Shown here one piece after another: positions 1 through 64,000 of a stretch of DNA of 64,000 nucleotides. The stretch's first letter is position 1; each line of letters starts with the position of its first letter. Below the pieces are notes generated by a model. It worked only from the letters and a program-made list of their open reading frames with translations, was not told where the DNA came from and ran no database searches. The position numbers were made by a program, and so were the translations under genes. The stretch comes from Micrococcales bacterium. GTDB lineage: Bacteria > Actinomycetota > Actinomycetes > Actinomycetales > Cellulomonadaceae. The stretch lies in assembly GCA_009785115.1 (NCBI GenBank), contig WQWY01000005.1:62001-126000 (forward strand), read 5' to 3'.

Positions 1-656
1 AACCCGACGGTCTCACCGGTGACCTCGCGGATCGGCCACACGAGCCGCCCCCGGAACCTGTCGTAGATGCCCCGCTGCCCTTGGCTGACCAGCCCCGAGG
101 CGGTCAGCTCGGCCTCGGTGAAGCCTCGTCCGCGCAGGTGGCGCAGCAGCACGTCCCAGCCGGCGGGCGCGTACCCGACGCCGAACTGCTCGGCGGCAGC
201 CTTGTCGAAACCGCGTTCGGCCAAGAAAGCCCGGCCTGCCCGGGCCCCGGGGGTCGCCATCTGGTCGCGGAAGAACTCCTCGGCCACCTTGTGCGCGTCG
301 AGCAGGCGCCGCCGACGCCCTGGCTCCTCCCCAGGCCGAGGTGCTGAGCCCTCCTCGTAGTGCAGGGTCAGCCCGACACGCCCCGCGAGATGCTCGACGG
401 CCTCGGTGAACCCCAGGCCGTCGATCTTCTGCACGAAGTCGATGGCGTCCCCGCCCTCGCCGCACCCGAAGCAGTGGTAGCGCCCGACCTGCGGGCGTAC
501 GTTGAACGACGGGGACTTCTCGTCGTGGAACGGGCAGAGCCCCTTCAGCGACCCGACCCCCCCGGCCCGCAAGGTGACGTGCGCCCCCACGACCTCCTCG
601 ATCCGGACGCGCTCCCGCACCGCCTCCACGTCCTCGCGACGGATACGCCCAGCCAC
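1..656 (-). CDS. dnaG: DNA primase DnaG (5' part, cut by window edge)
   Basis: Makes RNA primers at the replication fork. About 218 N-terminal residues are present; the rest lies beyond base 1. The start is GTG at 656-654, reading MAGRIRREDVE. The N-terminal zinc-binding domain is visible: C41-P-F-H44 followed by C62-F-G-C65, with the conserved DEKSPSF between them. The start of the catalytic RNA-polymerase domain follows (RFRGRLVWPIRE near residue 205). The Toprim and DnaB-binding parts are not in the window. The zinc motif makes the identity near certain. Confidence 0.96.
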   Translation of the reverse strand, partial: MAGRIRREDVEAVRERVRIEEVVGAHVTLRAGGVGSLKGLCPFHDEKSPSFNVRPQVGRYHCFGCGEGGDAIDFVQKIDGLGFTEAVEHLAGRVGLTLHYEEGSAPRPGEEPGRRRRLLDAHKVAEEFFRDQMATPGARAGRAFLAERGFDKAAAEQFGVGYAPAGWDVLLRHLRGRGFTEAELTASGLVSQGQRGIYDRFRGRLVWPIREVTGETVG

Positions 657-754
657 ACCGGCGAGTCTAGGCCGTGTCTCCTCCGGCACGAGATGATCCA
701 CGGAGCGTGAGGCCGACCGCTGCGGGTGGGGCCGGAGCCGCTTCCTGGCGGGGC

Positions 755-828
755 GCGGGGGCAGGCGCCCCCGCCAGACATGACGAGAGCGACGCGGCCT
801 GCGCAGTCCGCAGGCACACGTCGCTCTC
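755..828 (-). terminator. Hairpins downstream of tRNA-Val(CAC)
   Basis: Directly after the tRNA on the minus strand there is a two-tier hairpin: outer 10-bp arms 785-794 and 819-828 (GAGAGCGACG/CGTCGCTCTC) and an inner 7-bp stem 797-803/809-815 (GCCTGCG/CGCAGGC). A second GC stem lies at 755-774 (GCGGGGGC, loop AGGC, GCCCCCGC). There is no U-run, as is common for high-GC terminators. The element resembles the one at 2376-2417. It probably ends the tRNA transcript before dnaG. Confidence 0.6.
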
Positions 829-835
829 GATCTCG

Positions 836-907
836 TGGGCGATACTGGGTTCGAACCAGTGACCTCCTCGGTGTGAACGAGGCGCTCTACCACTGAGCCA
901 ATCGCCC
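836..907 (-). tRNA. tRNA-Val (anticodon CAC)
   Basis: A full cloverleaf of 72 nt. The acceptor strand GGGCGAT (901-907 on the complement) pairs with ATCGCCC (837-843), with discriminator A at 836. The anticodon arm is CCTCG-TTCACAC-CGAGG, giving anticodon CAC (reads GUG). The T-arm carries GGTTCGAACC. The 3' CCA is not encoded. Confidence 0.95.
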
Positions 908-1009
908 GGCCTGGGAATGGTACCCGAGGCAGCCCCCGTTGCCGAACTCGATCCGGGCCACGGCGACGACGTGTCCCCCCGGGCCGGTGAGAGCGTTCTG
1001 GCGCACGGG

Positions 1010-1504
1010 TCAGCGGCCGCTCCGTCGCTGCTGCACGATGCGGTGCACGAAGTCGCGGGGTCGCAGGATCGCTATGCGCTGGTGCCAGGGGCTCAGTGCG
1101 GTCAGGTCGGCGTCGTCGGAGACGACCAGGGTGGCGTCGCAGGCGATGGCGAGATCGAGGATGAGATTGTCCTCGAAGTCCGGCACGTCGAAGGCCTGCC
1201 GTTCGGGGTCGAGGATCACGCCACCTGAGGTCTCGACGAGCTCGGTGAGCGCTTCGACGTACTCCTCGACGGTGGCGTGGCTCCAGCCGAGACCGCGCAG
1301 CACGCGGACGACGTTCTCGAGGATGTGCAGCGAGGTGAAGAGCCGGAACTCTTCGGAGTCGAACGCGATCGACAGGCAGTCGGCGTCAGCGTTGCTGCTC
1401 GCAGGCGGGACCTGAGCGAGGTAGGGCCACTCGGAGTCCGCGCCGACGACGGCGTTGATGAAGACGTTGATGTCGTAGACGACGGCGGGGCGCGGTTCGG
1501 TCAC
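1010..1504 (-). CDS. PIN-domain toxin (probable RNase)
   Basis: A 164-residue PIN-domain protein, probably the nuclease half of a VapBC-like toxin-antitoxin pair. The acidic metal-binding residues are in place: D11-x-N13 in VVYDINVF, E63 in HILEN, D112/D117 in FEDNLILD, and D130 in VVSDDADL. The GTG start at 1504-1502 overlaps the stop of the upstream antitoxin by four bases (GTGA), so the two are translationally coupled. Longer starts would run inside the antitoxin gene. The RNA target cannot be predicted. Confidence 0.85.
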   Translation of the reverse strand: MTEPRPAVVYDINVFINAVVGADSEWPYLAQVPPASSNADADCLSIAFDSEEFRLFTSLHILENVVRVLRGLGWSHATVEEYVEALTELVETSGGVILDPERQAFDVPDFEDNLILDLAIACDATLVVSDDADLTALSPWHQRIAILRPRDFVHRIVQQRRSGR

Positions 1505-1749
1505 GACTTGCCGAGCACTTCTGCGATGCGTGCGCTGACCTCCTCGCGCGAGACCACACGTCCACCCGTCTCGGTTCGACCACGAGCCTGGATGCCGCGC
1601 ATCTTCTCCGCCCACATCTCGTGTCGCATCCTCTTCATCGCGACCCGGAGGAACTCCGACCGGTTGCCGTGCCCGAAGTGCTCGACCAGAGCATCGAGCC
1701 GCGGCCGATCCTCGTCAGAGATCGCGAACCCCACCGTCCGAGCCGCCAC
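1501..1749 (-). CDS. Ribbon-helix-helix antitoxin
   Basis: An 82-residue protein. The N-terminus (ARTVGFAISDEDRPRLDALVEHF, residues 3-25) has the beta-strand/helix pattern of RHH DNA-binding antitoxins, followed by RSEFLRVAMKRM, typical of this fold. The charged C-terminal half would wrap the PIN toxin. The GTG start at 1749 has an ideal AGGAGG six bases upstream. It is the first gene of a two-gene operon, as expected for the antitoxin that represses its own promoter. Confidence 0.8.
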   Translation of the reverse strand: MAARTVGFAISDEDRPRLDALVEHFGHGNRSEFLRVAMKRMRHEMWAEKMRGIQARGRTETGGRVVSREEVSARIAEVLGKS

Positions 1750-1779
1750 GAGCAACCTCCTAGAGCCCACCAAGACATG

Positions 1780-1796
1780 TGCAACATCTATGCAAC
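1780..1796. promoter_or_regulatory. Candidate operator of the toxin-antitoxin operon
   Basis: Two direct TGCAAC hexamers (1780-1785 and 1791-1796) lie 11 bp apart, one helical turn, about 30 bp upstream of the antitoxin start. RHH antitoxins bind short repeats with this spacing over their own promoter. The assignment is from position and spacing only. Confidence 0.35.
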
Positions 1797-2083
1797 CATA
1801 CCTCGACAAGCAGACTGGCGCCCTCACGCCTGGGCAGGCTCCCTCTCCCGCCTCTCAAGACTGAGCCCGCCGTGAGGGGAGGTCTAGCGGACAACTGCGT
1901 CGACAACTACATGTTGCTTCGATATGAGTGCAGGCTTCGACCTCCCACCTGGGGAGACTCCTGCTGCAGCCCGGCGTGAGAGTGAAGCCCAGCGGGTGGC
2001 CTGACCGAATCTGAAGACGTCTTCTGCGTTGGTTCGCTCGCCTCTGGTGCACGCTGGTCGTCGGCAGAGGAAGCGAGGAAACT

Positions 2084-2374
2084 ATGCCGACAGAACTTGT
2101 ACCCAACGCTCTGATCTGGGTCTTCGCCATCATCGCACTCGCACGTACGAGCATCGACGCTGCCGTCGTGATCGTCGCTCTTGCCTCCAAGACCGAGACC
2201 AGGCGCGAAGCATCCCTTCGGATCCTCTGGATCAGACGCTGGATGCCGCACAGGCGAACTGAACAAGACAGGTCACCACCCACACCCCCACCCGAACAGC
2301 TCCACCGGACCACACGCGGGGGCCACGGGGGCTCGCCCCCGTGCGGGTGCGGGGCTAGGCCCCGCACAACATGA
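2084..2374 (+). CDS. Possible small membrane protein
   Basis: An open frame of 96 residues with ATG preceded by GCGAGGAAACT, a weak ribosome-binding site. Residues 8-37 (NALIWVFAII... to VVIVALA) would form one or two membrane segments, followed by a basic stretch (KTETRREA, IRRWMPHRR) that obeys the positive-inside rule. The proline-rich 3' end runs into the hairpins in front of the tRNA cluster, which lowers confidence. No family is recognised. Codon third positions are less G/C-rich than in neighbouring genes, which could mean recent acquisition or a non-coding frame. The surrounding DNA from 1750 to 2083 shows no other gene. Confidence 0.35.
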   Translation: MPTELVPNALIWVFAIIALARTSIDAAVVIVALASKTETRREASLRILWIRRWMPHRRTEQDRSPPTPPPEQLHRTTRGGHGGSPPCGCGARPRTT

Positions 2375-2417
2375 CGAGAGCGACCAGGCTTGCCCTCGGC
2401 AAGCACAGGTCGCTCTC
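2324..2417 (-). terminator. Triple hairpin after the tRNA-Gly/Cys/Val cluster
   Basis: Three stems lie in series: 2324-2343 (9 bp, CACGGGGGC/GCCCCCGTG), 2347-2367 (9 bp, GTGCGGGGC/GCCCCGCAC) and the two-tier stem 2376-2417 (outer GAGAGCGACC/GGTCGCTCTC, inner GCTTGCC/GGCAAGC). The last one begins seven bases after the tRNA 3' end, exactly as at 785-828. It is likely to be the transcript end and processing region of the cluster. Confidence 0.6.
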
Positions 2418-2424
2418 GGTCTCG

Positions 2425-2496
2425 TGGGCGATACTGGGATCGAACCAGTGACCTCTTCCGTGTCAGGGAAGCGCGCTCCCGCTGCGCCAATCGCCC
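2425..2496 (-). tRNA. tRNA-Val (anticodon GAC)
   Basis: A 72-nt cloverleaf with acceptor GGGCGAT/ATCGCCC. The anticodon stem CTTCC/GGAAG holds the loop CTGACAC, giving anticodon GAC (reads GUC and GUU). The T-arm is GGTTCGATCC. It is the last of three tRNAs in one minus-strand cluster. Confidence 0.95.
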
Positions 2497-2510
2497 TCGT
2501 GGGTCTTGCG

Positions 2511-2581
2511 AGGTGGAGACGGGATTCGAACCCGTGTAGACGGCTTTGCAGGCCGCTGCCTCGCCTCTCGGCCACTCCACC
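2511..2581 (-). tRNA. tRNA-Cys (anticodon GCA)
   Basis: A 71-nt cloverleaf with acceptor GGTGGAG/CTCCACC and discriminator U. The anticodon arm GCGGC-CTGCAAA-GCCGT gives anticodon GCA. The T-arm is GGGTTCGAATCCC. It is the middle gene of the Gly-Cys-Val cluster. Confidence 0.95.
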
Positions 2582-2632
2582 ATGAGACTGCGACATGATA
2601 CTGCGGCTGAGAGCCGACGCTTCGAGCCTCCG

Positions 2633-2705
2633 AGCGGACGACGGGACTCGAACCCGCGACCCTCACCTTGGCAAGGTGATGCTCTACCAACTGAGCCACG
2701 TCCGC
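2633..2705 (-). tRNA. tRNA-Gly (anticodon GCC)
   Basis: A 73-nt cloverleaf with acceptor GCGGACG/CGTCCGC. The anticodon arm TCACC-TTGCCAA-GGTGA gives anticodon GCC. The T-arm is GGGTTCGAGTCCC. It is the first gene of the cluster in transcription order. Confidence 0.95.
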
Positions 2706-2819
2706 GCGACCTCGCCGGGCTCCCGACGAAGGCGTGCCTCTGACTGTAGCTGAGCCTGCGCCCGGGAGTCCAACCCATGGGGCGTGCTCTTCCGCCTGTC
2801 GAGACGCCACACTGGTCGC

Positions 2820-3650
2820 GTGGACACGACAGCGGTGTGGTGCGACGGGCGGCTGCGCTCTCCCGACGAGCCGGTGGTGCGCGCGACCGATCGCGGGCTG
2901 ACCAGCGGGCTCGGGGTGTACGAGTCGTTGGCGGTGATCGACGGGCGCACGTTCGCCCTGACCCGTCATCTGGCCCGGCTCGCACGTTCGGCGCAGGTCG
3001 TCGGGGTGCGGCTGCCGGGTGATGATGTGCTGCGCGGGGCCGTGGAGGAGGTCGTCGGTGCTGGCCGCTGGCCCTACGGGCGTCTGCGGATCACCGTGAC
3101 CGCCGGGGCGTCGGACGAGGAGCGGGGCACCGTGGTCGTCACGGGGACCTCGGCCCGGCCGGTGGATCGGGTCAGGGTGGTTCGGGTGCCCTGGGTGCGC
3201 AACGAACGTTCCGCGGTGGCCGGGGCCAAGTCGTTGTCGAGCGCCGGCAACCTCGTCGCCGCGCGGGCGGCGAGCGCTGCGGGAGCTGATGAGGCGGTGC
3301 TGGCCAACGGGCGGGGCGAGCTGTGCGAGTGCACGACCTCGAACGTCCTGGTGGAGCTGTCGGGTGCGCTGCTCACCCCGCCGCTGTCGTCGGGGTGCCT
3401 GGGCGGGGTGACTCGCGAGCTGCTGCTGGAGTGGTCCGCGGGCTGGGACGTGCCCGTGCGCGAGCAGACCATGCCGTACACGATCCTCGACGAGGTGGCC
3501 GCCGGACGGGCTGGCTTGGCCGTGAGCAGCACCTCGCGCACGGTGGTGCCGGTGACCGAGCTGGACGGCCACCCCTCAGGCGACACCCCCTCGGCACGTC
3601 GAGCACGTGAGCTGTTCGACGCCCGGCGCCGCGACGACCTCGACCCTTAG
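2820..3650 (+). CDS. Fold-type IV PLP enzyme (aminodeoxychorismate lyase / class IV aminotransferase)
   Basis: A 276-residue PLP enzyme of the class IV aminotransferase family. The best match by pattern is 4-amino-4-deoxychorismate lyase (PabC, p-aminobenzoate synthesis for folate), but a branched-chain or D-amino-acid aminotransferase cannot be excluded. The family opening WCDGRLRSPDEPVV...RGLTSGLGVYESL is present. The PLP lysine is K137 (AGAKSLSS), and E170 with SN174-175 (GELCECTTSNVL) are the cofactor-binding residues. The GTG start at 2820 matches the usual family length. No clear ribosome-binding site precedes it. It stands alone, converging on the SsgA-family gene. Confidence 0.85.
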   Translation: MDTTAVWCDGRLRSPDEPVVRATDRGLTSGLGVYESLAVIDGRTFALTRHLARLARSAQVVGVRLPGDDVLRGAVEEVVGAGRWPYGRLRITVTAGASDEERGTVVVTGTSARPVDRVRVVRVPWVRNERSAVAGAKSLSSAGNLVAARAASAAGADEAVLANGRGELCECTTSNVLVELSGALLTPPLSSGCLGGVTRELLLEWSAGWDVPVREQTMPYTILDEVAAGRAGLAVSSTSRTVVPVTELDGHPSGDTPSARRARELFDARRRDDLDP

Positions 3651-3764
3651 GGCGTCTCTCACCGTCGCGCCGGGGGCTCGCCGTGTCGCCAAAGGTGGGC
3701 AGCGTCGTGAAAGACGCACCGTCCCGTCGGGGATGTGCGCGACACGGCGAGGGGTCGACGGAGC

Positions 3765-3786
3765 GGACGACGCGCGTGCGTCGTCC
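3765..3786. terminator. Hairpin between convergent genes
   Basis: A perfect 9-bp stem with a 4-base loop (GGACGACGC, GCGT, GCGTCGTCC) lies between the stop of the PLP enzyme gene and the stop of the SsgA-family gene. Being symmetrical, it can serve both transcripts. Confidence 0.55.
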
Positions 3787-3806
3787 GGGACGAGAAGAGG
3801 GGGTGC

Positions 3807-4238
3807 TCAGGTGGTGAGCAGGGCCGCGATGAGCGCGGCGACCTCGCTCTCCATGCGGTCGCTCTCCGCGCCGATCGGCACCAAGGCCTCGGTGCGGGAG
3901 ATGAAGCGGAGGAGTGGCTCGGTCGGTGCGGCCAGCAGCGCGTTGCCCTCGACCCCTGACAGCGAGATGAGGACGTAGTCAGGGTCTTCGTCTCGCCAGA
4001 CCTGCACGTCACCGTTGCCAGCCGGGTCGTCGGCGGCGGCGTCCAGCCCGTCGGCCAACAGCTCGCGACCGAGCAGCCAGGCCGAGACCGACTGGGCCCC
4101 GGAAAAGACGGCACGCACGGTGTAGGGGTCGTTCGCACGGAAGGAGAACTCTGTGCTGACGGGAATGACGCTCGCGTCCGAACCGATCAGCTGGACGGCG
4201 ATGACCTCGACCACGTCAGGACTGTGGGGTTTCGTCAT
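3807..4238 (-). CDS. SsgA-family cell-division protein (SsgB-like)
   Basis: A 143-residue protein of the actinomycete-specific SsgA-like family, which in Streptomyces positions FtsZ and controls septation. Typical features are the acidic, all-beta N-terminal half (VPVSTEFSFRANDPYTVRAVF, with FSF-x-x-NDPY-x-V), the WLLGRELLADGL segment near residue 55, and the conserved DVQVW and LISLSGVEGNALL stretches. The ATG at 4238 has a strong AAAGGAGG at correct distance. In non-sporulating Micrococcales such proteins presumably act in ordinary division; that role is inferred. Confidence 0.9.
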   Translation of the reverse strand: MTKPHSPDVVEVIAVQLIGSDASVIPVSTEFSFRANDPYTVRAVFSGAQSVSAWLLGRELLADGLDAAADDPAGNGDVQVWRDEDPDYVLISLSGVEGNALLAAPTEPLLRFISRTEALVPIGAESDRMESEVAALIAALLTT

Positions 4239-4344
4239 CCGGCCTCCTTTCGATGCCCATCATGGCAGGCGGGGGGTCTCAGGCGAGGGCCTTGGCCTGG
4301 GTTTCACCCCCTGGGGATGATCGCCTCCCCCATTTGGAGGTCGA

Positions 4345-4537
4345 AATGTCCGGATCGCACGATATCCGCATCATCGGTATCGCTTCTCCGCTGGCCACGA
4401 ACCCGCTCATCACCTCGAAGCGGCCTGACCACGAAGGGGCTTGCGTCCCTTGTGCACCTGCCGTGTACCCTGAGCCGCGGTGCGCCGGGAAGCCTGGTCG
4501 GCCACCTGGCTCCTCATGGCGTCAGGTGCGGAGCTAG
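4345..4537 (+). CDS. Possible upstream ORF in the nhaA leader
   Basis: A 63-codon frame starts at ATG 4345 with TTTGGAGG five bases upstream, an unusually good ribosome-binding site, and stops at TAG 4535-4537, 13 bases before nhaA. It runs through the structured element at 4452-4534, so translation would compete with RNA folding. The first 25 codons look protein-like (MSGSHDIRIIGIASPL), but the rest is rich in proline and cysteine. It may be a leader peptide or chance. Confidence 0.25.
4452..4534 (+). promoter_or_regulatory. Candidate structured leader RNA of nhaA
   Basis: Four helices can be drawn in the 83 bases before nhaA: P1 4452-4458/4479-4485 (7 bp with one G-U), a GCCG/CGGC stem 4484-4487/4499-4502 closing the loop GGAAGCCTGGT, and two interleaved helices, CACCTG 4503-4508/CAGGTG 4523-4528 and GCTCC 4509-4513/GGAGC 4530-4534, which form an H-type pseudoknot. 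P1 and the second stem share two bases and may alternate. Such density, directly before a Na+/H+ antiporter gene, suggests a cis-acting riboswitch-like element. The ligand is unknown. The rest of the 312-base gap (4239-4451) holds only the possible upstream ORF. Confidence 0.4.
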
Positions 4538-4550
4538 CCCTGGACCGCAC

Positions 4551-5915
4551 ATGCCTCTCACGACTGCCCCACGCTTCGCCCCTGCCCTGCGCCGCCTCGC
4601 GCACGACGAGCGCGTCAGCGGCGTCTTGCTGCTGATCGCCGCGGTCGCCGCGACAGCGGCGGCCAACAGCCCTGCTCGTGATCGCTACGCCAGCCTGATC
4701 GACGCGAAGATCGGCCCGGCCGCGCTCCACCTGGACCTGTCGGTCGGGCTCTGGGCCACCGAAGGCCTGCTCACCCTGTTCTTCTTCGTCATCGGGGTCG
4801 AGCTCGCCCGGGAGCTCCGGACAGGGGCGCTGCGCGACCCTCGCCAGGCGGCGCTGCCGGTGATCGCGGCCGTCGGCGGGATGGCCGTGCCCGCGCTCGT
4901 GTACACCGTGGTGGTCTCCGTCGCCGCCCACCCCGAGGCACGACACGGGTGGGCGATCCCCGCCGCCACCGACATCGCGTTCGCGCTCGCCGTGCTCGCC
5001 GTCGTGGGGCGAGGCCTTCCGTCCGGCGTGCGGACGTTCCTGCTCACTCTCGCTGTGGTGGACGACCTGCTCGGCATCGTCATCATCGCCGTCTTCTACA
5101 CCGAGCACCTGAACCTCGCACCTCTCGCTGGTGCGGCCGTCGGGGTCGGCGTCTTCGCCCTGATCGCGCGGCGAGGCTGGGCGCGGTGGTGGCTCTTGCT
5201 GCCGGTCGCGCTCGCGACGTGGGCCTTCGTGCACGCCTCCGGGATCTCTCCCGCGATCTCGGGAGCGGTGCTCGGCCTCACCGTCCCGGTCCGAGCGATC
5301 GCCGGGGAGAAGACCGGCCGCGCCGAGCGCTACGAGCATGCGTCGCGCCCGCTGACCACCTGGGTGGTGCTGCCGCTGTTCGCCTTCTGCGCCGCGGGCG
5401 TCTCGGTGTCCGCACAGGGTGACGACCCGGCCGCCCTCCTGGTGATGGCCGCCGTCGCCACGAGCCTGGTGCTCGGGAAACCAGCCGGGGTGATCGCCGC
5501 CACGTTCCTGGCTACCCGTGTCGGCAGGCTCAGGCTGCCGCAGGGGGTGCAGGCAGGCGATCTGCTCCCGGTGAGCCTGCTCGCCGGGATCGGGTTCACC
5601 GTCTCCCTGCTCATCACCCAGCTGTCGTTCAGCGACACGACGCTCACCGCGGGGGCGACCCTCGGGGTGCTCGTCGGGTCGGCTGTCGCCTGTCTCGGTG
5701 CGGTGGCCGGCCTGCGGCTGCGGGTTCAGCGAGCACGGCGCACGAGCACGGCGGCCGCGTCCTCGGCTGTCACCGCGACGGGCTCTCCGGCCGTCTCCAC
5801 GACCAGAGAGCCGTCCGAGACCGCGACGAGGACCACGGCGCCCGGCACCAGCCCCGCTGCACCCAGCCAGGCCAGCCGGGAAGCCTCGGCGTCGGACACC
5901 CGGACCACCTCATAG
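4551..5915 (+). CDS. nhaA: Na+/H+ antiporter NhaA
   Basis: An inner-membrane antiporter that exports Na+ in exchange for H+. Its 454 residues contain about 12 membrane helices. The essential aspartates are in place: D141 (TDIAFAL), D171-D172 (LAVVDDLLG), and a membrane lysine in LVLGKPAGV. The start ATG 4551 follows the structured leader; no classical ribosome-binding site is close. The conserved core ends near residue 395. The remaining 55-60 residues are Ala/Thr/Ser-rich and are encoded antisense to the 3' end of mntR: the two genes overlap tail-to-tail by 190 bp. NhaA proteins usually end near 390-400 residues, so the tail is probably a read-on extension without a fold. Confidence 0.95.
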   Translation: MPLTTAPRFAPALRRLAHDERVSGVLLLIAAVAATAAANSPARDRYASLIDAKIGPAALHLDLSVGLWATEGLLTLFFFVIGVELARELRTGALRDPRQAALPVIAAVGGMAVPALVYTVVVSVAAHPEARHGWAIPAATDIAFALAVLAVVGRGLPSGVRTFLLTLAVVDDLLGIVIIAVFYTEHLNLAPLAGAAVGVGVFALIARRGWARWWLLLPVALATWAFVHASGISPAISGAVLGLTVPVRAIAGEKTGRAERYEHASRPLTTWVVLPLFAFCAAGVSVSAQGDDPAALLVMAAVATSLVLGKPAGVIAATFLATRVGRLRLPQGVQAGDLLPVSLLAGIGFTVSLLITQLSFSDTTLTAGATLGVLVGSAVACLGAVAGLRLRVQRARRTSTAAASSAVTATGSPAVSTTREPSETATRTTAPGTSPAAPSQASREASASDTRTTS

Positions 5916-6388
5916 ACCCCTGGAGAGGCGTCCGGCAGGCCCAGGACCTCTGAAGGAGCCGGTCGGGGGACGTCCACCCTGGGGATCGGGTCTCCGTGCG
6001 GGTCGACGACCGGCCGGCCCAGGTGGTCGTCGATCCGGTCGATGAGCCGGTCGGACGCGGCGTGCTCGATCCGCTCGGCCTCGTCGTGCACCTCGTCCCA
6101 CGCGTAACCGAGCACCTGGACGAGGAACGTCTCCAGCAACCGGTGACGACGCACCATCGCCACCGCGTGGCGCTCCCCCGCCGGGGTCAGCCTCGCGGGC
6201 CGGTAGGGCTCGTAGTCGACCAGGCCCTGGGCCGCGAGACGCCGCAGCGTCTCCGACACCGTCGCCAGCGTGGTGCCCTGCCTGGCCGCCAGTGCCTTGG
6301 TGGTGATCGGCGGCCCGCCCCACTCGGTCGCCGACCAGATGGCCTTGAGGTAGTCCTGGGCGACGGGGCTGATCTCGTCGACACCCAT
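5726..6388 (-). CDS. mntR: MntR, manganese-dependent DtxR-family repressor
   Basis: A 220-residue metal-dependent repressor. It has an N-terminal winged helix (1-70, with TTLATVSETLRRLAAQGL as recognition helix), a dimerisation/metal domain (71-140) and a C-terminal SH3-like/FeoA domain (150-218). The metal ligands follow the manganese type: D12 (QDYL) and E105 (HDEAERIEH) stand where iron sensors DtxR/IdeR have Met and Cys, while H82, E86, H101, E108 and H109 are kept. It lies 50 bases after mntH on the same strand. A TAGAGT hexamer at 6396-6401 is seven bases from the ATG, so a leaderless mRNA of its own is possible. Confidence 0.9.
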   Translation of the reverse strand: MGVDEISPVAQDYLKAIWSATEWGGPPITTKALAARQGTTLATVSETLRRLAAQGLVDYEPYRPARLTPAGERHAVAMVRRHRLLETFLVQVLGYAWDEVHDEAERIEHAASDRLIDRIDDHLGRPVVDPHGDPIPRVDVPRPAPSEVLGLPDASPGVYEVVRVSDAEASRLAWLGAAGLVPGAVVLVAVSDGSLVVETAGEPVAVTAEDAAAVLVRRAR

Positions 6389-6438
6389 GCCGACAACTCT
6401 AGGTGAGGTTCACGCGTGGTCGACGGGCGCCCGGCCGC

Positions 6439-7689
6439 TCAGAGCGTGCTCGTCTCGGAGACGACCAGCGCGATGTTGAGCGCCACGATCGCGACGATCA
6501 CGCCCCAGGCCATCACCCGGAGGCGCCTCGAAGCGACGTGGTCGCCCATGACGGACCGGTCGCTGTTGATGCGCACCAGCGGGATCAGGGCGAACGGGAT
6601 GCCGAGGCTGAGCAGCACCTGGCTGAGCACCAGCGCCCAGGTCGGGTCGACGTCGAGCCCGAGCAGCACCAGGGCCGGGGCGATGGTGACCGCGCGACGC
6701 ACGAGCAGCGGGACGCGTACCCGCAGCAGGCCGGCCATGATCGTCGCCCCGGCGTAGGCCCCGACCGACGTGGAGGCGAAGCCTGAGGCCAGCAGCCCGA
6801 TGCCGAAGGCGACGCCGATCGCCGGGCCCAGGGCGTGGGTGATCGCGGCGTGGGCGCCCTCGATGGTGTCGGTGCCGCTGACGCCGCTGAGCGCGGCCGC
6901 GGCCAGCACCAGCATCGCCAGGTTGACCGTGCCGGCCAGCCCGAGCGAGCTGATCACGTCCCACCTGGTGGCCCGCAGCAGCCGGGGCAGCGGCTCGCTC
7001 CGGTCGAGGAGACCCCCATGGCGGTCTCGGACCAGGGAGGAGTGCACGTAGATGGCGTGCGGCATGACGGTGGCACCGAGCATGCTCGCGGCGATCAGCA
7101 CCGTGTCTGGCCCTCCCAGGCGCGGCACCATGCCGCCGGCCACCGCACCCCAGCTGACCGGGGCCACGAACAGCCCTGCGAGGAACCCCACCGCGACCAC
7201 CACGAGCAGCGTGATCACGGCCGCCTCGAAACGGCGCTGACCCCCTCGGTCTTGCACCGAGAGCAGGGCGAGCGAGGCGACGCCGATGATGACGCCGCCG
7301 AGCACCAACGGCACCCCGAACAGCAGGTAGAGCGCCAGAGCCCCGCCGATCACCTCGGCGACGTCGGTGGCGGCGGCGACCAGCTCGGCCTGCGCCCAGT
7401 AGGCCAGGCGCGGCCCGCGCCGCAGGCGGTCTCTGAGGATCTCGGGCAACGAGCGCCCGGTGACCAGCCCGACCCTGGCTGACAGGTACTGCACGAGCAC
7501 CGCCATGGTGTTCGCGATGACCAGCACCCAGACCAGCATGTAGCCGTAGCGGGCGCCGGCGGTGACGTTCGCGGCGACGTTGCCGGGGTCGATGTAGGCC
7601 ACCGCCGCCACGAAGGCCGGGCCCAGCAGGGTCGGGAGCGGACGGCGCGGGTGCGACGCGCCGTCGCTGCGTCCGAGCTCTCCCACCAC
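6439..7689 (-). CDS. mntH: Nramp-family Mn2+ transporter MntH
   Basis: A proton-coupled divalent-metal importer of 416 residues and about 11 helices. Signature motifs are DPGN (YIDPGNVAANV) in helix 1 and MPHAIYVHS in helix 6. The GTG at 7689 is preferred to an upstream start at 7743 because the DtxR-type operator (7695-7713) would otherwise lie inside the coding region. With this start the operator covers the promoter. The next gene is mntR, giving a manganese-uptake unit with its own repressor. Confidence 0.93.
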   Translation of the reverse strand: MVGELGRSDGASHPRRPLPTLLGPAFVAAVAYIDPGNVAANVTAGARYGYMLVWVLVIANTMAVLVQYLSARVGLVTGRSLPEILRDRLRRGPRLAYWAQAELVAAATDVAEVIGGALALYLLFGVPLVLGGVIIGVASLALLSVQDRGGQRRFEAAVITLLVVVAVGFLAGLFVAPVSWGAVAGGMVPRLGGPDTVLIAASMLGATVMPHAIYVHSSLVRDRHGGLLDRSEPLPRLLRATRWDVISSLGLAGTVNLAMLVLAAAALSGVSGTDTIEGAHAAITHALGPAIGVAFGIGLLASGFASTSVGAYAGATIMAGLLRVRVPLLVRRAVTIAPALVLLGLDVDPTWALVLSQVLLSLGIPFALIPLVRINSDRSVMGDHVASRRLRVMAWGVIVAIVALNIALVVSETSTL

Positions 7690-7694
7690 CAAAG

Positions 7695-7713
7695 TTAAGT
7701 TAGCCGAACTTCC
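7695..7713 (-). promoter_or_regulatory. DtxR/MntR-type operator of mntH
   Basis: TTAAGTTAGCCGAACTTCC matches the classical 19-bp DtxR box TTAGGTTAGCCTAACCTAA at 14 positions, including the central GTTAGCC. It lies 5 bp upstream of the mntH start, so occupancy would block transcription. The cognate regulator is probably the adjacent MntR. Confidence 0.75.
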
Positions 7714-7763
7714 GTCGTCGCGCCTAACCCGGTCGGCGCTCACCTGCGCTGACGGCAGCTCCG

Positions 7764-7783
7764 CACGCCTCGCGCGAGGCGTG
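7764..7783 (-). terminator. Palindromic terminator of the lepB-rnhB operon
   Basis: A perfect 20-bp palindrome, CACGCCTCG/CGAGGCGTG with a CG centre, lies 117 bp beyond the DUF2469 stop. A second inverted repeat, GGTGCC...GGCACC, lies between them. It separates the operon from mntH. Confidence 0.45.
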
Positions 7784-7899
7784 GGACGCGCAGAGGTGCC
7801 GCCGAGGAGCCGGGCACCGCCTCAGGCTCGCGCGCGGGCCCCGTCGAGGAAGAGCCCGGCGAGGGTCGGGTCGACCACAACGACGGGCAAGACCCGTGG

Positions 7900-8214
7900 C
7901 TACGGTCGGACGTCGCGCAGGTCGAGCTCGGCCTTGGCCAGCTCTTCGACGTTGACGTCCTTGAACGTCACCACCCGCACCGAGCGCACGAAACGGGCCG
8001 AGCGGTACACGTCCCACACCCAGGCGTCGTTGAGGGTCAGCTCGAAGTAGACCTCGCCCGCCGCGGAACGGACCTGAAGGTCTACCTGGTTGGCCAGGTA
8101 GAAGCGGCGCTCGGTCTCCACGACGTAGCTGAACAGCCCCACGACGTCGCGGTACTCGCGATACAGGGCGAGCTCGGCGTCCGTCTCGTAGTTCTCCAGG
8201 TCCTCGGCGCTCAC
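7900..8214 (-). CDS. DUF2469 protein
   Basis: A small acidic actinobacterial protein of 104 residues and unknown function, with the family opening SAEDLENYETDAELALYREYRDVV and FSYVVETERRFYLAN. The GTG at 8214 matches the usual start. An in-frame ATG at 8232 overlaps the end of rnhB. It is the last gene of the lepB-rnhB operon. In many actinobacteria yraN, a ComM-like gene and dprA follow; here the next gene is mntH. Confidence 0.85.
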   Translation of the reverse strand: MSAEDLENYETDAELALYREYRDVVGLFSYVVETERRFYLANQVDLQVRSAAGEVYFELTLNDAWVWDVYRSARFVRSVRVVTFKDVNVEELAKAELDLRDVRP

Positions 8215-8221
8215 CGGCCCA

Positions 8222-8908
8222 TCATCCCCCATCCAGCAGCGGGGCGTCGGCGGCGCCTACCCCGGGCAGGCGCCACGAGCGGCGGTGCTCGGGGCTGGGG
8301 CCCAGCGCTCGCAGCCCCGCGAGGTGGACGGGCGAGGCGTACCCCTTGTTCCGCTCCCACCCGTACTGCGGACGAGCGCCCGCGAGCCGCACCATGAGGG
8401 CGTCCCTGGTGACCTTCGCGAGCACCGACGCCGCGGCGACGCTGGCGCACGCACGGTCCGCCTGGACCCGCAGGTGAACCCGCCGCACCGGGCTCTCGGC
8501 GGCGAGCAGGTCGGCCGGAGGGGTCAGCCAGTCGTGGGAACCGTCGAGCAGCACCGTGTCGACGCGGCCGACCGTCTGCTCCACCTCGGTCAGCGCACGG
8601 GTGGCGGCCAGGCTCAGCGCGCCGAGGATCCCTTCGGCGTCGATCTCCGCCGGGCTGGCGTGCCCGACGGCACGGGCACGGCCCCAGCACCGCAGAGCCG
8701 GTACCAGCGCCTCACGAGCCGCCGGGGTCAAGAGCTTGGAGTCGGCGACCCCTCTCGGTGCGGTGCGGGTCGTCAGGTCGACCACCACGACGCCGACGCT
8801 GACCGGCCCGGCCAGCGCTCCCCGGCCGACCTCGTCCACCCCCGCGACCAGCGCGGCCCCCCGTCGCAGGAGGTCGCGCTCGACACGCAGGTGCGGCGCC
8901 GGGCTCAC
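8222..8908 (-). CDS. rnhB: Ribonuclease HII
   Basis: Removes ribonucleotides and RNA primers from DNA hybrids. 228 residues. Catalytic motif [11 protein letters not shown] (residues 23-33) and later acidic residues in LLDGSHDW and [21 protein letters not shown]. The GTG start at 8908 overlaps the lepB stop by four bases (GTGA), so it is translationally coupled to lepB. Confidence 0.95.
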
Positions 8909-9702
8909 GAAGGCCGCGGCACGTCGGCGAACACCGACCCGGGGTTGCGGTGGGTGCTGATCCGGTCCAGAGGCCACACGGTGACGAACACCACCCCGAC
9001 CACGTCAGAGATCGGGACCGCACCACCGCCCGGCTTGCTCTGGTTGTAGCGCGAGTCCGAGGAGTGCTGGCGGTTGTCGCCCATCACCCAGAGGTGACCG
9101 GCCGGGACCACCACGTCGAACGCCATCTCGGACGGCGACGATCCTGGCTTGAGGTATCTCGACTCGTCGATCGCCACCCCGTTCACCGTGACCGGCTCGC
9201 CGGGCCCGGCGCAGGCCACATGGTCTCCAGGCATCCCGATGATCCGTTTCACCAGGTGGTCGGAGTCGGCCGGCATCAGACCGACCGTCTGCAGCACCGT
9301 GCCGACAGGCCCAGGTCTGGGCTGCTCGGCACCCACCAGCCACCCGCCGGGGTCGGAGAACACGACGATGTCGCCGCGCGACAGGTCGAGCACCCGGGGG
9401 GTCAGCTTGGAGACGAGGATCCTGTCGTCGAGGATCAACGTGTCGGCCATCGACTCTGACGGGATGAAGAAGGCCTGGATCAGGAGGGTCTTGACCACCC
9501 ACGAGAGCACGAGCGCGCTGACCAGGATGATCGCGATCTCGCGCAACCATGCCAGCGGACCCGAGGCCTGACGTTTCTGCTGTCTGCGCCGAGACTGCCC
9601 GCGCGAGGGTGCGGGCACGGCGTCTTCAGGCAGACCCACGGCCTCGGCGAACGACTCGGACTTTCCCGGCTCGGGCGTCGGTTCGGGCGCGGGTGTCGTC
9701 AC
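8905..9702 (-). CDS. lepB: Signal peptidase I
   Basis: Cleaves signal peptides outside the membrane. 265 residues: a cytosolic, charged N-terminus (1-48), one membrane helix (about 52-78), then the catalytic domain. The Ser-Lys dyad is S84 ([10 protein letters not shown]) and K152 ([11 protein letters not shown]), and the family box [12 protein letters not shown] is present. It starts with GTG at 9702, 39 bases after rplS, the usual actinobacterial order. Confidence 0.96.
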
Positions 9703-9741
9703 AGAGTCATTCTCCCACGTCGCGAACGGTGAAGATCAGGC

Positions 9742-10104
9742 TCAGCCTCGAGGGGCGGGGGTCTCCCGCTTCTCCTTGATCTTGGCCTTCTTGCCGCGCA
9801 GGCTGCGCAAGTAGTACAGCTTGGCACGGCGGACGTCACCACGGGTGACGATCTCGACGGAGTCGATCGTCGGGGCGTGCACCGGGAAGGTGCGCTCGAC
9901 ACCGACGCCAAAGCTGATCTTGCGGACGGTGAAGGTCTCGCGCACCCCGTCGCCGTGGCGACGGATGACCACGCCCTGGAAGGCCTGGATGCGGGAGCGG
10001 GTGCCCTCGACGACCTTGACGTTCACCTTGATGGTGTCGCCCGGTCGGAAGGCGGGGATGTCGTCGCGCAGAGACGGGGCGTCGATCGGGTCCAGGATGT
10101 GCAT
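9742..10104 (-). CDS. rplS: 50S ribosomal protein L19
   Basis: 120 residues, full length. Contains the L19 signature [31 protein letters not shown] and the basic C-terminal [25 protein letters not shown]. The ATG at 10104 gives the standard length. A GAGGA lies about 12 bases upstream. A 222-base gap with a strong hairpin separates it from trmD, so it may have its own control. Confidence 0.97.
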
Positions 10105-10148
10105 GGTGCTGTCGCTTCCTCGCCCTGCCGCCGGTCGGAGCGATTCGG

Positions 10149-10175
10149 GCAGACGCGCACCGGTGTGGCGTCTGC
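10149..10175 (-). promoter_or_regulatory. Hairpin in the rplS leader
   Basis: A perfect 8-bp stem (GCAGACGC/GCGTCTGC) encloses an 11-base loop that itself contains the palindrome ACCGGT. It lies 45 bases before rplS and 150 bases after trmD. It could be a trmD terminator or part of an L19 autoregulatory leader; the sequence alone does not decide. Nothing else is evident in 10176-10326. Confidence 0.35.
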
Positions 10176-10326
10176 TGGTTGTCGTTTCGTCGTGCTCGAC
10201 GCCGAGCCGCACCCTGTCGGGCAGCGGCCTCGCCGGTCAGCGGTCTCCCCGGGGGCAGAGACGAACCAGACAGCGCCAGCGGCCCAGTGTGCCACACGCG
10301 GGTCACGGCTCCCAATCGTGGCGCCG

Positions 10327-11142
10327 CTACCCTGCCGTCGGCGGTGCGGCGGCCAGCCTGCCGTCGTGGACCTGCCAACCGAGGTCTGCCAGCACCCGCA
10401 GGTCGGCGGCGTCCAGCACGGCGGGGTCGAGGCAGCGCAGCAGGTCGGGACGGCGCAGTGCCGTGCGCCGCAGCGCCTCGTCGCGTCGCCACCGGTCGAC
10501 CTGGCCGTGGTGGCCAGACGTCAGCACCTCGGGGACGGTCAGGCCTCGCCAGGTGGGCGGCCTGGTGTAGACGGGGTACTCCAGCAGGCCGTCGCCCGCG
10601 TGAGACTCCTCGACCAGGGACTCCGGGTTGCCGACGACGCCGGGCAGCAGACGACCGACCGCCTCGACCACGGCCAGGGCGGCCACCTCGCCACCGTTGA
10701 GGACATAGTCGCCCAGGGACACCTCGGTGAGCCGCCCGGTGCCGGCTCCGTCAGAGCCGGACACGTCGGGATCGGAATAGTGCTCGGCGACCCGCGCGTC
10801 GATCCCCTCGTACCGCCCGCAGGCGATCAGCAGGTGTTGCTCGGCGGCCAGCTCGGTGACCATCCGCTGGTCGAGCACCCGGCCCGCCGGGGAGGGGACC
10901 AGCACGTGGGTGTCAGCAGTCACCAGGTCGTCCAGCGCGCGGCCCCACACGTCGGGACGCATGACCATGCCCGCACCGCCGCCGAACGGGGTGTCGTCCA
11001 CCGTGCGGTGCCGGTCGTCGGTCCAGTCGCGAAGGTCGTGCACCCGCAGGTCGAGCCGGCCGTCGCGGACGGCCTTGCCGACCAGCGACAGGCTCAGCGG
11101 CTCCAGGTAGGCCGGGAAGATCGAGACCACGTCGATGCGCAT
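10327..11142 (-). CDS. trmD: tRNA (guanine-37-N1)-methyltransferase TrmD
   Basis: Methylates G37 of tRNAs, preventing frameshifts. 271 residues with the SPOUT-fold motifs [12 protein letters not shown], the substrate-binding [15 protein letters not shown], and the knot region [27 protein letters not shown]. The ATG 11142 overlaps the rimM stop (TGATG). Confidence 0.96.
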
Positions 11143-11726
11143 CACGACGTTCCGCGCTCGTCTGCTCGGCCGGGCTCGTCGACCTGGTCGGCTTCGTCGG
11201 CCTGGTCAGGTTCGTCCCCGTCGACCTCGACGAGCAGCCCGCCCGGCGGGTCGAGCAGCACCCGGCCGCCAGCGACGTCCACGAGGGGCACGATCGCCCG
11301 TACGAACGGGACGCGGCTGACCGTCCCGCCGGGCTCACGGAGCACCAGCAGGTCGTGGGCAGGCGGGTGCTCCAGGCCGATCACGGTGCCGAGCGGTGCG
11401 TGGTCGCCCACCCGTTCGGCACGCAGGCCGACGAGCTCGTGGCGGTACCACGCGTCACCGGCCTCGTCCGGCTCTGGCTCGGCGAGCAGGAGCACGCCAC
11501 GCAGCCCCTCGACGGCAGTACGGTCGGCCGCCTGATCGAACGTGACGTACCAGCGCCCTTGACGCAGCGCAGAGCTGGCCACGGTGAGAGGCCCGGCCGA
11601 CTCCGGGTCGGTGTCCAGCACCGTGCCAGGAGCCAGCCGGTTCTCAGGGTCGTCGGTACGCAGGTCGAGGGCAACCTCGCCCTTCAGGCCGTGCGCGCGT
11701 CCGACGCGCGCGACGACGAGCCGCAC
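11142..11726 (-). CDS. rimM: 16S rRNA processing protein RimM
   Basis: A 30S maturation factor that works with S19 and 16S rRNA. 194 residues with an N-terminal RimM domain ([19 protein letters not shown]) and a C-terminal PRC-barrel-like part ([23 protein letters not shown]). An acidic tail of about 25 residues ([16 protein letters not shown]) follows, common in actinobacterial versions. The GTG start lies 3 bases after the khpA stop. Confidence 0.94.
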
Positions 11727-11729
11727 GTC

Positions 11730-11972
11730 TCAGCGCTCGTCGACGTCCACGACGTCGACCCGCACCGAACCGTCGGTCGACAACGCGTTCACGACCTTGC
11801 GCAGCGCCCGCGCGGTGCGCCCGCCCCGGCCGATGACGCGGCCGAGGTCGTCAGGGTGCACCAAGACCTCGAGCAGCTCGCCACGGCGCAGGGCCGAGCG
11901 ACGCACGTGCACGTCGTCCGGGTTGTCGACGATCCCCCGGACCAGGTGCTCCAGCGCCTCGGTGAGCATCAT
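11730..11972 (-). CDS. khpA: KH-domain RNA-binding protein KhpA
   Basis: 80 residues consisting of one KH domain with the GxxG loop GRGG (VIGRGGRTARALRKVV). KhpA proteins bind RNA, usually with KhpB. The ATG at 11972 overlaps the rpsP stop (TGATG); a second ATG follows at once. The order rpsP-khpA-rimM-trmD is conserved across Gram-positive bacteria. Confidence 0.93.
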   Translation of the reverse strand: MMLTEALEHLVRGIVDNPDDVHVRRSALRRGELLEVLVHPDDLGRVIGRGGRTARALRKVVNALSTDGSVRVDVVDVDER

Positions 11973-12403
11973 CAGGCCTGCTCGGCCTCGGCCGGCTCGT
12001 CAGAGGCGGCCTCGGGCTCGGCCTTCGTGGCCTTCGCCTCCGACGCCTTCGCCTTGACCTTCTCGGCGTCGGCGGTGACCTTCTCGACGGCGGCCTTCGT
12101 GTCGGCCTTGCCGGCCTTGGTCCTCAGCGTGCCCTCGGCCCCGGGCAGGCCCTTGAACTTCTGCCAGTCTCCGGTGATCTTGAGGATGTTCAGCACCTGG
12201 TCGGTCGGCTGCGCGCCGACGGACAGCCAGTACTGCGCCCGCTCGGACTTGACCTCGATGTACGAGGGCTCCTCGGTCGGGTGGTACTTGCCGATCTCCT
12301 CGATCACGCGACCGTCGCGCTTGGTGCGCGAGTCGGCGACGACGATGCGGTAGTACGGTGCGCGGATCTTGCCCAGGCGCTTCAGACGGATCTTGGTGGC
12401 CAC
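11972..12403 (-). CDS. rpsP: 30S ribosomal protein S16
   Basis: 143 residues. The first 85 are a complete S16 ([21 protein letters not shown]...). The other 55 are a Lys/Ala/Glu-rich tail ([20 protein letters not shown]...), a common extension in actinobacteria but absent from E. coli S16. The GTG at 12403 places ATK at the family start; an ATG six codons upstream (12421) is also possible. Confidence 0.95.
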
Positions 12404-12605
12404 GTGTGTGGATGCTCCCATGTGCAACGTTCGGGTGGCTCTCCGCGCTCCCGTGGGGGCAGGCGCTGCGTCGAACCGATGGCGCGACACCAGACAGGTA
12501 GAGGGGCTGTCAGGCGCGCAGACAACGGGCATCATGCCAGATGCCCACCCGAGCCCGCCAGCTGCCGACACCCACGGCCAGCGCTCTGGTCGGTGCTCGG
12601 CGTGG

Positions 12606-13694
12606 TCAGCGCACCCGCACCCCGCGCAGGAGCACGGCGGCGGGGGCGGCCAAGGCTCGGATGTCGGTGCGAGGGTCGGCGTCGTAGACGACGAGGTCCG
12701 CCGGAGAGCCTTCGGTGAGGCCAGGCACTCCCAGCCACTCGCGGCCTCGCCAGGACGCGGCGGCGACGACGTAGGGCGCGGGGAGCCCGGCGGCGACCAT
12801 CTGGGCGGCCTCGTCGGCGATCCGGCCGTGGGCGATGGTGCCGCCTGCGTCGGTGCCGACCAGGATCGGGATGCCCGCGTCGTACAGGTCGCGCACCTGG
12901 TCGTGGCGGCGGGCGTGCATGGTCCGCATCCGTGCCGCATAGATCGGGAAGCGGTGCGCGGCGTCAGCGATCTGGTCGAACTGGGCGATCTGCAGCAAGG
13001 TGGCCGTGACGGGGACCCCGGCGGCGGCGATCCGCGCGATCTGGTCGGCATCGGCGCCGGTGGCGTGCTCGAGGCAGTCGACGCCAGCGTCGAGGAGGTC
13101 GTCCAGCGTCTCGGTCGCGAACGTGTGCGCGGTGACCCTGGCCCCGGCCGCGTGGGCCGCCGCCACCGCCTCGCCCAGCTGGTCGGCCGACCACAACGGG
13201 CGCAGGTCTCCCCCGCCCGCGAAGTCGCGGTCGATCCAGTCGGCGACCACCTTGACCCAGCCGTCGCCGCGCGCGGCCTCCTCGGCGACGGCCACCGGCA
13301 GCTGGGCCGGGTCGTCCAGCTCGCGGGCGTAGTGGCGCAGGTAACGCTTGGGGCGGGCGAGGTGGTGCCCGGCACGCACCAGCACCGGCAGGTCTGGCTC
13401 GTCGGCCACCCACGAGGTGTCGAGCGGCGACCCGGCGTCCCGGATGGCCAGCACCCCGGAGTCCCGGTCGGCCAGGGCCTGGCGTCGGGCCGTCGCCCGG
13501 TCGGTCGCGCCGTTCACGTCCAGGCCCACGTGACAGTGCACGTCGACCAGGCCCGGCAGCACGACGCCGGTCAGTGTCTGATCGGGCAGGGCGGCCGGCC
13601 GCTGGAAGGTCAGCCGGCCGTCGACGGCCCATGCCTCGCCGACCTCGGTCTCGTCGTCGACGACGACCGTGCCGGTCAGGTGGATGATGCTCAC
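12606..13694 (-). CDS. Metal-dependent amidohydrolase
   Basis: 362 residues of the amidohydrolase superfamily (imidazolonepropionase/dipeptidase-like branch). Metal ligands are visible: H53-x-H55 (VDVHCHVG), K148 (GWVKVVADW, a possible bridging lysine), H190 (VTAHTFA), H210 (CLEHATG) and D282 (VGTDAGG). The substrate is unknown. The GTG start at 13694 has AAGGAG seven bases upstream. It interrupts the ffh-rpsP block and has a possible own -10 (TAAGGT, 13788-13783), so it may be a separate unit. The gap to ffh carries the 13-base direct repeat CTGGTGCCCGAGG. Confidence 0.85.
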
Positions 13695-13848
13695 CGCAGA
13701 CTCCTTCGTCGTGCTGGCGCTGGTGCCCGAGGGCGAGCTGGTGCCCGAGGACGAGAGGCCAGCACGCCGTTCGCGTCCGGCCACCTTAAGCGAGGGTGCC
13801 CCGGTGGGGAAGAAGCGGGAAGGCGGCTCGGAGGAGCGGCCGGGAAGA

Positions 13849-15453
13849 TCAACGACCTTGGAAGAGCTGGTCGAAGCCCTCCGGCAGCTGCATCGGCTTC
13901 TCCTGGTCGCTCGCAGCGCCCAGCCCGAACGCCGATCCGGGAGCACCAGCAGCAGCGGTACCGCCGCCCTGGGCGCGGGCCTGGGCCTGACGCTCCTGCT
14001 CGGCACGCTTGGCGGGGTTGCCAGACTTGCCCTTGGCCTTCTTCGGCGGCGGTGCGGTGCGGCCCTTGGCCTTCTTGCCCGAGCCCGGCATGCGGCCCAT
14101 GCCTGGCAGGGCCGGCATCCCGCCGCCCCGGGCCATCTGGCGCATCATGGTCTGGGCGGCGTCGAACCTGGTCATCAGGTCGTTGATGTCGGCCACGCGG
14201 GTGCCAGAACCTGACGCGATGCGGGCGCGGCGCGACCCGTTGAGGATCTTCGGGTTGGCGCGCTCGGCGGGCGTCATCGAGCGGATGATCGCCTCGACCC
14301 TGTCCACCTCGCGCTCGTCGAAGCTGTCCAGGGCGTCGCGCATCTGCCCCATGCCGGGCAGCATGCCGAGCATCTTCTTCAGCGGCCCGGCGCTGCGCAC
14401 CTGCTGCAGCTGCACCAGGAAGTCAGCGAGCGTGAAGTCCTCGCCCTTGGCCAGCTTGTCGGCGAACGCCTCGGCCTGCTCGGCGTCGAAGGTCTTCTCG
14501 GCCTGCTCGATGAGGGTGAGCACGTCACCCATGTCGAGGATCCGCGAGGCCATCCGGTCGGGGTGGAAGACCTCCAGGTCGGTGAGCTTCTCACCGACCG
14601 AGGCGAACATCACGGGCGCCCCGGTGACCTGGGTGACCGACAACGCCGCACCACCGCGCGCGTCGCCGTCCAGCTTCGACAGCACGACGCCGGTGAAGCC
14701 CACACCGTCGGCAAAGGCCCTGGCGGTGGTCACCGCGTCCTGGCCGATCATCGCGTCGACCACGAACAGGATCTCGTCCGGGTCGGTCGCGTCCCTGATC
14801 GCCCCCGCCTGGGCCATGAGCTCGGCGTCCACACCCAGACGCCCGGCGGTGTCCACGAGCACCACGTCGTACAGCTTCGCGCGGGCGTGCTCCACACCAG
14901 CCCGCGCCACCGCCACGGGGTCGGCACCGGCCGGCAGCGCGTCGTCGTGGGTGTTCTGGTTGCCCGGGTGCGGGGCGAACACGGGGACTCCGGCTTGGGT
15001 CCCCACCACCTGGAGCTGGGTGACGGCGTTGGGCCGCTGGAGGTCGGCGGCGACCAGCACCGGGGTGTGGCCCTGCTCGCGCAGCCACAGCGCGAGCTTG
15101 CCGGCCAGGGTCGTCTTGCCCGCACCCTGAAGACCGGCCAGCAGGATCACGGTCGGCGGGTTCTTCGCGAAGCGCAGCTCACGGGTGGAGCCGCCGAGCA
15201 CCGAGACGAGCTCGTCGTGGACGATCTTGACGACCTGCTGGGCAGGGTTCAGCGCACCGGACACCTCGGCGGAGAGCGCACGTTCACGCACCGCACCGGT
15301 GAACGCCCGGACCACGGGCACGGCGACGTCGGCGTCCAGCAGCGCACGGCGGATCTCGCGCACGGTGGCGTCGACGTCGGCCTCCGACAGCCTGCCCTTG
15401 GAGCGCAGGTTGCGGAACGTGGCGGTCAGCCGGTCGGACAGCGTGGCGAACAC
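13849..15453 (-). CDS. ffh: Signal recognition particle protein Ffh
   Basis: The SRP GTPase that delivers nascent membrane proteins to FtsY. 534 residues: N domain (1-95), G domain with GLQGAGKTT (P-loop near 108), DTAGR and TKLD-type SKLDGDARGG motifs, and a Met-rich M domain (GMLPGMGQM, MMRQMARGGGMP). The C-terminus has an extra Lys/Pro and Gly/Ala-rich tail of about 70 residues. The GTG at 15453 has AGGAGG eight bases upstream. It follows ftsY, as in many actinobacteria. Confidence 0.97.
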   Translation of the reverse strand: MFATLSDRLTATFRNLRSKGRLSEADVDATVREIRRALLDADVAVPVVRAFTGAVRERALSAEVSGALNPAQQVVKIVHDELVSVLGGSTRELRFAKNPPTVILLAGLQGAGKTTLAGKLALWLREQGHTPVLVAADLQRPNAVTQLQVVGTQAGVPVFAPHPGNQNTHDDALPAGADPVAVARAGVEHARAKLYDVVLVDTAGRLGVDAELMAQAGAIRDATDPDEILFVVDAMIGQDAVTTARAFADGVGFTGVVLSKLDGDARGGAALSVTQVTGAPVMFASVGEKLTDLEVFHPDRMASRILDMGDVLTLIEQAEKTFDAEQAEAFADKLAKGEDFTLADFLVQLQQVRSAGPLKKMLGMLPGMGQMRDALDSFDEREVDRVEAIIRSMTPAERANPKILNGSRRARIASGSGTRVADINDLMTRFDAAQTMMRQMARGGGMPALPGMGRMPGSGKKAKGRTAPPPKKAKGKSGNPAKRAEQERQAQARAQGGGTAAAGAPGSAFGLGAASDQEKPMQLPEGFDQLFQGR

Positions 15454-15523
15454 CGCGCGGACCTCCTAGGTGCGGGAAACAGACGCCCCACAGTATCGGG
15501 CCGTCAGCGCCAGACGGCGCGGG

Positions 15524-16753
15524 TCACTCGCCGAGCAGCCCGTCGACGAAGGCCTCGGGGTCGAAGGGTGCCAGGTCGTCGGGGCCCTCACCGAGCCCGA
15601 CCAGCTTCACCGGCACGCCCAGCTCACGCTGGACGGCGACGACGATGCCACCCTTCGCGGTGCCGTCGAGCTTGGTCAGCACGATCCCGGTCACCCCGGC
15701 GACCTCAGCGAACACGCGGGCCTGGCTGAGCCCGTTCTGGCCGGTGGTCGCGTCGAGCACGAGCAGCACCTCGCTCAACGGTGCCTGGCGGGACGCGACC
15801 CGGACGATCTTGCCGAGCTCGTCCATGAGGCCGGTCTTGTTCTGCAGGCGACCGGCGGTGTCGAGCAGCACCACGTCCGCGCCCTGCTCGGTGCCGGTGC
15901 GCACGGCGTCGAACGCGACCGACGCCGGGTCTGCCCCGTCGCGGTCGGCGCGCACGGTCGTCACCCCGACGCGCGACCCCCAGGTCTGGAGCTGGTCGGC
16001 GGCCGCGGCCCGGAAGGTGTCGGCGGCGCCCAGCACCACGGTGGTGCCGTCAGCCACCAGCAGCCGGGCGAGCTTGCCGATCGTCGTGGTCTTGCCCGTG
16101 CCGTTGACCCCGACCACGAGCACGACGGCCGGGGTCTTCTCCCCGGCCTCGTCGGTGCTCGGCGTCGTGGCCAGGGCACGGTCCAGCCTCGGGTCGACGA
16201 GGGCGACCAGCTGGTCGCGCAGCGCGGCCCGGGTCGCGGCCACGTCCGTCAGCCCGGAGACCCGGGCCTGGGTGCGTAGCGCGTCGACGATCTCGGCCGT
16301 CGGCCCGGCTCCGACGTCGGCGAGCAGCAGGGTCTCCTCGAGCTCGTCCCAGTGGTCCTCCGACAGCTGGTCGCGAGACAGCACCGCGAGCAGCCGGGAG
16401 CCCAGCGGCGAACCCGAGCGGGCCAGCCGTTCACGCAGCCGCACCAGGCGCCCCGTGCTCGGTTCTGGGGTCTCCAGCACCGGGGCCGGTGCGCCCTCCT
16501 CGGCCGGGGCCCGCACCTGCGCGGGCTCTTCCAGGGCGACCGGTTCTTCTTCCGCGACCGAGGGTTCTTCGGGCGCGGGCACAGCGAGGTCGGCTTCCTC
16601 GGGCGCCTCTTCGTCCGGACGAGGCAGGGCCGGCGTCACCGGTGAGGACGGGAGGGAGCCACCACGGCGGCGGACGAGGGTCAGCGCGACGAGCCCGACG
16701 ACCACCAGCACCGCGACGGCCACCAGCACCCAGGTCAAGATCTCAGGGTTCAC
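15524..16753 (-). CDS. ftsY: SRP receptor FtsY
   Basis: The membrane-bound partner of Ffh. 409 residues with an N-terminal membrane helix (LVAVAVLVVVGLVALTLV, residues 10-27) and then an acidic Pro/Glu/Ala linker of about 70 residues. The NG domain has GVNGTGKTTT, DTAGRLQNK and TKLDGTAKGG. The helix suggests stable membrane anchoring, as in actinobacterial FtsY proteins. Confidence 0.97.
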   Translation of the reverse strand: MNPEILTWVLVAVAVLVVVGLVALTLVRRRGGSLPSSPVTPALPRPDEEAPEEADLAVPAPEEPSVAEEEPVALEEPAQVRAPAEEGAPAPVLETPEPSTGRLVRLRERLARSGSPLGSRLLAVLSRDQLSEDHWDELEETLLLADVGAGPTAEIVDALRTQARVSGLTDVAATRAALRDQLVALVDPRLDRALATTPSTDEAGEKTPAVVLVVGVNGTGKTTTIGKLARLLVADGTTVVLGAADTFRAAAADQLQTWGSRVGVTTVRADRDGADPASVAFDAVRTGTEQGADVVLLDTAGRLQNKTGLMDELGKIVRVASRQAPLSEVLLVLDATTGQNGLSQARVFAEVAGVTGIVLTKLDGTAKGGIVVAVQRELGVPVKLVGLGEGPDDLAPFDPEAFVDGLLGE

Positions 16754-16860
16754 CGTCTCAGTCTGACGGTTGCGGGCCGACCTGGGCCAACCGCCGCCCC
16801 GGCCGCGAGAAGACCTCGCTGCCCACCCCGGGGCGAGCGGCGAGGAGCATCAGGGCCCGG

Positions 16861-17208
16861 TCAGCAGGGAGGGGCCTCGACAGACCGGGCTTCCGAGCGG
16901 TGCCGGGTCTTCAGCACGTGGGTGACCCGTACGTGCTCACGCACCCGACCGAACGACTCGGAGATCTCGGTGACCGTGAGGTAGGCGTCACCACCGTCGT
17001 CGGTCGTAGCCAGCATCTCCGTCAGCGTCACGTCGACCGGCACCACCGGCGCGACCGGAGCCCGACCCTGGCGCAGGCCGCCACGGAAGGCCTGCCACGG
17101 TGACTCCTCCATCGGGGCGCCGTCACGCTCAGGGCTCAGATAGGCGAAGAGGATCACAGCACCGGCTCCGAGCAGGGCCACGACAGCGAGGGAGATCACG
17201 ACGGCCAT
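16861..17208 (-). CDS. Small single-span membrane protein, unknown function
   Basis: 115 residues: a membrane helix at 3-23 (VVISLAVVALLGAGAVILFAYL), then a soluble domain with a probable beta structure (VDVTLTEMLATTDDGGDAYLTVTEISESFGRVREHVRVTHVL). No family is recognised. It sits between smc and ftsY on the same strand. The ATG at 17208 lies inside a consensus CRP-type box, which would couple its expression to a cAMP-type regulator. Confidence 0.7.
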   Translation of the reverse strand: MAVVISLAVVALLGAGAVILFAYLSPERDGAPMEESPWQAFRGGLRQGRAPVAPVVPVDVTLTEMLATTDDGGDAYLTVTEISESFGRVREHVRVTHVLKTRHRSEARSVEAPPC

Positions 17209-17223
17209 GTGATTATTCTCACA
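17208..17223. promoter_or_regulatory. CRP/GlxR-type operator
   Basis: TGTGATTATTCTCACA is a perfect TGTGA-N6-TCACA palindrome, the consensus of CRP and actinobacterial GlxR sites. It overlaps the start codon of the small membrane-protein gene and an A/T-rich -10-like stretch on the minus strand, so binding would be expected to repress it. The remaining gap to smc (17224-17408) shows no gene. Confidence 0.55.
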
Positions 17224-17408
17224 CCGGATGGGCGCTTCTGACCCTCTCACGCACGGAGAGTCTCGCATCGTGCACAGGACCTTCACGAGCCAGGACGCTC
17301 CTGTCACGGTCTCGACGTCGCGAGGACGGACACGACTCTGGGTGCCACAAGTTCACCCTCGACCCATCGGTCTCGACGTGCGCGCGCCGACAGGGCGCGC
17401 GGGGGCGA

Positions 17409-20400
17409 TCATCCGACCGTGGCGGCCTCCCGCAGGCGCTGAGAGATGACCTGGCTGATGCCGTCGGAGCGCATCGACACCCCGTACAGCGCGTCGGCGA
17501 TCTCCATGGTGCGCTTCTGGTGGGTGATGACGATGAGCTGGGAGTCGGACTGAAGCTCGGCCATCACATCGAGCAGGCGGCCCAGGTTCGCGTCGTCCAG
17601 CGCGGCCTCGACCTCGTCCATGACGTAGAACGGGCTGGGCCGGGCCTTGAAGATCGCGATCAGCATCGCGACGGCGGCCAGCGACCGCTCTCCCCCGGAC
17701 AGCAGCGACAGCCGCTTGACCTTCTTCCCGGCCGGCCGTGCCTCGACCTCGATGCCGGTGGCCAGCATGTCGTCAGGGTCGGTGAGCGTCAGCCTGCCCT
17801 CCCCGCCGGGGAACAGCCTCGGGAACACCTGCGCGAACGCCGCCTGGGTGTCGGCGAACGCCTCGGCGAACACCTGCTGCATGCGCTCGTCGATACCAGC
17901 GACGATCTCCAGCAGGTCCGCCTTCGACCTCTTCAGGTCCGTGAGCTGGTCGACGAGGAAGCGGTGGCGCTCCTCCAAGGCCTCGAACTCCTCCAGCGCC
18001 AAGGGGTTGACCTTGCCCAGCAGGCTCAGCGCCCGCTCGGCGGCCCGCAGGCGCTTCTCCTGCTCCTCGCGCACGTACGGGCGGGTCGCGGGGCCGTCTT
18101 CGGGCTCGGGGAGCACGGGGACGGGCACGTGGGGGCCGTGCTCGTCGACGAGCACCTGCGGGTCGAGGCCCAGCTCGGTGACCGACCGTTCGTGCAGCTG
18201 CTCGATGCGAGCCTGCTGTGCGGCACGGGCGACCTCGTCACGGTGCGCGACGTCGGTGAGCTCTGCCAGCTCGCGGCTCGTCTGGTCGGCCGCGGACCGA
18301 GCCTGGGTCAGCGCCACGTCCCGGCTCGCCCTGGCCGCCTCCGCGGCGGCCCGCTCGTCGCCGGCGACGGCGAGGGCGCGCTCGACCAGGCTCAGGGTGA
18401 ACGTCGCCGCGTCGTGCACAGCGCGGGCGACCCGTGCGGACTCGGCGCGACGGCGCTCTCGCTCGGCGGCCCGTGCGCGCGCCTCGCGCTCGACGCTGGC
18501 GGCATGCTCCAACGACTCTGCCCGCCCGGCCATGGCGCGGGCCCGCTCCTCGACGGTGCGCAGGGTCAGACGGGCCTCGGTCTCCCGGGTGCGGGCCTGC
18601 GACGCGGCCTGGGCGGTGCGGTCGCGGGCAGCGGTCGCCTCGGCGACGGCCTGCTCGTGCTGCTCCGGCTCGGCCTGCGCGGCGGCGAGCCGCTCGGTCA
18701 GCCCGGCCAGCCCGGTCTGGTCCTCGTCGCGCGAGCGCTCCGCGGCCTCGAGCGAGGTGCGGACCCGGTCGGCCTCAGCAGCGGCGGCGCGTCTGGCCGA
18801 ACCCAGGTGCCCGAGCTGTTCGGCCACCGCGGCCAGCGCCGCGTCAGACTCGTGCAGCTGCGACAACGACGCCTCGTGCCGGGCCGAGGCCTCCTCGCGG
18901 GCTGTGCGCGCGGCACCCAGGGCGAACCGCGTCTGCTCAGACAGCGCGGCGGCGGCGTCGGCGGCCTGACGGGCCTCGTCCAGCGCTGCTTGCAGGTGCA
19001 GGGCGCTAGGTGAGGACGCTGACCCGCCCGAGGCCCGGTGCGCCGCGAGCACGTCGCCACCACGGGTGACCACGGTGAGGTCTGGTCGGTCGGTGAGGAG
19101 CGCTCGCGCGGTCGCGAGGTCGTCGACGACGACCACGCCTGCCAGCAGGGCGCGCACCGCCCCGGTCACCTGCTCGGGCGTGGTCACCAGGTCCACGGCG
19201 AGGTCCACCCCAGGGGGCACGTCGGGAACAGGGCGGACCTCGGCGTCCTGGCCGGCGACCACGAGCCCGGCACGCCCGGCGTCGGCGGAACGCAGGTAGC
19301 GGATCGCGTCCACGGCGGTGTCCACCGACTCCACGACGACCGCGTCGGCCAGCGCGCCCAGGGCCGCGACGATCGCGTCTTCGTCGCGGGGCGCCACGGC
19401 GAGGAGGGCAGCCACCGAGCCGAGGGTGCCCAGCGGCTCGTCGGCGGCCAGCAGCGCACCCGCACCGTCCTTGCGCGTCAGGGAGAGCTCGAGGGTCTCG
19501 GCGCGCGTGCGCTGGGCGTCGCGCTCTCTCTCGGCCTCGGCCAGCTGCGCGCCCAGGTCGGCCACCTGGGCGTCGGCACGTTCCAAGGCCTCGGTGGCGG
19601 CCTCGTGCTCGGCGTCGAGGCCGACCTCCCCCTCCTCCGCGCCAGCGACCTCGGCCTCCATCGCGGAGAACTGGGACGTCGCCTCCCGACCGCGTCTCAG
19701 CGCGGCTTCGAGGGACTCTTGCAGCCGGCCGATCTCGGCCTCTGTCGCCTCGAGCCGGGAACGCCGCGCCGCGACCTGCCCGGCCAGCCGGGCGACGCCC
19801 TCGCGGCGGTCGGCCGCCGCGCGGACCAAGGCTGCCAGCTCACGCTCGGCGTCGGCGGCCTGCTCTTCCACCTCCTGGCGGGCGTCGACCGCACCAGCCA
19901 GCGCCGCCGTGGCCAGCTCTACCTCGGTGAGGATCTCGGCCTCGGCGGCCCGTACTCGCTCCGCCTGGGCGGCGAGGTCGTCCGGATCGGTGCCGCCACG
20001 TTGCTCGGTCGGCTCACCCAGCAGCCGGGCGCGGTCGGCGGCGAGGCCCATGGTGCCGCGCAGGCGTTCGCGCAGGGACGACAGCCGGTACCAGATCTCA
20101 CTGATCTCCCCGACCGCCGGGGCCGCCTCCGCGGCCTCGAGCTCGAGAGCGGCCACGTGCCGACGGGCCTGGGTGAGCGCGGTCTCGACCTCGTCGCGAC
20201 GGGCGCGCAGCGCCGTCTCGTCGGCGATCTCCTGCGCCATGGTCGCGGTGAGCTGGGCCAGCTCGTCAGCCAGCAGCCGAGCCTTGGCGTCACGCAGGTC
20301 GGCCTGGACGACGGCGGCCTTGCGAGCGACCTCGGCCTGGCGCCCCAAGGGGCCGAGCTGTCGGCGCAGCTCGGCGGTCAGGTCTCCGACACGCACCATG

Positions 20401-20960
20401 TTGGCCTGCATGGCGTCGAGCTTGCGCAGCGCCTTCTCCTTGCGGCGTCGGTGCTTGAGCACCCCGGCGGCCTCCTCGATGAAGCCGCGACGCTCGTCAG
20501 GGGTGGCCCGCAGGATCGCGTCGAGCCGCCCTTGCCCGACGATGACGTGCATCTCCCGGCCCATGCCGGAGTCGCTGAGCAGCTCTTGGATGTCCAGCAG
20601 GCGGCAGCCCGCACCGTTGATCGCGTACTCCGAGCCGCCGTTGCGGAACAGGGTGCGTGAGATCGTGACCTCGGTGTACTCGATGGGCAGCGCACCGTCG
20701 GTGTTGTCGATGGTCAACGAGACCTCAGCCCGGCCCAGCGGCGGGCGCCCCGCGGTGCCGGCGAAGATCACGTCCTCCATCGACCCGCCGCGCAACGACT
20801 TGGCGCCCTGCTCCCCCATCACCCAGGCCAGCGCGTCCACCACGTTGGACTTGCCCGACCCGTTGGGCCCGACGACGCACGTGATCCCCGGCTCGAAGCT
20901 CAAGGTCGTCGCCGAGGCGAACGACTTGAACCCCCGCAGGGTCAGCGTCTTCAGGTGCAC
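17409..20960 (-). CDS. smc: Chromosome segregation protein SMC
   Basis: The condensin ATPase that organises and segregates the chromosome. 1183 residues: N-terminal Walker A GPNGSGKSN (32-40), a long heptad-rich coiled coil on both sides of a hinge (about 510-650), and the C-terminal signature LLSGGERSL with Walker B YVMDEVEAALDD. All expected parts are present and in frame. It starts 103 bases from the divergent glycosylase gene. Confidence 0.97.
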   Translation of the reverse strand: MHLKTLTLRGFKSFASATTLSFEPGITCVVGPNGSGKSNVVDALAWVMGEQGAKSLRGGSMEDVIFAGTAGRPPLGRAEVSLTIDNTDGALPIEYTEVTISRTLFRNGGSEYAINGAGCRLLDIQELLSDSGMGREMHVIVGQGRLDAILRATPDERRGFIEEAAGVLKHRRRKEKALRKLDAMQANMVRVGDLTAELRRQLGPLGRQAEVARKAAVVQADLRDAKARLLADELAQLTATMAQEIADETALRARRDEVETALTQARRHVAALELEAAEAAPAVGEISEIWYRLSSLRERLRGTMGLAADRARLLGEPTEQRGGTDPDDLAAQAERVRAAEAEILTEVELATAALAGAVDARQEVEEQAADAERELAALVRAAADRREGVARLAGQVAARRSRLEATEAEIGRLQESLEAALRRGREATSQFSAMEAEVAGAEEGEVGLDAEHEAATEALERADAQVADLGAQLAEAERERDAQRTRAETLELSLTRKDGAGALLAADEPLGTLGSVAALLAVAPRDEDAIVAALGALADAVVVESVDTAVDAIRYLRSADAGRAGLVVAGQDAEVRPVPDVPPGVDLAVDLVTTPEQVTGAVRALLAGVVVVDDLATARALLTDRPDLTVVTRGGDVLAAHRASGGSASSPSALHLQAALDEARQAADAAAALSEQTRFALGAARTAREEASARHEASLSQLHESDAALAAVAEQLGHLGSARRAAAAEADRVRTSLEAAERSRDEDQTGLAGLTERLAAAQAEPEQHEQAVAEATAARDRTAQAASQARTRETEARLTLRTVEERARAMAGRAESLEHAASVEREARARAAERERRRAESARVARAVHDAATFTLSLVERALAVAGDERAAAEAARASRDVALTQARSAADQTSRELAELTDVAHRDEVARAAQQARIEQLHERSVTELGLDPQVLVDEHGPHVPVPVLPEPEDGPATRPYVREEQEKRLRAAERALSLLGKVNPLALEEFEALEERHRFLVDQLTDLKRSKADLLEIVAGIDERMQQVFAEAFADTQAAFAQVFPRLFPGGEGRLTLTDPDDMLATGIEVEARPAGKKVKRLSLLSGGERSLAAVAMLIAIFKARPSPFYVMDEVEAALDDANLGRLLDVMAELQSDSQLIVITHQKRTMEIADALYGVSMRSDGISQVISQRLREAATVG

Positions 20961-21063
20961 GCCATGAGACTAGAGCGTGTCGAACGTCCGTGTCCGGGCA
21001 AGTGCCCTGCACCTAGGGTTGGGGGACGAGCGCTGAGCCTGTGCCCGTGTGGAGGGAGCCGAG

Positions 21064-21906
21064 GTGCTGGAGATTCCTGAGGCCGCGACGATCGCTCGTC
21101 AGGCCGAGCAGACGCTGACCGGGCGGAGCGTCGTCACGGCCGAGGCAGGTCACAGCCCGCACGGGTTCGCCTGGTACGCCGGCGGTGGTCCGGCCTGGTA
21201 CGCGGAGACTCTGACAGGCGAACGCTTCACCGGCGCCAGGGCGCACGCCGGGCTCGTCGAGCTCGCCCTGGGCGACGACTGGCTCCTGACGTTCAACGAC
21301 GGCGCCCGGCTGCGTCGGCTCGACCCTGGTGCCCCCAGGCCGGCGAAGCACCAGCTGCTGGTCGAGCTCGACGACGACAGCGCCCTGGTCTGCACGGTCC
21401 AGATGTACGCCGGGATCTTGCTCCACCGTGACGGCGACCCGGAGCGTGACGAGAACCTCTACCTCCGAGCACCGCGCACCGCACCGTCCCCGCTCACGGG
21501 TGCGTTCACCTTCGATCATCTGCTCGCTCTGGCAGAGGCGGCCAAGCCCACCCTCAGCGCGAAGGCCCTGCTCGCCACCGAGCAGCGCATCCCCGGCCTG
21601 GGCAACGGCACCCTGCAAGACATCTTGTTCACCGCGGGCATCCACCCCCAGCGCAAGGTCAGGACGCTCGACGAGGACGACCTCGCCCAGATGTACGCGG
21701 CGGTCGTGAACGTCCTGCGGGCGATGACCACCGGCGGCGGACGAGACACCGAGAAAGACCTGTTCGACCACCCCGGCGGTTACGCCACGATCTTGTCGGC
21801 CAAGACCCGCGACCGCCCCTGCCCGCGCTGCGGCGGCCCCATCACCCGCAAGGCCTTCCTCGGCAGCAACGTCTACCTCTGCCCCACCTGCCAGCCCCTC
21901 GCCTGA
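21064..21906 (+). CDS. Fpg/Nei-family DNA glycosylase without the catalytic Pro2
   Basis: 280 residues of the formamidopyrimidine/endonuclease VIII family. The helix-two-turn-helix (IPGLGNGTLQDILFTAGIHP) and the C-terminal zinc finger (CPRCGG...YLCPTCQ) are complete. The start reads MLEIPEAATI where classical enzymes read MPELPE or MPEGPE: the nucleophilic Pro2 is replaced by Leu, while Glu3 is kept. The start is well supported by GGAGG eight bases before GTG 21064. I recall MLEIPE-type relatives in Firmicutes, so this is a distinct subfamily rather than a broken gene; its chemistry may differ. It is divergent from smc, where actinobacteria often carry mutM in the same direction. Confidence 0.85.
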   Translation: MLEIPEAATIARQAEQTLTGRSVVTAEAGHSPHGFAWYAGGGPAWYAETLTGERFTGARAHAGLVELALGDDWLLTFNDGARLRRLDPGAPRPAKHQLLVELDDDSALVCTVQMYAGILLHRDGDPERDENLYLRAPRTAPSPLTGAFTFDHLLALAEAAKPTLSAKALLATEQRIPGLGNGTLQDILFTAGIHPQRKVRTLDEDDLAQMYAAVVNVLRAMTTGGGRDTEKDLFDHPGGYATILSAKTRDRPCPRCGGPITRKAFLGSNVYLCPTCQPLA

Positions 21907-22057
21907 GACCTGGACGAGCCTCCGACCCGCACCGTCCGAGCCGGAGGCTGGTGCGGAAACCCTCAGCCCAGGCGCTGTGGGAGCCAGGAGACACGACGGC
22001 CCTCAGCAGGCGCCGACCAGACACCGAGCGCGTCGTTCCCGACGAGCCGTCAGGGCC

Positions 22058-22483
22058 TCAGAGGCTCGAGAACCAGAGGGCGATCTCGCGGGCTGAGGAC
22101 TCTGGGGAGTCGGAGGCGTGGATGATGTTCTCGAGCACGGGGGCGCCGGTGTCGGCGGCCAGGTCGCCGCGGATCGAGCCGGGGGCGGCGGTCGTCGGGT
22201 CGGTGGCTCCGCACAGCGAACGGATGCCTTCGATCACCCGGTGGCCCTCCACGACGAGGGCCAGCACCGGGCCGGAGGACATGAACGCGATCAGCGGCGC
22301 GACGAAGGGCTTCCCGGCGTGCTCGGCGTAGTGCTCGGTGAGCAGGGCGGCGTCGGCCGTGCGCAGCCGCGCGGCGACCATGCGGTAGCCCTTGGCCTCG
22401 ATCCGCGCCAGCACCTGCCCGGACAACCCCCGCCGCACACCGTCGGGCTTGATCAGGACCAGGGTGCGCTGCGGCTCGCTCAT
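22058..22483 (-). CDS. ndk: Nucleoside diphosphate kinase
   Basis: Balances NTP pools by a ping-pong phosphate transfer. 141 residues, normal length. Phospho-histidine H122 in LENIIHASDS, plus TLVLIKPDGVRRG at the start and RSLCGATDPTTAAPGSIRGD. A TAGTGT hexamer (22491-22496, minus strand) is seven bases from the ATG and there is no ribosome-binding site, so the mRNA is probably leaderless. Confidence 0.97.
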   Translation of the reverse strand: MSEPQRTLVLIKPDGVRRGLSGQVLARIEAKGYRMVAARLRTADAALLTEHYAEHAGKPFVAPLIAFMSSGPVLALVVEGHRVIEGIRSLCGATDPTTAAPGSIRGDLAADTGAPVLENIIHASDSPESSAREIALWFSSL

Positions 22484-22578
22484 AGACACCACACTACTGG
22501 GGCGCCTCACCTCGCACGAAGAACGCCTACCGCCGCGCTTCTCCTCGGTCACGCCCACCGACGTGGAGACAGGTGCGG

Positions 22579-23304
22579 TCAGAGCTCGCCGAGGCTCGAG
22601 GTGATGAGCCTGGTCGCGGCGTCTCGTGCGGCGGTGGCCTGCGGGCCGGTCGCCACCAGCTTGAGCCTGCGGCCCCGGGTCGCGCCGAGCGCCATGAGCT
22701 CCAGGACGCTGGTCGCGTCCACCCCGTCGATCGTCACGGTCGCCTCGAGCCGCGACATGGCCCGGGCCAGCGCCGCGGCCGGACGGGCGTGCAGGCCCAG
22801 CGGGTTCATCACCTCGATCGTGGCGTGCACCTCGCTGACCGTCTTCGACATGCCCGGTTCCCCCGGACCTCCTCCCGACCTGGCTCGTGACACGCACGCC
22901 CCCTGGGCGGCGGCGAGCACCCCGGCGAGGTCCGCACCGCCCGCGACCGCCAGCGCCGCCGCCACCGCGCCCTCGACCAGCGGCGCGTCAGCCAGCGCGA
23001 CCCGGGCGCGGATCGTGTCACCGAGCACCTCGAGGACGGACTCGGTGGTCATCACCGCCGAGCCGATGTCTGTCAGCACCACCGCCCGGCCGTCGTCCCG
23101 CGTCACCTCCTCCAACGCGGCCGCGATCTTGGCGAAGGAGGTGCCCAGACCGCCGGCGTCCGTCCCACCGACGGGCAGGATGGTCACGACGGGTGCCATC
23201 TGCCCGGCCAGCTGCATCACACCGGTCGCCAGCGCCTCGGAGTGGGAGACGATCACCAGGCTCACCCTGCCTGTCGAGACTCTGCCTGCCGAGACGCCGC
23301 TCAC
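22579..23304 (-). CDS. dhaM: DhaM-HPr fusion, phosphotransferase subunit of dihydroxyacetone kinase
   Basis: Relays phosphate from PTS proteins to the DhaL-bound nucleotide. 241 residues in two domains: an EIIA-mannose-like DhaM domain with H21 (IVSHSEALATG) and an HPr domain from about 155 with H172 (NPLGLHARPAA). The third (enzyme I-like) domain of long DhaM forms is absent. The GTG 23304 overlaps the dhaL stop (GTGA); a second GTG at 23265 is also possible. The first codons contain a duplicated 11-13-base stretch (CAGGCAGAGTCTC and a near copy), hence the repeated SAGRVSTGRVS. Confidence 0.9.
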   Translation of the reverse strand: MSGVSAGRVSTGRVSLVIVSHSEALATGVMQLAGQMAPVVTILPVGGTDAGGLGTSFAKIAAALEEVTRDDGRAVVLTDIGSAVMTTESVLEVLGDTIRARVALADAPLVEGAVAAALAVAGGADLAGVLAAAQGACVSRARSGGGPGEPGMSKTVSEVHATIEVMNPLGLHARPAAALARAMSRLEATVTIDGVDATSVLELMALGATRGRRLKLVATGPQATAARDAATRLITSSLGEL

Positions 23305-23936
23305 CGGGACGCCGCCTCGGCAGCCGCGACGAGCAGCAGCTCGGTAGAGCGGGCGCCAGGGTCCAGGTGGCCCGCCGAACGCTCCCCCAGATAGCTGGCC
23401 CGGCCCTTGGTCGCCACGAGCGGCACCGTCGATGCCGCACCCGCCGAAGCACCAACCGCCGCGGCGCGCAGCACCGCCGTCGGGTCCCCGCCCGCGTCGG
23501 CGGCGGCGGCCGCCTCGGTGACAGCCGGAGCCCAGGCGTCCACCATGGTCTTCTCCCCTACCCTCGCCCTGCCCCGCGCGACGACACCCTCGAGAGCGGC
23601 CTCGAGCATCGCCACGATGTCGACCGGGCCCAGCGTCGGCGCCGCCGTCACCGTGGCCGCCCGCAGGTACGCGGTGCCATACAGCGGCCCGGCCGCCCCG
23701 CCGACGGTCGACATCAGCGTAGTCGCGACCATCCGCAGCACGTCCCCCACCTGGGCCGGCCGCTCGGTCAGCGCGTCGATCCTGGCGAGCACCGCCACGA
23801 ACCCACGTGCCATGTTCTCCCCGTGGTCACCGTCGCCGATCTGCCGGTCCAGCTCGATCAGCTCGTCACGGTGCTCCACGACGGTGGCGGCGGCCCGCCG
23901 CGCCCAGTCGATCGCCCAGCCCACGTCCACCGTCAT
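23301..23936 (-). CDS. dhaL: Dihydroxyacetone kinase subunit DhaL
   Basis: The ADP-binding subunit. 211 residues. The Mg-binding aspartates are in ELDRQIGDGDHGENM (29-43), and the nucleotide site contains STVGGAAGPLYGTAYLRA and GASAGAASTVPLVATKGRASYLGERSAGHLDPGA. It lies 6 bases after dhaK and overlaps dhaM, forming one operon. Confidence 0.95.
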   Translation of the reverse strand: MTVDVGWAIDWARRAAATVVEHRDELIELDRQIGDGDHGENMARGFVAVLARIDALTERPAQVGDVLRMVATTLMSTVGGAAGPLYGTAYLRAATVTAAPTLGPVDIVAMLEAALEGVVARGRARVGEKTMVDAWAPAVTEAAAAADAGGDPTAVLRAAAVGASAGAASTVPLVATKGRASYLGERSAGHLDPGARSTELLLVAAAEAASR

Positions 23937-23942
23937 GGCTGC

Positions 23943-24938
<996 letters not shown>

Positions 24939-25068
24939 TCGGCCCTCCCGCAGGCGGCTCCTCGTCACGATGGTCCCACCCTCGGGGTACCGACCGCACC
25001 AAGCAAGCCCACCGCGCGGGAGAGCTCACCACACAGGCCGACCGCACCACGCGAGGGCGGACCCACGC

Positions 25069-26409
25069 TCACGTGCGACCCAGCAGCACCCTTGCTTGGG
25101 CCACCAGCATGATCGAGCCGGTGACCAGGACGGCCGAACCACGGTCGACCTCGCCCTCGGCGCGCTGCACAGCCAGGTCGATCGCGTCGTCCAGGCGTGC
25201 CGCGACATGCACCCTGTCGGGCCCGAAGACGTCTTCAGCGATCTGGGCGAGGTCGTCGGGGTTCATCGCACGGTCGCCCCCCGCCTGGGTGACGACAACC
25301 TCGGCGAGCAGCGGCTCCAGCTCGGCGAGGATGCCCTCGACGTCCTTGTCGGCCATGATCCCGACGACGCCGACGACCCGGGTCAGCGCGAACGCCTCGT
25401 CGATGGCGCCGACCATGGCCCGTACCCCGGCCGGGTTGTGCGCACCGTCGACCACGATCACCGGGGACGAGCGGATCACCTCGAGCCGGCCGGGCGAAGA
25501 GGCGCCGGCGAACGCCGCCTCCACCACGCCCGGGTCCAGCGCCGCGCCTCCCGTGACCAGCGCCTCGGTGGCGACCAGGGCGAGCAGGGCGTTGTGCGCC
25601 TGGTGCTCACCGAGCAGCGGCACGAACACGTCGGTGTAGACCCCGCCCAGACCTCGCAGGGTGAGCAGCTGCCCGCCGACGGCCGGAGCACGCTCCAGCA
25701 CGTCGATGTCGAGCCCCTCGCGGACCACCCGGGCGCGGCGCTCGTCGGCCGCCGCGAGCACCACCTGCTCCACCTCGGGCTCCTGGGCGGCGAGCACCAG
25801 GGTGGCACCGGGCTTGACGATGCCGGACTTCTCCTCCGCGATCGACACGAGCGAGTCGCCCAGGTAGCGCTCGTGGTCCATCGCGACGGGGGTGATGACG
25901 GCGACCTGGCCGTCAGCGACGTTGGTGGAGTCCCAGCGCCCTCCGAGGCCCACCTCGACCACCGCGACGTCGACCGGGGCGTCGGCGAACGCCGCGAACG
26001 CCATCACGGTGAGCACCTCGAAGAACGACAGGCGGGTGCCACGCTGGTCGATCATCTCGACGTACGGGCGCACGTCCTCCCAGACCTCGACGAACCGCTC
26101 GTCGCTGAGAGGTTCGCCGTCGATCGTGATGCGCTCCCCGACCTGGGTCAGGTGCGGGCTGGTGAACAGCCCGGTGCGCAGACCCAGCTCACGCAGCAGA
26201 CGTTCCACCATGCGCGCGGTGGAGGTCTTGCCGTTCGTGCCGGTCAGGTGCACCACCCGGTACGCGCGTTGCGGGTCTCCCAGCAGGTCGCACACCGCCG
26301 CGACCCTGTCCAGGGTCGGGTCGATGTCGTGCTCGGGGGCACGGGTGAGGATCTGCCGGTAGACCTCGTCGGCGGTCAGGCCCACCGTGGCGTCAGGGTC
26401 GCGGCTCAC
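25069..26409 (-). CDS. folC: Folylpolyglutamate / dihydrofolate synthase
   Basis: Adds glutamate to folates (and possibly to dihydropteroate). 446 residues with the Mur-ligase-type P-loop [12 protein letters not shown], the FolC box SPHL..VGERI, and the C-terminal DGAHNPAG. The GTG start overlaps the ileS stop by four bases (GTGA), so it is co-transcribed with ileS and may fall under the same T-box. Confidence 0.95.
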
Positions 26410-29400
26410 GCCTTCGTCACCTGGACCTCCAGCGCCTCGCCCGGGCTCACGCGCAACGAGACGGCCAGGGTCTCGGCGGCGACGAACTCACCGTAGGTCT
26501 CGACGTCGGCCACGTGGCCGGCCGGCACCACCAGCACCAGGTCGATGCGGTCGGTGACCTCGAGCCCCGCGGCCTTGCGGGCGTCCTGCACGGCGCGCAC
26601 CACGTCCCGGGCGTAGCCCTCGGCGCGCAGCGCGTCGTCCAGCGCGAGGTCCAGCACGACGAACCCGCCGCCGGGCAGCACGGCGGCCGCCACCTCGCCA
26701 TGGTCCGCGGTGACGACCGTGGTCAGGTCGTACTCACCAGCGACGAGCGCGACCGGGCCGTCGGGCGTGGTCACGGTGACCGTGCCGTCCGCTTCTGCCC
26801 ACGCTCCCGCCTTGGCCGCCCCGATCACCGCCTGGACCGCCCGACCCAGCCGGGGACCGGCGGCACGGGCGTTGACGGCGAGCCGCTGGCTGATGCCGAA
26901 GCGGGCCGCTGTGGTCTCGTCGGCGTGGACGAGCTCGACCTGCTTGACGTTGAGCTCCGAGGCGAGCAGGTCGGCGTAGTCGGCCGCCGCGTCCGGGGCG
27001 TCCAGGGCGACCGTGAGGTGGCGCAGCGGTTGGCGGACGCGGATCTGGTTGGCCTTGCGCAGGCTCAGCACCACCGACACGGCCTGGCGCACCTGGTCGA
27101 TGACGGCCGTGAGCCCTGGCTCGGGGATCAGTGCCGGGGTGTCCGTCGGTGTCGGGTAGTCGCTCAGGTGCACCGACCGCTCCCCCGTCAGGCCACGCCA
27201 GATCTCCTCGGTGACCAGCGGCGCGAGCGGCGCGGCCACCCGGGTCAGCACCTCCAGCGCGGTCCACAGGGTGTCGAACGCGTCAGCGTCCTCGGCCCAG
27301 AAGCGGTCACGCTGGGTGCGCACGTACCAGTTGGTCAGCACGTCCAGGTGGTCGCGCACCAGCGCGCACGCTCCGGCGACGTCGTAGTCGTCCAGAGCGG
27401 CGGCCACGCCCTCGGCGAGGTCGTGGGTGCGGGCCAGCAGGTAGCGGTCCATGGGCGGCAGCCCTGGGACCCGCTCGGCGCTCACCGGGTGGGCCTGGTA
27501 TCCCTCACCGGTGCCTTGGCCGACGGCGTTGGCGTACAGCGTGAAGAAGTAGTAGGTGCTCCACAGGGGCAGGATGACCTGCCGCACGCCCTCGCGGATG
27601 TTGTCCTCCGCGACCACGAGGTTGCCGCCGCGCAGCACCGGCGAGCTCATGAGCGCCCAGCGGACGGCGTCCGACCCGTAGGTGTCGAACATCACCATCG
27701 GGTCGGGGAAGTTCCGCAGCTTCTTGCTGGCCTTGCGCCCGTCGTCACCGAGCACGATGCCGTGCGAGACGCACGAGGAGAACGCGGGACGGTCGAACAG
27801 CGCGGTGGCCAGCACGTGCAGGGTGTAGAACCAGCCGCGCGTCTGCCCGATGTACTCCACGATGAAGTCGCCCGGGTAGTGGTGCTCGAACCAGTCGCGG
27901 TTCTCGAAGGGATAGTGCACCTGGGCGAAGGGCATCGCGCCCGAGTCGAACCACACGTCGAGGATGTCGGGGATGCGCCGCATGGTGGCCTTCCCCGTCG
28001 GGTCGTCGGGGTTGGGGCGAGTCAGCTCGTCGATCCACGGCCGGTGCAGGTCGGGCTCGCCGGCCGCGTTGCGCGGCAGACGCCCGAAAGCCTCCTCCAG
28101 CTCGGCAAAAGATCCGTACACGTCGACGCGCGGGTAGGCCGGGTCGTCCGACACCCACACCGGGATCGGTGAGCCCCAGTACCTGTTGCGCGAGATCGAC
28201 CAGTCGCGGGCGTTCTCGAGCCACTTGCCGAACTGGCCGTCCTTGAGGTGCTCCGGTGTCCAGTCGATCTGCTGGTTCAGCTCGACCATGCGGTCCCGGA
28301 ACTCGGTGACCTTGATGAACCAGCTCGACACGGCCTTGTAGATCAGCGGGTTGCCGCACCGCCAGCAGTGCGGGTAGGAGTGCACGTAGCTCGCGTCGCG
28401 CAGCAGCCGCCCGTCAGCGCGCAGCAGGTCGATGATCGGCTTGTTCGCGTCGAAGACCTGCAGACCCTCGACCTGCGGCACCGCCGAGGTGAACACCCCG
28501 CCCGCGTCTACCGAGACGATGGTGGGGATGCCGGCGGCGTCGCACGCGTCCTTGTCGACCTCGCCATAGGCCGGGGCGAGGTGGACGATGCCGGTGCCGT
28601 CGTCGGTCGTGACGAAGTCACCGACCAGCACCTGCCACGCCTCGGCGGTACCCCACTGCTCGACGTCGGTGAAGCTCTCGAAGAGCGGGGTGTAGCGCAG
28701 GCCCGCCAGCTCGGCACCGGTCAGGGTGCGGGTGACCGCGGCGGCCGCGGCGTCGGCAGACTCGTAGCCGAGGTCCTTGGCGTGGGCAGCCAGCAAGGCC
28801 TGAGCCAGCAGGAACGAGCCGTCACCTGCCCTGGTGCCGTCGATGCCCGCGGGCACCACGACGTAGTCGACGTCGGCCCCGACGGCCAGCGCCTCGTTGG
28901 TCGGCAGGGTCCACGGGGTCGTCGTCCAGGCCAGGGCCTTCACCCCGGTCAGGCCCGCGGCCTGGGCGGCCTCGCCGACGAACGGGAACGTGACGGTCAC
29001 CGTGCGGTCCTGCCGGTCGGCGTACACGTCGGCGTCCATGCCGAGCTCGTGGTTGGACAGCGGGGTCTGGTCGTGCCAGCAGTACGGCAGCACCCGGTAG
29101 CCGGAGTAGGCCAGCCCTTGGTCGTAGAGGCGCTTGAACGCCCAGATCACCGACTCCATGAACCCGGGGTCCAGGGTCTTGTAGTCGTTGTCGAAGTCCA
29201 CCCAGCGGGCCTGGCGGGTCACGTACTCGCGCCACACGTCGGCGTACTCCATCACCGAGGCACGGCACGCGTCGTTGAACGCCGCGATGCCCATCTCCTC
29301 GATCTGGGACTTGGTGGTGATGCCCAGCACACGCTCGGCCTCGAGCTCGGCAGGTAATCCGTGGGTGTCCCACCCGAAGCGGCGCTCGACCCGCCGCCCG

Positions 29401-29654
29401 CGCATGGTCTGGTAGCGGGGCACGACGTCCTTGGCGAACCCGGTGAGCAGGTGGCCATAGTGCGGCATGCCGTTGGCGAACGGCGGGCCGTCGTAGAACA
29501 CGAACTCGTTCGCGCCGTTCTCACCCGCGGGACGGGCCTCGACCGAGGCGACGAAGGTACCGTCAGCGGCCCAGTAGGCGAGCACGTCGGTCTCGACGCC
29601 GGGAAGGTCAGGTGAGGCGGGGACGGGAGTCTCCCGGTGCAGCGGGTAGGCCAC
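26406..29654 (-). CDS. ileS: Isoleucyl-tRNA synthetase
   Basis: Charges tRNA-Ile. 1082 residues. The class I signatures appear as HYGH ([16 protein letters not shown]) and KASKK ([13 protein letters not shown]), together with [15 protein letters not shown] and the editing domain. The HYGH/KASKK forms and length resemble the eukaryote-like type 2 IleRS, the group associated with natural mupirocin tolerance. The GTG at 29654 has AGGAGG four bases upstream, the site controlled by the T-box leader. Confidence 0.96.
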
Positions 29655-29895
29655 GCGACCTCCTGGTCCATCGCACCGCGTCTTCACCGACGGTGCGCGC
29701 ACGGGTCGAGGGGACGACAGCCCTGGACCACCCAGGACCACCGCGGTACCACCCCACGTTGCCAGGTCACCGACCCGGCCTCTCGTCTGCGGCTGTGACG
29801 GGCCTGCCCCGTCCGGTTCTACTGAGGGCTGCGCGCCCCGTTCTTCCGGAGGCTCGCCGGTGATGGCCGGGTCGTCGCCTGTGGGGCCCATCGTA
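29655..29895 (-). promoter_or_regulatory. T-box riboswitch leader of ileS
   Basis: The core T-box sequence GGGGTGGTACCGCGG is read on the minus strand at 29755-29741. The isoleucine specifier codon ATC (29864-29862) lies in a short stem I (CCATCACCGGCGAGCC...GGAAGAAC). Just after the T-box, TCCTGG can pair with the CCAGGA that contains the ileS ribosome-binding site, so the switch most likely controls translation, as known for actinobacterial ileS. A -10 hexamer TACGAT lies at 29895-29890. Confidence 0.92.
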
Positions 29896-30172
29896 GACAC
29901 ACACCTGCTCGTCTCCCTCGCGGCGCGCGCGGAGGGGACCGTCACCCGTGCGATCAGAGGCGAGTCTTGACGAGCCCCGCCTCACCGACCTGTGGTCCCC
30001 CGCGAGCAGGCATGGCCCGCGAGGCGGCGGGCCTGGCCCCGCTGTCTTGCACGCCTGGGCCTTCAGCAGCGACAGGAGAAGGGGCGAGACCAGGAGAGTC
30101 ACTGAGCACACGACTGAACGTCAGGCTATCGGGGGACGAAGAAAGGCACGCGTGCATGAGAGGATCGACACG

Positions 30173-30209
30173 GGTGGCCCGCTCCAACACACCGGTCGGG
30201 CGGGCCACC
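30173..30209 (-). terminator. Inverted repeat downstream of the aminotransferase gene
   Basis: A perfect 10-bp inverted repeat (GGTGGCCCGC/GCGGGCCACC) with a 17-base loop, 88 bp after the aminotransferase stop. The 400-base stretch from the ileS leader to 30296 holds no convincing gene. Confidence 0.45.
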
Positions 30210-30296
30210 TGAAGGACTTCCGTCTGAAGAGCGTCAGCGCTCCCATGACCTGACAGCGCGTTCCTGACCCGGCTCGTGGTGCGGCGCGGCAGCGGG

Positions 30297-31610
30297 CTAC
30301 CGCGCCACCGTGTCGAGCACCTCAGCGATGATCTCCAGGCCCTGACGCGCCTCGTCGTCGGTGATGACGCAGGGCGGGACGACGTGCAGACGGTTCTCAG
30401 CGACGAACGGCACCAGGCCCCGTGCCAGGCACCCAGCCTTGACCGCACCCATCACCGAGGCGTCTGCCGGCGTGCGCGACTCCTGGTCGGCCACCAGCTC
30501 GACCGCCCAGAACACGCCGAGGCCACGGACCTCACCGACCAGCCGGTTGCTCGCGGCGATCTCGGCCAGGCCCGGGGCCAGCACGTCGGTGCCGATGCGT
30601 GCGGCGTTGTCCACGACACCCTCGGACTCCATCGCCTGGATCGTCGCGACGATCGACGCCATGGCCAGCGGGTGCCCGGAGTAGGTCAGGCCACCGGGGA
30701 AGACCCGCTCGTCGAACGCCGCGGCGATCGGCTCGGAGATCATCACGCCACCGGCGGGCACGTACCCGGAGTTCACGCCCTTGGCAAAGGTGACCAGGTC
30801 GGGGCGCACATCGAAGTGGTCGAGGGCGAGCCACGACCCGGCCCGGCCGAACCCGGCCATCACCTCGTCCAAGATCAGCACGATGCCGTACCTGTCAGCG
30901 ATCGCGCGCACGCCTGCCAGGTAGCCCGGCGGCGGGACCATGATGCCCGCGGTGCCGGGGATCGACTCCAGCAAGATCGCGGCCACGGTGCTCGAGCCCT
31001 CGGCCTGGATGACGCGCTCCATGTGGCGCAGCGCCCGCTCCGTCTCCTGCTCGGGGCTGGTCGCCCAGAACTCGGTGCGGTACAGGTACGGCGTGAACAC
31101 GTGCACGTGGCCGTGGGCGTACTCGTTGTGCACGCGCCGCCAGTCACCGGTCGCGTTGATCGCCGCACCGGTGTTGCCGTGGTACGAGCGGTAGCTGGAG
31201 ATCACCTTGTCCCGGCCCGTGGTGAGCCTGGCCATCCGGATCGCGTTCTCGACGGCGTCGGCGCCCGCGTTGGTGAAGAAGACCTTGGTGAAGCCCTCAG
31301 GGGCATGGGCGAGGATCGCCTCGGCCGCGGCGTTCCGTGCCGTGCTCACCGTCGAGGGGGCGATCGTGGCCAGGGTCGCGGCCTGAGCCTGGATCGCCTC
31401 GACCACCTTGGGGTGCTGGTGGCCGATGTTGGTGTTGACCAGCTGGCTGGAGAAGTCCAGGTAGCGCTTGCCGGCGTGGTCCCACAGCCAGCTGCCCAGC
31501 CCCCCGGCGACCACGAAGGGTCGAGGGGCCGCCTGGGCGGACCATGAGTGGAAGACGAGCCGCTGGTCGTCGGCTACGGCCTTCGCGTCGAGATCGGTGG
31601 TGTCGGTCAT
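30297..31610 (-). CDS. Class III aminotransferase (omega-amino acid type)
   Basis: 437 residues of the PLP-dependent class III family, which includes taurine-, beta-alanine- and GABA-pyruvate transaminases. Seen: the FTNAGADAVENAIRMAR cofactor loop, SYRSYHGNT, the LILDEVMAGFGR aspartate, and the PLP lysine in TFAKGVNSGY. The donor cannot be told from sequence; the motif pattern is closest to taurine/omega-amino acid:pyruvate types. The ATG at 31610 has GAGGAGGAG five bases upstream. It stands alone. Confidence 0.87.
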   Translation of the reverse strand: MTDTTDLDAKAVADDQRLVFHSWSAQAAPRPFVVAGGLGSWLWDHAGKRYLDFSSQLVNTNIGHQHPKVVEAIQAQAATLATIAPSTVSTARNAAAEAILAHAPEGFTKVFFTNAGADAVENAIRMARLTTGRDKVISSYRSYHGNTGAAINATGDWRRVHNEYAHGHVHVFTPYLYRTEFWATSPEQETERALRHMERVIQAEGSSTVAAILLESIPGTAGIMVPPPGYLAGVRAIADRYGIVLILDEVMAGFGRAGSWLALDHFDVRPDLVTFAKGVNSGYVPAGGVMISEPIAAAFDERVFPGGLTYSGHPLAMASIVATIQAMESEGVVDNAARIGTDVLAPGLAEIAASNRLVGEVRGLGVFWAVELVADQESRTPADASVMGAVKAGCLARGLVPFVAENRLHVVPPCVITDDEARQGLEIIAEVLDTVAR

Positions 31611-31678
31611 GGCTCCTCCTCGGCTCGCCTCGGGCGAGAGTACCCTGCGCTGAGCCTCCGGATCGACGCGTCAGACCG

Positions 31679-31873
31679 CTAGACCTCGCGCGCCTCGTCG
31701 GCCAGCAGCACCGGCACCCCGTCGTGCACCGGGTAGGCCAGCGGACGGTCGGGGTCGGTGGACACCAGCTCAGGAGCACCGTCGGGCCCTGTGCTCTCCA
31801 CGAGGGTCGCACCGGTCACCGGGCAGCGCAGCAGGTCACGCACCCATGGTTCGAGCTGGACACCGTCGTTCAT
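31679..31873 (-). CDS. Trm112-like zinc-ribbon protein
   Basis: 64 residues of the Trm112/UPF0434 family, small partners of methyltransferases. The family frame LRCPVTGATL...YPVHDGVPVLLADEAREV is clear. Only one cysteine remains, so zinc binding is unlikely, as in many bacterial members. The ATG overlaps the phosphomannomutase stop (ATGA) and has AGGAGG six bases upstream. Confidence 0.88.
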   Translation of the reverse strand: MNDGVQLEPWVRDLLRCPVTGATLVESTGPDGAPELVSTDPDRPLAYPVHDGVPVLLADEAREV

Positions 31874-33294
31874 GAACGTCCTCCTCGGACTCGTCCCACC
31901 ACGCTGTCTCGTATCCTCATCATCACGTCGACGTCGGCCGCCTCGACGTTGAGCCTCAGCACGGGCGCGGTGGCGGCCTCGCGCAGGTTGAACCACCACT
32001 GGGGCACGGCGTCCCAGTGCGAGACGGTCAGCCCGTCCAGCCGGTCGACCACCACGTCCGGCTCTGACCGGAAGCCCGCGAGCACCCGCTCCTGGGCGGC
32101 GACCGGGTCGTCGACGGTGAGGTTGATCTCCCCGCTGGCCGCGTACGGCTGGTACAGGTCGGCCAGCACCGACAGCGGGTGCGGCTGCTCGCCCAGCGCG
32201 GCGATGACGTGCAGCGCCGCGAGCAGCCCGTCGTCGGCGAAGAAGAAGTCCCGGAAGTAGTAGTGACCGGAGTGCTCGCCGCCGAACACCGCGCCCTGGG
32301 CGGCCATCTCCCGCTTCACGTAGGCGTGCCCGACGCGGGTGCGCACGGCCCGCGCCCCTGCCGCGGTCATCAGGTCGGGCACCACCCGAGAGGTGATGAG
32401 GTTGTGGACCACGGTCGCTCGCCGCCCGGCCCGCTCCTCGGCCTCGACCACGCGCAGACCGATCAGGGCCGTGATCGCCGACGGGTGCACCGGGTTCCCC
32501 GTCTCGTCCACCACCAGGCAGCAGTCGGCGTCCGCGTCGAACGCCAGGCCCAGGTCGGCGTGACGGTCCACCACCGTGCGACGCAGGTCGGCCACGCTCT
32601 CGGCCTCCAGGGGGCCGCCCGCGCGCGACGGCAGGCGCCCGTCCAGACGCATGTGCACACCGATCATCCGCACCGGGAGATCCGGGAGCCCCGCGGCACC
32701 CAGCACGGCCGGGACCGTCAGGCCAGCCATCCCGTTGCCGGCGTCCACCACCACGGTCAGCGGTCTGATGCCGCTCAGGTCCACCAGCGAGCGCAGGTGA
32801 GCGGCGTAGTCGCCCCGCACGTCCAGCGCCGTCACCTGGCCCGCCGCGTCGTCGGCCACCTCCGGCACCCCGTCACGCAGGTAGCGCGCCGCGACCGTGG
32901 CGACCTGCAGCAGGCCGGAGTCCTGGTCCACCGGGGCCGCCTGCGCGCGGCAGAGCTTCAAGCCGTTGTGGTCGGCGGGGTGGCTCCCGGCTGTCACCAT
33001 GATGCCGGGCAGCCGGTGCACCCCTGAGGCGTAGTAGAGCTCGTCGGTCGAGCAGAGCCCGAGCGAGAGGACGTCCGTGCCGCGCACGGCGAGCCCGTCA
33101 GCGACAGCGTCGGTCAGGTCGGGCGACGTGGTGCGCATGTCGTGGCCGATCACCACCTGGGTGTGCCCGTCAGGGCGGGCGATCACGTCGGCGAACGCCG
33201 CCGCCAGCGCGGTGGCGGTCGCCTCGTCGAAGACCTCGGGCGCCCTGCCACGGACGTCGTAGGCGTTGACGATGTCGTCCAGCTCGCTGCTCAC
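31870..33294 (-). CDS. manB: Phosphomannomutase-family protein with altered catalytic motifs
   Basis: 474 residues of the phosphohexomutase family, expected to make mannose-1-phosphate for GDP-mannose. The fourth-domain motif GEHSGHYYFRD is intact. The phosphoserine loop, normally TASHNP, reads TAGSHP (VTAGSHPADHNGLK): at equal length the catalytic Ser falls on Gly, with a Ser one position later. The metal loop, normally DGDADR, reads DADADC: the three Asp remain but Arg becomes Cys. No frameshift is visible. Activity may be lost or altered. It is co-transcribed with Trm112 (ATGA overlap) and preceded by DUF3499 and a zinc ribbon. Confidence 0.82.
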   Translation of the reverse strand: MSSELDDIVNAYDVRGRAPEVFDEATATALAAAFADVIARPDGHTQVVIGHDMRTTSPDLTDAVADGLAVRGTDVLSLGLCSTDELYYASGVHRLPGIMVTAGSHPADHNGLKLCRAQAAPVDQDSGLLQVATVAARYLRDGVPEVADDAAGQVTALDVRGDYAAHLRSLVDLSGIRPLTVVVDAGNGMAGLTVPAVLGAAGLPDLPVRMIGVHMRLDGRLPSRAGGPLEAESVADLRRTVVDRHADLGLAFDADADCCLVVDETGNPVHPSAITALIGLRVVEAEERAGRRATVVHNLITSRVVPDLMTAAGARAVRTRVGHAYVKREMAAQGAVFGGEHSGHYYFRDFFFADDGLLAALHVIAALGEQPHPLSVLADLYQPYAASGEINLTVDDPVAAQERVLAGFRSEPDVVVDRLDGLTVSHWDAVPQWWFNLREAATAPVLRLNVEAADVDVMMRIRDSVVGRVRGGRS

Positions 33295-33361
33295 ACGCGA
33301 CCTCCCGTCTTCCCTGGGTGCGTGACCTCGTCGTCCCGTACCCCGGTCTTGACGACCCTTC

Positions 33362-33610
33362 TCACGGTTCGTGGTCGCCGACCTGCGCGGCGTCCAACGG
33401 GGCCTGGTCCCCGTCGACGGCGAACCACCCGGTCTGCTCGCACGACAAGCAGGACACGAAGACCGCGTCGATGCCTGTCGGTGTCCGCATCCGGATCCGT
33501 GTCAGCCGCTCAGAGCCACAGCGTCGACAGCTCTTCGCCCCTGACACCACGACCGTCTCGGGCTGGCTGAACGAGCCCAGCTCGGGACGGGACGCCTGCG
33601 CGCCGACCAT
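33362..33610 (-). CDS. Small zinc-ribbon protein
   Basis: 82 residues with a rubredoxin-like ribbon: CRRCG (28-32) and CLSC (54-57), flanked by RLTRIRMRTPTGIDAVFVSC and EQTGWFAVDG. Function unknown. The ATG overlaps the DUF3499 stop (TGATG), which shows it is a translated, coupled gene. Confidence 0.75.
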   Translation of the reverse strand: MVGAQASRPELGSFSQPETVVVSGAKSCRRCGSERLTRIRMRTPTGIDAVFVSCLSCEQTGWFAVDGDQAPLDAAQVGDHEP

Positions 33611-33978
33611 CAGGCGTCGCCGCCGTCTAGCACGCGCAGGTGGGCGTGCTGGCGGCCGAGCGGTTCGGGGACCTCCGCGACGGCGTGCCGCCCGGCGCGA
33701 CGGACCGACCGACCGGCCTCGCGCACCGCGTCGGCCACCGCCAGCAGGTCGTCACGGCTCGGCGGCGAGGCCTGAAGACCCGGGCTGAGCCGGACCACCT
33801 CCCACCCCCGTGGCGCGGTGAGCCGGTCGGCGTGCTCGCCGCACAGGTCGTAGGAGTGCGGTTCGGCACGCTGAGCCAACGGCCCGAGCACCACGGTGGA
33901 GTCCGCGTACACATAGGTGAGCGTGGCCACCGCTGGGTGCGTGCAGGCCGTCCTCGAGCACTGCCGAACCGATTGCAC
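33610..33978 (-). CDS. DUF3499 protein
   Basis: 122 residues of an actinobacterial family of unknown function that carries paired Cys/His residues: RQCSRTACTHPAVATLTYVYADSTVVLGPL and YDLCGEHADRLTAPRGWEVVRL. The GTG at 33978 gives the family start (VQSVRQCSRTAC). The gene next to the divergent metallopeptidase-like gene and the phosphomannomutase is the usual actinobacterial arrangement. Confidence 0.88.
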   Translation of the reverse strand: MQSVRQCSRTACTHPAVATLTYVYADSTVVLGPLAQRAEPHSYDLCGEHADRLTAPRGWEVVRLSPGLQASPPSRDDLLAVADAVREAGRSVRRAGRHAVAEVPEPLGRQHAHLRVLDGGDA

Positions 33979-34095
33979 CCCCTGACGGTACCCCCGATCA
34001 CCGATACGTCGAGGTCGACACACGCTCGCCCGAGATACCCTGACCGCGTGAGAGGGTGGGGTGAACGCCACAAGACCGGCCGCAGAGGTGAGCCT

Positions 34096-34539
34096 GTGTC
34101 GATCAGACGTCACCCTGAGGCCGCGACCGTCGTGCGGCGCCGAGACCGACGCGGCCGGGGGCTGCGCGGGCCGTTGATGCCGCAGTCCCTGCCCGCCTAC
34201 CGCACCCGTGCCGAGCGTTTCGACGCCCTGGTGCTCGACGCTGTCGAGGTGCTCGAACGCCGCTGGGCCGACCAGCTCGACGGCGTGGAGTTCGCGGTCG
34301 AGGAGGTCCCACCCAGCACGCCCGCCCCGTGGGAGACCGGCATCCCGCTGGGCCGCTGCTTTCCCGCCGACGCCGGGCAGGCTGATCGCGTCGTCGTCTA
34401 CCGCCGGCCCCTGGAGACCAGGGCACACGATGCCGACGACCTGGCCGACCTGGTGCACGACGTCGTCGTGGAGCAGGTCGCCCACCTGCTCGGGCGCGCC
34501 CCGGAAGACGTCGACCCCGGCTACGGGCAAGACCGTTGA
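34096..34539 (+). CDS. Metallopeptidase-like (zincin-fold) protein
   Basis: 147 residues of the small zincin-like family annotated as metallopeptidase. The fold pattern is clear (RFDALVLDAVEVLERRWADQLDGVEFAVEEVP... VVVYRRPLE ... DLVHDVVVEQVAHLLG), but the HExxH position reads EQVAH, so classic zinc catalysis is unlikely. The GTG 34096 has GAGGTGA upstream; a GTG at 34048, seven bases after a TACCCT hexamer, would be a leaderless alternative. It overlaps the next gene by 4 bases. Confidence 0.78.
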   Translation: MSIRRHPEAATVVRRRDRRGRGLRGPLMPQSLPAYRTRAERFDALVLDAVEVLERRWADQLDGVEFAVEEVPPSTPAPWETGIPLGRCFPADAGQADRVVVYRRPLETRAHDADDLADLVHDVVVEQVAHLLGRAPEDVDPGYGQDR

Positions 34540-35432
34540 GCCCGGCCAGCCCCCCCGACGACCCCGACGTGCGGGTCGTCTGCGTCGTCTACCGGCCCGG
34601 TGAGGAGCTGGGACGGTTCGTCGCGACGCTGCGCGAGGCCACCCGTCGCCGTGTCGAGCTGGTCGTGGTCGACAACGGGGACGACCAGACCCGCTCTCGC
34701 CCCGTGAGCCAGGCGGCCGGGGCCCGGCTGGTGGTCAACACCGCGAACCTCGGCTACGGCCACGCCGCGAACCTGGGAGCCGCCGGCGCGAGGAGCCCCT
34801 GGCTGGTCGTGGCCAACCCCGACGTCGAGTGGGCGCCAGGGTCGTTGGACGCGCTGATCGAGGTCGGTGAGCAGCGCGCCGACGCCGGGGCGCTGGGCCC
34901 GCTGATCCGCGACGTGGACGGGAGCGTCTACCCGTCAGCGCGTGAGCTGCCGTCGTTGCGCATCGGCGCCGGGCATGCCGTGCTGGCACGGGTCTGGCCC
35001 GGCAACCCCTGGACCCGCGCCTACCAGGCGCGTCAGGAGCGCCTCGGTGACCAGCGTGACGCGGGATGGCTGTCGGGGTCGTGCCTGCTGCTGCGCCGCG
35101 CGGCGTTCGAGCAGGTCGGGGGGTTCGACGACACGTATTTCATGTTCTTCGAGGACACCGACCTCGGTGAACGGCTCGGCCGGGCCGGCTGGGCGAACGT
35201 GTACGTCCCGACGGCCGAGATCACCCACATCGGCGGGACCTCGTGGCGCGCCACCCCGGCACCGATGATCCGGGCCCACCACGCCTCGGCCCGCCAGTAC
35301 CTGCACCGCCGCTACCACCGCGGGTACCAGGCCCCCCTGCGCTGGGCGATCACGACCGGGCTCGCGGTGCGCGAACGTCTCGAGATCCGCGCGGCCGCCC
35401 GAGCGGCTGTCAGCCCAGGGCGTGTCCCGTAA
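34536..35432 (+). CDS. wbbL: Glycosyltransferase family 2, WbbL-like rhamnosyltransferase
   Basis: 298 residues. Probably adds L-rhamnose to a decaprenyl-PP-linked N-acetylglucosamine, the linker step of cell-wall polymers. GT2 features: VVCVVYRPGEEL, VVVDNGDD, NLGYGHAANLG, the metal-binding NPDVEW, and FMFFEDTDLGERL. It starts with TTG overlapping the previous stop (TTGA); a GTG at 34569 is the alternative. Position next to the metallopeptidase-like gene and near whiB, as in mycobacteria, supports the call. It ends in GRVP, encoded by the left arm of an inverted repeat. Confidence 0.82.
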   Translation: MSPASPPDDPDVRVVCVVYRPGEELGRFVATLREATRRRVELVVVDNGDDQTRSRPVSQAAGARLVVNTANLGYGHAANLGAAGARSPWLVVANPDVEWAPGSLDALIEVGEQRADAGALGPLIRDVDGSVYPSARELPSLRIGAGHAVLARVWPGNPWTRAYQARQERLGDQRDAGWLSGSCLLLRRAAFEQVGGFDDTYFMFFEDTDLGERLGRAGWANVYVPTAEITHIGGTSWRATPAPMIRAHHASARQYLHRRYHRGYQAPLRWAITTGLAVRERLEIRAAARAAVSPGRVP

Positions 35433-35577
35433 ATCCGTGCACCGGCGAGGGGTGTACGGCGCGTGCGGTCGCGAGGCGGAGGAGGAGAGCAGCACTGGAG
35501 GTGCTGCCGACGACGACAACGCGGCGAACGTGCGTGCCGGGCGCGCCGTAGCGTGCAGGGGCTTACGGGACACGCCC
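35418..35577. repeat. Inverted repeat joining two convergent gene ends
   Basis: GGGCGTGTCCCGTAA (35418-35432) and its exact reverse complement (35563-35577) include the last codons and stop of both flanking genes. Similarity goes on inward with gaps: CC, TGCAC and TACGGCGCG recur in the same order in both arms for about 45-55 bases. The centre (about 35475-35525) is unrelated. It could fold as a large bidirectional terminator or be the scar of an inverted duplication. Confidence 0.8.
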
Positions 35578-37278
35578 CAGCCCGAGAGTCGGGTCGTCGC
35601 GCAGCCTGACAACCAGCGGCCCGCCGGCGGGTGCGACCGGGTCCAGGAGACTCACGAGCGTGCCGTCCTCCTGGACCAGCTCGATGAGCACCGCCCAGGC
35701 GAGCACCGGCTCTGCCGACGCTGACAGCGCGGCCTCTGACGACGACACGATGCGCACGGCCACCGCGCCGACAGCCAGCTCGGCGAGCGCCCAGGCCCCG
35801 GTGGTGCCCGCGTCGACGCTCAGGCGATGGGCGGCCAGGATCTCGCCGGAAGGCCCGAGCAGCTCCAGCACGCCCTCGGCCGGCGGGCCGCCCGCCGGGT
35901 CGGTACCAGCACCGACGGCGCCGACCACCACCGTCGCGCTCAGCCCGGGAGGCAGCACGACGGTGCCGGGGCCGCCCGCGACGGCGGCGGAGGAGGTCTT
36001 GTCCACCCGAGGCACCGGGTCGAACTCGCCCGCCAGGCCGACACGGGAGAACGTCGCCGCCCCCACCACCGGGACGTCCGCGTCGACCACCACCGTGTAG
36101 CGGCCGGCCGGGAGGCCGCCCAGCGTCACGTCGAGCACCGTGCCCGCCGCCAGCGGCACCGCCTCGGCGCCGGGCAGGTCGACCGGGCCGTCGCCGGCCA
36201 GCACGGTCACGCGCGCGGTCGCGTCGTCCTCCCCCGGCGCGAGCAGGCGCAGCATCGGCTCGCCGACGGCGCCGATGCCCACCGCGTCGATCAGGAGGCC
36301 GGGGATCATCAGGCGGGTCGTCGGTGCCGAGCCGGCGACGACCAGGTCGGTGCCGGCCGGGGTGTAGCCGTCGATCACGCCGTCTTGCACATGAGCCCAG
36401 ACCTGCCCACCGGACGCCTCCACGTGGACGGCCAGCGCACGCTGCTGCCCGGCGGCGGCGGCGAGGTTCACCACCTTGGTGGTTCTGGGGGCGACCAGGG
36501 CCTGGTTCGCGGTCAGGTCGACCAGGCCCGCGGCGCCCCACACCGTCCAAGTCACCTGTGCGGGGGTCGAGCCCGGGTTGACGAGCACCAGCTCGGCGCT
36601 GGCGCCTCCCTCTGTCGCGCCGCCGACCAGCCACTGGTCGGCCGAGGCGGGACGGCACGAGGCCCCGGCCAGGCCGCGCAGGTCACCAGCGGTGACGAGG
36701 GTCATCGTGGCCGCCGCCACGATCACGTCGTCAGCGCCCGGCTCGGACCGGACGGTCGCCGCCGGCCCGAGCGGCACCACCGCCACACCACCAGGCGGTG
36801 CCTCACCATCTGGCACCGTGCCGAGCAGCGCGCCGTCGAGGCCGAGCACGCTCGTCGCCCCGGCGGCGGCGCTGGCGACCGCGACCACGTTGGTCATCGG
36901 GGCGACCGGGACCGGGTCGAACGCGGCGTCACCACCGACCGCCGCGGGCAGCTCCAGAGATCCCGGGCACGTCAGGGTGACGGCGGACGGGGGCATCGTG
37001 ACGGACGGGTCGGGCGCGGTCGCCAGGGCGGGCCCGACCCGCGCCCCACCGACGACGACGAGCGCCACAGCCCCGACGAGCACCGATGCGCTGCCGACCT
37101 GGACGAACCGGTGTCGGGCGCTCACCGCCGTGCCGGCCCGGCGCTCGCGCTGTGTCTGCTGACCACGCTGTGTCTGCTGACCACGCTGTGTCTGCTGACC
37201 ACGCTGTGTCTGCTGACCACGCTGGGCCCGCCGCTCGGGGTTCGCCGGGCGGGCAGGGTCGGAGTGCTGGGGGCTCAT
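35563..37278 (-). CDS. DUF5719 secreted/anchored protein
   Basis: 571 residues. A Gln/Arg-rich cytosolic N-terminus made of QRGQQT repeats (18-42), one membrane helix (about 62-86), and a large extracytoplasmic beta-rich domain typical of DUF5719. Function unknown; it is usually next to the glycosyltransferase/membrane protein that precedes it here. The ATG overlaps that gene's stop (ATGA). It ends in GRVP, like the convergent wbbL. Confidence 0.82.
   Translation of the reverse strand: MSPQHSDPARPANPERRAQRGQQTQRGQQTQRGQQTQRGQQTQRERRAGTAVSARHRFVQVGSASVLVGAVALVVVGGARVGPALATAPDPSVTMPPSAVTLTCPGSLELPAAVGGDAAFDPVPVAPMTNVVAVASAAAGATSVLGLDGALLGTVPDGEAPPGGVAVVPLGPAATVRSEPGADDVIVAAATMTLVTAGDLRGLAGASCRPASADQWLVGGATEGGASAELVLVNPGSTPAQVTWTVWGAAGLVDLTANQALVAPRTTKVVNLAAAAGQQRALAVHVEASGGQVWAHVQDGVIDGYTPAGTDLVVAGSAPTTRLMIPGLLIDAVGIGAVGEPMLRLLAPGEDDATARVTVLAGDGPVDLPGAEAVPLAAGTVLDVTLGGLPAGRYTVVVDADVPVVGAATFSRVGLAGEFDPVPRVDKTSSAAVAGGPGTVVLPPGLSATVVVGAVGAGTDPAGGPPAEGVLELLGPSGEILAAHRLSVDAGTTGAWALAELAVGAVAVRIVSSSEAALSASAEPVLAWAVLIELVQEDGTLVSLLDPVAPAGGPLVVRLRDDPTLGLGRVP
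37151..37222. repeat. Four identical 18-bp tandem repeats
   Basis: The unit TGTGTCTGCTGACCACGC occurs four times without a mismatch. As 18 is a multiple of 3, each copy adds six residues (QRGQQT) to the N-terminus of the DUF5719 protein. Perfect identity points to recent expansion or ongoing slippage. Confidence 0.95.
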
Positions 37279-40200
37279 CGGTGCACCCTTCGACGCAGCG
37301 GCACAGCAGCGACCAGCGCGACCGCGCCTACCGCGGCCTGCACCCCCAGCCAGAGCGACGAGGCCTGGTCAGCCCCGTGCACCACGAGCCGTCCTGAGGC
37401 ACCGGCGGGGACGGTGAAGCCCTGACGCCATCCCACCGCCGCCGCGTCGAGCCGCTCCCCGTCGAGCCACGCCCCCCAGCGTGCCCCGGAGCGCTCGGCC
37501 AGCACGAGCGTGCGGTCGGCATCGGCAGGGTCGACGGTCGTGGCGACGCTCCGACCGTCGCTGGGGAGCACGGTCGTCTCGGCGGGTGCGGCGACGTCGG
37601 CCGTGACGAGCCTGGCCCACCCGGTGACCACCGGATGATCGGCAAGGGCGGGCGTGGCCACGCGCCACAGCGTGCCGACGCGTTGGTCGGTGACCCGCTC
37701 CAGGCCGGGCGTCGCGTCGAGACGGCCCAGCAGCTCGGCCCGGGCCCGCGCCTGCGCACCGGTGGGCGACGAAGCCTCGGGCAGCGAGGGGACCTGGACG
37801 TAGGCGACCCCGAGGGCCCCCAGAGCGGCGGACACGTCCGCGCTCGAGCCGGTGACCAGCGCGGCCACCGTCGTCTCCAGCTCGCGCGTCGCGTCGTCCC
37901 GCACCGCCGCGGTCGCGCCGTCCCGCACCTCGGCCATCTGGACCCCGTCGGCGCCGAGCAGCCGGTAGCGCGTCGGCTCCGCGTCACGAGACACAGCGTC
38001 ATGAGGCACCACGTCATGACCCGCGAGGACCATGAGAACCCTCGAACCCTGCGGGAACGCCTGCTGGCCGACCGCGGGGACCACCGGGCCGGTGACGGCG
38101 CGCACCTGCACGCCCTCCCCGCCGCGCGCCTGCCACACCCAGGAGGCAGCCCCGAGGCCGGCGAGCGACACCGCGAACGCGACCAGCCCCGCGACGAGCG
38201 GCTGACGCCACCCGGAGCGACGCTCGGACCACCGGGCCACGGCACGGTCGGCCCCGACCAGCGCCGCGGCGAGGAACCCGAGGTGGGCGAGCGCGACAGA
38301 CGGCCCGAGGAACACCGTCCCCACCTGCCCTGCCGCGTGGGTCGCCGGGAGCGCGACGAGCACGGTGGCCCAGAGCAGCCCCAGCGCGGCCACGACCCAC
38401 GCGAGCCGTGCTGCCCGGCCGCCGACCACCAGGCCGACGACGGCGACCACGAGAACCACCGCACCGCTCAGGCCAGGCCACCCACCGGCGAGCGCCGTGG
38501 GCACCCAGGGCGGGACCATGATCTCTACCGCCTGCGTCGGCACCCCCAGCAGACGCTGCACCGGGCCCGCCGGGTCCGCGACCTGGGCCAGCCCGGGGTC
38601 CGCCAGCAGCTGGTACCACCCGTCCGCGCCGCGCCGTGCCGCGTCGACCAGCAGCGGCCCGAGCAGCACCAGCCCCGGCACAGCGGCCAGGAGCAGCCTG
38701 ACGCGGCCGGTCGCCAGAGCGAGGACGACCAGCACCACCAGGCACGGGAGCACCAGCGAGGGCGCTCCCGCGCAGACGGCGGCCAGCACCAGGCTGGTCG
38801 CGGCCAGCGCCGCACCAGACCCCCGTGCCGCCCGGACGAGGCCGAACGCCGCCCAGGGGGCCAGCACGTGGACGAGCACGGCACCGACCCGGCCGGAGCC
38901 GACCGCCACGAGCAGGCTCGGTGCCAGGGCCCAGACCAGCGCGGCCCACACGCGCAGCGCGAGCGAGCGGGTCGCCGCTCCCGCCGCGACCCAGGCGCCC
39001 CAGCCCGCCGCCACGACCCCCCCGAGCAGCAGCCCGGCGACCACGACGCCGACGTCTCCGCCGACAGGCACGGACAGCACGGCCAGCACGCGCACCAGCG
39101 GCTCGCCCACCCCTGGCTGCCCGAGACCGCCGAAGACCCAGTCGCTGGTCGCCGCGGACCACGTCTGGGCCCAGGTGCTGGGGGCGAAGGCGAGCGCCCC
39201 GCCGGCCAGGCGCGCCCCCGACAGCACGGGAGCGACCAGAGAGCCCAGCGCCGCCACGGTGAGCGCCGAGAGCCCGACGAGCAGCCCGGCCAGGACGGCC
39301 CGGCGCCGAGCGGCCTGCCGTGCCCGCTCGAGCCTCGTCCGCTCCGCCACCTGAGGGGCGTCCTTTCGACGCGCACGGCGCCGTCTGTCGGCCGACTGGT
39401 CCCAGACCTGACGCCAGGTGGCCTGCAGCGGCCGCAGCGCGCGCCGGGGCAGCACCGACGCCCGGGCCAGGCGACGGCGCGCGGCGAGCACCGCCCGGGG
39501 CCTGACGAGAGCCCCCCAGCCACCGGCCAGCTCCGCGGAAGCGCGGTCCGGCTGCGACCCCACGAGCCGACCCAGCGCCCGCACCGGCGCCGCGAGCAGC
39601 GCGGCCACCATGACGAGCGGCAGAACCCACCAGGGCGCGGCGACCAGGCGGGCATGGACCTGCGAACGGCGCCTGGCCGCGAAGGAGCGGCGCGGGTCAC
39701 CAGCCTCGGGCGCGACGCGGAGCCCGTGGTAGGAGGCCTGCGCGTGGCGCACGACGGCCTGCGGCACCACGACCACCCGGTGCCCGGCCAGGCGGGCCCT
39801 GCGCGACAGGTCGAGCCCGTCGCCGAAAGGCCCCAACGCGGGGTCTGTCCCGCCGAGCCCCTGCCACACGTCGCGCCGCACCAGGGCACCGGCGATGCCG
39901 ACCCCGAGCACGTCGGTCGCGCCGTCGTGCTGCCCCTGGTCCAGCTCACCGGGCACCACCGCGCTGACCCGGCGCCCGGAGCGAGTGGTCGTCAGCCCCA
40001 CCTCGACCAGACGCTCGGGCTCTGTCCAGGTGCGTTGCTTGGCCCCGGCCACCGCGACCGATGTCGCCTGACCGACCGCGCGCACCAGCTCGGCCAGGGC
40101 GTCGGGTGCCGGCGCGGAGTCGTCGTGCAACAACCACAGCCAGGTGGTCGGAGCCTGCCCGGCGCCGGCGAGCCGTGCCAGCCCGACGCTCACCGCGGCC

Positions 40201-40469
40201 CCGAAACTGGTCGCGGAGACCCGGGTGCGCGCGGTGCGCACGCCGGCGACGGTGAGGAACGCGTCGTCCAGCAGGGCCGGGGCACCGGCGGGGCCGCCGA
40301 CGTCGACCAGGAGCACGTGCGCCGGGCGGCGGGTCTGCGCGGCCAGGGCGTGCAGGGTCCGCTCCAGGTAGGGCGTGACCCCGGCGGTCACCAGCACCGC
40401 CGTGACGTCGGCGGGCGCCGAGCCCAGGGTGGTGGTGGCTTCTGGCTCGGTGAGGTCGGCAGCGGTCAT
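37275..40469 (-). CDS. Glycosyltransferase family 2 fused to a polytopic membrane protein
   Basis: 1064 residues. The N-terminal GT2-like domain (20-270) has LLVDVGG, TTWLWLLHDDSAPAPDAL and a FGDGLDLSRRARLAGHRV motif. Then come a basic linker, about 12-14 membrane helices (390-800), an extracytoplasmic domain and a final C-terminal helix (1040-1057). It is probably a cell-envelope glycan or lipid-linked sugar enzyme; the acceptor is unknown. It lies between whiB and DUF5719 in one minus-strand unit. Confidence 0.8.
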   Translation of the reverse strand: MTAADLTEPEATTTLGSAPADVTAVLVTAGVTPYLERTLHALAAQTRRPAHVLLVDVGGPAGAPALLDDAFLTVAGVRTARTRVSATSFGAAVSVGLARLAGAGQAPTTWLWLLHDDSAPAPDALAELVRAVGQATSVAVAGAKQRTWTEPERLVEVGLTTTRSGRRVSAVVPGELDQGQHDGATDVLGVGIAGALVRRDVWQGLGGTDPALGPFGDGLDLSRRARLAGHRVVVVPQAVVRHAQASYHGLRVAPEAGDPRRSFAARRRSQVHARLVAAPWWVLPLVMVAALLAAPVRALGRLVGSQPDRASAELAGGWGALVRPRAVLAARRRLARASVLPRRALRPLQATWRQVWDQSADRRRRARRKDAPQVAERTRLERARQAARRRAVLAGLLVGLSALTVAALGSLVAPVLSGARLAGGALAFAPSTWAQTWSAATSDWVFGGLGQPGVGEPLVRVLAVLSVPVGGDVGVVVAGLLLGGVVAAGWGAWVAAGAATRSLALRVWAALVWALAPSLLVAVGSGRVGAVLVHVLAPWAAFGLVRAARGSGAALAATSLVLAAVCAGAPSLVLPCLVVLVVLALATGRVRLLLAAVPGLVLLGPLLVDAARRGADGWYQLLADPGLAQVADPAGPVQRLLGVPTQAVEIMVPPWVPTALAGGWPGLSGAVVLVVAVVGLVVGGRAARLAWVVAALGLLWATVLVALPATHAAGQVGTVFLGPSVALAHLGFLAAALVGADRAVARWSERRSGWRQPLVAGLVAFAVSLAGLGAASWVWQARGGEGVQVRAVTGPVVPAVGQQAFPQGSRVLMVLAGHDVVPHDAVSRDAEPTRYRLLGADGVQMAEVRDGATAAVRDDATRELETTVAALVTGSSADVSAALGALGVAYVQVPSLPEASSPTGAQARARAELLGRLDATPGLERVTDQRVGTLWRVATPALADHPVVTGWARLVTADVAAPAETTVLPSDGRSVATTVDPADADRTLVLAERSGARWGAWLDGERLDAAAVGWRQGFTVPAGASGRLVVHGADQASSLWLGVQAAVGAVALVAAVPLRRRVHR

Positions 40470-40535
40470 GCCCGGCCTCGCGGCGAGGACGACCCCGGCT
40501 CCCTCGAGACCACCCGGCTCACCTGCTCGACCTGC

Positions 40536-40862
40536 CTAGACGACGCGACGCCGCAGCCTGCGCCGCTCTCGCTCCGAGAGCCCGCCCCAGATCCCGAAGC
40601 GCTCGTCGTTGGCCAGGGCGTACTCCAGGCAGTCGGCCCTGACCTCGCACCCGGTGCAGACCCTCTTGGCCTCACGGGTCGACCCGCCCTTCTCGGGGAA
40701 GAACGCCTCGGGGTCGGTCTGCGCGCACAGGGCACGCTCCTGCCAGCCCATGGGGCCCAGGTCGTCGGCATCGAACAGGGAGAGCACGTCTGCGAGCGGC
40801 GAGACGCTCGGCTGCTCAGGGACGTCGGACACGAGGTCGTCGTCATCGAGCAGGTCCCACAT
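40536..40862 (-). CDS. WhiB-family iron-sulfur regulator (WhiB2-like)
   Basis: 108 residues. Four cluster-binding cysteines: ALC (46), then RVCTGC (69 and 72) and DC (78), followed by the GIWGGLSERERRRLRRR turn and basic helix that contact sigma factor and DNA. The long acidic N-terminus (DLLDDDDLVSDV) and the position beside cell-wall genes suit WhiB2, which controls septation. The ATG at 40862 has GGAGG six bases upstream. It has a strong promoter of its own. Confidence 0.93.
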   Translation of the reverse strand: MWDLLDDDDLVSDVPEQPSVSPLADVLSLFDADDLGPMGWQERALCAQTDPEAFFPEKGGSTREAKRVCTGCEVRADCLEYALANDERFGIWGGLSERERRRLRRRVV

Positions 40863-40894
40863 GGTCCACCTCCAGCGCGCGCCTACCACCCGTC

Positions 40895-40933
40895 TCGATA
40901 TCGAATTACACGCGTGTCGTTCCTCCACGTCAA
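40895..40933 (-). promoter_or_regulatory. Promoter of the whiB gene with two palindromes
   Basis: TTGACG (40933-40928), 17-bp spacer, TGTAAT (40910-40905): a near-consensus housekeeping promoter, rare in this GC-rich window. Two perfect 10-bp palindromes flank and overlap the -10: ACACGCGTGT (40908-40917) and TCGATATCGA (40895-40904). Either could be an operator. A run of six A lies further upstream. Confidence 0.65.
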
Positions 40934-40970
40934 GTCGGAGTGTGCTAATCGCCCGTTTTTTCCTGAGTGA

Positions 40971-41267
40971 GACCCCCGGCACCTGACCTCCGGGAGAACG
41001 CTGGCTGGTCTTCGGGGGGAGCGCCGTCCTCTGCGGTGGCCTGGTGCACGATACGCGGTCCTCGCGGCGCTCCCCCGGTCGGGGCCCCACCGAGAGCTGA
41101 GGGTCGCGGGGCCCGCCGCCGTGACCCTCACGGACCTGCTCGCGCTGGGCGTCCTGGCCGACGGCGGGTCGCTCGTCCTGGTCCACCACGACCTCGCCGC
41201 GGCGCGGCCTGGTCCTGAGCGCGACCGGCTGGCCGCCGTCGAGCAGGTGACGTCGACCGGCGGGTGA
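40971..41267 (+). pseudogene. Remnant resembling the C-terminus of TIGR03089-family proteins
   Basis: A frame open from the stop at 40968 to TGA 41265-41267 has no ATG and only one late GTG (41121). Its end, LLALGVLADGGSLVLVHHD...[12 protein letters not shown], resembles from memory the last part of TIGR03089 proteins (an AMP-ligase-like actinobacterial family often found near this rhamnose/WhiB locus). The first 150 or more residues would be missing. It could also be a chance frame. Confidence 0.35.
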
Positions 41268-41280
41268 CCGGCACGCAGAC

Positions 41281-41300
41281 CGGCCGGCACGAGCCGGCCG
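41281..41300. terminator. Hairpin before rmlA
   Basis: A perfect 8-bp stem with loop ACGA (CGGCCGGC/GCCGGCCG), 13 bases after the stop of the remnant and 20 bases before rmlA. It is either the terminator of the decayed gene or part of the rmlA leader. Confidence 0.5.
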
Positions 41301-41320
41301 AGATGAGAGAGACTGTCCCC

Positions 41321-42184
41321 ATGCGCGGCATCATCCTGGCCGGCGGCTCGGGCACACGCTTGCACCCGATCACGCTCGGCGTCAGCAAACAGCTCGTCCC
41401 GGTGTACGACAAGCCGATGATCTACTACCCGTTGTCGACGCTGCTGCTCGCCGGCATCAGGGACATCCTCGTCATCACGACCCCGCACGACGCGGAGCAG
41501 TTCCGCCGGCTCCTGGGCGACGGCTCCCAGTTCGGCGTCAACATCTCCTACACCGTGCAGGAGGTGCCGAACGGCCTGGCCCAGGCGTTCGTGCTCGGGG
41601 CCGACTTCATCGGTGACCAGTCGGCCGCGCTGGTGCTCGGCGACAACATCTTCTACGGCCCCGGCCTGGGCTCCCAGCTCGCCCGGTTCTCCGACATCGA
41701 CGGTGGCGCCGTGTTCGCCTACCGCGTGTCCGAACCCTCGGCCTACGGGGTGGTGGAGTTCGACGACGAGGGGCGGGCCCTGTCGCTGGAGGAGAAGCCG
41801 GCGCACCCCAAGAGCAGCTATGCGGTGCCGGGGCTGTACTTCTACGACAACGACGTGGTGGAGATCGCCCGCGACCTCAAGCCCTCGGCACGCGGGGAGT
41901 ACGAGATCACCGACGTGAACCGCGAGTACCTGCGCCAGGGGCGGCTGCGCGTCGAGATCCTGCCGCGCGGCACCGCGTGGCTGGACACCGGGACGTTCGA
42001 CTCGCTGCTCGACGCGGCCGACTACGTGCGGACCATCGAGTCCCGCCAGGGTCTGAAGGTCGGCGCCCCCGAAGAGGTCGCCTGGCGTCGCGGGTTCCTG
42101 ACCGACGACGAGCTGCGCGAGCGCGCCGAGAGGCTCACCAAGTCCGGCTACGGCGACTACCTGCTCGGGCTGCTGGACGGCTGA
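41321..42184 (+). CDS. rmlA: Glucose-1-phosphate thymidylyltransferase
   Basis: First step of dTDP-L-rhamnose synthesis. 287 residues with the nucleotidyltransferase signature [11 protein letters not shown], the substrate loop [17 protein letters not shown], and [17 protein letters not shown] near the end. The ATG 41321 gives the family start MRGIILAGG. The other rhamnose genes rmlC and rmlD lie 17 kb away; rmlB is not in the window. Confidence 0.96.
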
Positions 42185-42197
42185 GACCGACCACGGC

Positions 42198-43388
42198 TCA
42201 GGGCACGTCCGCCTGGACGAGGCGCCCGTGGCCGTGCACGCTGACCGATCCGCCCCCCGCCGCGGCGAACACCGCCTCGCCCCGGGTCATCACCAGCTCG
42301 TCGTCCCCCTGCACGACGGTCACCTCGCCCTCGAGGCACAGCAGCACCCGTGGTCCGGACCCCGGCAGCTCGCACCCCACGTCGTCGGTGCCGTCGAGCG
42401 TGGTCACCGACAGCTCGAAGTCGTCCACCGGCGCGTAGAACACCAGCGTGCTGGTCCTGTAGGTCTCGGGCGCGATCCTGATCGGCGGCGCCGCGACGTA
42501 GTCGACGTTGCGCAGCACCTCCGCCACGTCCACGTGCTTGGACGTCAGCCCGGCCCGCAGCACGTTGTCGGAGTTGGCCATGATCTCGACACCGACACCG
42601 CTCAGGTACGCGTGCAGCCCGCCCGCGGGCACGAACAGCGCCTCCCCCGGCCGCAGGCTGACCGGATTGAGCAGCAACGAGCTGACCACCCCAGGGTCTC
42701 CCGGGTACTCCTCGTGCAGGCGCACCACGGTGGCGTCGCCGCGCGGAGAGGGTGAGCTCTCAGACGACAACCGTGCCCGGCACGCCTGCGCGAGCTCGGC
42801 GATCTCCTCAGGCCCCGGCTGGAGCCCGGTCGTCATCAACCGGGTGAAGACCGTCTCGATCCCCCGTGACCCCGGGTTCGACCTCAGCACCTCGTGGATG
42901 CCGCGCGCCAGGGGGGTCTCCAGACCGGCGAACAGCTCGGCGGCGCGCCGGGGAGCCCTGAACCCGCACACCGCCTCGAGCGGGGTGAGGGCGAACACGA
43001 GCTCTGGCTTGTGGTTGCGGTCCTTGTAGCTGCGTCGCTGGGCGTCTCTCGGGACGCCTGCCAGCTCCTCCTCCTCGAAGCCCGCCTGGGCTCGGGCGAG
43101 CTGCGGGTGCACCTGCAACGAGAGCGGCCGGGCGACGGCGATGACCTTCAGCAGGTAGGGCAGCTGGGCACCGAAGCGGTCGACCACGTCGGCACCGAGC
43201 GCGTGCTCGGGGTCGTCGGCGATGACCGCGTCCAGGCCGCGACCGTCGCGCAGCAGCGCGGGGGCGAGCGCGTGCGCCCCGAACCACGCCTCGGCGAGCG
43301 GGCCCTCGACGTCGAGGCCGAGGATCGCCTGGAGGGCAGAGACCGACCCCCACGGGTACGACTGGACGGCAGGACTGATGCGGATCAC
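42198..43388 (-). CDS. manA: Mannose-6-phosphate isomerase, class I
   Basis: Interconverts fructose-6-phosphate and mannose-6-phosphate, the entry to GDP-mannose. 396 residues. Zinc-site motifs: LQVHP (Gln and His), HKPELVFAL (Glu), and the third His in [12 protein letters not shown]. It has a GTG start and converges tail-to-tail with rmlA. It is divergent from gmd, whose pathway it feeds. Confidence 0.95.
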
Positions 43389-43546
43389 CGAGCCGACGGT
43401 ACATGGTCTGGACGGCGGCGGGTCTGCCCGAGGCGCCGACCGGGGCCGTCACTCTTCTCGGGCACTTCCCCGCATATCGGGTTAGGGTCGAGCTTGCCCT
43501 TGGCACAGCGCCTGAGCTATCCCCCCGATCGAGGAGAGTTGCACCA

Positions 43547-44638
43547 GTGACGACCGAGGAGACACGCCGCGCCCTCATCACGGGCATCACCGGCCAAGAC
43601 GGCAGCTACCTGGCTGAGCTGCTCCTGATGAAGGGGTACGAGGTGCACGGGCTGATCCGTCGCGCCTCGACCTTCAACACCTCTCGCATCGACCACCTCT
43701 ACCGTGACGAGCACGAGCAGGGGACACGGCTGTTCCTCCACCACGGAGACCTCACCGACGGCTCGCGCCTGGCCGTCCTCCTGGACGCCATCCGGCCGCA
43801 CGAGGTCTACAACCTGGCAGCGCAGTCTCATGTCAGGGTCTCGTTCGACGAGCCGGAGCACACCGGGGAGGCCACGGCCATGGGGTCCACCCGGCTGCTC
43901 GAGGCCATCCGCATGGTGAACCTCGACTGCCGCTACTACCAGGCCTCGTCGTCGGAGATGTTCGGGGCGACGCCTCCCCCGCAGAGCGAGTGGACACCGT
44001 TCTACCCGCGCTCGCCCTACGGCGCCGCCAAGGTCTACGCGTACTGGATGACGAAGAACTACCGCGAGGCCTACGGCATGTTCGCCGTCAACGGCATCCT
44101 GTTCAACCACGAGTCTCCCCGACGCGGCGAGACCTTCGTCACCCGCAAGATCACACGCGCGGTCGCGCGCATCCTCGCGGGCGAGCAGAAGGACCTCTAC
44201 CTGGGCAACCTCGACGCCGTCCGCGACTGGGGCTACGCGCCGGAGTACGTCGAGGCCATGTGGCGCATGCTCCAGCACGACGAGCCGAGCGACTACGTCG
44301 TCGCGACCGGGACCTCCGCCACCATCCGGGACTTCCTGTCTGCCTCGTTCGAGCACGTCGGGCTGGACTGGCGCAAGCACGTCAGGTTCGACGAGCGCTA
44401 CCTGCGCCCCACCGAGGTGGACGCGCTGATCGGTGACCCCCGCAAGGCGGAGCAGACGCTCGGCTGGAAGGCCAAGATCCACGCCGAAGACCTGGCACGG
44501 CTCATGGTCGACGCCGACGTGGAGGCGCTCGAGCACGCTGGGACCTCATGGGTCGACACCGTGCCGTGGTCGATGTTCGACGAGCTCCGGTACGGGCCCA
44601 CCAGCGCGGACCGGGCCGGCCTGGCCCCCGTTCTGTAG
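43547..44638 (+). CDS. gmd: GDP-mannose 4,6-dehydratase
   Basis: Converts GDP-D-mannose to GDP-4-keto-6-deoxymannose. 363 residues of the extended SDR family: NAD(P)-binding [15 protein letters not shown], the catalytic YGAAK lysine/tyrosine in [12 protein letters not shown], and the Gmd-specific [17 protein letters not shown]. The GTG 43547 has GAGGAGAG upstream. A TAGGGT hexamer at 43483-43488 may be its -10. The colD gene follows after 11 bases. Confidence 0.96.
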
Positions 44639-44649
44639 GGTCGCGTCCC

Positions 44650-45948
44650 GTGCCAGAAACCGTGACCCTGACATCCCCGCTCCAGTCCGCCGAGAGGCAG
44701 GCGGAGATCCGATCCCAGGTCGCCGGCCTCGTCAGCGAGTACTTCGACCTGATGCCGCAGATGCCTGCCGACGAGTGCCCGCTGTCGGTCCCGCTGTACG
44801 GGGCCGACGAGGTGAACGGCGCTCTGGACAGCCTCCTCACCCAGAACATCACGATGGGCGCCAAGGTCCGTCAGTTCGAGAAGGCCTTCGCCGAGCACGT
44901 CGGCTCGCGTCACGCCGTCATGGTCAACAGCGGCTCCTCGGCGAACCTGCTGGCTCTGGCGGTCTTGTCCGACCCGAGCGTCCCCGGTGGCCTACGTCCG
45001 GGCGACGAGGTCATCGTGCCAGCCGTCACCTGGTCGACCACGCTGGCGCCGATCCTTCAGCACGGCTGCGTCCCGGTGCTGGTCGACATCGACCCGAAGA
45101 CCCTCAACCTGCGACCCGAGGACCTCGAGGCCGCCCTGTCGCCCAAGACCCGGGCGATCATGCCTGTGCACCTGCTGGGCAACCCGGTCGCCATGGGACC
45201 GCTCATGGAGCTGGCCGAGCGCCACGACCTGTGGGTCGTGGAGGACACCTGCGAGTCGCTCGGCAGCACCTTCGAGGGCCGCGCTGTCGGCACCTTCGGT
45301 GACATGGGCACCTACTCCTTCTTCTTCTCCCACCACATCACGACCATCGAGGGAGGGATGCTGGTCACCGACGACGACCGGCTCGCGGACCTCGCGAGGT
45401 CCATCCGCGCCCACGGCTGGACCCGGGACATGGCGCAGCGGGACAAGCTCGAGGCCGCCAACCCCTCGATCGACCCCCGTTTCTTGTTCGTTCACGTCGG
45501 CTACAACCTGCGGCCGATGGAGATCTCCGCGGCCTTCGGCCTCGTCCAGCTGCAGCGCCTCGAAGAGTTCAACGAGCAGCGGCGTGCGAACGTCGCCTAC
45601 CTCGCGGCCGCGCTGGACGACCTGCGCGACGAGATCGCGCTGGTCACCGAGCAGCCGGGCGGGCGCTCGACCTGGTTCGGGTTCACGGCCATCACCAAGG
45701 ACTCCTCCACGCGCCTCGCGCTCAGCGAGCACCTGGAGTCCCGAGGCATCGCGACCCGTCCCATCGTGGCCGGCAACCTCGCGGTGCAGCCCGCCTTCCG
45801 CGACAACCCGCACCGGCTCGTCGGTGATCTCGCGAACGCCACGGCGGTCGGAGAGCGTGGGCTCTTCGTCGGCAACCACCCCAACCTGACACCGGCCCAC
45901 CTCGACCACATCGTCGCCGGGTTCCGCAGCTTCTTCGACCGGGCCTGA
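44650..45948 (+). CDS. colD: GDP-4-keto-6-deoxymannose 3-dehydratase (ColD type)
   Basis: A PLP enzyme that removes the 3-OH of GDP-4-keto-6-deoxymannose, the first committed step to colitose-type 3,6-dideoxyhexoses. 432 residues of the DegT/DnrJ/EryC1 fold. The PLP lysine is replaced by histidine, H228 in SFFFSHHITTIEGG; this is the hallmark of ColD (H188 in E. coli) and excludes ordinary sugar aminotransferases. Other ColD-like stretches are TMGAKVRQFEKAFAEHVGS, VPAVTWSTTLAPI, IRAHGWTRD, GYNLRPMEISAAFG and GIATRPIVAGN. There is no four-cysteine set as in iron-sulfur E1/RfbH enzymes. An N-terminal extension of about 45 residues exceeds E. coli ColD. Confidence 0.9.
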   Translation: MPETVTLTSPLQSAERQAEIRSQVAGLVSEYFDLMPQMPADECPLSVPLYGADEVNGALDSLLTQNITMGAKVRQFEKAFAEHVGSRHAVMVNSGSSANLLALAVLSDPSVPGGLRPGDEVIVPAVTWSTTLAPILQHGCVPVLVDIDPKTLNLRPEDLEAALSPKTRAIMPVHLLGNPVAMGPLMELAERHDLWVVEDTCESLGSTFEGRAVGTFGDMGTYSFFFSHHITTIEGGMLVTDDDRLADLARSIRAHGWTRDMAQRDKLEAANPSIDPRFLFVHVGYNLRPMEISAAFGLVQLQRLEEFNEQRRANVAYLAAALDDLRDEIALVTEQPGGRSTWFGFTAITKDSSTRLALSEHLESRGIATRPIVAGNLAVQPAFRDNPHRLVGDLANATAVGERGLFVGNHPNLTPAHLDHIVAGFRSFFDRA

Positions 45949-45962
45949 GACAGGCCTTTTGT
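45942..45962 (+). terminator. Intrinsic terminator of gmd-colD
   Basis: GGCCTG-AGA-CAGGCC followed by TTTTGT: a 6-bp GC stem, 3-base loop and U-run. The colD stop codon lies inside the stem. It is the most classical terminator in the window and makes gmd-colD a closed unit. The 255 bases after it (45963-46218) show no gene; a TAGTGT hexamer near 46064 may start the next transcript. Confidence 0.85.
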
Positions 45963-46218
45963 CCCGCTATGACCGCAGACCAGACCTGCGGGGCTCGTCC
46001 GCGCCCTCTCGAGCCCGAAAGAGTCAGCGAGCCCTCGCGCTGCGGCTCGTGCGGGATGAAGCTAGTGTCGAAGACGCCCGCAAGGCCTGTCGAGACGCCG
46101 GCCGCGAGGCCGACTCGTCGGACGGGTGCCTGACAGCCGCAGCCGTGGTCTCGCCATCGAGGCCGCGCGGCGGAGGCTCTACCCGAGACCACACACGTAC
46201 CGGAACCAGGAGCAGGAC

Positions 46219-47025
46219 ATGACCTCTGACAAGATCCTCGTCGTCATGGCGTCCCTCGGCGACCGTCTCGACACCTTGCGCGAGGCGCTCGCCTCCGTCG
46301 ACGCCCAGCGCGCCGAGGTCGACCTCCGGCTGGTGGTCGTGCTCCCGGCCGGCACCGACGAGGCGGCCGCCCTGGCTCGCGAGCACGGCGCTGACATCGT
46401 CGAGGACCGTCGCCTCGGGATCTTCGAGGCGATCAACACCGGCATCCAGGCCGCCCGCGACGAGACGTACTACGCGGGGCTCGGCGACGACGACCTGCTC
46501 CGACCGCACGCTCTGCTCCGGCTGCGCACGCTCTTCGAGCAGAACCCCAAGGCGGTCGTCACCTACGGCGCCTGCGAGTACATCACGGGCGACGGCAGGC
46601 TCTTGCACCGTTCGGCGCCTGGCCGCCTCGCCCCGTGGCTGATGACCTGGGGCCCGAACCTGCTGCCGCACCCTGGCGCGCTGGTCCGGCTGGACGCCAT
46701 GCGCGAGGTCGGTCTCTTCAAGCCCGAGCTGAAGTACTCCGCCGACCTCGACATGTGGTTGTCGCTGCGTCACCTCGGCCCGTTCGCGAGCACCCGACAG
46801 CCTGTCTCCGCGTTCCGCTGGCACCCCGACTCGTTCACCGTGTCCAGCCAAGGGGCGTCCGCCGCGGAGTCCGCCGTGACCAGGCGTCGCCACCTGTCGA
46901 GGTGGGCACGGCCGTTCGCGCCCCTCTGGGAACGTCCCGTGCTGTGGGCCTCAGCACGAGCCGCCGCGTCCCGGGCCAACCAGGCCGCGCAGCGACCGTC
47001 GGATCGGTCGTCCGTCGCACGGTGA
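46219..47025 (+). CDS. Glycosyltransferase family 2
   Basis: 268 residues with a GT-A fold: ILVVMASLGDRLDTLREAL at the start, the metal motif YAGLGDDDLLRPHALL (about 91-106), an acceptor-side LLPHPGALVRLDAM, and SADLDMWLSLRHLG. WcaA-like glycan transferase; sugar and linkage are unknown. Placed between colD and the reductase gene, it is a good candidate to transfer the dideoxy sugar. The ATG at 46219 has AGGAG eight bases upstream. Confidence 0.85.
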   Translation: MTSDKILVVMASLGDRLDTLREALASVDAQRAEVDLRLVVVLPAGTDEAAALAREHGADIVEDRRLGIFEAINTGIQAARDETYYAGLGDDDLLRPHALLRLRTLFEQNPKAVVTYGACEYITGDGRLLHRSAPGRLAPWLMTWGPNLLPHPGALVRLDAMREVGLFKPELKYSADLDMWLSLRHLGPFASTRQPVSAFRWHPDSFTVSSQGASAAESAVTRRRHLSRWARPFAPLWERPVLWASARAAASRANQAAQRPSDRSSVAR

Positions 47026-47072
47026 CCGCTGTCCTGAGCGGCCTGTCGTCGACCCCGTCGGTAGAGTGCCTC

Positions 47073-47219
47073 ATGAGCGAGCCGAAGCTACCGTGGCCTT
47101 ACCGTGGTGATGATGACGCAGAAGGGCTGATCGATGCTGGTCGACAAGACGGCGACGACCTTCGTCGCCGGGCACCGTGGGCTGGCCGGGTCGGCGATCT
47201 GGCGACGCCTGGAGACTGA
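47073..47219 (+). CDS. Possible leaderless upstream ORF overlapping the reductase gene
   Basis: A 48-codon frame (MSEPKLPWPYRGDDDAEGLI...) begins at ATG 47073, five bases after a TAGAGT hexamer (47062-47067), so an mRNA from that promoter would start at about this codon. It overlaps the reductase start (47134) out of frame by 86 bases. It may be a leader peptide or simply the 5' end of the leader. Confidence 0.3.
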   Translation: MSEPKLPWPYRGDDDAEGLIDAGRQDGDDLRRRAPWAGRVGDLATPGD

Positions 47220-48081
47220 GGGCTGGACCGACCTGGTGGGCCGGACGCAAGACCGGCTCGACCTGCTGGACAAGCCGGCTGTCGATGCGTTCTTCGACGA
47301 GGTCCGGCCCCAGACGGTCGTCATCGCCGCGGCGAAGGTCGCTGGTATCGGGGCGAACGACGCCCACCCCGCCGAGTTCATCTCCGAGAACCTGCGCATC
47401 CAGCTCAACCTCATGGACGCCGCGGCGCGCACGCGCACGCCACGGCTGCTGTTCATCGGCTCCGCGGTCGTCTACCCCGAGACCGCACCGCAGCCGATCA
47501 CCGAGGACCGCCTGCTGACCGGCCCTCTCGAGCCGGCCAACACCGCCTACGGGATGGCGAAGATCGCAGGGATCGCCCACCTGCAGGCCGTCCGTCGCGA
47601 GCACGGGCTGGCCTGGGTCAGCGCCATGCCGACCAACCTGTACGGCCCGGGCGCCAACTTCGCTCCGGGCAGGTCTCACGTCGTGCCTTCCATGGTCCGC
47701 CGCTACGTCGAGGCCGTGGAGGACGGGATGACGACGGTGACCCACTGGGGGTCGGGACGGCCACGCCGCGACGTGCTGCATATCGACGACCTCGCCAGCG
47801 CGGTGGCGCACCTGCTGGAGCGCTACGACGACGACTCCCCCGTCAACGTCGGCACCGGCACCGACCACACCATCGCCGAGATGGCCGACCTGGTCGCCCA
47901 GGCGGCTGGCTACACCGGCCAGACGGGCTGGGACACCTCCCACCCTGACGGCACCGCCCGCCGCCTGCTCGACATCACCCGACTCACCGCCACAGGCTGG
48001 CAGCCTAAGATCGGGCTCGACGAGGGACTGACCTCGACCGTGGCCTGGTACCGCCAGCACCGGTCCCAGGCCCGAGCCTGA
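47134..48081 (+). CDS. GDP-fucose/colitose-synthase-like reductase lacking the epimerase cysteine
   Basis: 315 residues of the SDR family closest to GDP-L-fucose synthase (Fcl/WcaG) and ColC. Seen: VAGHRGLAGSAI cofactor loop, AAAKVAGIGAN, PQPITEDRLLTGPLEPAN, catalytic S110, Y139 and K143 (YGMAK), MPTNLYGPGANF, and H182 in SHVVPSMVRR. The stretch GSSCIYP of E. coli Fcl reads GSAVVYP here, so the cysteine (C109) that acts with the histidine in C3/C5 epimerisation is Val112. Reduction at C4 should still work. With ColD upstream, the substrate is probably GDP-4-keto-3,6-dideoxymannose. AAGGG lies eight bases before the ATG. Confidence 0.85.
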   Translation: MLVDKTATTFVAGHRGLAGSAIWRRLETEGWTDLVGRTQDRLDLLDKPAVDAFFDEVRPQTVVIAAAKVAGIGANDAHPAEFISENLRIQLNLMDAAARTRTPRLLFIGSAVVYPETAPQPITEDRLLTGPLEPANTAYGMAKIAGIAHLQAVRREHGLAWVSAMPTNLYGPGANFAPGRSHVVPSMVRRYVEAVEDGMTTVTHWGSGRPRRDVLHIDDLASAVAHLLERYDDDSPVNVGTGTDHTIAEMADLVAQAAGYTGQTGWDTSHPDGTARRLLDITRLTATGWQPKIGLDEGLTSTVAWYRQHRSQARA

Positions 48082-48102
48082 CCCGAACCCGAGAGGAGAC
48101 CG

Positions 48103-48771
48103 ATGTACGACGACACCTGGCTGGTCGTGCCGCTCTTCAACGAGGCCCAGGTGATCGCTGACGTGATCACCGAGGCCCGCAGGACCTTCCCGAAGATCGT
48201 GTGCGTCGACGACGGGAGCGGGGACGACTCGGCCGCCCGGGCGCGAGCAGCGGGCGCGGTCGTCGTCCAGCACCCGATCAACCTCGGGCAGGGCGCCGCC
48301 CTGCAGACGGGCTTCAGCTACGCGCTCCAAGACCCAGCCATGCAGTACGTCGTGACGTTCGACTCCGACGGCCAGCACCAGGTCTCCGACGCGGAGGCGA
48401 TGGTGGAGCGTCTGCGCCAGAAGGACGTCGACGTCGTGTTCGGTTCACGGTTCCTCGACGCCCGCACGAAGCCCGGCCTGCTGAAGCGGCTGGTGCTGCG
48501 TGTGGCCACCGGGATGTCGAACCTCTTCACCCGTACCCGTCTGACCGACGCGCACAACGGTCTCCGTGCGCTCAACCGCACGGCTCTGACCAGCATCCAG
48601 ATCCGCCAGAACCGCATGGCGCACGCGTCGGAGATCGTCGCCCAGGTCGCGAAGTCGAAGCTGCGCTACACCGAGGTCCCGGTGCACGTGCTCTACACGG
48701 AGTACTCACGTGCCAAGGGCCAGTCGATCTGGAACTCGGTGAACATCCTCACCGAGCTCCTCTACCGATAG
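48103..48771 (+). CDS. Glycosyltransferase family 2 (polyprenyl-phosphate sugar transferase type)
   Basis: 222 residues. A DPM1/GtrB-like GT2: LVVPLFNEAQVIADVI, CVDDGSGDDS, NLGQGAALQTGF, the DSDGQHQ metal motif, and FGSRFLD. Such enzymes load a sugar onto polyprenyl phosphate. No C-terminal helices are present; the next gene (DUF2304) probably supplies the membrane part. GAGGAG lies four bases before the ATG. Confidence 0.9.
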   Translation: MYDDTWLVVPLFNEAQVIADVITEARRTFPKIVCVDDGSGDDSAARARAAGAVVVQHPINLGQGAALQTGFSYALQDPAMQYVVTFDSDGQHQVSDAEAMVERLRQKDVDVVFGSRFLDARTKPGLLKRLVLRVATGMSNLFTRTRLTDAHNGLRALNRTALTSIQIRQNRMAHASEIVAQVAKSKLRYTEVPVHVLYTEYSRAKGQSIWNSVNILTELLYR

Positions 48772-48780
48772 GGCCGCGCC

Positions 48781-49200
48781 ATGTGGATCAAGATCCTCAT
48801 CATCGTCGTGCTGTTCGCCGTCGTGGCCGTGATGCTCCGCGCCCAGGGGTCGCGAAACCTCGCGCTCCGACGGATCTCCATCGTCGTGTTCACCGTCGCG
48901 GCAGCGGCGTCCGCGATCTTCCCGGACGTGTGGAGCACCATGGCCGACGCTCTCGGCGTCGGCCGGGGCACCGACCTGCTCCTCTACCTGTTCATCATGG
49001 TGACGCTCGCGTTCATCGCCGCGACCTATCTACACTTCCGCAGCGTCGAGGCGCAGATCACCCAGCTCGCACGAAGGATCGCCCTCGACGAGGCAGGCTT
49101 TCCTGCGCAGCCTGGCCCGACGAGCGACCAGGCCTCGACCGGCGACAGAGCAGAGACAGCGAGAGCCGACGATCTCGGGAGCGGTCAGCCGACCGGCTGA
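48781..49200 (+). CDS. DUF2304 membrane protein
   Basis: 139 residues with helices at 3-19, 30-48 and 67-84, then YLHFRSVEAQITQLARRIAL and a polar tail. DUF2304 genes regularly follow GT2 genes of the type at 48103 and probably anchor or flip their product; this pairing is known, the mechanism is not. It lies 9 bases after its partner. Its end overlaps the convergent galE by 16 bp. Confidence 0.88.
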   Translation: MWIKILIIVVLFAVVAVMLRAQGSRNLALRRISIVVFTVAAAASAIFPDVWSTMADALGVGRGTDLLLYLFIMVTLAFIAATYLHFRSVEAQITQLARRIALDEAGFPAQPGPTSDQASTGDRAETARADDLGSGQPTG

Positions 49201-50159
49201 TGCTGGTGCTGCCAGGCGCTCCACGCGTCGGGGAGGATCTGGTCGAGCGTGCGCTGCGCACGCCAGCCGAGGGTCTCGGTGATCGCTGCGGGGTCGGCGA
49301 CGACGACGGCGGGATCCCCCTGCCGCCGCGGGGCCATCTCGGGCTCGACGACGATCCCTGAGGCCGTCATGAGCCCGTGGACCACGTCGAGCACCGAGGC
49401 TCCGTGCCCGGTCCCGACGTTGAGCACGGCCCAGGGGTGGGTGTCGAGGCAGGCGAGCGCGGCGATGTGTGCCTCGGCCAGGTCCATCACGTGGATGAAG
49501 TCCCTGACGCACGTCCCGTCCGGCGTCGGATAGTCGTCGCCGAACACCATCGGCGGGCGTCCGTCGGCCAGACGTTCGAGCACCATGGTGACCAGGTTCG
49601 CGACGGCCGGGTCACCCAGGTCCGGCCAGCCAGCGCCGGCCACGTTGAAGTACCGCAGAGCCACACCCCGCAGGCCCCAGGCGGTGCCCGCGTCCCGGAT
49701 CAGCCACTCGCCGACCAACTTGGTCCAGCCGTAGGGGTTGACCGGTTCGGTCGGGCCCGTCTCGGCGATCTGAGCCCCCTGCGGAGAGCCGTACACCGCC
49801 GCCGAGGAGGAGAACACGACCCTGTCGACGTCGGCGGCACGCATCGCGTCGAGCAGGTTGGTCAGGCCACCGACGTTCTGCGCCGCGTACCAGGTGGGCC
49901 GCTGCACCGACTCCGGCACGCTCTTGCGCGCCGCGAAGTGGATGACGTCGGTGACACCGTGGCTCACCATCGTCTCGGTCAGCACCCCGACCGACGGCGG
50001 GGCGGCGACGTCCAGCCGCACGAGCGGAGCACCACCCACCCTGTCCGCAGAACCCGTCGACAGGTCGTCCACCACGACGACGTCTCGGCCCGACTGCTGG
50101 AGCAGCCTGACCACGTGCGCCCCGATATACCCCGCGCCACCGGTGACCAACACTGACAT
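49185..50159 (-). CDS. galE: UDP-glucose 4-epimerase
   Basis: Interconverts UDP-glucose and UDP-galactose for glycan synthesis. 324 residues: VTGGAGYIGAHV, FSSSAAVYG serine, the YGWTK catalytic Tyr/Lys, RYFNVAGA, and DYPTPDGTCVRDFIHVMDLAEAH, all typical of GalE. ATG start at 50159. Confidence 0.94.
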   Translation of the reverse strand: MSVLVTGGAGYIGAHVVRLLQQSGRDVVVVDDLSTGSADRVGGAPLVRLDVAAPPSVGVLTETMVSHGVTDVIHFAARKSVPESVQRPTWYAAQNVGGLTNLLDAMRAADVDRVVFSSSAAVYGSPQGAQIAETGPTEPVNPYGWTKLVGEWLIRDAGTAWGLRGVALRYFNVAGAGWPDLGDPAVANLVTMVLERLADGRPPMVFGDDYPTPDGTCVRDFIHVMDLAEAHIAALACLDTHPWAVLNVGTGHGASVLDVVHGLMTASGIVVEPEMAPRRQGDPAVVVADPAAITETLGWRAQRTLDQILPDAWSAWQHQHQPVG

Positions 50160-50200
50160 GCCCCCAGCCTAGGTCGTGCGCGGGACCGGCGCAGACGACC

Positions 50201-51535
50201 TCAGGTAGCGCTCTCGGCCGAGACGTGGCTCTTGTCGACCATCACGATGATGAACGCCACGACGCCGCGGGTCAGGACGGCACCGACCAGGGCCCAGGCG
50301 GCACCGGTCATGCCCAGCGGGCCGATGAGGACGGCACACAGGACGAGAGCGACGAGGGTAGAGCTGATGCTCAGCGTCAGACCGTGGGCATACCGGTTGA
50401 GGACCGACACCGAGATCATGCTGAAGAAGGCGAACGGCAGCGCCACGATGGCCAGACCGAGCGGGACGGCCTGGGCCAGACCGAGCGTGTAGTCCTTGGG
50501 GAAGACGACAGGCAGCGCCCACGCCGCCAGCACCATGCCCACAGCCGTCCCGGGGATGTAGACGGCCGTCCAGCGGAGGATCGTCCGCACCAGCTCCGAC
50601 CGCAGCGCGCCGTCGACCAGACGACGACGGGCCGTGGGGATCCACGCCTGGGCGGCGGCACCCGTGGCGAGGTCGGCCAGGGCGTACAGGTAGAGCAGCA
50701 CCGCGAAGTGCGCGGCGACCGCCGGGCCGTGCCACGGCGTGAGGAAGTACTGAGGCATCGTCGAGACCAGAGCGATCGCCGCGACCGTGACGCCGCTCGG
50801 CAGCCCGGCCATGACGATCGTGCGGCGGGTGGCCGACCCCTCGGACCACAGGCCGGTGCTCACCCCGACCTTGCGAACCGGCAGATACATGACGACGAAC
50901 GTCGCCAGCACCGCCGAGACGGCCAGCCCGGCGAGAGCGAGGTTCAGGGAACGGGTAGCGAACATGATGGTGGCGGCGACGCCGACGGTGACCACCACCG
51001 TGGCGACGGCTGCCCCGAAGACGCGCGGTATGCGATCGGTGAGCTGGAGGGGCCCGGTCAGCGTGTCGGCGAACATGTCGGCCATCTTCGCCACCCCGAC
51101 CAGGAGCAGGGTGAGGACGAAAGCGCCAGGCACGCTCGGCTCGAGACCGACCGTCCCGACGACGACCGCGATCGCGGCGAGCACGACGAAGGCCAGGGTG
51201 AGAGAGACGCCCTGGACGAGAGCGTAGTCCTTGATCGGAGCGTTGGGGCGCAGCGTGACGTAGACCGTGCGCAGACCCAGCTGGGCAAAGCCGAAGAGGG
51301 GCGTCGCGATGGCCAGGGCCAAGGTGTAGTACCCGACGGTGGCCTGGTCGAAGACCCGGGCGAAGAAGAGGAGGAGAAGGAGAAGACCGACGTTGCGGAC
51401 CACCGCAGCCCCGAACAGCAAGCCCGCCGACCGCACCATGTATGTGCCTGCTCTCCAGTCGATGCGAGGGCGACCGACCTCGGCATACCGCCCCGTCCAC
51501 GTGTCCTCTGGCTGGAGCACACTGTATTGCCTCAC
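50201..51535 (-). CDS. Polysaccharide flippase, Wzx/MATE type
   Basis: 444 residues with about 12 predicted helices, beginning GLLFGAAVVRNVGLLLLLLFFARVF. The alternation of hydrophobic segments with short Arg/Lys loops, and the place in a glycan locus, fit the Wzx family that flips undecaprenyl-linked repeats. The GTG at 51535 gives a 30-residue polar leader before helix 1; the ATG at codon 33 (MVRSAG) is an alternative. It lies 41 bases from galE on the same strand. Confidence 0.85.
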   Translation of the reverse strand: MRQYSVLQPEDTWTGRYAEVGRPRIDWRAGTYMVRSAGLLFGAAVVRNVGLLLLLLFFARVFDQATVGYYTLALAIATPLFGFAQLGLRTVYVTLRPNAPIKDYALVQGVSLTLAFVVLAAIAVVVGTVGLEPSVPGAFVLTLLLVGVAKMADMFADTLTGPLQLTDRIPRVFGAAVATVVVTVGVAATIMFATRSLNLALAGLAVSAVLATFVVMYLPVRKVGVSTGLWSEGSATRRTIVMAGLPSGVTVAAIALVSTMPQYFLTPWHGPAVAAHFAVLLYLYALADLATGAAAQAWIPTARRRLVDGALRSELVRTILRWTAVYIPGTAVGMVLAAWALPVVFPKDYTLGLAQAVPLGLAIVALPFAFFSMISVSVLNRYAHGLTLSISSTLVALVLCAVLIGPLGMTGAAWALVGAVLTRGVVAFIIVMVDKSHVSAESAT

Positions 51536-51639
51536 CGATCTGCTCGATCACGGTCGGCGCCACGACGATGATCCCCGCGTCGGGTTCTCGAGACGGTGGC
51601 GACCGTCGTCAGGTCGCCGGTCACCGGTACGGTCGCCTC

Positions 51640-52797
51640 ATGAGGTTCGTCTTCTTCTCGGCACAGCACCTGCCGACGATCGGTGGTGTCGAGTACTACA
51701 CCGACAGCCTCGCCCGGGCGCTAGCACGCCTGGGGCACGAGGTGACAGTGGTGACGAGCCTGCTGCCAGAGACAGCCGCTCGCGAGCAGGTGGACGGCAT
51801 CGAGGTGGTGCGGCTCCCGTCGTGGATGTGGCTCAAGGGACGGTATCCGGTCCCCCGCCCGGGTCGAGCCTCTCGGGCGATCATGGACCAGGTTCTCTCG
51901 GAGCCGGTCGATCTCGCCATCATCAACACACGATTCTGGGCTCTGTCTCTGTGGGCGGCCCGCCGTTGCGGACGCCGTGGCCTGCCGATGGTCGTCATCG
52001 AGCACGGAGCTGGCTGGCTGACGCTGGGCCACCCGATCCTCGACCGGGCCGTGCGGCTCTACGAGCGATGGGGGCTGCGCTGGATGCGTCGCTCTGGTGC
52101 CCCCTTCTACGCCGTGTCCGAGGCAGGGACCTCATGGCTGCGATACCTGGGAGTGCATCCGTCAGGGGTGCTGTCGAACGCCGTCGACGGAGCAAGGCTG
52201 CGTGGCGTGGTAGCCCAGCCCGGGTGGGACGTGCGCACCGAACTGGGGATCTCGAGGAACGCCCCGCTCGTCGCGTTCGCAGGCCGGATGATCCCCGAGA
52301 AGGGTCTCCGAGAGCTCGTCGCGGCCATAGCGCTGCTGCGCCAGACACGACCTGACGCCGTCCTGGTCGCAGCAGGTGACGGGCCGCTGCTCGAAGAGCT
52401 CGAGGCTCGAGCCGCGACAGGGACATACTTCGTCGGGCCGCTCGGCCACGACCGCACGATGCGGCTGATCGCCCAGGCCGACCTGCTGTGCCTGCCGACC
52501 TACTCCGAGGGTTTCGGCGCGGTGGTCCTGGAGGCCGCTGTGCTCGGCACGCCGGTCGTGACCACCCCCACCGGAGTCGCACCCGAGATCGCCGTCGACA
52601 CCGACCACGGGCTTCTTCTGCCTGATCTCGAACCTGCCACCATCGCCTCTGCCTTGGACCGAGCGCTGGGCGACCCTGCCTGGCGACGGCGGGCGGGTGA
52701 GCTCAGTCAGACCAAGAGCTCGAGGTTCACCTGGCAGCACACAGCCGAACGAGTGGTCGCCATCGCGCACGAGCGCTCCGAAGACGGAACTTCCTGA
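51640..52797 (+). CDS. Glycosyltransferase family 4
   Basis: 385 residues with a GT-B fold: FFSAQHLPTIGGVEYYTDSLARAL at the N-terminus, AGRMIPEKGLRELVAAI, and the nucleotide-sugar motif LLCLPTYSEGFGAVVLEAAVLGTPVVTT (E-x7-E). Donor and acceptor unknown. The ATG 51640 is six bases after TACGGT (51628-51633) without a ribosome-binding site, so the mRNA is probably leaderless. It is divergent from the flippase gene. Confidence 0.9.
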   Translation: MRFVFFSAQHLPTIGGVEYYTDSLARALARLGHEVTVVTSLLPETAAREQVDGIEVVRLPSWMWLKGRYPVPRPGRASRAIMDQVLSEPVDLAIINTRFWALSLWAARRCGRRGLPMVVIEHGAGWLTLGHPILDRAVRLYERWGLRWMRRSGAPFYAVSEAGTSWLRYLGVHPSGVLSNAVDGARLRGVVAQPGWDVRTELGISRNAPLVAFAGRMIPEKGLRELVAAIALLRQTRPDAVLVAAGDGPLLEELEARAATGTYFVGPLGHDRTMRLIAQADLLCLPTYSEGFGAVVLEAAVLGTPVVTTPTGVAPEIAVDTDHGLLLPDLEPATIASALDRALGDPAWRRRAGELSQTKSSRFTWQHTAERVVAIAHERSEDGTS

Positions 52798-52943
52798 GGC
52801 CCGACCTGGACCGACGCGAGCCCGTCGCTCTCCGCTGACCCTACCGTCACTGGATCGTCACAAGAACCCCTCCCGGATCCCTGTCCAGAATGTCATGATT
52901 GTCCGTCGGGTGATGTGTCCGACGGCGACATGCTGGAGGGCCG

Positions 52944-54101
52944 GTGGCGAGCGACAGTCTTCTCGACGGCGACGAACCGACCGAAGCCTGGTCGCGAGAG
53001 CATCTCGTCCTGGCCGAAGCGACGGCATCAGAGGCCGACGGCCCCGCAGTCACCGTCGTCGTCCCCGCCTTCGACGTGGCTCCGTTCGTCGTCCGGTGCC
53101 TCGAGAGCGTCCGTGCCCAGACCTTGGCCGACCTCGAGTGCCTGATCGTGGAGGACTGCTCCACGGACGACACCCTGGCGGTGGTCGAGCACTGGCTGGC
53201 CACGACCGGCGACCGACGCTTCCGACTCGTCCGTCAGCCCAGCAACCAGGGTGTGGCGCTCGCCCGCAACACCGCTCTGCGTGAGGCCCGGGGACGCTAT
53301 GTCGCGTTCGTCGACTCTGACGACTGGTTCGACCCTGACTTCCTCGCTGTGCTGCACGAGCGCGCCGAGACCACAGGGGCGGACGTCGTCGGGTCGGGGT
53401 GGCGACGCCCGGGGCCAGACGGGAAGATCCACCAGCGAGTCAGCCCGAGAGGCAAGAACCGGTACTACGTCTTCCAGATCGGGGCCGTCTGGGCCAAGCT
53501 GCACCGGACCGACTTCCTCCGACGCCACCAGATCGAGTTCTACACCGACAACACCTACGCCGAAGATCTCTCCTTCGGCGCGCACGAGCTCGTCCACACC
53601 GACCGGATCGAGCTCGTCGACTACGTCGGCTACAACTACTTCCTCAACGAGACCAGCGTCTCGTTCCAGTCTCACCCGAGGTTCGGCCACCAGGGGCGAG
53701 ACCCGATCGTCTTCCTCGAGCACCTTCTCGCGCTGGAGTCCAGACCCGGGACGGTCGCGTTCGACCGGGAGCTGTTCCGCTACTTCTCCTACCGGGTCTT
53801 CTTCTCGTTCGTGCTCCTGTGCGGGAGGGGCTGGACCCCGGCTCAGCTCCTCGACCTCATCCGGCGCTTCGACACGTTCATGCTGAAGGCGTACGGCCCG
53901 ACCGCTCTCTGGCGCAACCGGTACCTGCCCTGGGGAGGGCCTGACGAGCCGCTCGTGGGGCGGACGATGATCGCCGGGGTCTGGCTGCTGCGCAGGCTCG
54001 GGCTGATGCCGGTCTTCGCCCGGCTCTACTGCCGGGCGCGACCCGCCGACCACGTGCAGGACGAGGCGACGACCATCCCCGCGACGGCTGTCGGCCGCTG
54101 A
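52944..54101 (+). CDS. Glycosyltransferase family 2
   Basis: 385 residues. GT-A domain from about 33: VTVVVPAFDVAPFVVRCLESVRAQ, IVEDCSTDDT, NQGVALARNTALREARG, and the metal motif AFVDSDDWFDPDFL. The C-terminal half (NRYYVFQIGAVWAKLHRTDFL...) matches CDP-glycerol or galactan-type GT2 extensions. The GTG start is preceded by GGAGGG. In the 146-base gap upstream, CCGTCGG/CCGACGG forms a 7-bp hairpin. Confidence 0.88.
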   Translation: MASDSLLDGDEPTEAWSREHLVLAEATASEADGPAVTVVVPAFDVAPFVVRCLESVRAQTLADLECLIVEDCSTDDTLAVVEHWLATTGDRRFRLVRQPSNQGVALARNTALREARGRYVAFVDSDDWFDPDFLAVLHERAETTGADVVGSGWRRPGPDGKIHQRVSPRGKNRYYVFQIGAVWAKLHRTDFLRRHQIEFYTDNTYAEDLSFGAHELVHTDRIELVDYVGYNYFLNETSVSFQSHPRFGHQGRDPIVFLEHLLALESRPGTVAFDRELFRYFSYRVFFSFVLLCGRGWTPAQLLDLIRRFDTFMLKAYGPTALWRNRYLPWGGPDEPLVGRTMIAGVWLLRRLGLMPVFARLYCRARPADHVQDEATTIPATAVGR

Positions 54102-54153
54102 GGCTGGCCACCGCCTGAACCCACCCAGAGGTCCTGGGTTCCGGTGCCATGGC

Positions 54154-55983
54154 TCAGCGGCGCACCCAGCACCTCACGCGCTCGGTCACCAGCACCGGTT
54201 CGAACCCGGCCGAGGTGAGCAGGCTCGTGGCCGGCTCGGAGTCGGCCAGGCAAGCCAGCGAGACCTCGAGGTCGTCCAGAGCCTGACGCGCCGCTGGCAG
54301 AGAGTCCTCGTCGAGCACCGCCCGCCCGTCGGCGAGCGCTTGCAGCATGTTCCTCTGGTCGACGTGGGAGCCGGGGACCTCGCGCATCGACTCAGGGATT
54401 CCCTCGCGGTTCCCGACCGGTCGGGGTCCCGAGCTCACGACACCTGTGGCGACGACGACCCTGACCGGGGCCAAGAACGTCCCGGTCGGTCGCCGGTCGA
54501 CGACCCACCGAGCCAGGTCGAGGTCGTCCATATCGAGCTTCCAGGTGCCCGGCGAAGCCAGCCGAGCCCAGTTCGACGCCGACCACACAGGGAGACCTGT
54601 GACGATGAGCGAGGCCGAGACGACGACCGCCGGGAGCCCAGCCAGCCATCGCTTCCCGACCGGAAGGCTGGCGAGCAGGCCGACGAGCGCAGGCACCGGG
54701 AGCAGCCAGGCTGTCCGCCAGGAGACCATGTCGCCGCCGATGGCGATCTCGACCAGGTGAAACAGCGGTGGCATGGTGGCGAGCAGGGCGACGACCACGG
54801 CTACCGCGAGCGGACGGCGCTGGTCAGGACCGACGACCCGGGTCGCGGACCACCAACCTCCCGTCACCACCACGATCCCTGCGAGGGCGACCACGACGCT
54901 GAGAGGGACGCTCGCCAGGACCGTCCGCCACGGGGTGATGATGCCGTAGTCGTTGTACCAGACGTTGCCGGTGCGCCCGCCTGGGGCGAACCAGATCGCG
55001 AGACCGTTGACGAACGGGCCCACCGAGATCGCCGCCACCAGCGACAGCCCAGCCCAGGGGCGCCGTGCGACGAGCAGCGCCGCACCGGCCGCCACCGCCG
55101 CGAGCGGCATCACGAAGACGGCAGCGTTGGACAGACCGATGCCCGCGACGCCGCCTGCCAGCGCCACGAGCAGGCCAGACCTGACAGCGCGTCGATCTCT
55201 GCTCGCCCACAGCGAGGCGAACACCACCCACAGGTAGGGCACGAGGAGCGTCACGAACACCGCTTTGCCCTGCCAGATGCGGACCAAGGACAGGTTCCCG
55301 AAGCTGGCGTGCACCGCCCCGCCCCACAAGAGCATGACCCCGGCCACGACGAAGCTGGTCGCCGGGCGCCGCGCGCCCCAGGATCGCAGGAGCCGCCAGA
55401 GCGCCCATGCAGCAGCGAAGGTCGCCAGCGGGACGAACCAACGGTAGACCACCGACCCGGTGGCCACCCCCGTCATCCACGCCACGGCCCCTTGCAGGGA
55501 GTCCAACGCCTGGAAGTCGGGGTGGATGTAGTACAGGGCCGGCCACGAGCCGTCGGAGAACAAGAAGTCGCCCGTCGGTACCGCGCCATGGTCAGCCGTC
55601 CAGGTCGCCCGGAGGACGTAGAACGCGTCGTCCGCATCAGGGCGCACCAGCACCGACGACAAGGCTGCCACACCGGTGGAGCCGACCAGAGCGACCAGCG
55701 TGGACGAGGGACGTGCGACAAGGCCGCGGGCCAACCATGGACCACGGGTGCGCCAAACGACGAGAGCCAGGGTCACCAGGCCCCAGGCCGCCACCCCGGG
55801 AGCGAACGGCAACCCGACGAGCATGAGCGCGTGCACCGCGGTCCAGACGGCGAAGGAGACGACACCGACGTCGAGCGCCGCGTCGAGCACACGAGTCGTA
55901 CGATCCAGGCTCCGCACCAGCCTGGTCTGTGCCGACCCCGCAGCCTCGACAGTCGGGTCGACGACCTCAGTCACGAGGGACAC
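54154..55983 (-). CDS. Large polytopic membrane protein (GT-C-like)
   Basis: 609 residues with about 12-13 helices and a soluble C-terminal part. An acidic DADDAFYVLR loop after an early helix is typical of GT-C transferases that use polyprenyl-phosphate sugars, but the family is not certain. The GTG 55983 overlaps the DUF2142 gene by 17 bases; a GTG three codons later would reduce this to 8. It probably acts in glycan assembly outside the membrane. Confidence 0.75.
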   Translation of the reverse strand: MSLVTEVVDPTVEAAGSAQTRLVRSLDRTTRVLDAALDVGVVSFAVWTAVHALMLVGLPFAPGVAAWGLVTLALVVWRTRGPWLARGLVARPSSTLVALVGSTGVAALSSVLVRPDADDAFYVLRATWTADHGAVPTGDFLFSDGSWPALYYIHPDFQALDSLQGAVAWMTGVATGSVVYRWFVPLATFAAAWALWRLLRSWGARRPATSFVVAGVMLLWGGAVHASFGNLSLVRIWQGKAVFVTLLVPYLWVVFASLWASRDRRAVRSGLLVALAGGVAGIGLSNAAVFVMPLAAVAAGAALLVARRPWAGLSLVAAISVGPFVNGLAIWFAPGGRTGNVWYNDYGIITPWRTVLASVPLSVVVALAGIVVVTGGWWSATRVVGPDQRRPLAVAVVVALLATMPPLFHLVEIAIGGDMVSWRTAWLLPVPALVGLLASLPVGKRWLAGLPAVVVSASLIVTGLPVWSASNWARLASPGTWKLDMDDLDLARWVVDRRPTGTFLAPVRVVVATGVVSSGPRPVGNREGIPESMREVPGSHVDQRNMLQALADGRAVLDEDSLPAARQALDDLEVSLACLADSEPATSLLTSAGFEPVLVTERVRCWVRR

Positions 55984-57553
55984 CGCCAGAGGACGGTGCT
56001 ACCGCATCAGAAGACGGCACCGTGACGGATTCCGTGCCGTCCACCTCCGCAGAGACCGGCTCCCCCGAGATCGGCTCCTCTGGGGTCGGTTCCTCGAGAG
56101 CCGACGAGGAAGGGGGGCGACGCATGCCGTCGAGCAGCAGGGCAGCGGCGACCGCGAAGGAGACCGAGCCGACCATCCAGACAACCATCGGTCCGACCGG
56201 GCCCGGCCACCACCATTCCACCTGCCGACCCAGGTCCCACCCGACGCCGTCCGACCCGACGACGAAACGGCGTATCGTCCAGAACAACGCGACAGAGTTG
56301 GCCACCGACAGCGCCACGACGACAAGCAGCCACTGTGCGCTGTTCCAGCGGACGGCACCACGCGTCCTGAGCAGCGCCAGGACGACCAGCATCGCGATCA
56401 GCGGCAGGATGTATCGGGGCTGGACCCATGCGCCGACGGGGTACCCGGTGGCGATCTGCATGTACCCCGGGACGAGCCACACCGCCGCACCGACAGCGAT
56501 CAGAGCCAGCTGGTGACGCCGGTCTCTGCCCGGGATGGCAAGGAAGACTGCCCCGACCAGCACGCTCCAGCTCGCGGCCCAGACGAGCGGTGGCATGTAG
56601 GTGTCGAGCCACCCGAGGCCCCACCCGCCGAGCGCACCGGTCCACAGCGACGGGATGTCGACGAGCACGCGAAGACCCCACGCCGACAGCTCGAGCGAGT
56701 CTTCCGAGACGGCGTTGCCTGACTGGCCAACGAGCAAGAACGTCGCCAGACCTGCCACGCCGAGCACCACAGGAAGGATCAGGTCTCTCAGCTGCCGACG
56801 CCCGACCCTCCAGGCGACCAGCACCGCGACGGCCGCGCCGAGCGCGGCGAAGAGCCCCGCGTCCCCCCGCGACCCCGCACCGATCACCAGGCTGAGCACT
56901 GCCAGCCCGCCCAGCACCCAGCGGCGACGCCCCTCGGTGACGAGATAGCCGACCAGAGCCGGGATGAAGGTCACCGCACCGACCACGGCCCACCCACTGG
57001 GGTTGATCGACGGGATCACGAACATCCCGAGCGGCACGGCCGTCAGCACGGCGGCGGCAGTCACCGCACGCCGCACCCCTGGCGGGGATGCCATGGCCAC
57101 AGCGGCCACCAGCCCGACGGCGACGAGCGCGCTGAAGATCCGCATGAGGAGCACCGACTTCACGACCCCAGGGCCGGCGAACCAGCTCATCACCCAGTAG
57201 AAGACCGGCGGGTAGTCCCCGGTGAAGTTCCCTCGTCCAGAACTGACCAGCTCGGGCTCAACGGTGAACCCCGTCTGGCACGCCGCGCTCTCCTCGGGCT
57301 TGAAGGCGAAGCACTGCACGACGAGCATCTCGTGGGACACCCACCACTCACCAGGCCTGTCCCCCGGCTCGCAGAAACCGTCCCGCTCGCCGTGGGCGCA
57401 CCAGATGCTGGTGAGGTGGAAGTCCTCGTCGGGTGTCGCCCCGACCGGAGCGGCGAAAGCCCAGGCGACGAGCGCGATCACGCTGAACACCGCAGCCAAG
57501 AGCCCCACGAGGAGACGCGACCGCCCGATGCGATTCTTCACGGGACGCGACAC
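55967..57553 (-). CDS. DUF2142 membrane protein
   Basis: 528 residues with about 12 helices. The N-terminus has the family pattern APVGATPDEDFHLTSIWC, with the acidic DED in the first outer loop, and a Cys-containing loop (CEPGD, CFAFKPEESAAC). DUF2142 proteins occur in polysaccharide loci and resemble GT-C enzymes. The C-terminal 45 residues are acidic and disordered. The GTG 57553 overlaps the upstream stop (TAGTG). Confidence 0.82.
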   Translation of the reverse strand: MSRPVKNRIGRSRLLVGLLAAVFSVIALVAWAFAAPVGATPDEDFHLTSIWCAHGERDGFCEPGDRPGEWWVSHEMLVVQCFAFKPEESAACQTGFTVEPELVSSGRGNFTGDYPPVFYWVMSWFAGPGVVKSVLLMRIFSALVAVGLVAAVAMASPPGVRRAVTAAAVLTAVPLGMFVIPSINPSGWAVVGAVTFIPALVGYLVTEGRRRWVLGGLAVLSLVIGAGSRGDAGLFAALGAAVAVLVAWRVGRRQLRDLILPVVLGVAGLATFLLVGQSGNAVSEDSLELSAWGLRVLVDIPSLWTGALGGWGLGWLDTYMPPLVWAASWSVLVGAVFLAIPGRDRRHQLALIAVGAAVWLVPGYMQIATGYPVGAWVQPRYILPLIAMLVVLALLRTRGAVRWNSAQWLLVVVALSVANSVALFWTIRRFVVGSDGVGWDLGRQVEWWWPGPVGPMVVWMVGSVSFAVAAALLLDGMRRPPSSSALEEPTPEEPISGEPVSAEVDGTESVTVPSSDAVAPSSGGVPRD

Positions 57554-58704
57554 TAGCAGCGCGGGCGGAAAGCATCCCCTCCGGCCGTCGCCGCCCGATA
57601 GGCGGCCAGGTGCGACGCCGCCGAGGCGTCCCACGTGAACTGTGCCGCGCGAGCCCGTGCGGCCTCGCTCAGCACCTGGCGACGCGCCGGGTCGGCGAGA
57701 AGGTCGCTGAGCACAGAGGCGATGTCGGTGTCGGTCACGTCGCAGTAGGCGACCGCGTCACCACCGACCTCCGGCAAGGAGAGCCTGCGGGTGGTCAGCA
57801 CGGCAGCCCCGCATGCCATGGCTTCCAGCACCGGGAGCCCGAAACCCTCGCCCAGGCTGGGGTAGGTCACGACCGTCGCGGCGGTGAGGAAGGCCGGGAG
57901 GTCGCCGAGCGGCAGGTATCCGGGCCGCAGCACGGTCAGCCCGGCAGGGACGGCGTCCACCGCAGCGTCGAGCTCGGTGTCCCAGCCACGACCGCCGGCG
58001 AGCACCAGCGTCGGACGCTCGGCCTCAGGCGACCGGCCGGCCACCGTGGTCCAGGCGCGGACCAGCGCCGGGAGGTTCTTGCGCGGCTCGAGCGTGCCGA
58101 GGAACCCGACGAACGGGCGGTCCCCGAGACCGAGAGACGTCCGCACACGCTGCTGCTCAGCCTGCGAGGCAGGGGTGTAGAAGTCGAGGTCGACCCCGTG
58201 GTGGGCCACGGTGACCGGTGCGGTGATGGTCCGGACGAACCTGGCCAGCTCGTCAGCGGTGGCCTGCGACGGGACCACCAGACCCGCGCTGTGGCGGGCC
58301 GCCCAGCGGGTCGCGTTCCTGAAGAAGCGCCCCTTGACCGCGCTGTGCAGGTGGAGGTCGGAGAAGAACGTGGCGTCGTGCACGGTCACGACGACGGGCA
58401 CCGGAGACCGCACGGGCATCGTGTAGTGGGGGCTGTGCAGGACGTCGGCCCTCAGCCGCCGCACCAGACGCGGCAGGACGGTCTGCTCCCAGGCGAGACG
58501 GGCCGGGCGACGACCGATGGCCGGGGGCCCGACCACGACGGGTGCGGAAGGCGCGAGGCGGGAGTAGGCCTCCTCGTCACGTGCCTGGCAGACCACGGCG
58601 AGATCCATCCCGGCCCGCACCAACGCGGGCACCAGCTCGTCGACGTATCGCCCGACTCCCCCACGGTCAGGGGGGACCGCCGTGGCGTCCAGGAGCACGC
58701 GCAC
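57553..58704 (-). CDS. Glycosyltransferase family 4
   Basis: 383 residues, GT-B fold, mannosyl/rhamnosyl-transferase style: VLLDATAVPPDRGGVGRYVDEL, VTVHDATFF, VPSQATADEL, HHGVDLDFYTP, FLGTLEPRKNLPALVRAW and YPSLGEGFGLPVLEAMACGAAVLTT. Very similar in layout to the partial gene at 62932-64000, so the two may be paralogues. The GTG 58704 lies 5 bases after the rmlD stop. Confidence 0.92.
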   Translation of the reverse strand: MRVLLDATAVPPDRGGVGRYVDELVPALVRAGMDLAVVCQARDEEAYSRLAPSAPVVVGPPAIGRRPARLAWEQTVLPRLVRRLRADVLHSPHYTMPVRSPVPVVVTVHDATFFSDLHLHSAVKGRFFRNATRWAARHSAGLVVPSQATADELARFVRTITAPVTVAHHGVDLDFYTPASQAEQQRVRTSLGLGDRPFVGFLGTLEPRKNLPALVRAWTTVAGRSPEAERPTLVLAGGRGWDTELDAAVDAVPAGLTVLRPGYLPLGDLPAFLTAATVVTYPSLGEGFGLPVLEAMACGAAVLTTRRLSLPEVGGDAVAYCDVTDTDIASVLSDLLADPARRQVLSEAARARAAQFTWDASAASHLAAYRAATAGGDAFRPRC

Positions 58705-58709
58705 CGGGA

Positions 58710-59564
58710 TCAGCCCAGGTCTGCCAGCACGGCGGCGTGCGAGCGCTGCCACGCCTCGTCCCACGGGCCGATCGGTGCGACCCCGAGCGCCTCGAGCGCC
58801 GCGTGGGAGAGCACCGAGTACGCAGGGCGCTCGGCAGCGCGGTCAGAGTGCACGCTCTGCGACGGGGCGACGATCTCCGGGTCCAGACCGGCGGACTCGA
58901 CCACCGCACGCGCGAAGCCGAACCACGAGGTCTGGCCCGACGACGTGCCGTGATACGTCCCGGCGGGAGCGTCGGCCTCGACCAGCCGGACGATCAGGCG
59001 GGCCAGGTCCTCGGTCCACGTCGGCTGGCCGACCTGGTCGTCGACCACCTGGAGGGCTCCCCGGGTTCGAGCCAGCCCCGCGATGGTGCGAGGGAAGCAC
59101 CGGCCGCCGGCGCCGTACAGCCACGCCGTGCGCACGATCAGGTGGTCGGGAGCCTCCGCCCGGATCGCCCACTCCCCCGCCGCCTTGGTGCGCCCGTAGG
59201 CCGACCGGGGCGCTATCGGGGCGTCCTCCCGGTAGGGCGAGGTGCCGCGCCCGTCGAAGACGTAGTCGGTCGAGACGTGCACGAACCGTGCCCCGGCCTC
59301 GCGCGTCGCACGGGCGAGCAGCTGTGCGGCGGTGGCGTTGAGCGCGAAGGCTCCAGCCTCGTCCGACTCCGCGTCGTCCACGGCGGTCCAGGCCGCACAG
59401 TTGACGAGGACGTCGTGCCCGGCCACCGTGCTACGCAGCGCGGCCGCGTCGAGGATGTCGAGCTCCTCACGGTCGGTCGCCGTGACCGACTCTCCGGCCT
59501 CGTCCAGGACGCGGACCACGTCCTGGCCCAGCATCCCCTTGGCTCCTGTGATCAACCAGCGCAC
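58710..59564 (-). CDS. rmlD: dTDP-4-dehydrorhamnose reductase
   Basis: Last step of dTDP-L-rhamnose synthesis. 284 residues: LITGAKGMLGQDV cofactor loop, NCAAWTAVDDAE, VSTDYVFDG, and the catalytic YGRTKAAGE. The GTG 59564 has GGGAGG about six bases upstream. It is followed at once by a GT4 gene, so rhamnose supply and use are co-expressed. Confidence 0.95.
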   Translation of the reverse strand: MRWLITGAKGMLGQDVVRVLDEAGESVTATDREELDILDAAALRSTVAGHDVLVNCAAWTAVDDAESDEAGAFALNATAAQLLARATREAGARFVHVSTDYVFDGRGTSPYREDAPIAPRSAYGRTKAAGEWAIRAEAPDHLIVRTAWLYGAGGRCFPRTIAGLARTRGALQVVDDQVGQPTWTEDLARLIVRLVEADAPAGTYHGTSSGQTSWFGFARAVVESAGLDPEIVAPSQSVHSDRAAERPAYSVLSHAALEALGVAPIGPWDEAWQRSHAAVLADLG

Positions 59565-59598
59565 CGCCGACCTCCCCGACCTCCCGGACAACCGCCCC

Positions 59599-59630
59599 AG
59601 ACTAGACCCTGGAGCGGCACACCCTAGAGT
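59599..59630. promoter_or_regulatory. Divergent rmlD/rmlC promoter region
   Basis: Back-to-back -10 hexamers in the 105-base gap: TAGTCT reading towards rmlD (59604-59599) and TAGAGT reading towards rmlC (59625-59630). The -35 elements are not obvious. Shared control of both rhamnose genes is likely. Confidence 0.4.
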
Positions 59631-59669
59631 TGTCGACGTCCCCCGCCCCCGCCCCGTGAGGTGTGCATC

Positions 59670-60281
59670 ATGGAGTACCGCCCGCTCTCGATCGAAGGAG
59701 CCTGGGAGATCACCCCCAAGGTCTTCGCCGACCCCCGAGGTCTGTTCACCGAGGTGTTCTCCGCCCCCGCCTTCGAGGGCGCTGTCGATCACCCGCTGGC
59801 TGTCCGGCAGGTCAACTGCTCCGTCTCGGCCGCCGGCGTGGTGCGCGGCATCCACTTCGCGGACGTGCCGCCCAGCCAGGCCAAGTACGTCACCTGCGTC
59901 TCCGGGGCCGTGCTCGACGTGGTGATCGACATCCGGGTCGGCTCCCCCACCTTCGGGCAGTGGGACACGGTGCTCCTGGACGACGTCGACCGGCGCGCGA
60001 TCTATCTGTCGGAAGGCCTGGGCCACGCCTTCATGTCCCTGGAAGACGGCTCCGTCGTCACCTACCTGTGCTCCGAGACCTATCAGCCCGACCGGGAGCA
60101 CGGCATCCACCCGCTCGACCCCGACCTGGCCATCGCGTGGCCGACGCACTCCCGCGGTGGTGAGCCCCTGGCCGTCTCCCTGTCTCCCAAGGACGAGCAG
60201 GCCCCCTCCTTCACCGAGGCCACCACGACCGGCCTCCTGCCCACCTACGACGCCGCCCGCGCCTTCAGGAGCGGCCTGTAG
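59670..60281 (+). CDS. rmlC: dTDP-4-dehydrorhamnose 3,5-epimerase
   Basis: 203 residues, cupin fold. Seen: DPRGLFTEVF, the catalytic histidine in VVRGIHFADVPPSQAKYVTC, and YLSEGLGHAFMSLEDGSVVTYLCSETY. The ATG 59670 gives MEYRPLSIEGAW; a GTG three codons upstream is possible. It is divergent from rmlD. Confidence 0.95.
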   Translation: MEYRPLSIEGAWEITPKVFADPRGLFTEVFSAPAFEGAVDHPLAVRQVNCSVSAAGVVRGIHFADVPPSQAKYVTCVSGAVLDVVIDIRVGSPTFGQWDTVLLDDVDRRAIYLSEGLGHAFMSLEDGSVVTYLCSETYQPDREHGIHPLDPDLAIAWPTHSRGGEPLAVSLSPKDEQAPSFTEATTTGLLPTYDAARAFRSGL

Positions 60282-60311
60282 GTCGACTCGGCGCTCGTCA
60301 GAGAGGTCGGC

Positions 60312-62864
60312 TCAAGGCTGCTGCGCGGTGCGCGGCTTGCCTCGTGCGACACGGGAGACGCGTCCCCCGGCGCGCCGTGCCACCTCGCGCACACCGCCCT
60401 CGGTGAGGTACTCGCGGATCAGGCGGGCGTCACCGCGCAGGCCTCCCCACGGCGGGGGCGGCGGGAGGTGGGAGGCCTCGAACGAGGGCGCTGCGTGGCC
60501 GTCGGCCAGGTCGGCGGCGCGGCGTGGGGAGCGGCAGAAGTCCACGAGCGGGGCGAGGGTGCGCGACCAGCGGAAGCCCTCCGCCGCGGCGACGACCGCC
60601 TCGCGGGCCCGTGCTGCGGCCTGCTCGTCGTACAGCATCTCTTCCAGCGCCAGGCGCAGGGCTTCGACGTCTTGCTCCGGGACCACCCGGCCGAGGCCGC
60701 TGTCGGCGATGATGTCGGCGAACGCGTCGCCTTCGGTCGCCACGACGGGCAGGCCCGCCCACAGGTAGTCGAGGATGCGCGTGCGGAACGAGTACGCCGT
60801 CTCGATGTGCGTGAAGTGCGTCGAGACGCCGACGTCGGCGTCCAGCAGGTAGTCGGCCCGCTCGGCGTAGGGCACCCACCCGTCGTTGAAGAAGACGAAG
60901 CGGTCGGTCAGGCCGAGCTCGTCGGCCAGCCCTCGCGCCTCGGAGGCGATGCGCATGTGCGGCACCCCGGGGTTCGGGTGCTTGGTCCCGAGGAAGAAGA
61001 GCCGCACGTCCGGGTGGTCGGCGCGCAGCGCGTCGACGGCACGCAGCAGCGTCAGGGGGTCGAACCAGTTGTAGATGCCCCCGCCCCACACGATCACCTT
61101 GTCGTCGGGGCCGATGCCCGGCACTGCACCCTTGATCGCATGCCTGCGCTGGACGGGAGGCTCGTCCTCGATGCCGAAGGGCACGATGCGGATGAGGTTG
61201 TCGAGCGAGGCGTCCTCGTCATAGACGGTCGGGTTGACGCGCCCGACGCCCGCGAGCTGGCCCAGCCAGAAGTCGCGCTGCTTCTCCGAGGCGCACATGA
61301 GCATGTCGGCCCGGCGCAGCTGTTCGTTGAGGATGCGCGTGACGTTCTCCACCTGGGCACGGCGCCCCTCGGGCCCGAGGTCCTTGCCCTGCTCGAGCTG
61401 CTCCAGGTGCATCGGGTCGTAGACGTCGGCGACGAGGATCTTGGGCTCCCTGAGCAGCCACCTCGCGCCCTCGAGCAGGAAGCCCTGGAACACGATGACG
61501 TCAGCCCAGTCGGTCACCTGCCGCATGTCGCGAGGGCGCACGTGCTCGATGGAGAAGCGGGGGTCGGTGAGCGTCACCTCACGGGTGGTCACGAGCCTGA
61601 CGTCGTGCTCGACGCTCAGGGCCGCGGCGATCTCGCGCGCGCGGATGGCGGGGCCGGCCAGCCGGTCCGTCAGCGGCTCCCCGGTGACGACCAGGACGTG
61701 CAGCCGGGTGGTGAAGTGCTGGTCGATGCCGAAGGCCCTGACCAGCGCCTCGTGCGCGCTGACGTAGCTCGGCACCGAGTAGGCGGGTTCCAGGGCTTGC
61801 CGGAACAAGGGGAACAGCTCGCGGTCCGAGCACCGCCGTCGCCCCTGGAGATCGGCGCGGTCGGCGGCCAGCCCGGCGATCTGGTCGACGAAGAAGTCGA
61901 CGGCGAAAGGCCCGGTCAGCGCCATCCGGGCGAGCTCGACACGCTCCTCCTTGTCTCCTCCTGGCGAGCGTTGCAGGTCCAGCATCGTGGTGTCGGTGCC
62001 CGTCCGGGCGAAGGAACGACGCACCGACAGCGCCATGGCCGCGGGCAGCGCCTTCGCCAGGGACTCGTTGTCCAGGTTCTTGTACAGCGACATGAGCGCG
62101 TTGCGCTCCAGCAGGTACGTCTCCCGGTAGCTGGCGAACTTGTCCATCGTCGCGTGGTGGCGGTGGTAGGCCACCGACCCGGCGACGTACCGGAACCGGT
62201 ACCCGAGGAGGTTGAGCCGCCACCCGAGGTCGACGTCCTCGTAGAACATGAAGAACCGCTCGTCGAAGCCGCCGACCTCGGCGAACACCTCGGCCCGGAT
62301 GAACATCGCCGCTCCGGTGCCGAACAGCACGTCACGGTCGACCTCGTGGCTGCCGTCGTCCGGGTGCTCGGCCTCGCGCTTGTAGCCCATCCCGTACCAG
62401 GTCAGCGAACCGTCGACGTAGTCGATCAGCGCGCCGTCCCAGTCGAGCACCTTCGAGGCGACGGCAGCCACCTGCGGCTCGCGGTCGAGCTCGGCCATGG
62501 CCGCCGAGACCCAGGCAGGGTCGGGGCGGGCGTCGTTGTTGAGGAAGGCGACGACCTCGCCGTGAGAGCGCGCCACCCCGTAGTTGCACCCACCCGCAAA
62601 GCCCAGGTTCGCGCCCGACTCGACCACGGTCGCCCCCGGGCACGCCGCACGGATCTTGGCGGCCGAGCCGTCGCCCGAGTCGTTGTCGACCACGACGATC
62701 TCGAGCCGGTCCTTCGGCCAGTCGAGCTGTTCGAGCCCACGGACGCACGTGATGGTGTCATCCGCACCGCGGTAGTTGACCACGACGACCGAGACCGTCC
62801 CTGGGCGCATGGTCTGTGCCTGCGACGAGCGTGCCACCAGCGGATCCTCCAGGTCTTCTCGCAC
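60312..62864 (-). CDS. Bifunctional glycosyltransferase (GT2 + GT4)
   Basis: 850 residues. The N-terminal GT2 domain (22-280) has VSVVVVNYRGADDT, VVVDNDSGDGS, NLGFAGGCNYG, FLNNDARPDP and FFMFYEDVDLGWRL. The C-terminal GT-B domain (about 390-790) has LVVTGEPLTDRLAGPAIRARE, VWGGGIYNWFDPLTLLRAV and a terminal E-rich sugar site. The fusion suggests that two successive sugars are added by one protein, probably with rhamnose as one donor because rmlC is next door. Confidence 0.88.
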   Translation of the reverse strand: MREDLEDPLVARSSQAQTMRPGTVSVVVVNYRGADDTITCVRGLEQLDWPKDRLEIVVVDNDSGDGSAAKIRAACPGATVVESGANLGFAGGCNYGVARSHGEVVAFLNNDARPDPAWVSAAMAELDREPQVAAVASKVLDWDGALIDYVDGSLTWYGMGYKREAEHPDDGSHEVDRDVLFGTGAAMFIRAEVFAEVGGFDERFFMFYEDVDLGWRLNLLGYRFRYVAGSVAYHRHHATMDKFASYRETYLLERNALMSLYKNLDNESLAKALPAAMALSVRRSFARTGTDTTMLDLQRSPGGDKEERVELARMALTGPFAVDFFVDQIAGLAADRADLQGRRRCSDRELFPLFRQALEPAYSVPSYVSAHEALVRAFGIDQHFTTRLHVLVVTGEPLTDRLAGPAIRAREIAAALSVEHDVRLVTTREVTLTDPRFSIEHVRPRDMRQVTDWADVIVFQGFLLEGARWLLREPKILVADVYDPMHLEQLEQGKDLGPEGRRAQVENVTRILNEQLRRADMLMCASEKQRDFWLGQLAGVGRVNPTVYDEDASLDNLIRIVPFGIEDEPPVQRRHAIKGAVPGIGPDDKVIVWGGGIYNWFDPLTLLRAVDALRADHPDVRLFFLGTKHPNPGVPHMRIASEARGLADELGLTDRFVFFNDGWVPYAERADYLLDADVGVSTHFTHIETAYSFRTRILDYLWAGLPVVATEGDAFADIIADSGLGRVVPEQDVEALRLALEEMLYDEQAAARAREAVVAAAEGFRWSRTLAPLVDFCRSPRRAADLADGHAAPSFEASHLPPPPPWGGLRGDARLIREYLTEGGVREVARRAGGRVSRVARGKPRTAQQP

Positions 62865-62931
62865 CGACGGGCCGGTGCGGCTCAGGCGATGCTACCCAGT
62901 GTCGCGTGTCGAAGATCGCTGACGACCGCTC

Positions 62932-64000
62932 TCAGCAGCCCTCGGCGACGGCGCGCCTGTAGGTCTCCAGGTGTTGCCTGGCGCTGGCCTCCCAGGTGAA
63001 CGTGGCGGCCCGTGCCCGGGCCTGCTCACGACGGGCAGGGGTCCACTCGGCCGCACGCACCAGGGCGCCCGCGAGGTCGGCGACGTTCGACGGGTCGGCC
63101 AGCTCGACGGCCTCGCCGCCGACCTCGGCCATCGAGGTGCCGCGCGAGGTGACGACCGGGGTGCCGTGCGCCATCGCCTCCAGCACCGGCAGGCCGAACC
63201 CCTCCCAGAGCGACGGGTAGGCGAAGACCGCCGCCCCCGCATAAGCGGCGTGCAGGGCTCGCGGTGCCAGACGTCCCAGGACGCGGACGGCACCGGGCGG
63301 GAGCGAGCGGACGGCAGCCTCGACCCGTGCGGCCTCCCCCTCCCACCCGGGCGGGCCGACGAGAACCAGCGTGTGCTCGCTGAGCCCCCCGTGCCTGGCC
63401 GCGGCGAACGCCTCGACCAGCCTCGTCACGTTCTTCCTCGGCTCGAGCGTGCCGACCCACAGCACATATGGACCTTCGAGGCCGACCTCCGCACGCCATG
63501 CGTCTGTCTCGTCGGCCGTCACCTCCAGCGGGCGCACGCCGTGCGGGATCACGTCGACCCGGCTCTGCTCGACCCCCTGGGCGACGCAGTCGTCACGCGT
63601 GGCCACCGACGGGACCACGACCCGCGTCGCCTCGTCTCGGACGATCTGGAGCGCGCGGCGGAACCAGCGGTTGCCCCGGGGCGTGAAGTGGGAGGACTCG
63701 CGCAAGAAGGCGAGGTCGTGCACCGTGACGACGAGCGGGAGCCGGGTGCCAGGCACCGCCCAGGTGGTCGCGTGCACGACGTCGAAGGCTCCGGCCCTCT
63801 CCGCGCGCGGGCGGCGCCAGCGGACCCACGACTCGTAGAGCGCCGCTCGCGGCAGCGCGGAGGTCTTGATCGGGAGCGACGGAGCCAGACCTCGGACGGG
63901 CACCGCGTGCCCCCGGGCTGCCAGGCCGGTGAGCCTGGCTCCCGAGGGCCTCGAGAGCTGTGCGACGAGCTCTTCGATGTAGGTGCCCGAACCTCCTGGT
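62932..64000 (-). CDS. Glycosyltransferase family 4 (5' end beyond window)
   Basis: The last 355 residues of a GT-B transferase; the frame runs open to the window edge, where GGSGTYIEELVAQL is the usual N-terminal loop, so only some 15-20 residues are missing. VVTVHDLAFL, IPHGVRPLEV, WVGTLEPRKNVTRLVEAF and YPSLWEGFGLPVLEAMAHGTPVVTS are typical of mannosyl/rhamnosyl transferases. It resembles the protein at 57553-58704. Confidence 0.9.
   Translation of the reverse strand, partial: PGGSGTYIEELVAQLSRPSGARLTGLAARGHAVPVRGLAPSLPIKTSALPRAALYESWVRWRRPRAERAGAFDVVHATTWAVPGTRLPLVVTVHDLAFLRESSHFTPRGNRWFRRALQIVRDEATRVVVPSVATRDDCVAQGVEQSRVDVIPHGVRPLEVTADETDAWRAEVGLEGPYVLWVGTLEPRKNVTRLVEAFAAARHGGLSEHTLVLVGPPGWEGEAARVEAAVRSLPPGAVRVLGRLAPRALHAAYAGAAVFAYPSLWEGFGLPVLEAMAHGTPVVTSRGTSMAEVGGEAVELADPSNVADLAGALVRAAEWTPARREQARARAATFTWEASARQHLETYRRAVAEGC

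Follow-up and report, generated by a model that had tools for sequence, protein, structure and literature searches.

Does the cassette described here, from a bacterium of the Micrococcales (Cellulomonadaceae), lead to a GDP-activated 3,6-dideoxyhexose, and if so to which one? It lies in a stretch of 64,000 nucleotides (contig WQWY01000005.1, positions 62,001 to 126,000), referred to below as the window. A preliminary description had proposed a route to GDP-L-colitose.

The gene row and its surroundings

Four consecutive genes, all with complete open reading frames and a high third-position GC content, make up the cassette:

43547..44638, + strand: gmd, GDP-mannose 4,6-dehydratase (TIGR01472, 512.6 bits, reaching the cut-off of 415; PF16363)
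44650..45948, + strand: DegT-fold protein, predicted PMP-type 3-dehydratase of a ColD-like third clade (GTG start; PF01041, 329.4 bits; tree)
45331..45333, + strand: codon for the His found at the PLP lysine position (the first of the two in SHH; residue 231 when counted from the 44641 start; coordinate derived from the residue number)
46219..47025, + strand: GT2 glycosyltransferase (PF00535, 41.3 bits)
47134..48081, + strand: C4 reductase resembling GDP-L-fucose synthase (GFS), predicted to be non-epimerising (profile search, solved relatives and residue comparison)
47467..47469, + strand: GTC codon, giving Val at the position of the catalytic Cys (Cys109 in E. coli GFS; coordinate derived from the residue number)

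Searches with the DegT protein used a longer frame, starting at 44641. This gene row, as previously described, is confirmed by the intact frames, the profile matches and its recurrence in relatives. Because gmd, fcl and the DegT gene are found together again in Terrabacter tumescens JCM 1365 (L035), a termite MAG (L036), a MAG named Cellulomonas sp. 73-92 (L037) and genome G722 (L078), the association is not a matter of chance; the gmd products of these four loci are 76–83% identical to that of the window. A scan for promoters and terminators gave no signal exceeding that of shuffled sequences.

Further genes in the window bear on the supply of GDP-mannose and on C5 epimerization:

42198..43388, − strand: manA, mannose-6-phosphate isomerase, GDP-mannose supply (TIGR00218, 235 bits, cut-off 116.2)
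31870..33294, − strand: phosphomannomutase/phosphoglucomutase-like gene, possible GDP-mannose supply (NF007088, 567.5 bits, under the cut-off of 618)
59661–60281: RmlC-type epimerase (a second RmlC lies elsewhere in the genome)

The manA gene also adjoins the cassette in L037, L085, L160 and L154. A search of the window's genome for GDP-mannose pyrophosphorylase (NF052502) gave nothing above the cut-off, the best score (96.2 bits) belonging to rmlA.

The GT2 had been put forward as the likely dideoxyhexosyltransferase. Relatives of it at 44–57% identity are found in L035, L037, L078 and L154, the last of which (genome G890) has the GT2 beside gmd and fcl and gives no match to the window DegT protein at 1e-60 in its genome. 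Since the GT2 is thus also present where the dehydratase is missing, and another kind of glycosyltransferase (GT4) adjoins the dehydratase in three relatives, the assignment is no longer clear.

The DegT-fold protein

The first His of the SHHITTIEGG motif aligns with ColD His188, for which PDB entries 2r0t and 3b8x have mutants with Lys or Asn; Lys-type relatives have Lys at this position. A sugar aminotransferase, such as perosamine synthase, is ruled out by this His and by the tree placement, the protein not falling among the Lys-dependent aminotransferases. From its sequence, it looks like a PMP-type 3-dehydratase instead.

Two kinds of known 3-dehydratase are comparable. ColD (GDP-4-keto-6-deoxy-D-mannose 3-dehydratase; PDB codes 2gms and 3gr9) likewise has His for the PLP lysine, no Fe–S cysteines and a gmd neighbour, and has the SHHI-T-EGG and RAHGWTR stretches in common with the window protein. 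E1/RfbH (CDP-4-keto-6-deoxyglucose 3-dehydrase; PDB code 3bcx) shares the fold family, the His for Lys and a similar length, but has four Cys in its Fe–S loop where the window protein has none; in the alignment, this loop contains three or four Cys in all 46 E1-type rows and none in any of the 14 ColD-side rows. The NCBIfam RfbH model gives 370 bits, under its cut-off of 423.

In two trees the window protein belongs to a small actinobacterial clade that probably adjoins ColD, the ColD-side placement receiving 100/98 and 98/92 (98–100% bootstrap), while AU tests of an E1-side placement give p = 0.17 and 0.09. The first tree contained 69 rows, after 14 of 83 had been dropped beforehand as near copies or over-long, and the second a subset of 33 rows picked by hand. 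The earlier identification as ColD lacks support in its original form: the protein resembles ColD in the His and in having no Fe–S Cys, but lies outside the orthodox ColD clade (seven rows, 100/100) and is 42–45% identical to seven ColD-type proteins. Members of the family also have orthodox ColD, at separate loci (L082, L083, L085 and L160).

The protein might instead be an E1-type dehydratase for a CDP- or dTDP-sugar that lies beside gmd by chance. This reading would be in keeping with its length and with its N-terminal region, which aligns with E1 along a stretch absent from ColD. The scores (294.8 bits to ColD 2gms and 288.9 bits to E1 3bcx as best solved relatives; 299 for ColD and 291 for E1 in a second comparison) and the AU tests also leave it some room. 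It is nevertheless scarcely probable, given the missing Fe–S cysteines and the presence of gmd adjacent or close in six of the seven loci of the clade (the window, L035, L036, L037, L078 and L090, but not L038). AlphaFold gave only a poor structure for this protein (mean pLDDT 63.7, residues 205–239 below 50), which was left out of the argument.

The proposal of a GDP-3,6-dideoxyhexose pathway in a Gram-positive actinobacterium is therefore well supported, as far as sequences go, by gmd, by the His-type dehydratase without Fe–S Cys and by its tree placement. Gmd would convert GDP-mannose to GDP-4-keto-6-deoxy-D-mannose, from which the DegT enzyme, using PMP and an amino donor and no Fe–S cluster, would remove the 3-hydroxyl in a ColD-like manner to give GDP-4-keto-3,6-dideoxy-D-mannose.

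The reductase and the predicted sugar

In E. coli GFS, the epimerase dyad consists of Cys109 and His179, with the Cys taking the C5 proton. The window reductase, whose best solved relatives are the E. coli GDP-fucose synthases, scores 381.5 bits with the NCBIfam GDP-L-fucose synthase model, under the cut-off of 500, and is 47% identical to E. coli Fcl and 29% to ColC (AlphaFold model pLDDT 76.3). The Ser-Tyr-Lys reduction triad and His179 are kept but, unlike in GFS and ColC, Val occupies the position of Cys109, so that the dyad is incomplete. The preliminary description had overlooked the absence of this Cys.

As the residue that takes the C5 proton is replaced, C5 inversion has probably been lost and the protein would reduce C4 only. 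If C4 comes out as it does with GFS and C5 stays uninverted, the product would be GDP-3,6-dideoxy-D-arabino-hexose (GDP-D-tyvelose). We consider it somewhat better than an even chance that Gmd, the Fe–S-free His-type 3-dehydratase and a non-epimerising GFS-like reductase give GDP-D-tyvelose and not GDP-L-colitose; the ColC step proposed earlier conflicts with the Val, and colitose as the product appears doubtful.

Such reductases have a parallel in Campylobacter DdahC (Thr/His) and MlghC (Tyr/Arg), Cys-less GFS relatives that reduce C4 without epimerising according to the available part of PMC7949155; the likeness is drawn from published descriptions, and these enzymes, unlike the window reductase as proposed, act on GDP-heptoses together with separate epimerases. 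In human GFS, as far as the available text of PMC12362431 goes, C116S leaves about 70% of the product uninverted at C5, with about 30% still GDP-L-fucose, at a rate about 440-fold slower, and C116A has no detectable activity. Loss of the Cys could therefore kill the enzyme, which counts against a non-inverting reductase.

The C116A result is also in favour of a reductase that is inactive, or that acts on the Gmd product to give GDP-D-rhamnose, with an unrelated reductase elsewhere finishing the dehydratase product: DdahC and MlghC are able to act on GDP-4-keto-6-deoxymannose as plain, non-epimerising reductases (available part of PMC7949155), and the Fcl of Cys-bearing relatives may serve GDP-fucose, apart from the dehydratase. 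We regard this as distinctly unlikely, since the reductase frame is intact with its triad kept, the genome has no gene resembling RMD (GDP-4-keto-6-deoxymannose reductase; see below) and the Cys has been lost repeatedly in dehydratase-linked reductases.

The RmlC-type genes also count against tyvelose, as they could allow C5 to be inverted. A separate epimerase of this kind, followed by the Cys-less reductase, would yield GDP-L-colitose, as in the division of labour between Campylobacter DdahB/MlghB and their GFS-like reductases (PMC7949155, available part). The rmlA gene in the window suggests, however, that RmlC serves dTDP-rhamnose, and among 13 other loci RmlC is found only in L085 and L154, the latter without a dehydratase of the window kind, making such a split very improbable.

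Distribution of the cysteine and of RMD-like genes

The reductases of the sampled family (35 rows from 38 places, leaving out the partial gene of L159 and also L137 and L140, identical over the compared stretch) lack the Cys in five of seven dehydratase-linked cases versus four of 28 unlinked ones (p = 0.006, kinship ignored). The four orthodox-ColD loci of the family are without it and, together with the window, represent three separate losses; the reductase tree has four changes at this position, three of them in dehydratase-linked lineages. A test on independent pairs had three pairs only and shows nothing. Because four unlinked reductases (L155–L158) also lack the Cys, its loss is not confined to the dehydratase pathway. 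Class-wide (91 places, of which 30 loci were read), all 29 Fcl examined from the 90 places besides the window's own have the Cys.

GDP-L-colitose could still arise if the GFS-like protein were a ColC in which another group acts as the base for C5 inversion. The gene set of gmd, His-type DegT and GFS-like protein, the retained His179 and the kinship of E. coli ColC itself to GFS (40%) are compatible with this, as is a sister row, termite MAG G912, which has the same dehydratase, keeps the Cys in its Fcl and gives no RMD-like match at 1e-20. We nevertheless hold it unlikely: Val is unable to serve as a base, C116S loses most of the C5 inversion (PMC12362431, available text), the window reductase is nearer to Fcl than to ColC, and all six ColC-like genes beside ColD in E. 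coli and alphaproteobacteria keep the Cys. For this control, eight of 39 matching records of the plasmid collection were examined; Azospirillum (L183), with a ColD-like gene and no ColC within the stretch, is outside the count.

For the tyvelose reading, the relatives suggest a second solution. An RMD-like SDR (best solved relatives 2pk3 and 6x3b) adjoins the dehydratase in L035, L037, L078 and L038, and in Haladaptatus (L090) at 33%. Three relatives with a Cys-bearing reductase have this RMD-like 4-reductase beside the dehydratase, where it probably performs the non-inverting C4 reduction; at 1e-20, none was found in the window's genome or in the family's four orthodox-ColD genomes. The GT4 of the RMD-type loci is found again, at 76% identity, in one of the four orthodox-ColD loci with a Cys-less reductase (L082). 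G912, a close relative, does not fit this pattern unless its contig (L081), which ends less than 200 bases beyond the DegT gene, hides a gene. We tentatively propose, with the balance slightly against it, that cellulomonads and relatives make GDP-D-tyvelose via the clade beside ColD, with two routes to non-inverting C4 reduction, one relying on an RMD-like reductase and the other on a GDP-fucose synthase/ColC that has repeatedly lost its catalytic Cys. It counts against the tyvelose reading that the open literature searched gave no record linking tyvelose with Cellulomonas. The same literature gave none naming it as a cell-wall sugar, and no paper for GDP-tyvelose or similar names.

A review, in its available part, places 3,6-dideoxyhexoses of this kind in Gram-negative LPS (PMC8987622). 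A GDP-linked route in actinobacteria, if true, would widen that range, and the sugar may be used in a surface polymer here too, for which the preliminary description had proposed the wall or capsule. Tyvelose would then be made straight from mannose, with no C2 epimerase needed. Comparable loci have Cys, Val, Ala or Asn at the one position, so that the change from an epimerase-reductase to a plain reductase could be followed in a natural test; if the two-route reading is true, a single residue would decide between colitose and tyvelose.

The cassette and its surroundings

The row of four genes named in the preliminary description, namely gmd, a DegT-fold gene, a GT2 gene and a gene for a reductase resembling GDP-fucose synthase (GFS), is present in the window, each gene being a complete open reading frame with high third-position GC. 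The gmd product scores above its curated cut-off and the GFS-like product below; the DegT-fold gene was identified by Pfam.

Genes of the cassette and two genes of the glycan region around it
40536–41189, WhiB protein, glycan region
43547–44638, gmd
44650–45948, DegT-fold gene
46219–47025, GT2 gene
47134–48081, GFS-like reductase gene
59661–60281, RmlC protein, glycan region

A large glycan region flanks the cassette, with further glycosyltransferases and DUF5719, DUF6077 and DUF2142 proteins at 34536–40469 and 51442–63903. On the 3′ side, 48103–50159 encodes a PpgS-like polyprenyl-phosphate glycosyltransferase (287 bits against a cut-off of 370), then a DUF2304 protein and galE, a set that we take to resemble the Mycobacterium tuberculosis Rv3631–Rv3634c region. 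The genome (2.48 Mb, 99.46% complete) has a genus code in common with G889 and G912. Away from the window, near 82900 of its contig C11 (L178, 1147–2271, + strand), it carries a nucleotidyltransferase that by eye resembles glucose-1-phosphate cytidylyltransferase; an open reading frame upstream of it resembles a class III aminotransferase.

The dehydratase and its distribution

Alignment confirmed the proposed histidine in place of the PLP lysine in the DegT-fold protein: the first His of SHHITTIEGG aligns with the His of ColD copies in the PDB (Lys or Asn in mutants), and Lys-type enzymes carry Lys at this position. Its bit scores, 299 against ColD and 291 against E1 (RfbH), the Fe–S CDP-4-keto-6-deoxyglucose 3-dehydrase, put the protein between the two. 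E1 has four cysteines in the loop after the motif; three or four are found in 46 E1-type rows and none in 14 of 14 ColD-side rows, window included. In a 69-row tree, six actinobacterial rows form one clade (100/99), which shares one set (100/98) with seven orthodox ColD sequences and a protein encoded on a Haladaptatus plasmid; outside that set fall 37 E1-type and 18 Lys-type rows; the ColD-side set is recovered in a 33-row tree (98/92). The anticipated separation from Lys-type enzymes held, but placement relative to E1 is less firm, AU tests for an E1-side position of the window clade giving p = 0.17 and 0.09. The enzyme is taken to work like ColD, yet is not classed as ColD. A GDP-3,6-dideoxyhexose pathway in the window is highly probable.

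At 1e-60, 39 of 394 genomes of the class matched the dehydratase, and the matches returned as loci from the class-wide search were mostly E1-type. The close type is rare: with the window's own genome counted, it occurs at 1e-100 in two out of 396 genomes from the order and, in matches of at least 76%, in three out of 200 from the family. Three kinds of 3-dehydratase exist within the family: that of the window, orthodox ColD (genomes G903, G728, G817 and G896) and the E1 type. The E1/RfbH-type Fe–S dehydratases lie in six family loci (L073, L075, L077, L162, L163 and L164; E1 scores of 517–529 bits). Since orthodox ColD occurs in other family genomes, the gmd–ColC–ColD row in a Gram-positive is real beyond the window too. 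A genome survey lists predicted L-colitose pathways by phylum, with none in TACK archaea (PMC7725333); its data may already record that actinobacteria have a pathway of this kind. A Haladaptatus plasmid (L090, 6031–9161) encodes gmd, a short-chain dehydrogenase/reductase (SDR) and a His-type DegT protein 49% identical to that of the window, possibly a haloarchaeal 3,6-dideoxyhexose cassette.

The glycosyltransferase

Relatives of the GT2, the suggested transferase, lie alongside gmd and fcl in Terrabacter tumescens (L035), a MAG named Cellulomonas sp. 73-92 (L037), G722 (L078) and also L154 of G890, a genome with no match to the window dehydratase at 1e-60; a termite MAG (L036) has a gmd–fcl–degT row without GT2. 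Because it is found in L035, L037 and L078 as well as in dehydratase-less L154, GT2 tracks gmd/fcl and not the dehydratase. A GT4 comes after the dehydratase in relatives and is absent from the genome that contains the window (best match 32% over part); it is a guess that GT2 took over its role there. In the congener G890, L154 (6373–7557, + strand, and 9492–15654) holds a window-like manA–rmlA–gmd–GT2–fcl row with no His dehydratase and, nearby, a Lys enzyme resembling perosamine synthase (3dr7, 364.8 bits); set against the window, this is possibly a natural exchange between an amino and a dideoxy sugar.

Loss of the reductase cysteine and the likely sugar

Across 71 aligned reductases, Ser or Thr107, Tyr136, Lys140 and His179 are conserved; 62 retain the catalytic cysteine for C5 epimerization (Cys109 in Escherichia coli GFS) and nine have lost it. 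Five Cys-less proteins adjoin a ColD-side dehydratase (Val in the window, Asn in L074 and L076, Ala in L071 and L072); those of L155–L158 (Ala) have no such linkage. The latter, at about 9400–10430, are distant GFS relatives with STA for SSC on a separate Cys-less branch. With the motif columns excluded, the reductase tree has four changes of Cys109 state, all forced by the starred branches, and pairs the window protein with a row that has the Cys (98/91). The window codon, GTC, differs by two changes from both Cys codons, and the Ser next to it is replaced by Ala, which makes a single read error improbable. Within the family, Cys is lost in five and kept in two dehydratase-linked reductases, against four lost and 24 kept among unlinked ones (Fisher p = 0.006, kinship ignored). 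It is kept in all six non-actinobacterial ColC-like genes examined beside ColD (E. coli, Chelatococcus, Sulfitobacter, Parasedimentitalea and two from Paracoccus, one apparently frameshifted) and in L006/L087, a ColD locus from a different actinobacterial family.

The C4 configuration is the same in D-mannose and L-galactose. Reduction of 4-keto-3,6-dideoxy-D-mannose in the GFS C4 sense, with no C5 inversion, would yield 3,6-dideoxy-D-arabino-hexose, which is tyvelose; the C5-inverted counterpart is colitose. In one study, about 70% of what GFS C116S formed had been reduced without prior C5 inversion, a product named altro there, while L-fucose made up about 30% (PMC12362431). The Cys-less GFS relatives DdahC and MlghC of Campylobacter are described as able to act as C4 reductases, and DdahC gained no epimerization when Cys was introduced (PMC7949155). 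The complete reading, in which the sugar is tyvelose and not colitose, is modestly favoured; what speaks most strongly against it is that human GFS C116A is inactive and that the G912 locus keeps the Cys and has no RMD-like SDR at 1e-20.

The RMD-like SDR is a candidate non-inverting C4 reductase. GT4 and the SDR follow the dehydratase in L035, L078 and L037, and in L038 the SDR is immediately 3′ of the dehydratase; the best solved relatives of the L037 protein are GDP-6-deoxy-mannose reductases (2pk3 and 6x3b). The Haladaptatus set comprises gmd, a gene related to the SDR at 33% and the dehydratase; the annotation shows no GFS relative next to these genes. When nine loci from the same order as the window are compared, the SDR with a Cys-bearing Fcl is seen in three, a Cys-less reductase without the SDR in five and the SDR together with Cys loss in none; the ninth, G912, shows neither, its contig stopping just beyond the dehydratase (Fisher p = 0.048 with G912 and 0.018 without, kinship ignored). 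L082, which combines orthodox ColD with a Cys-less reductase, also has the GT4, at 76% identity; it was not found in the three remaining loci of that type. On the simplest reading, the SDR and Cys-less arrangements would both supply the same donor, formed without C5 inversion.
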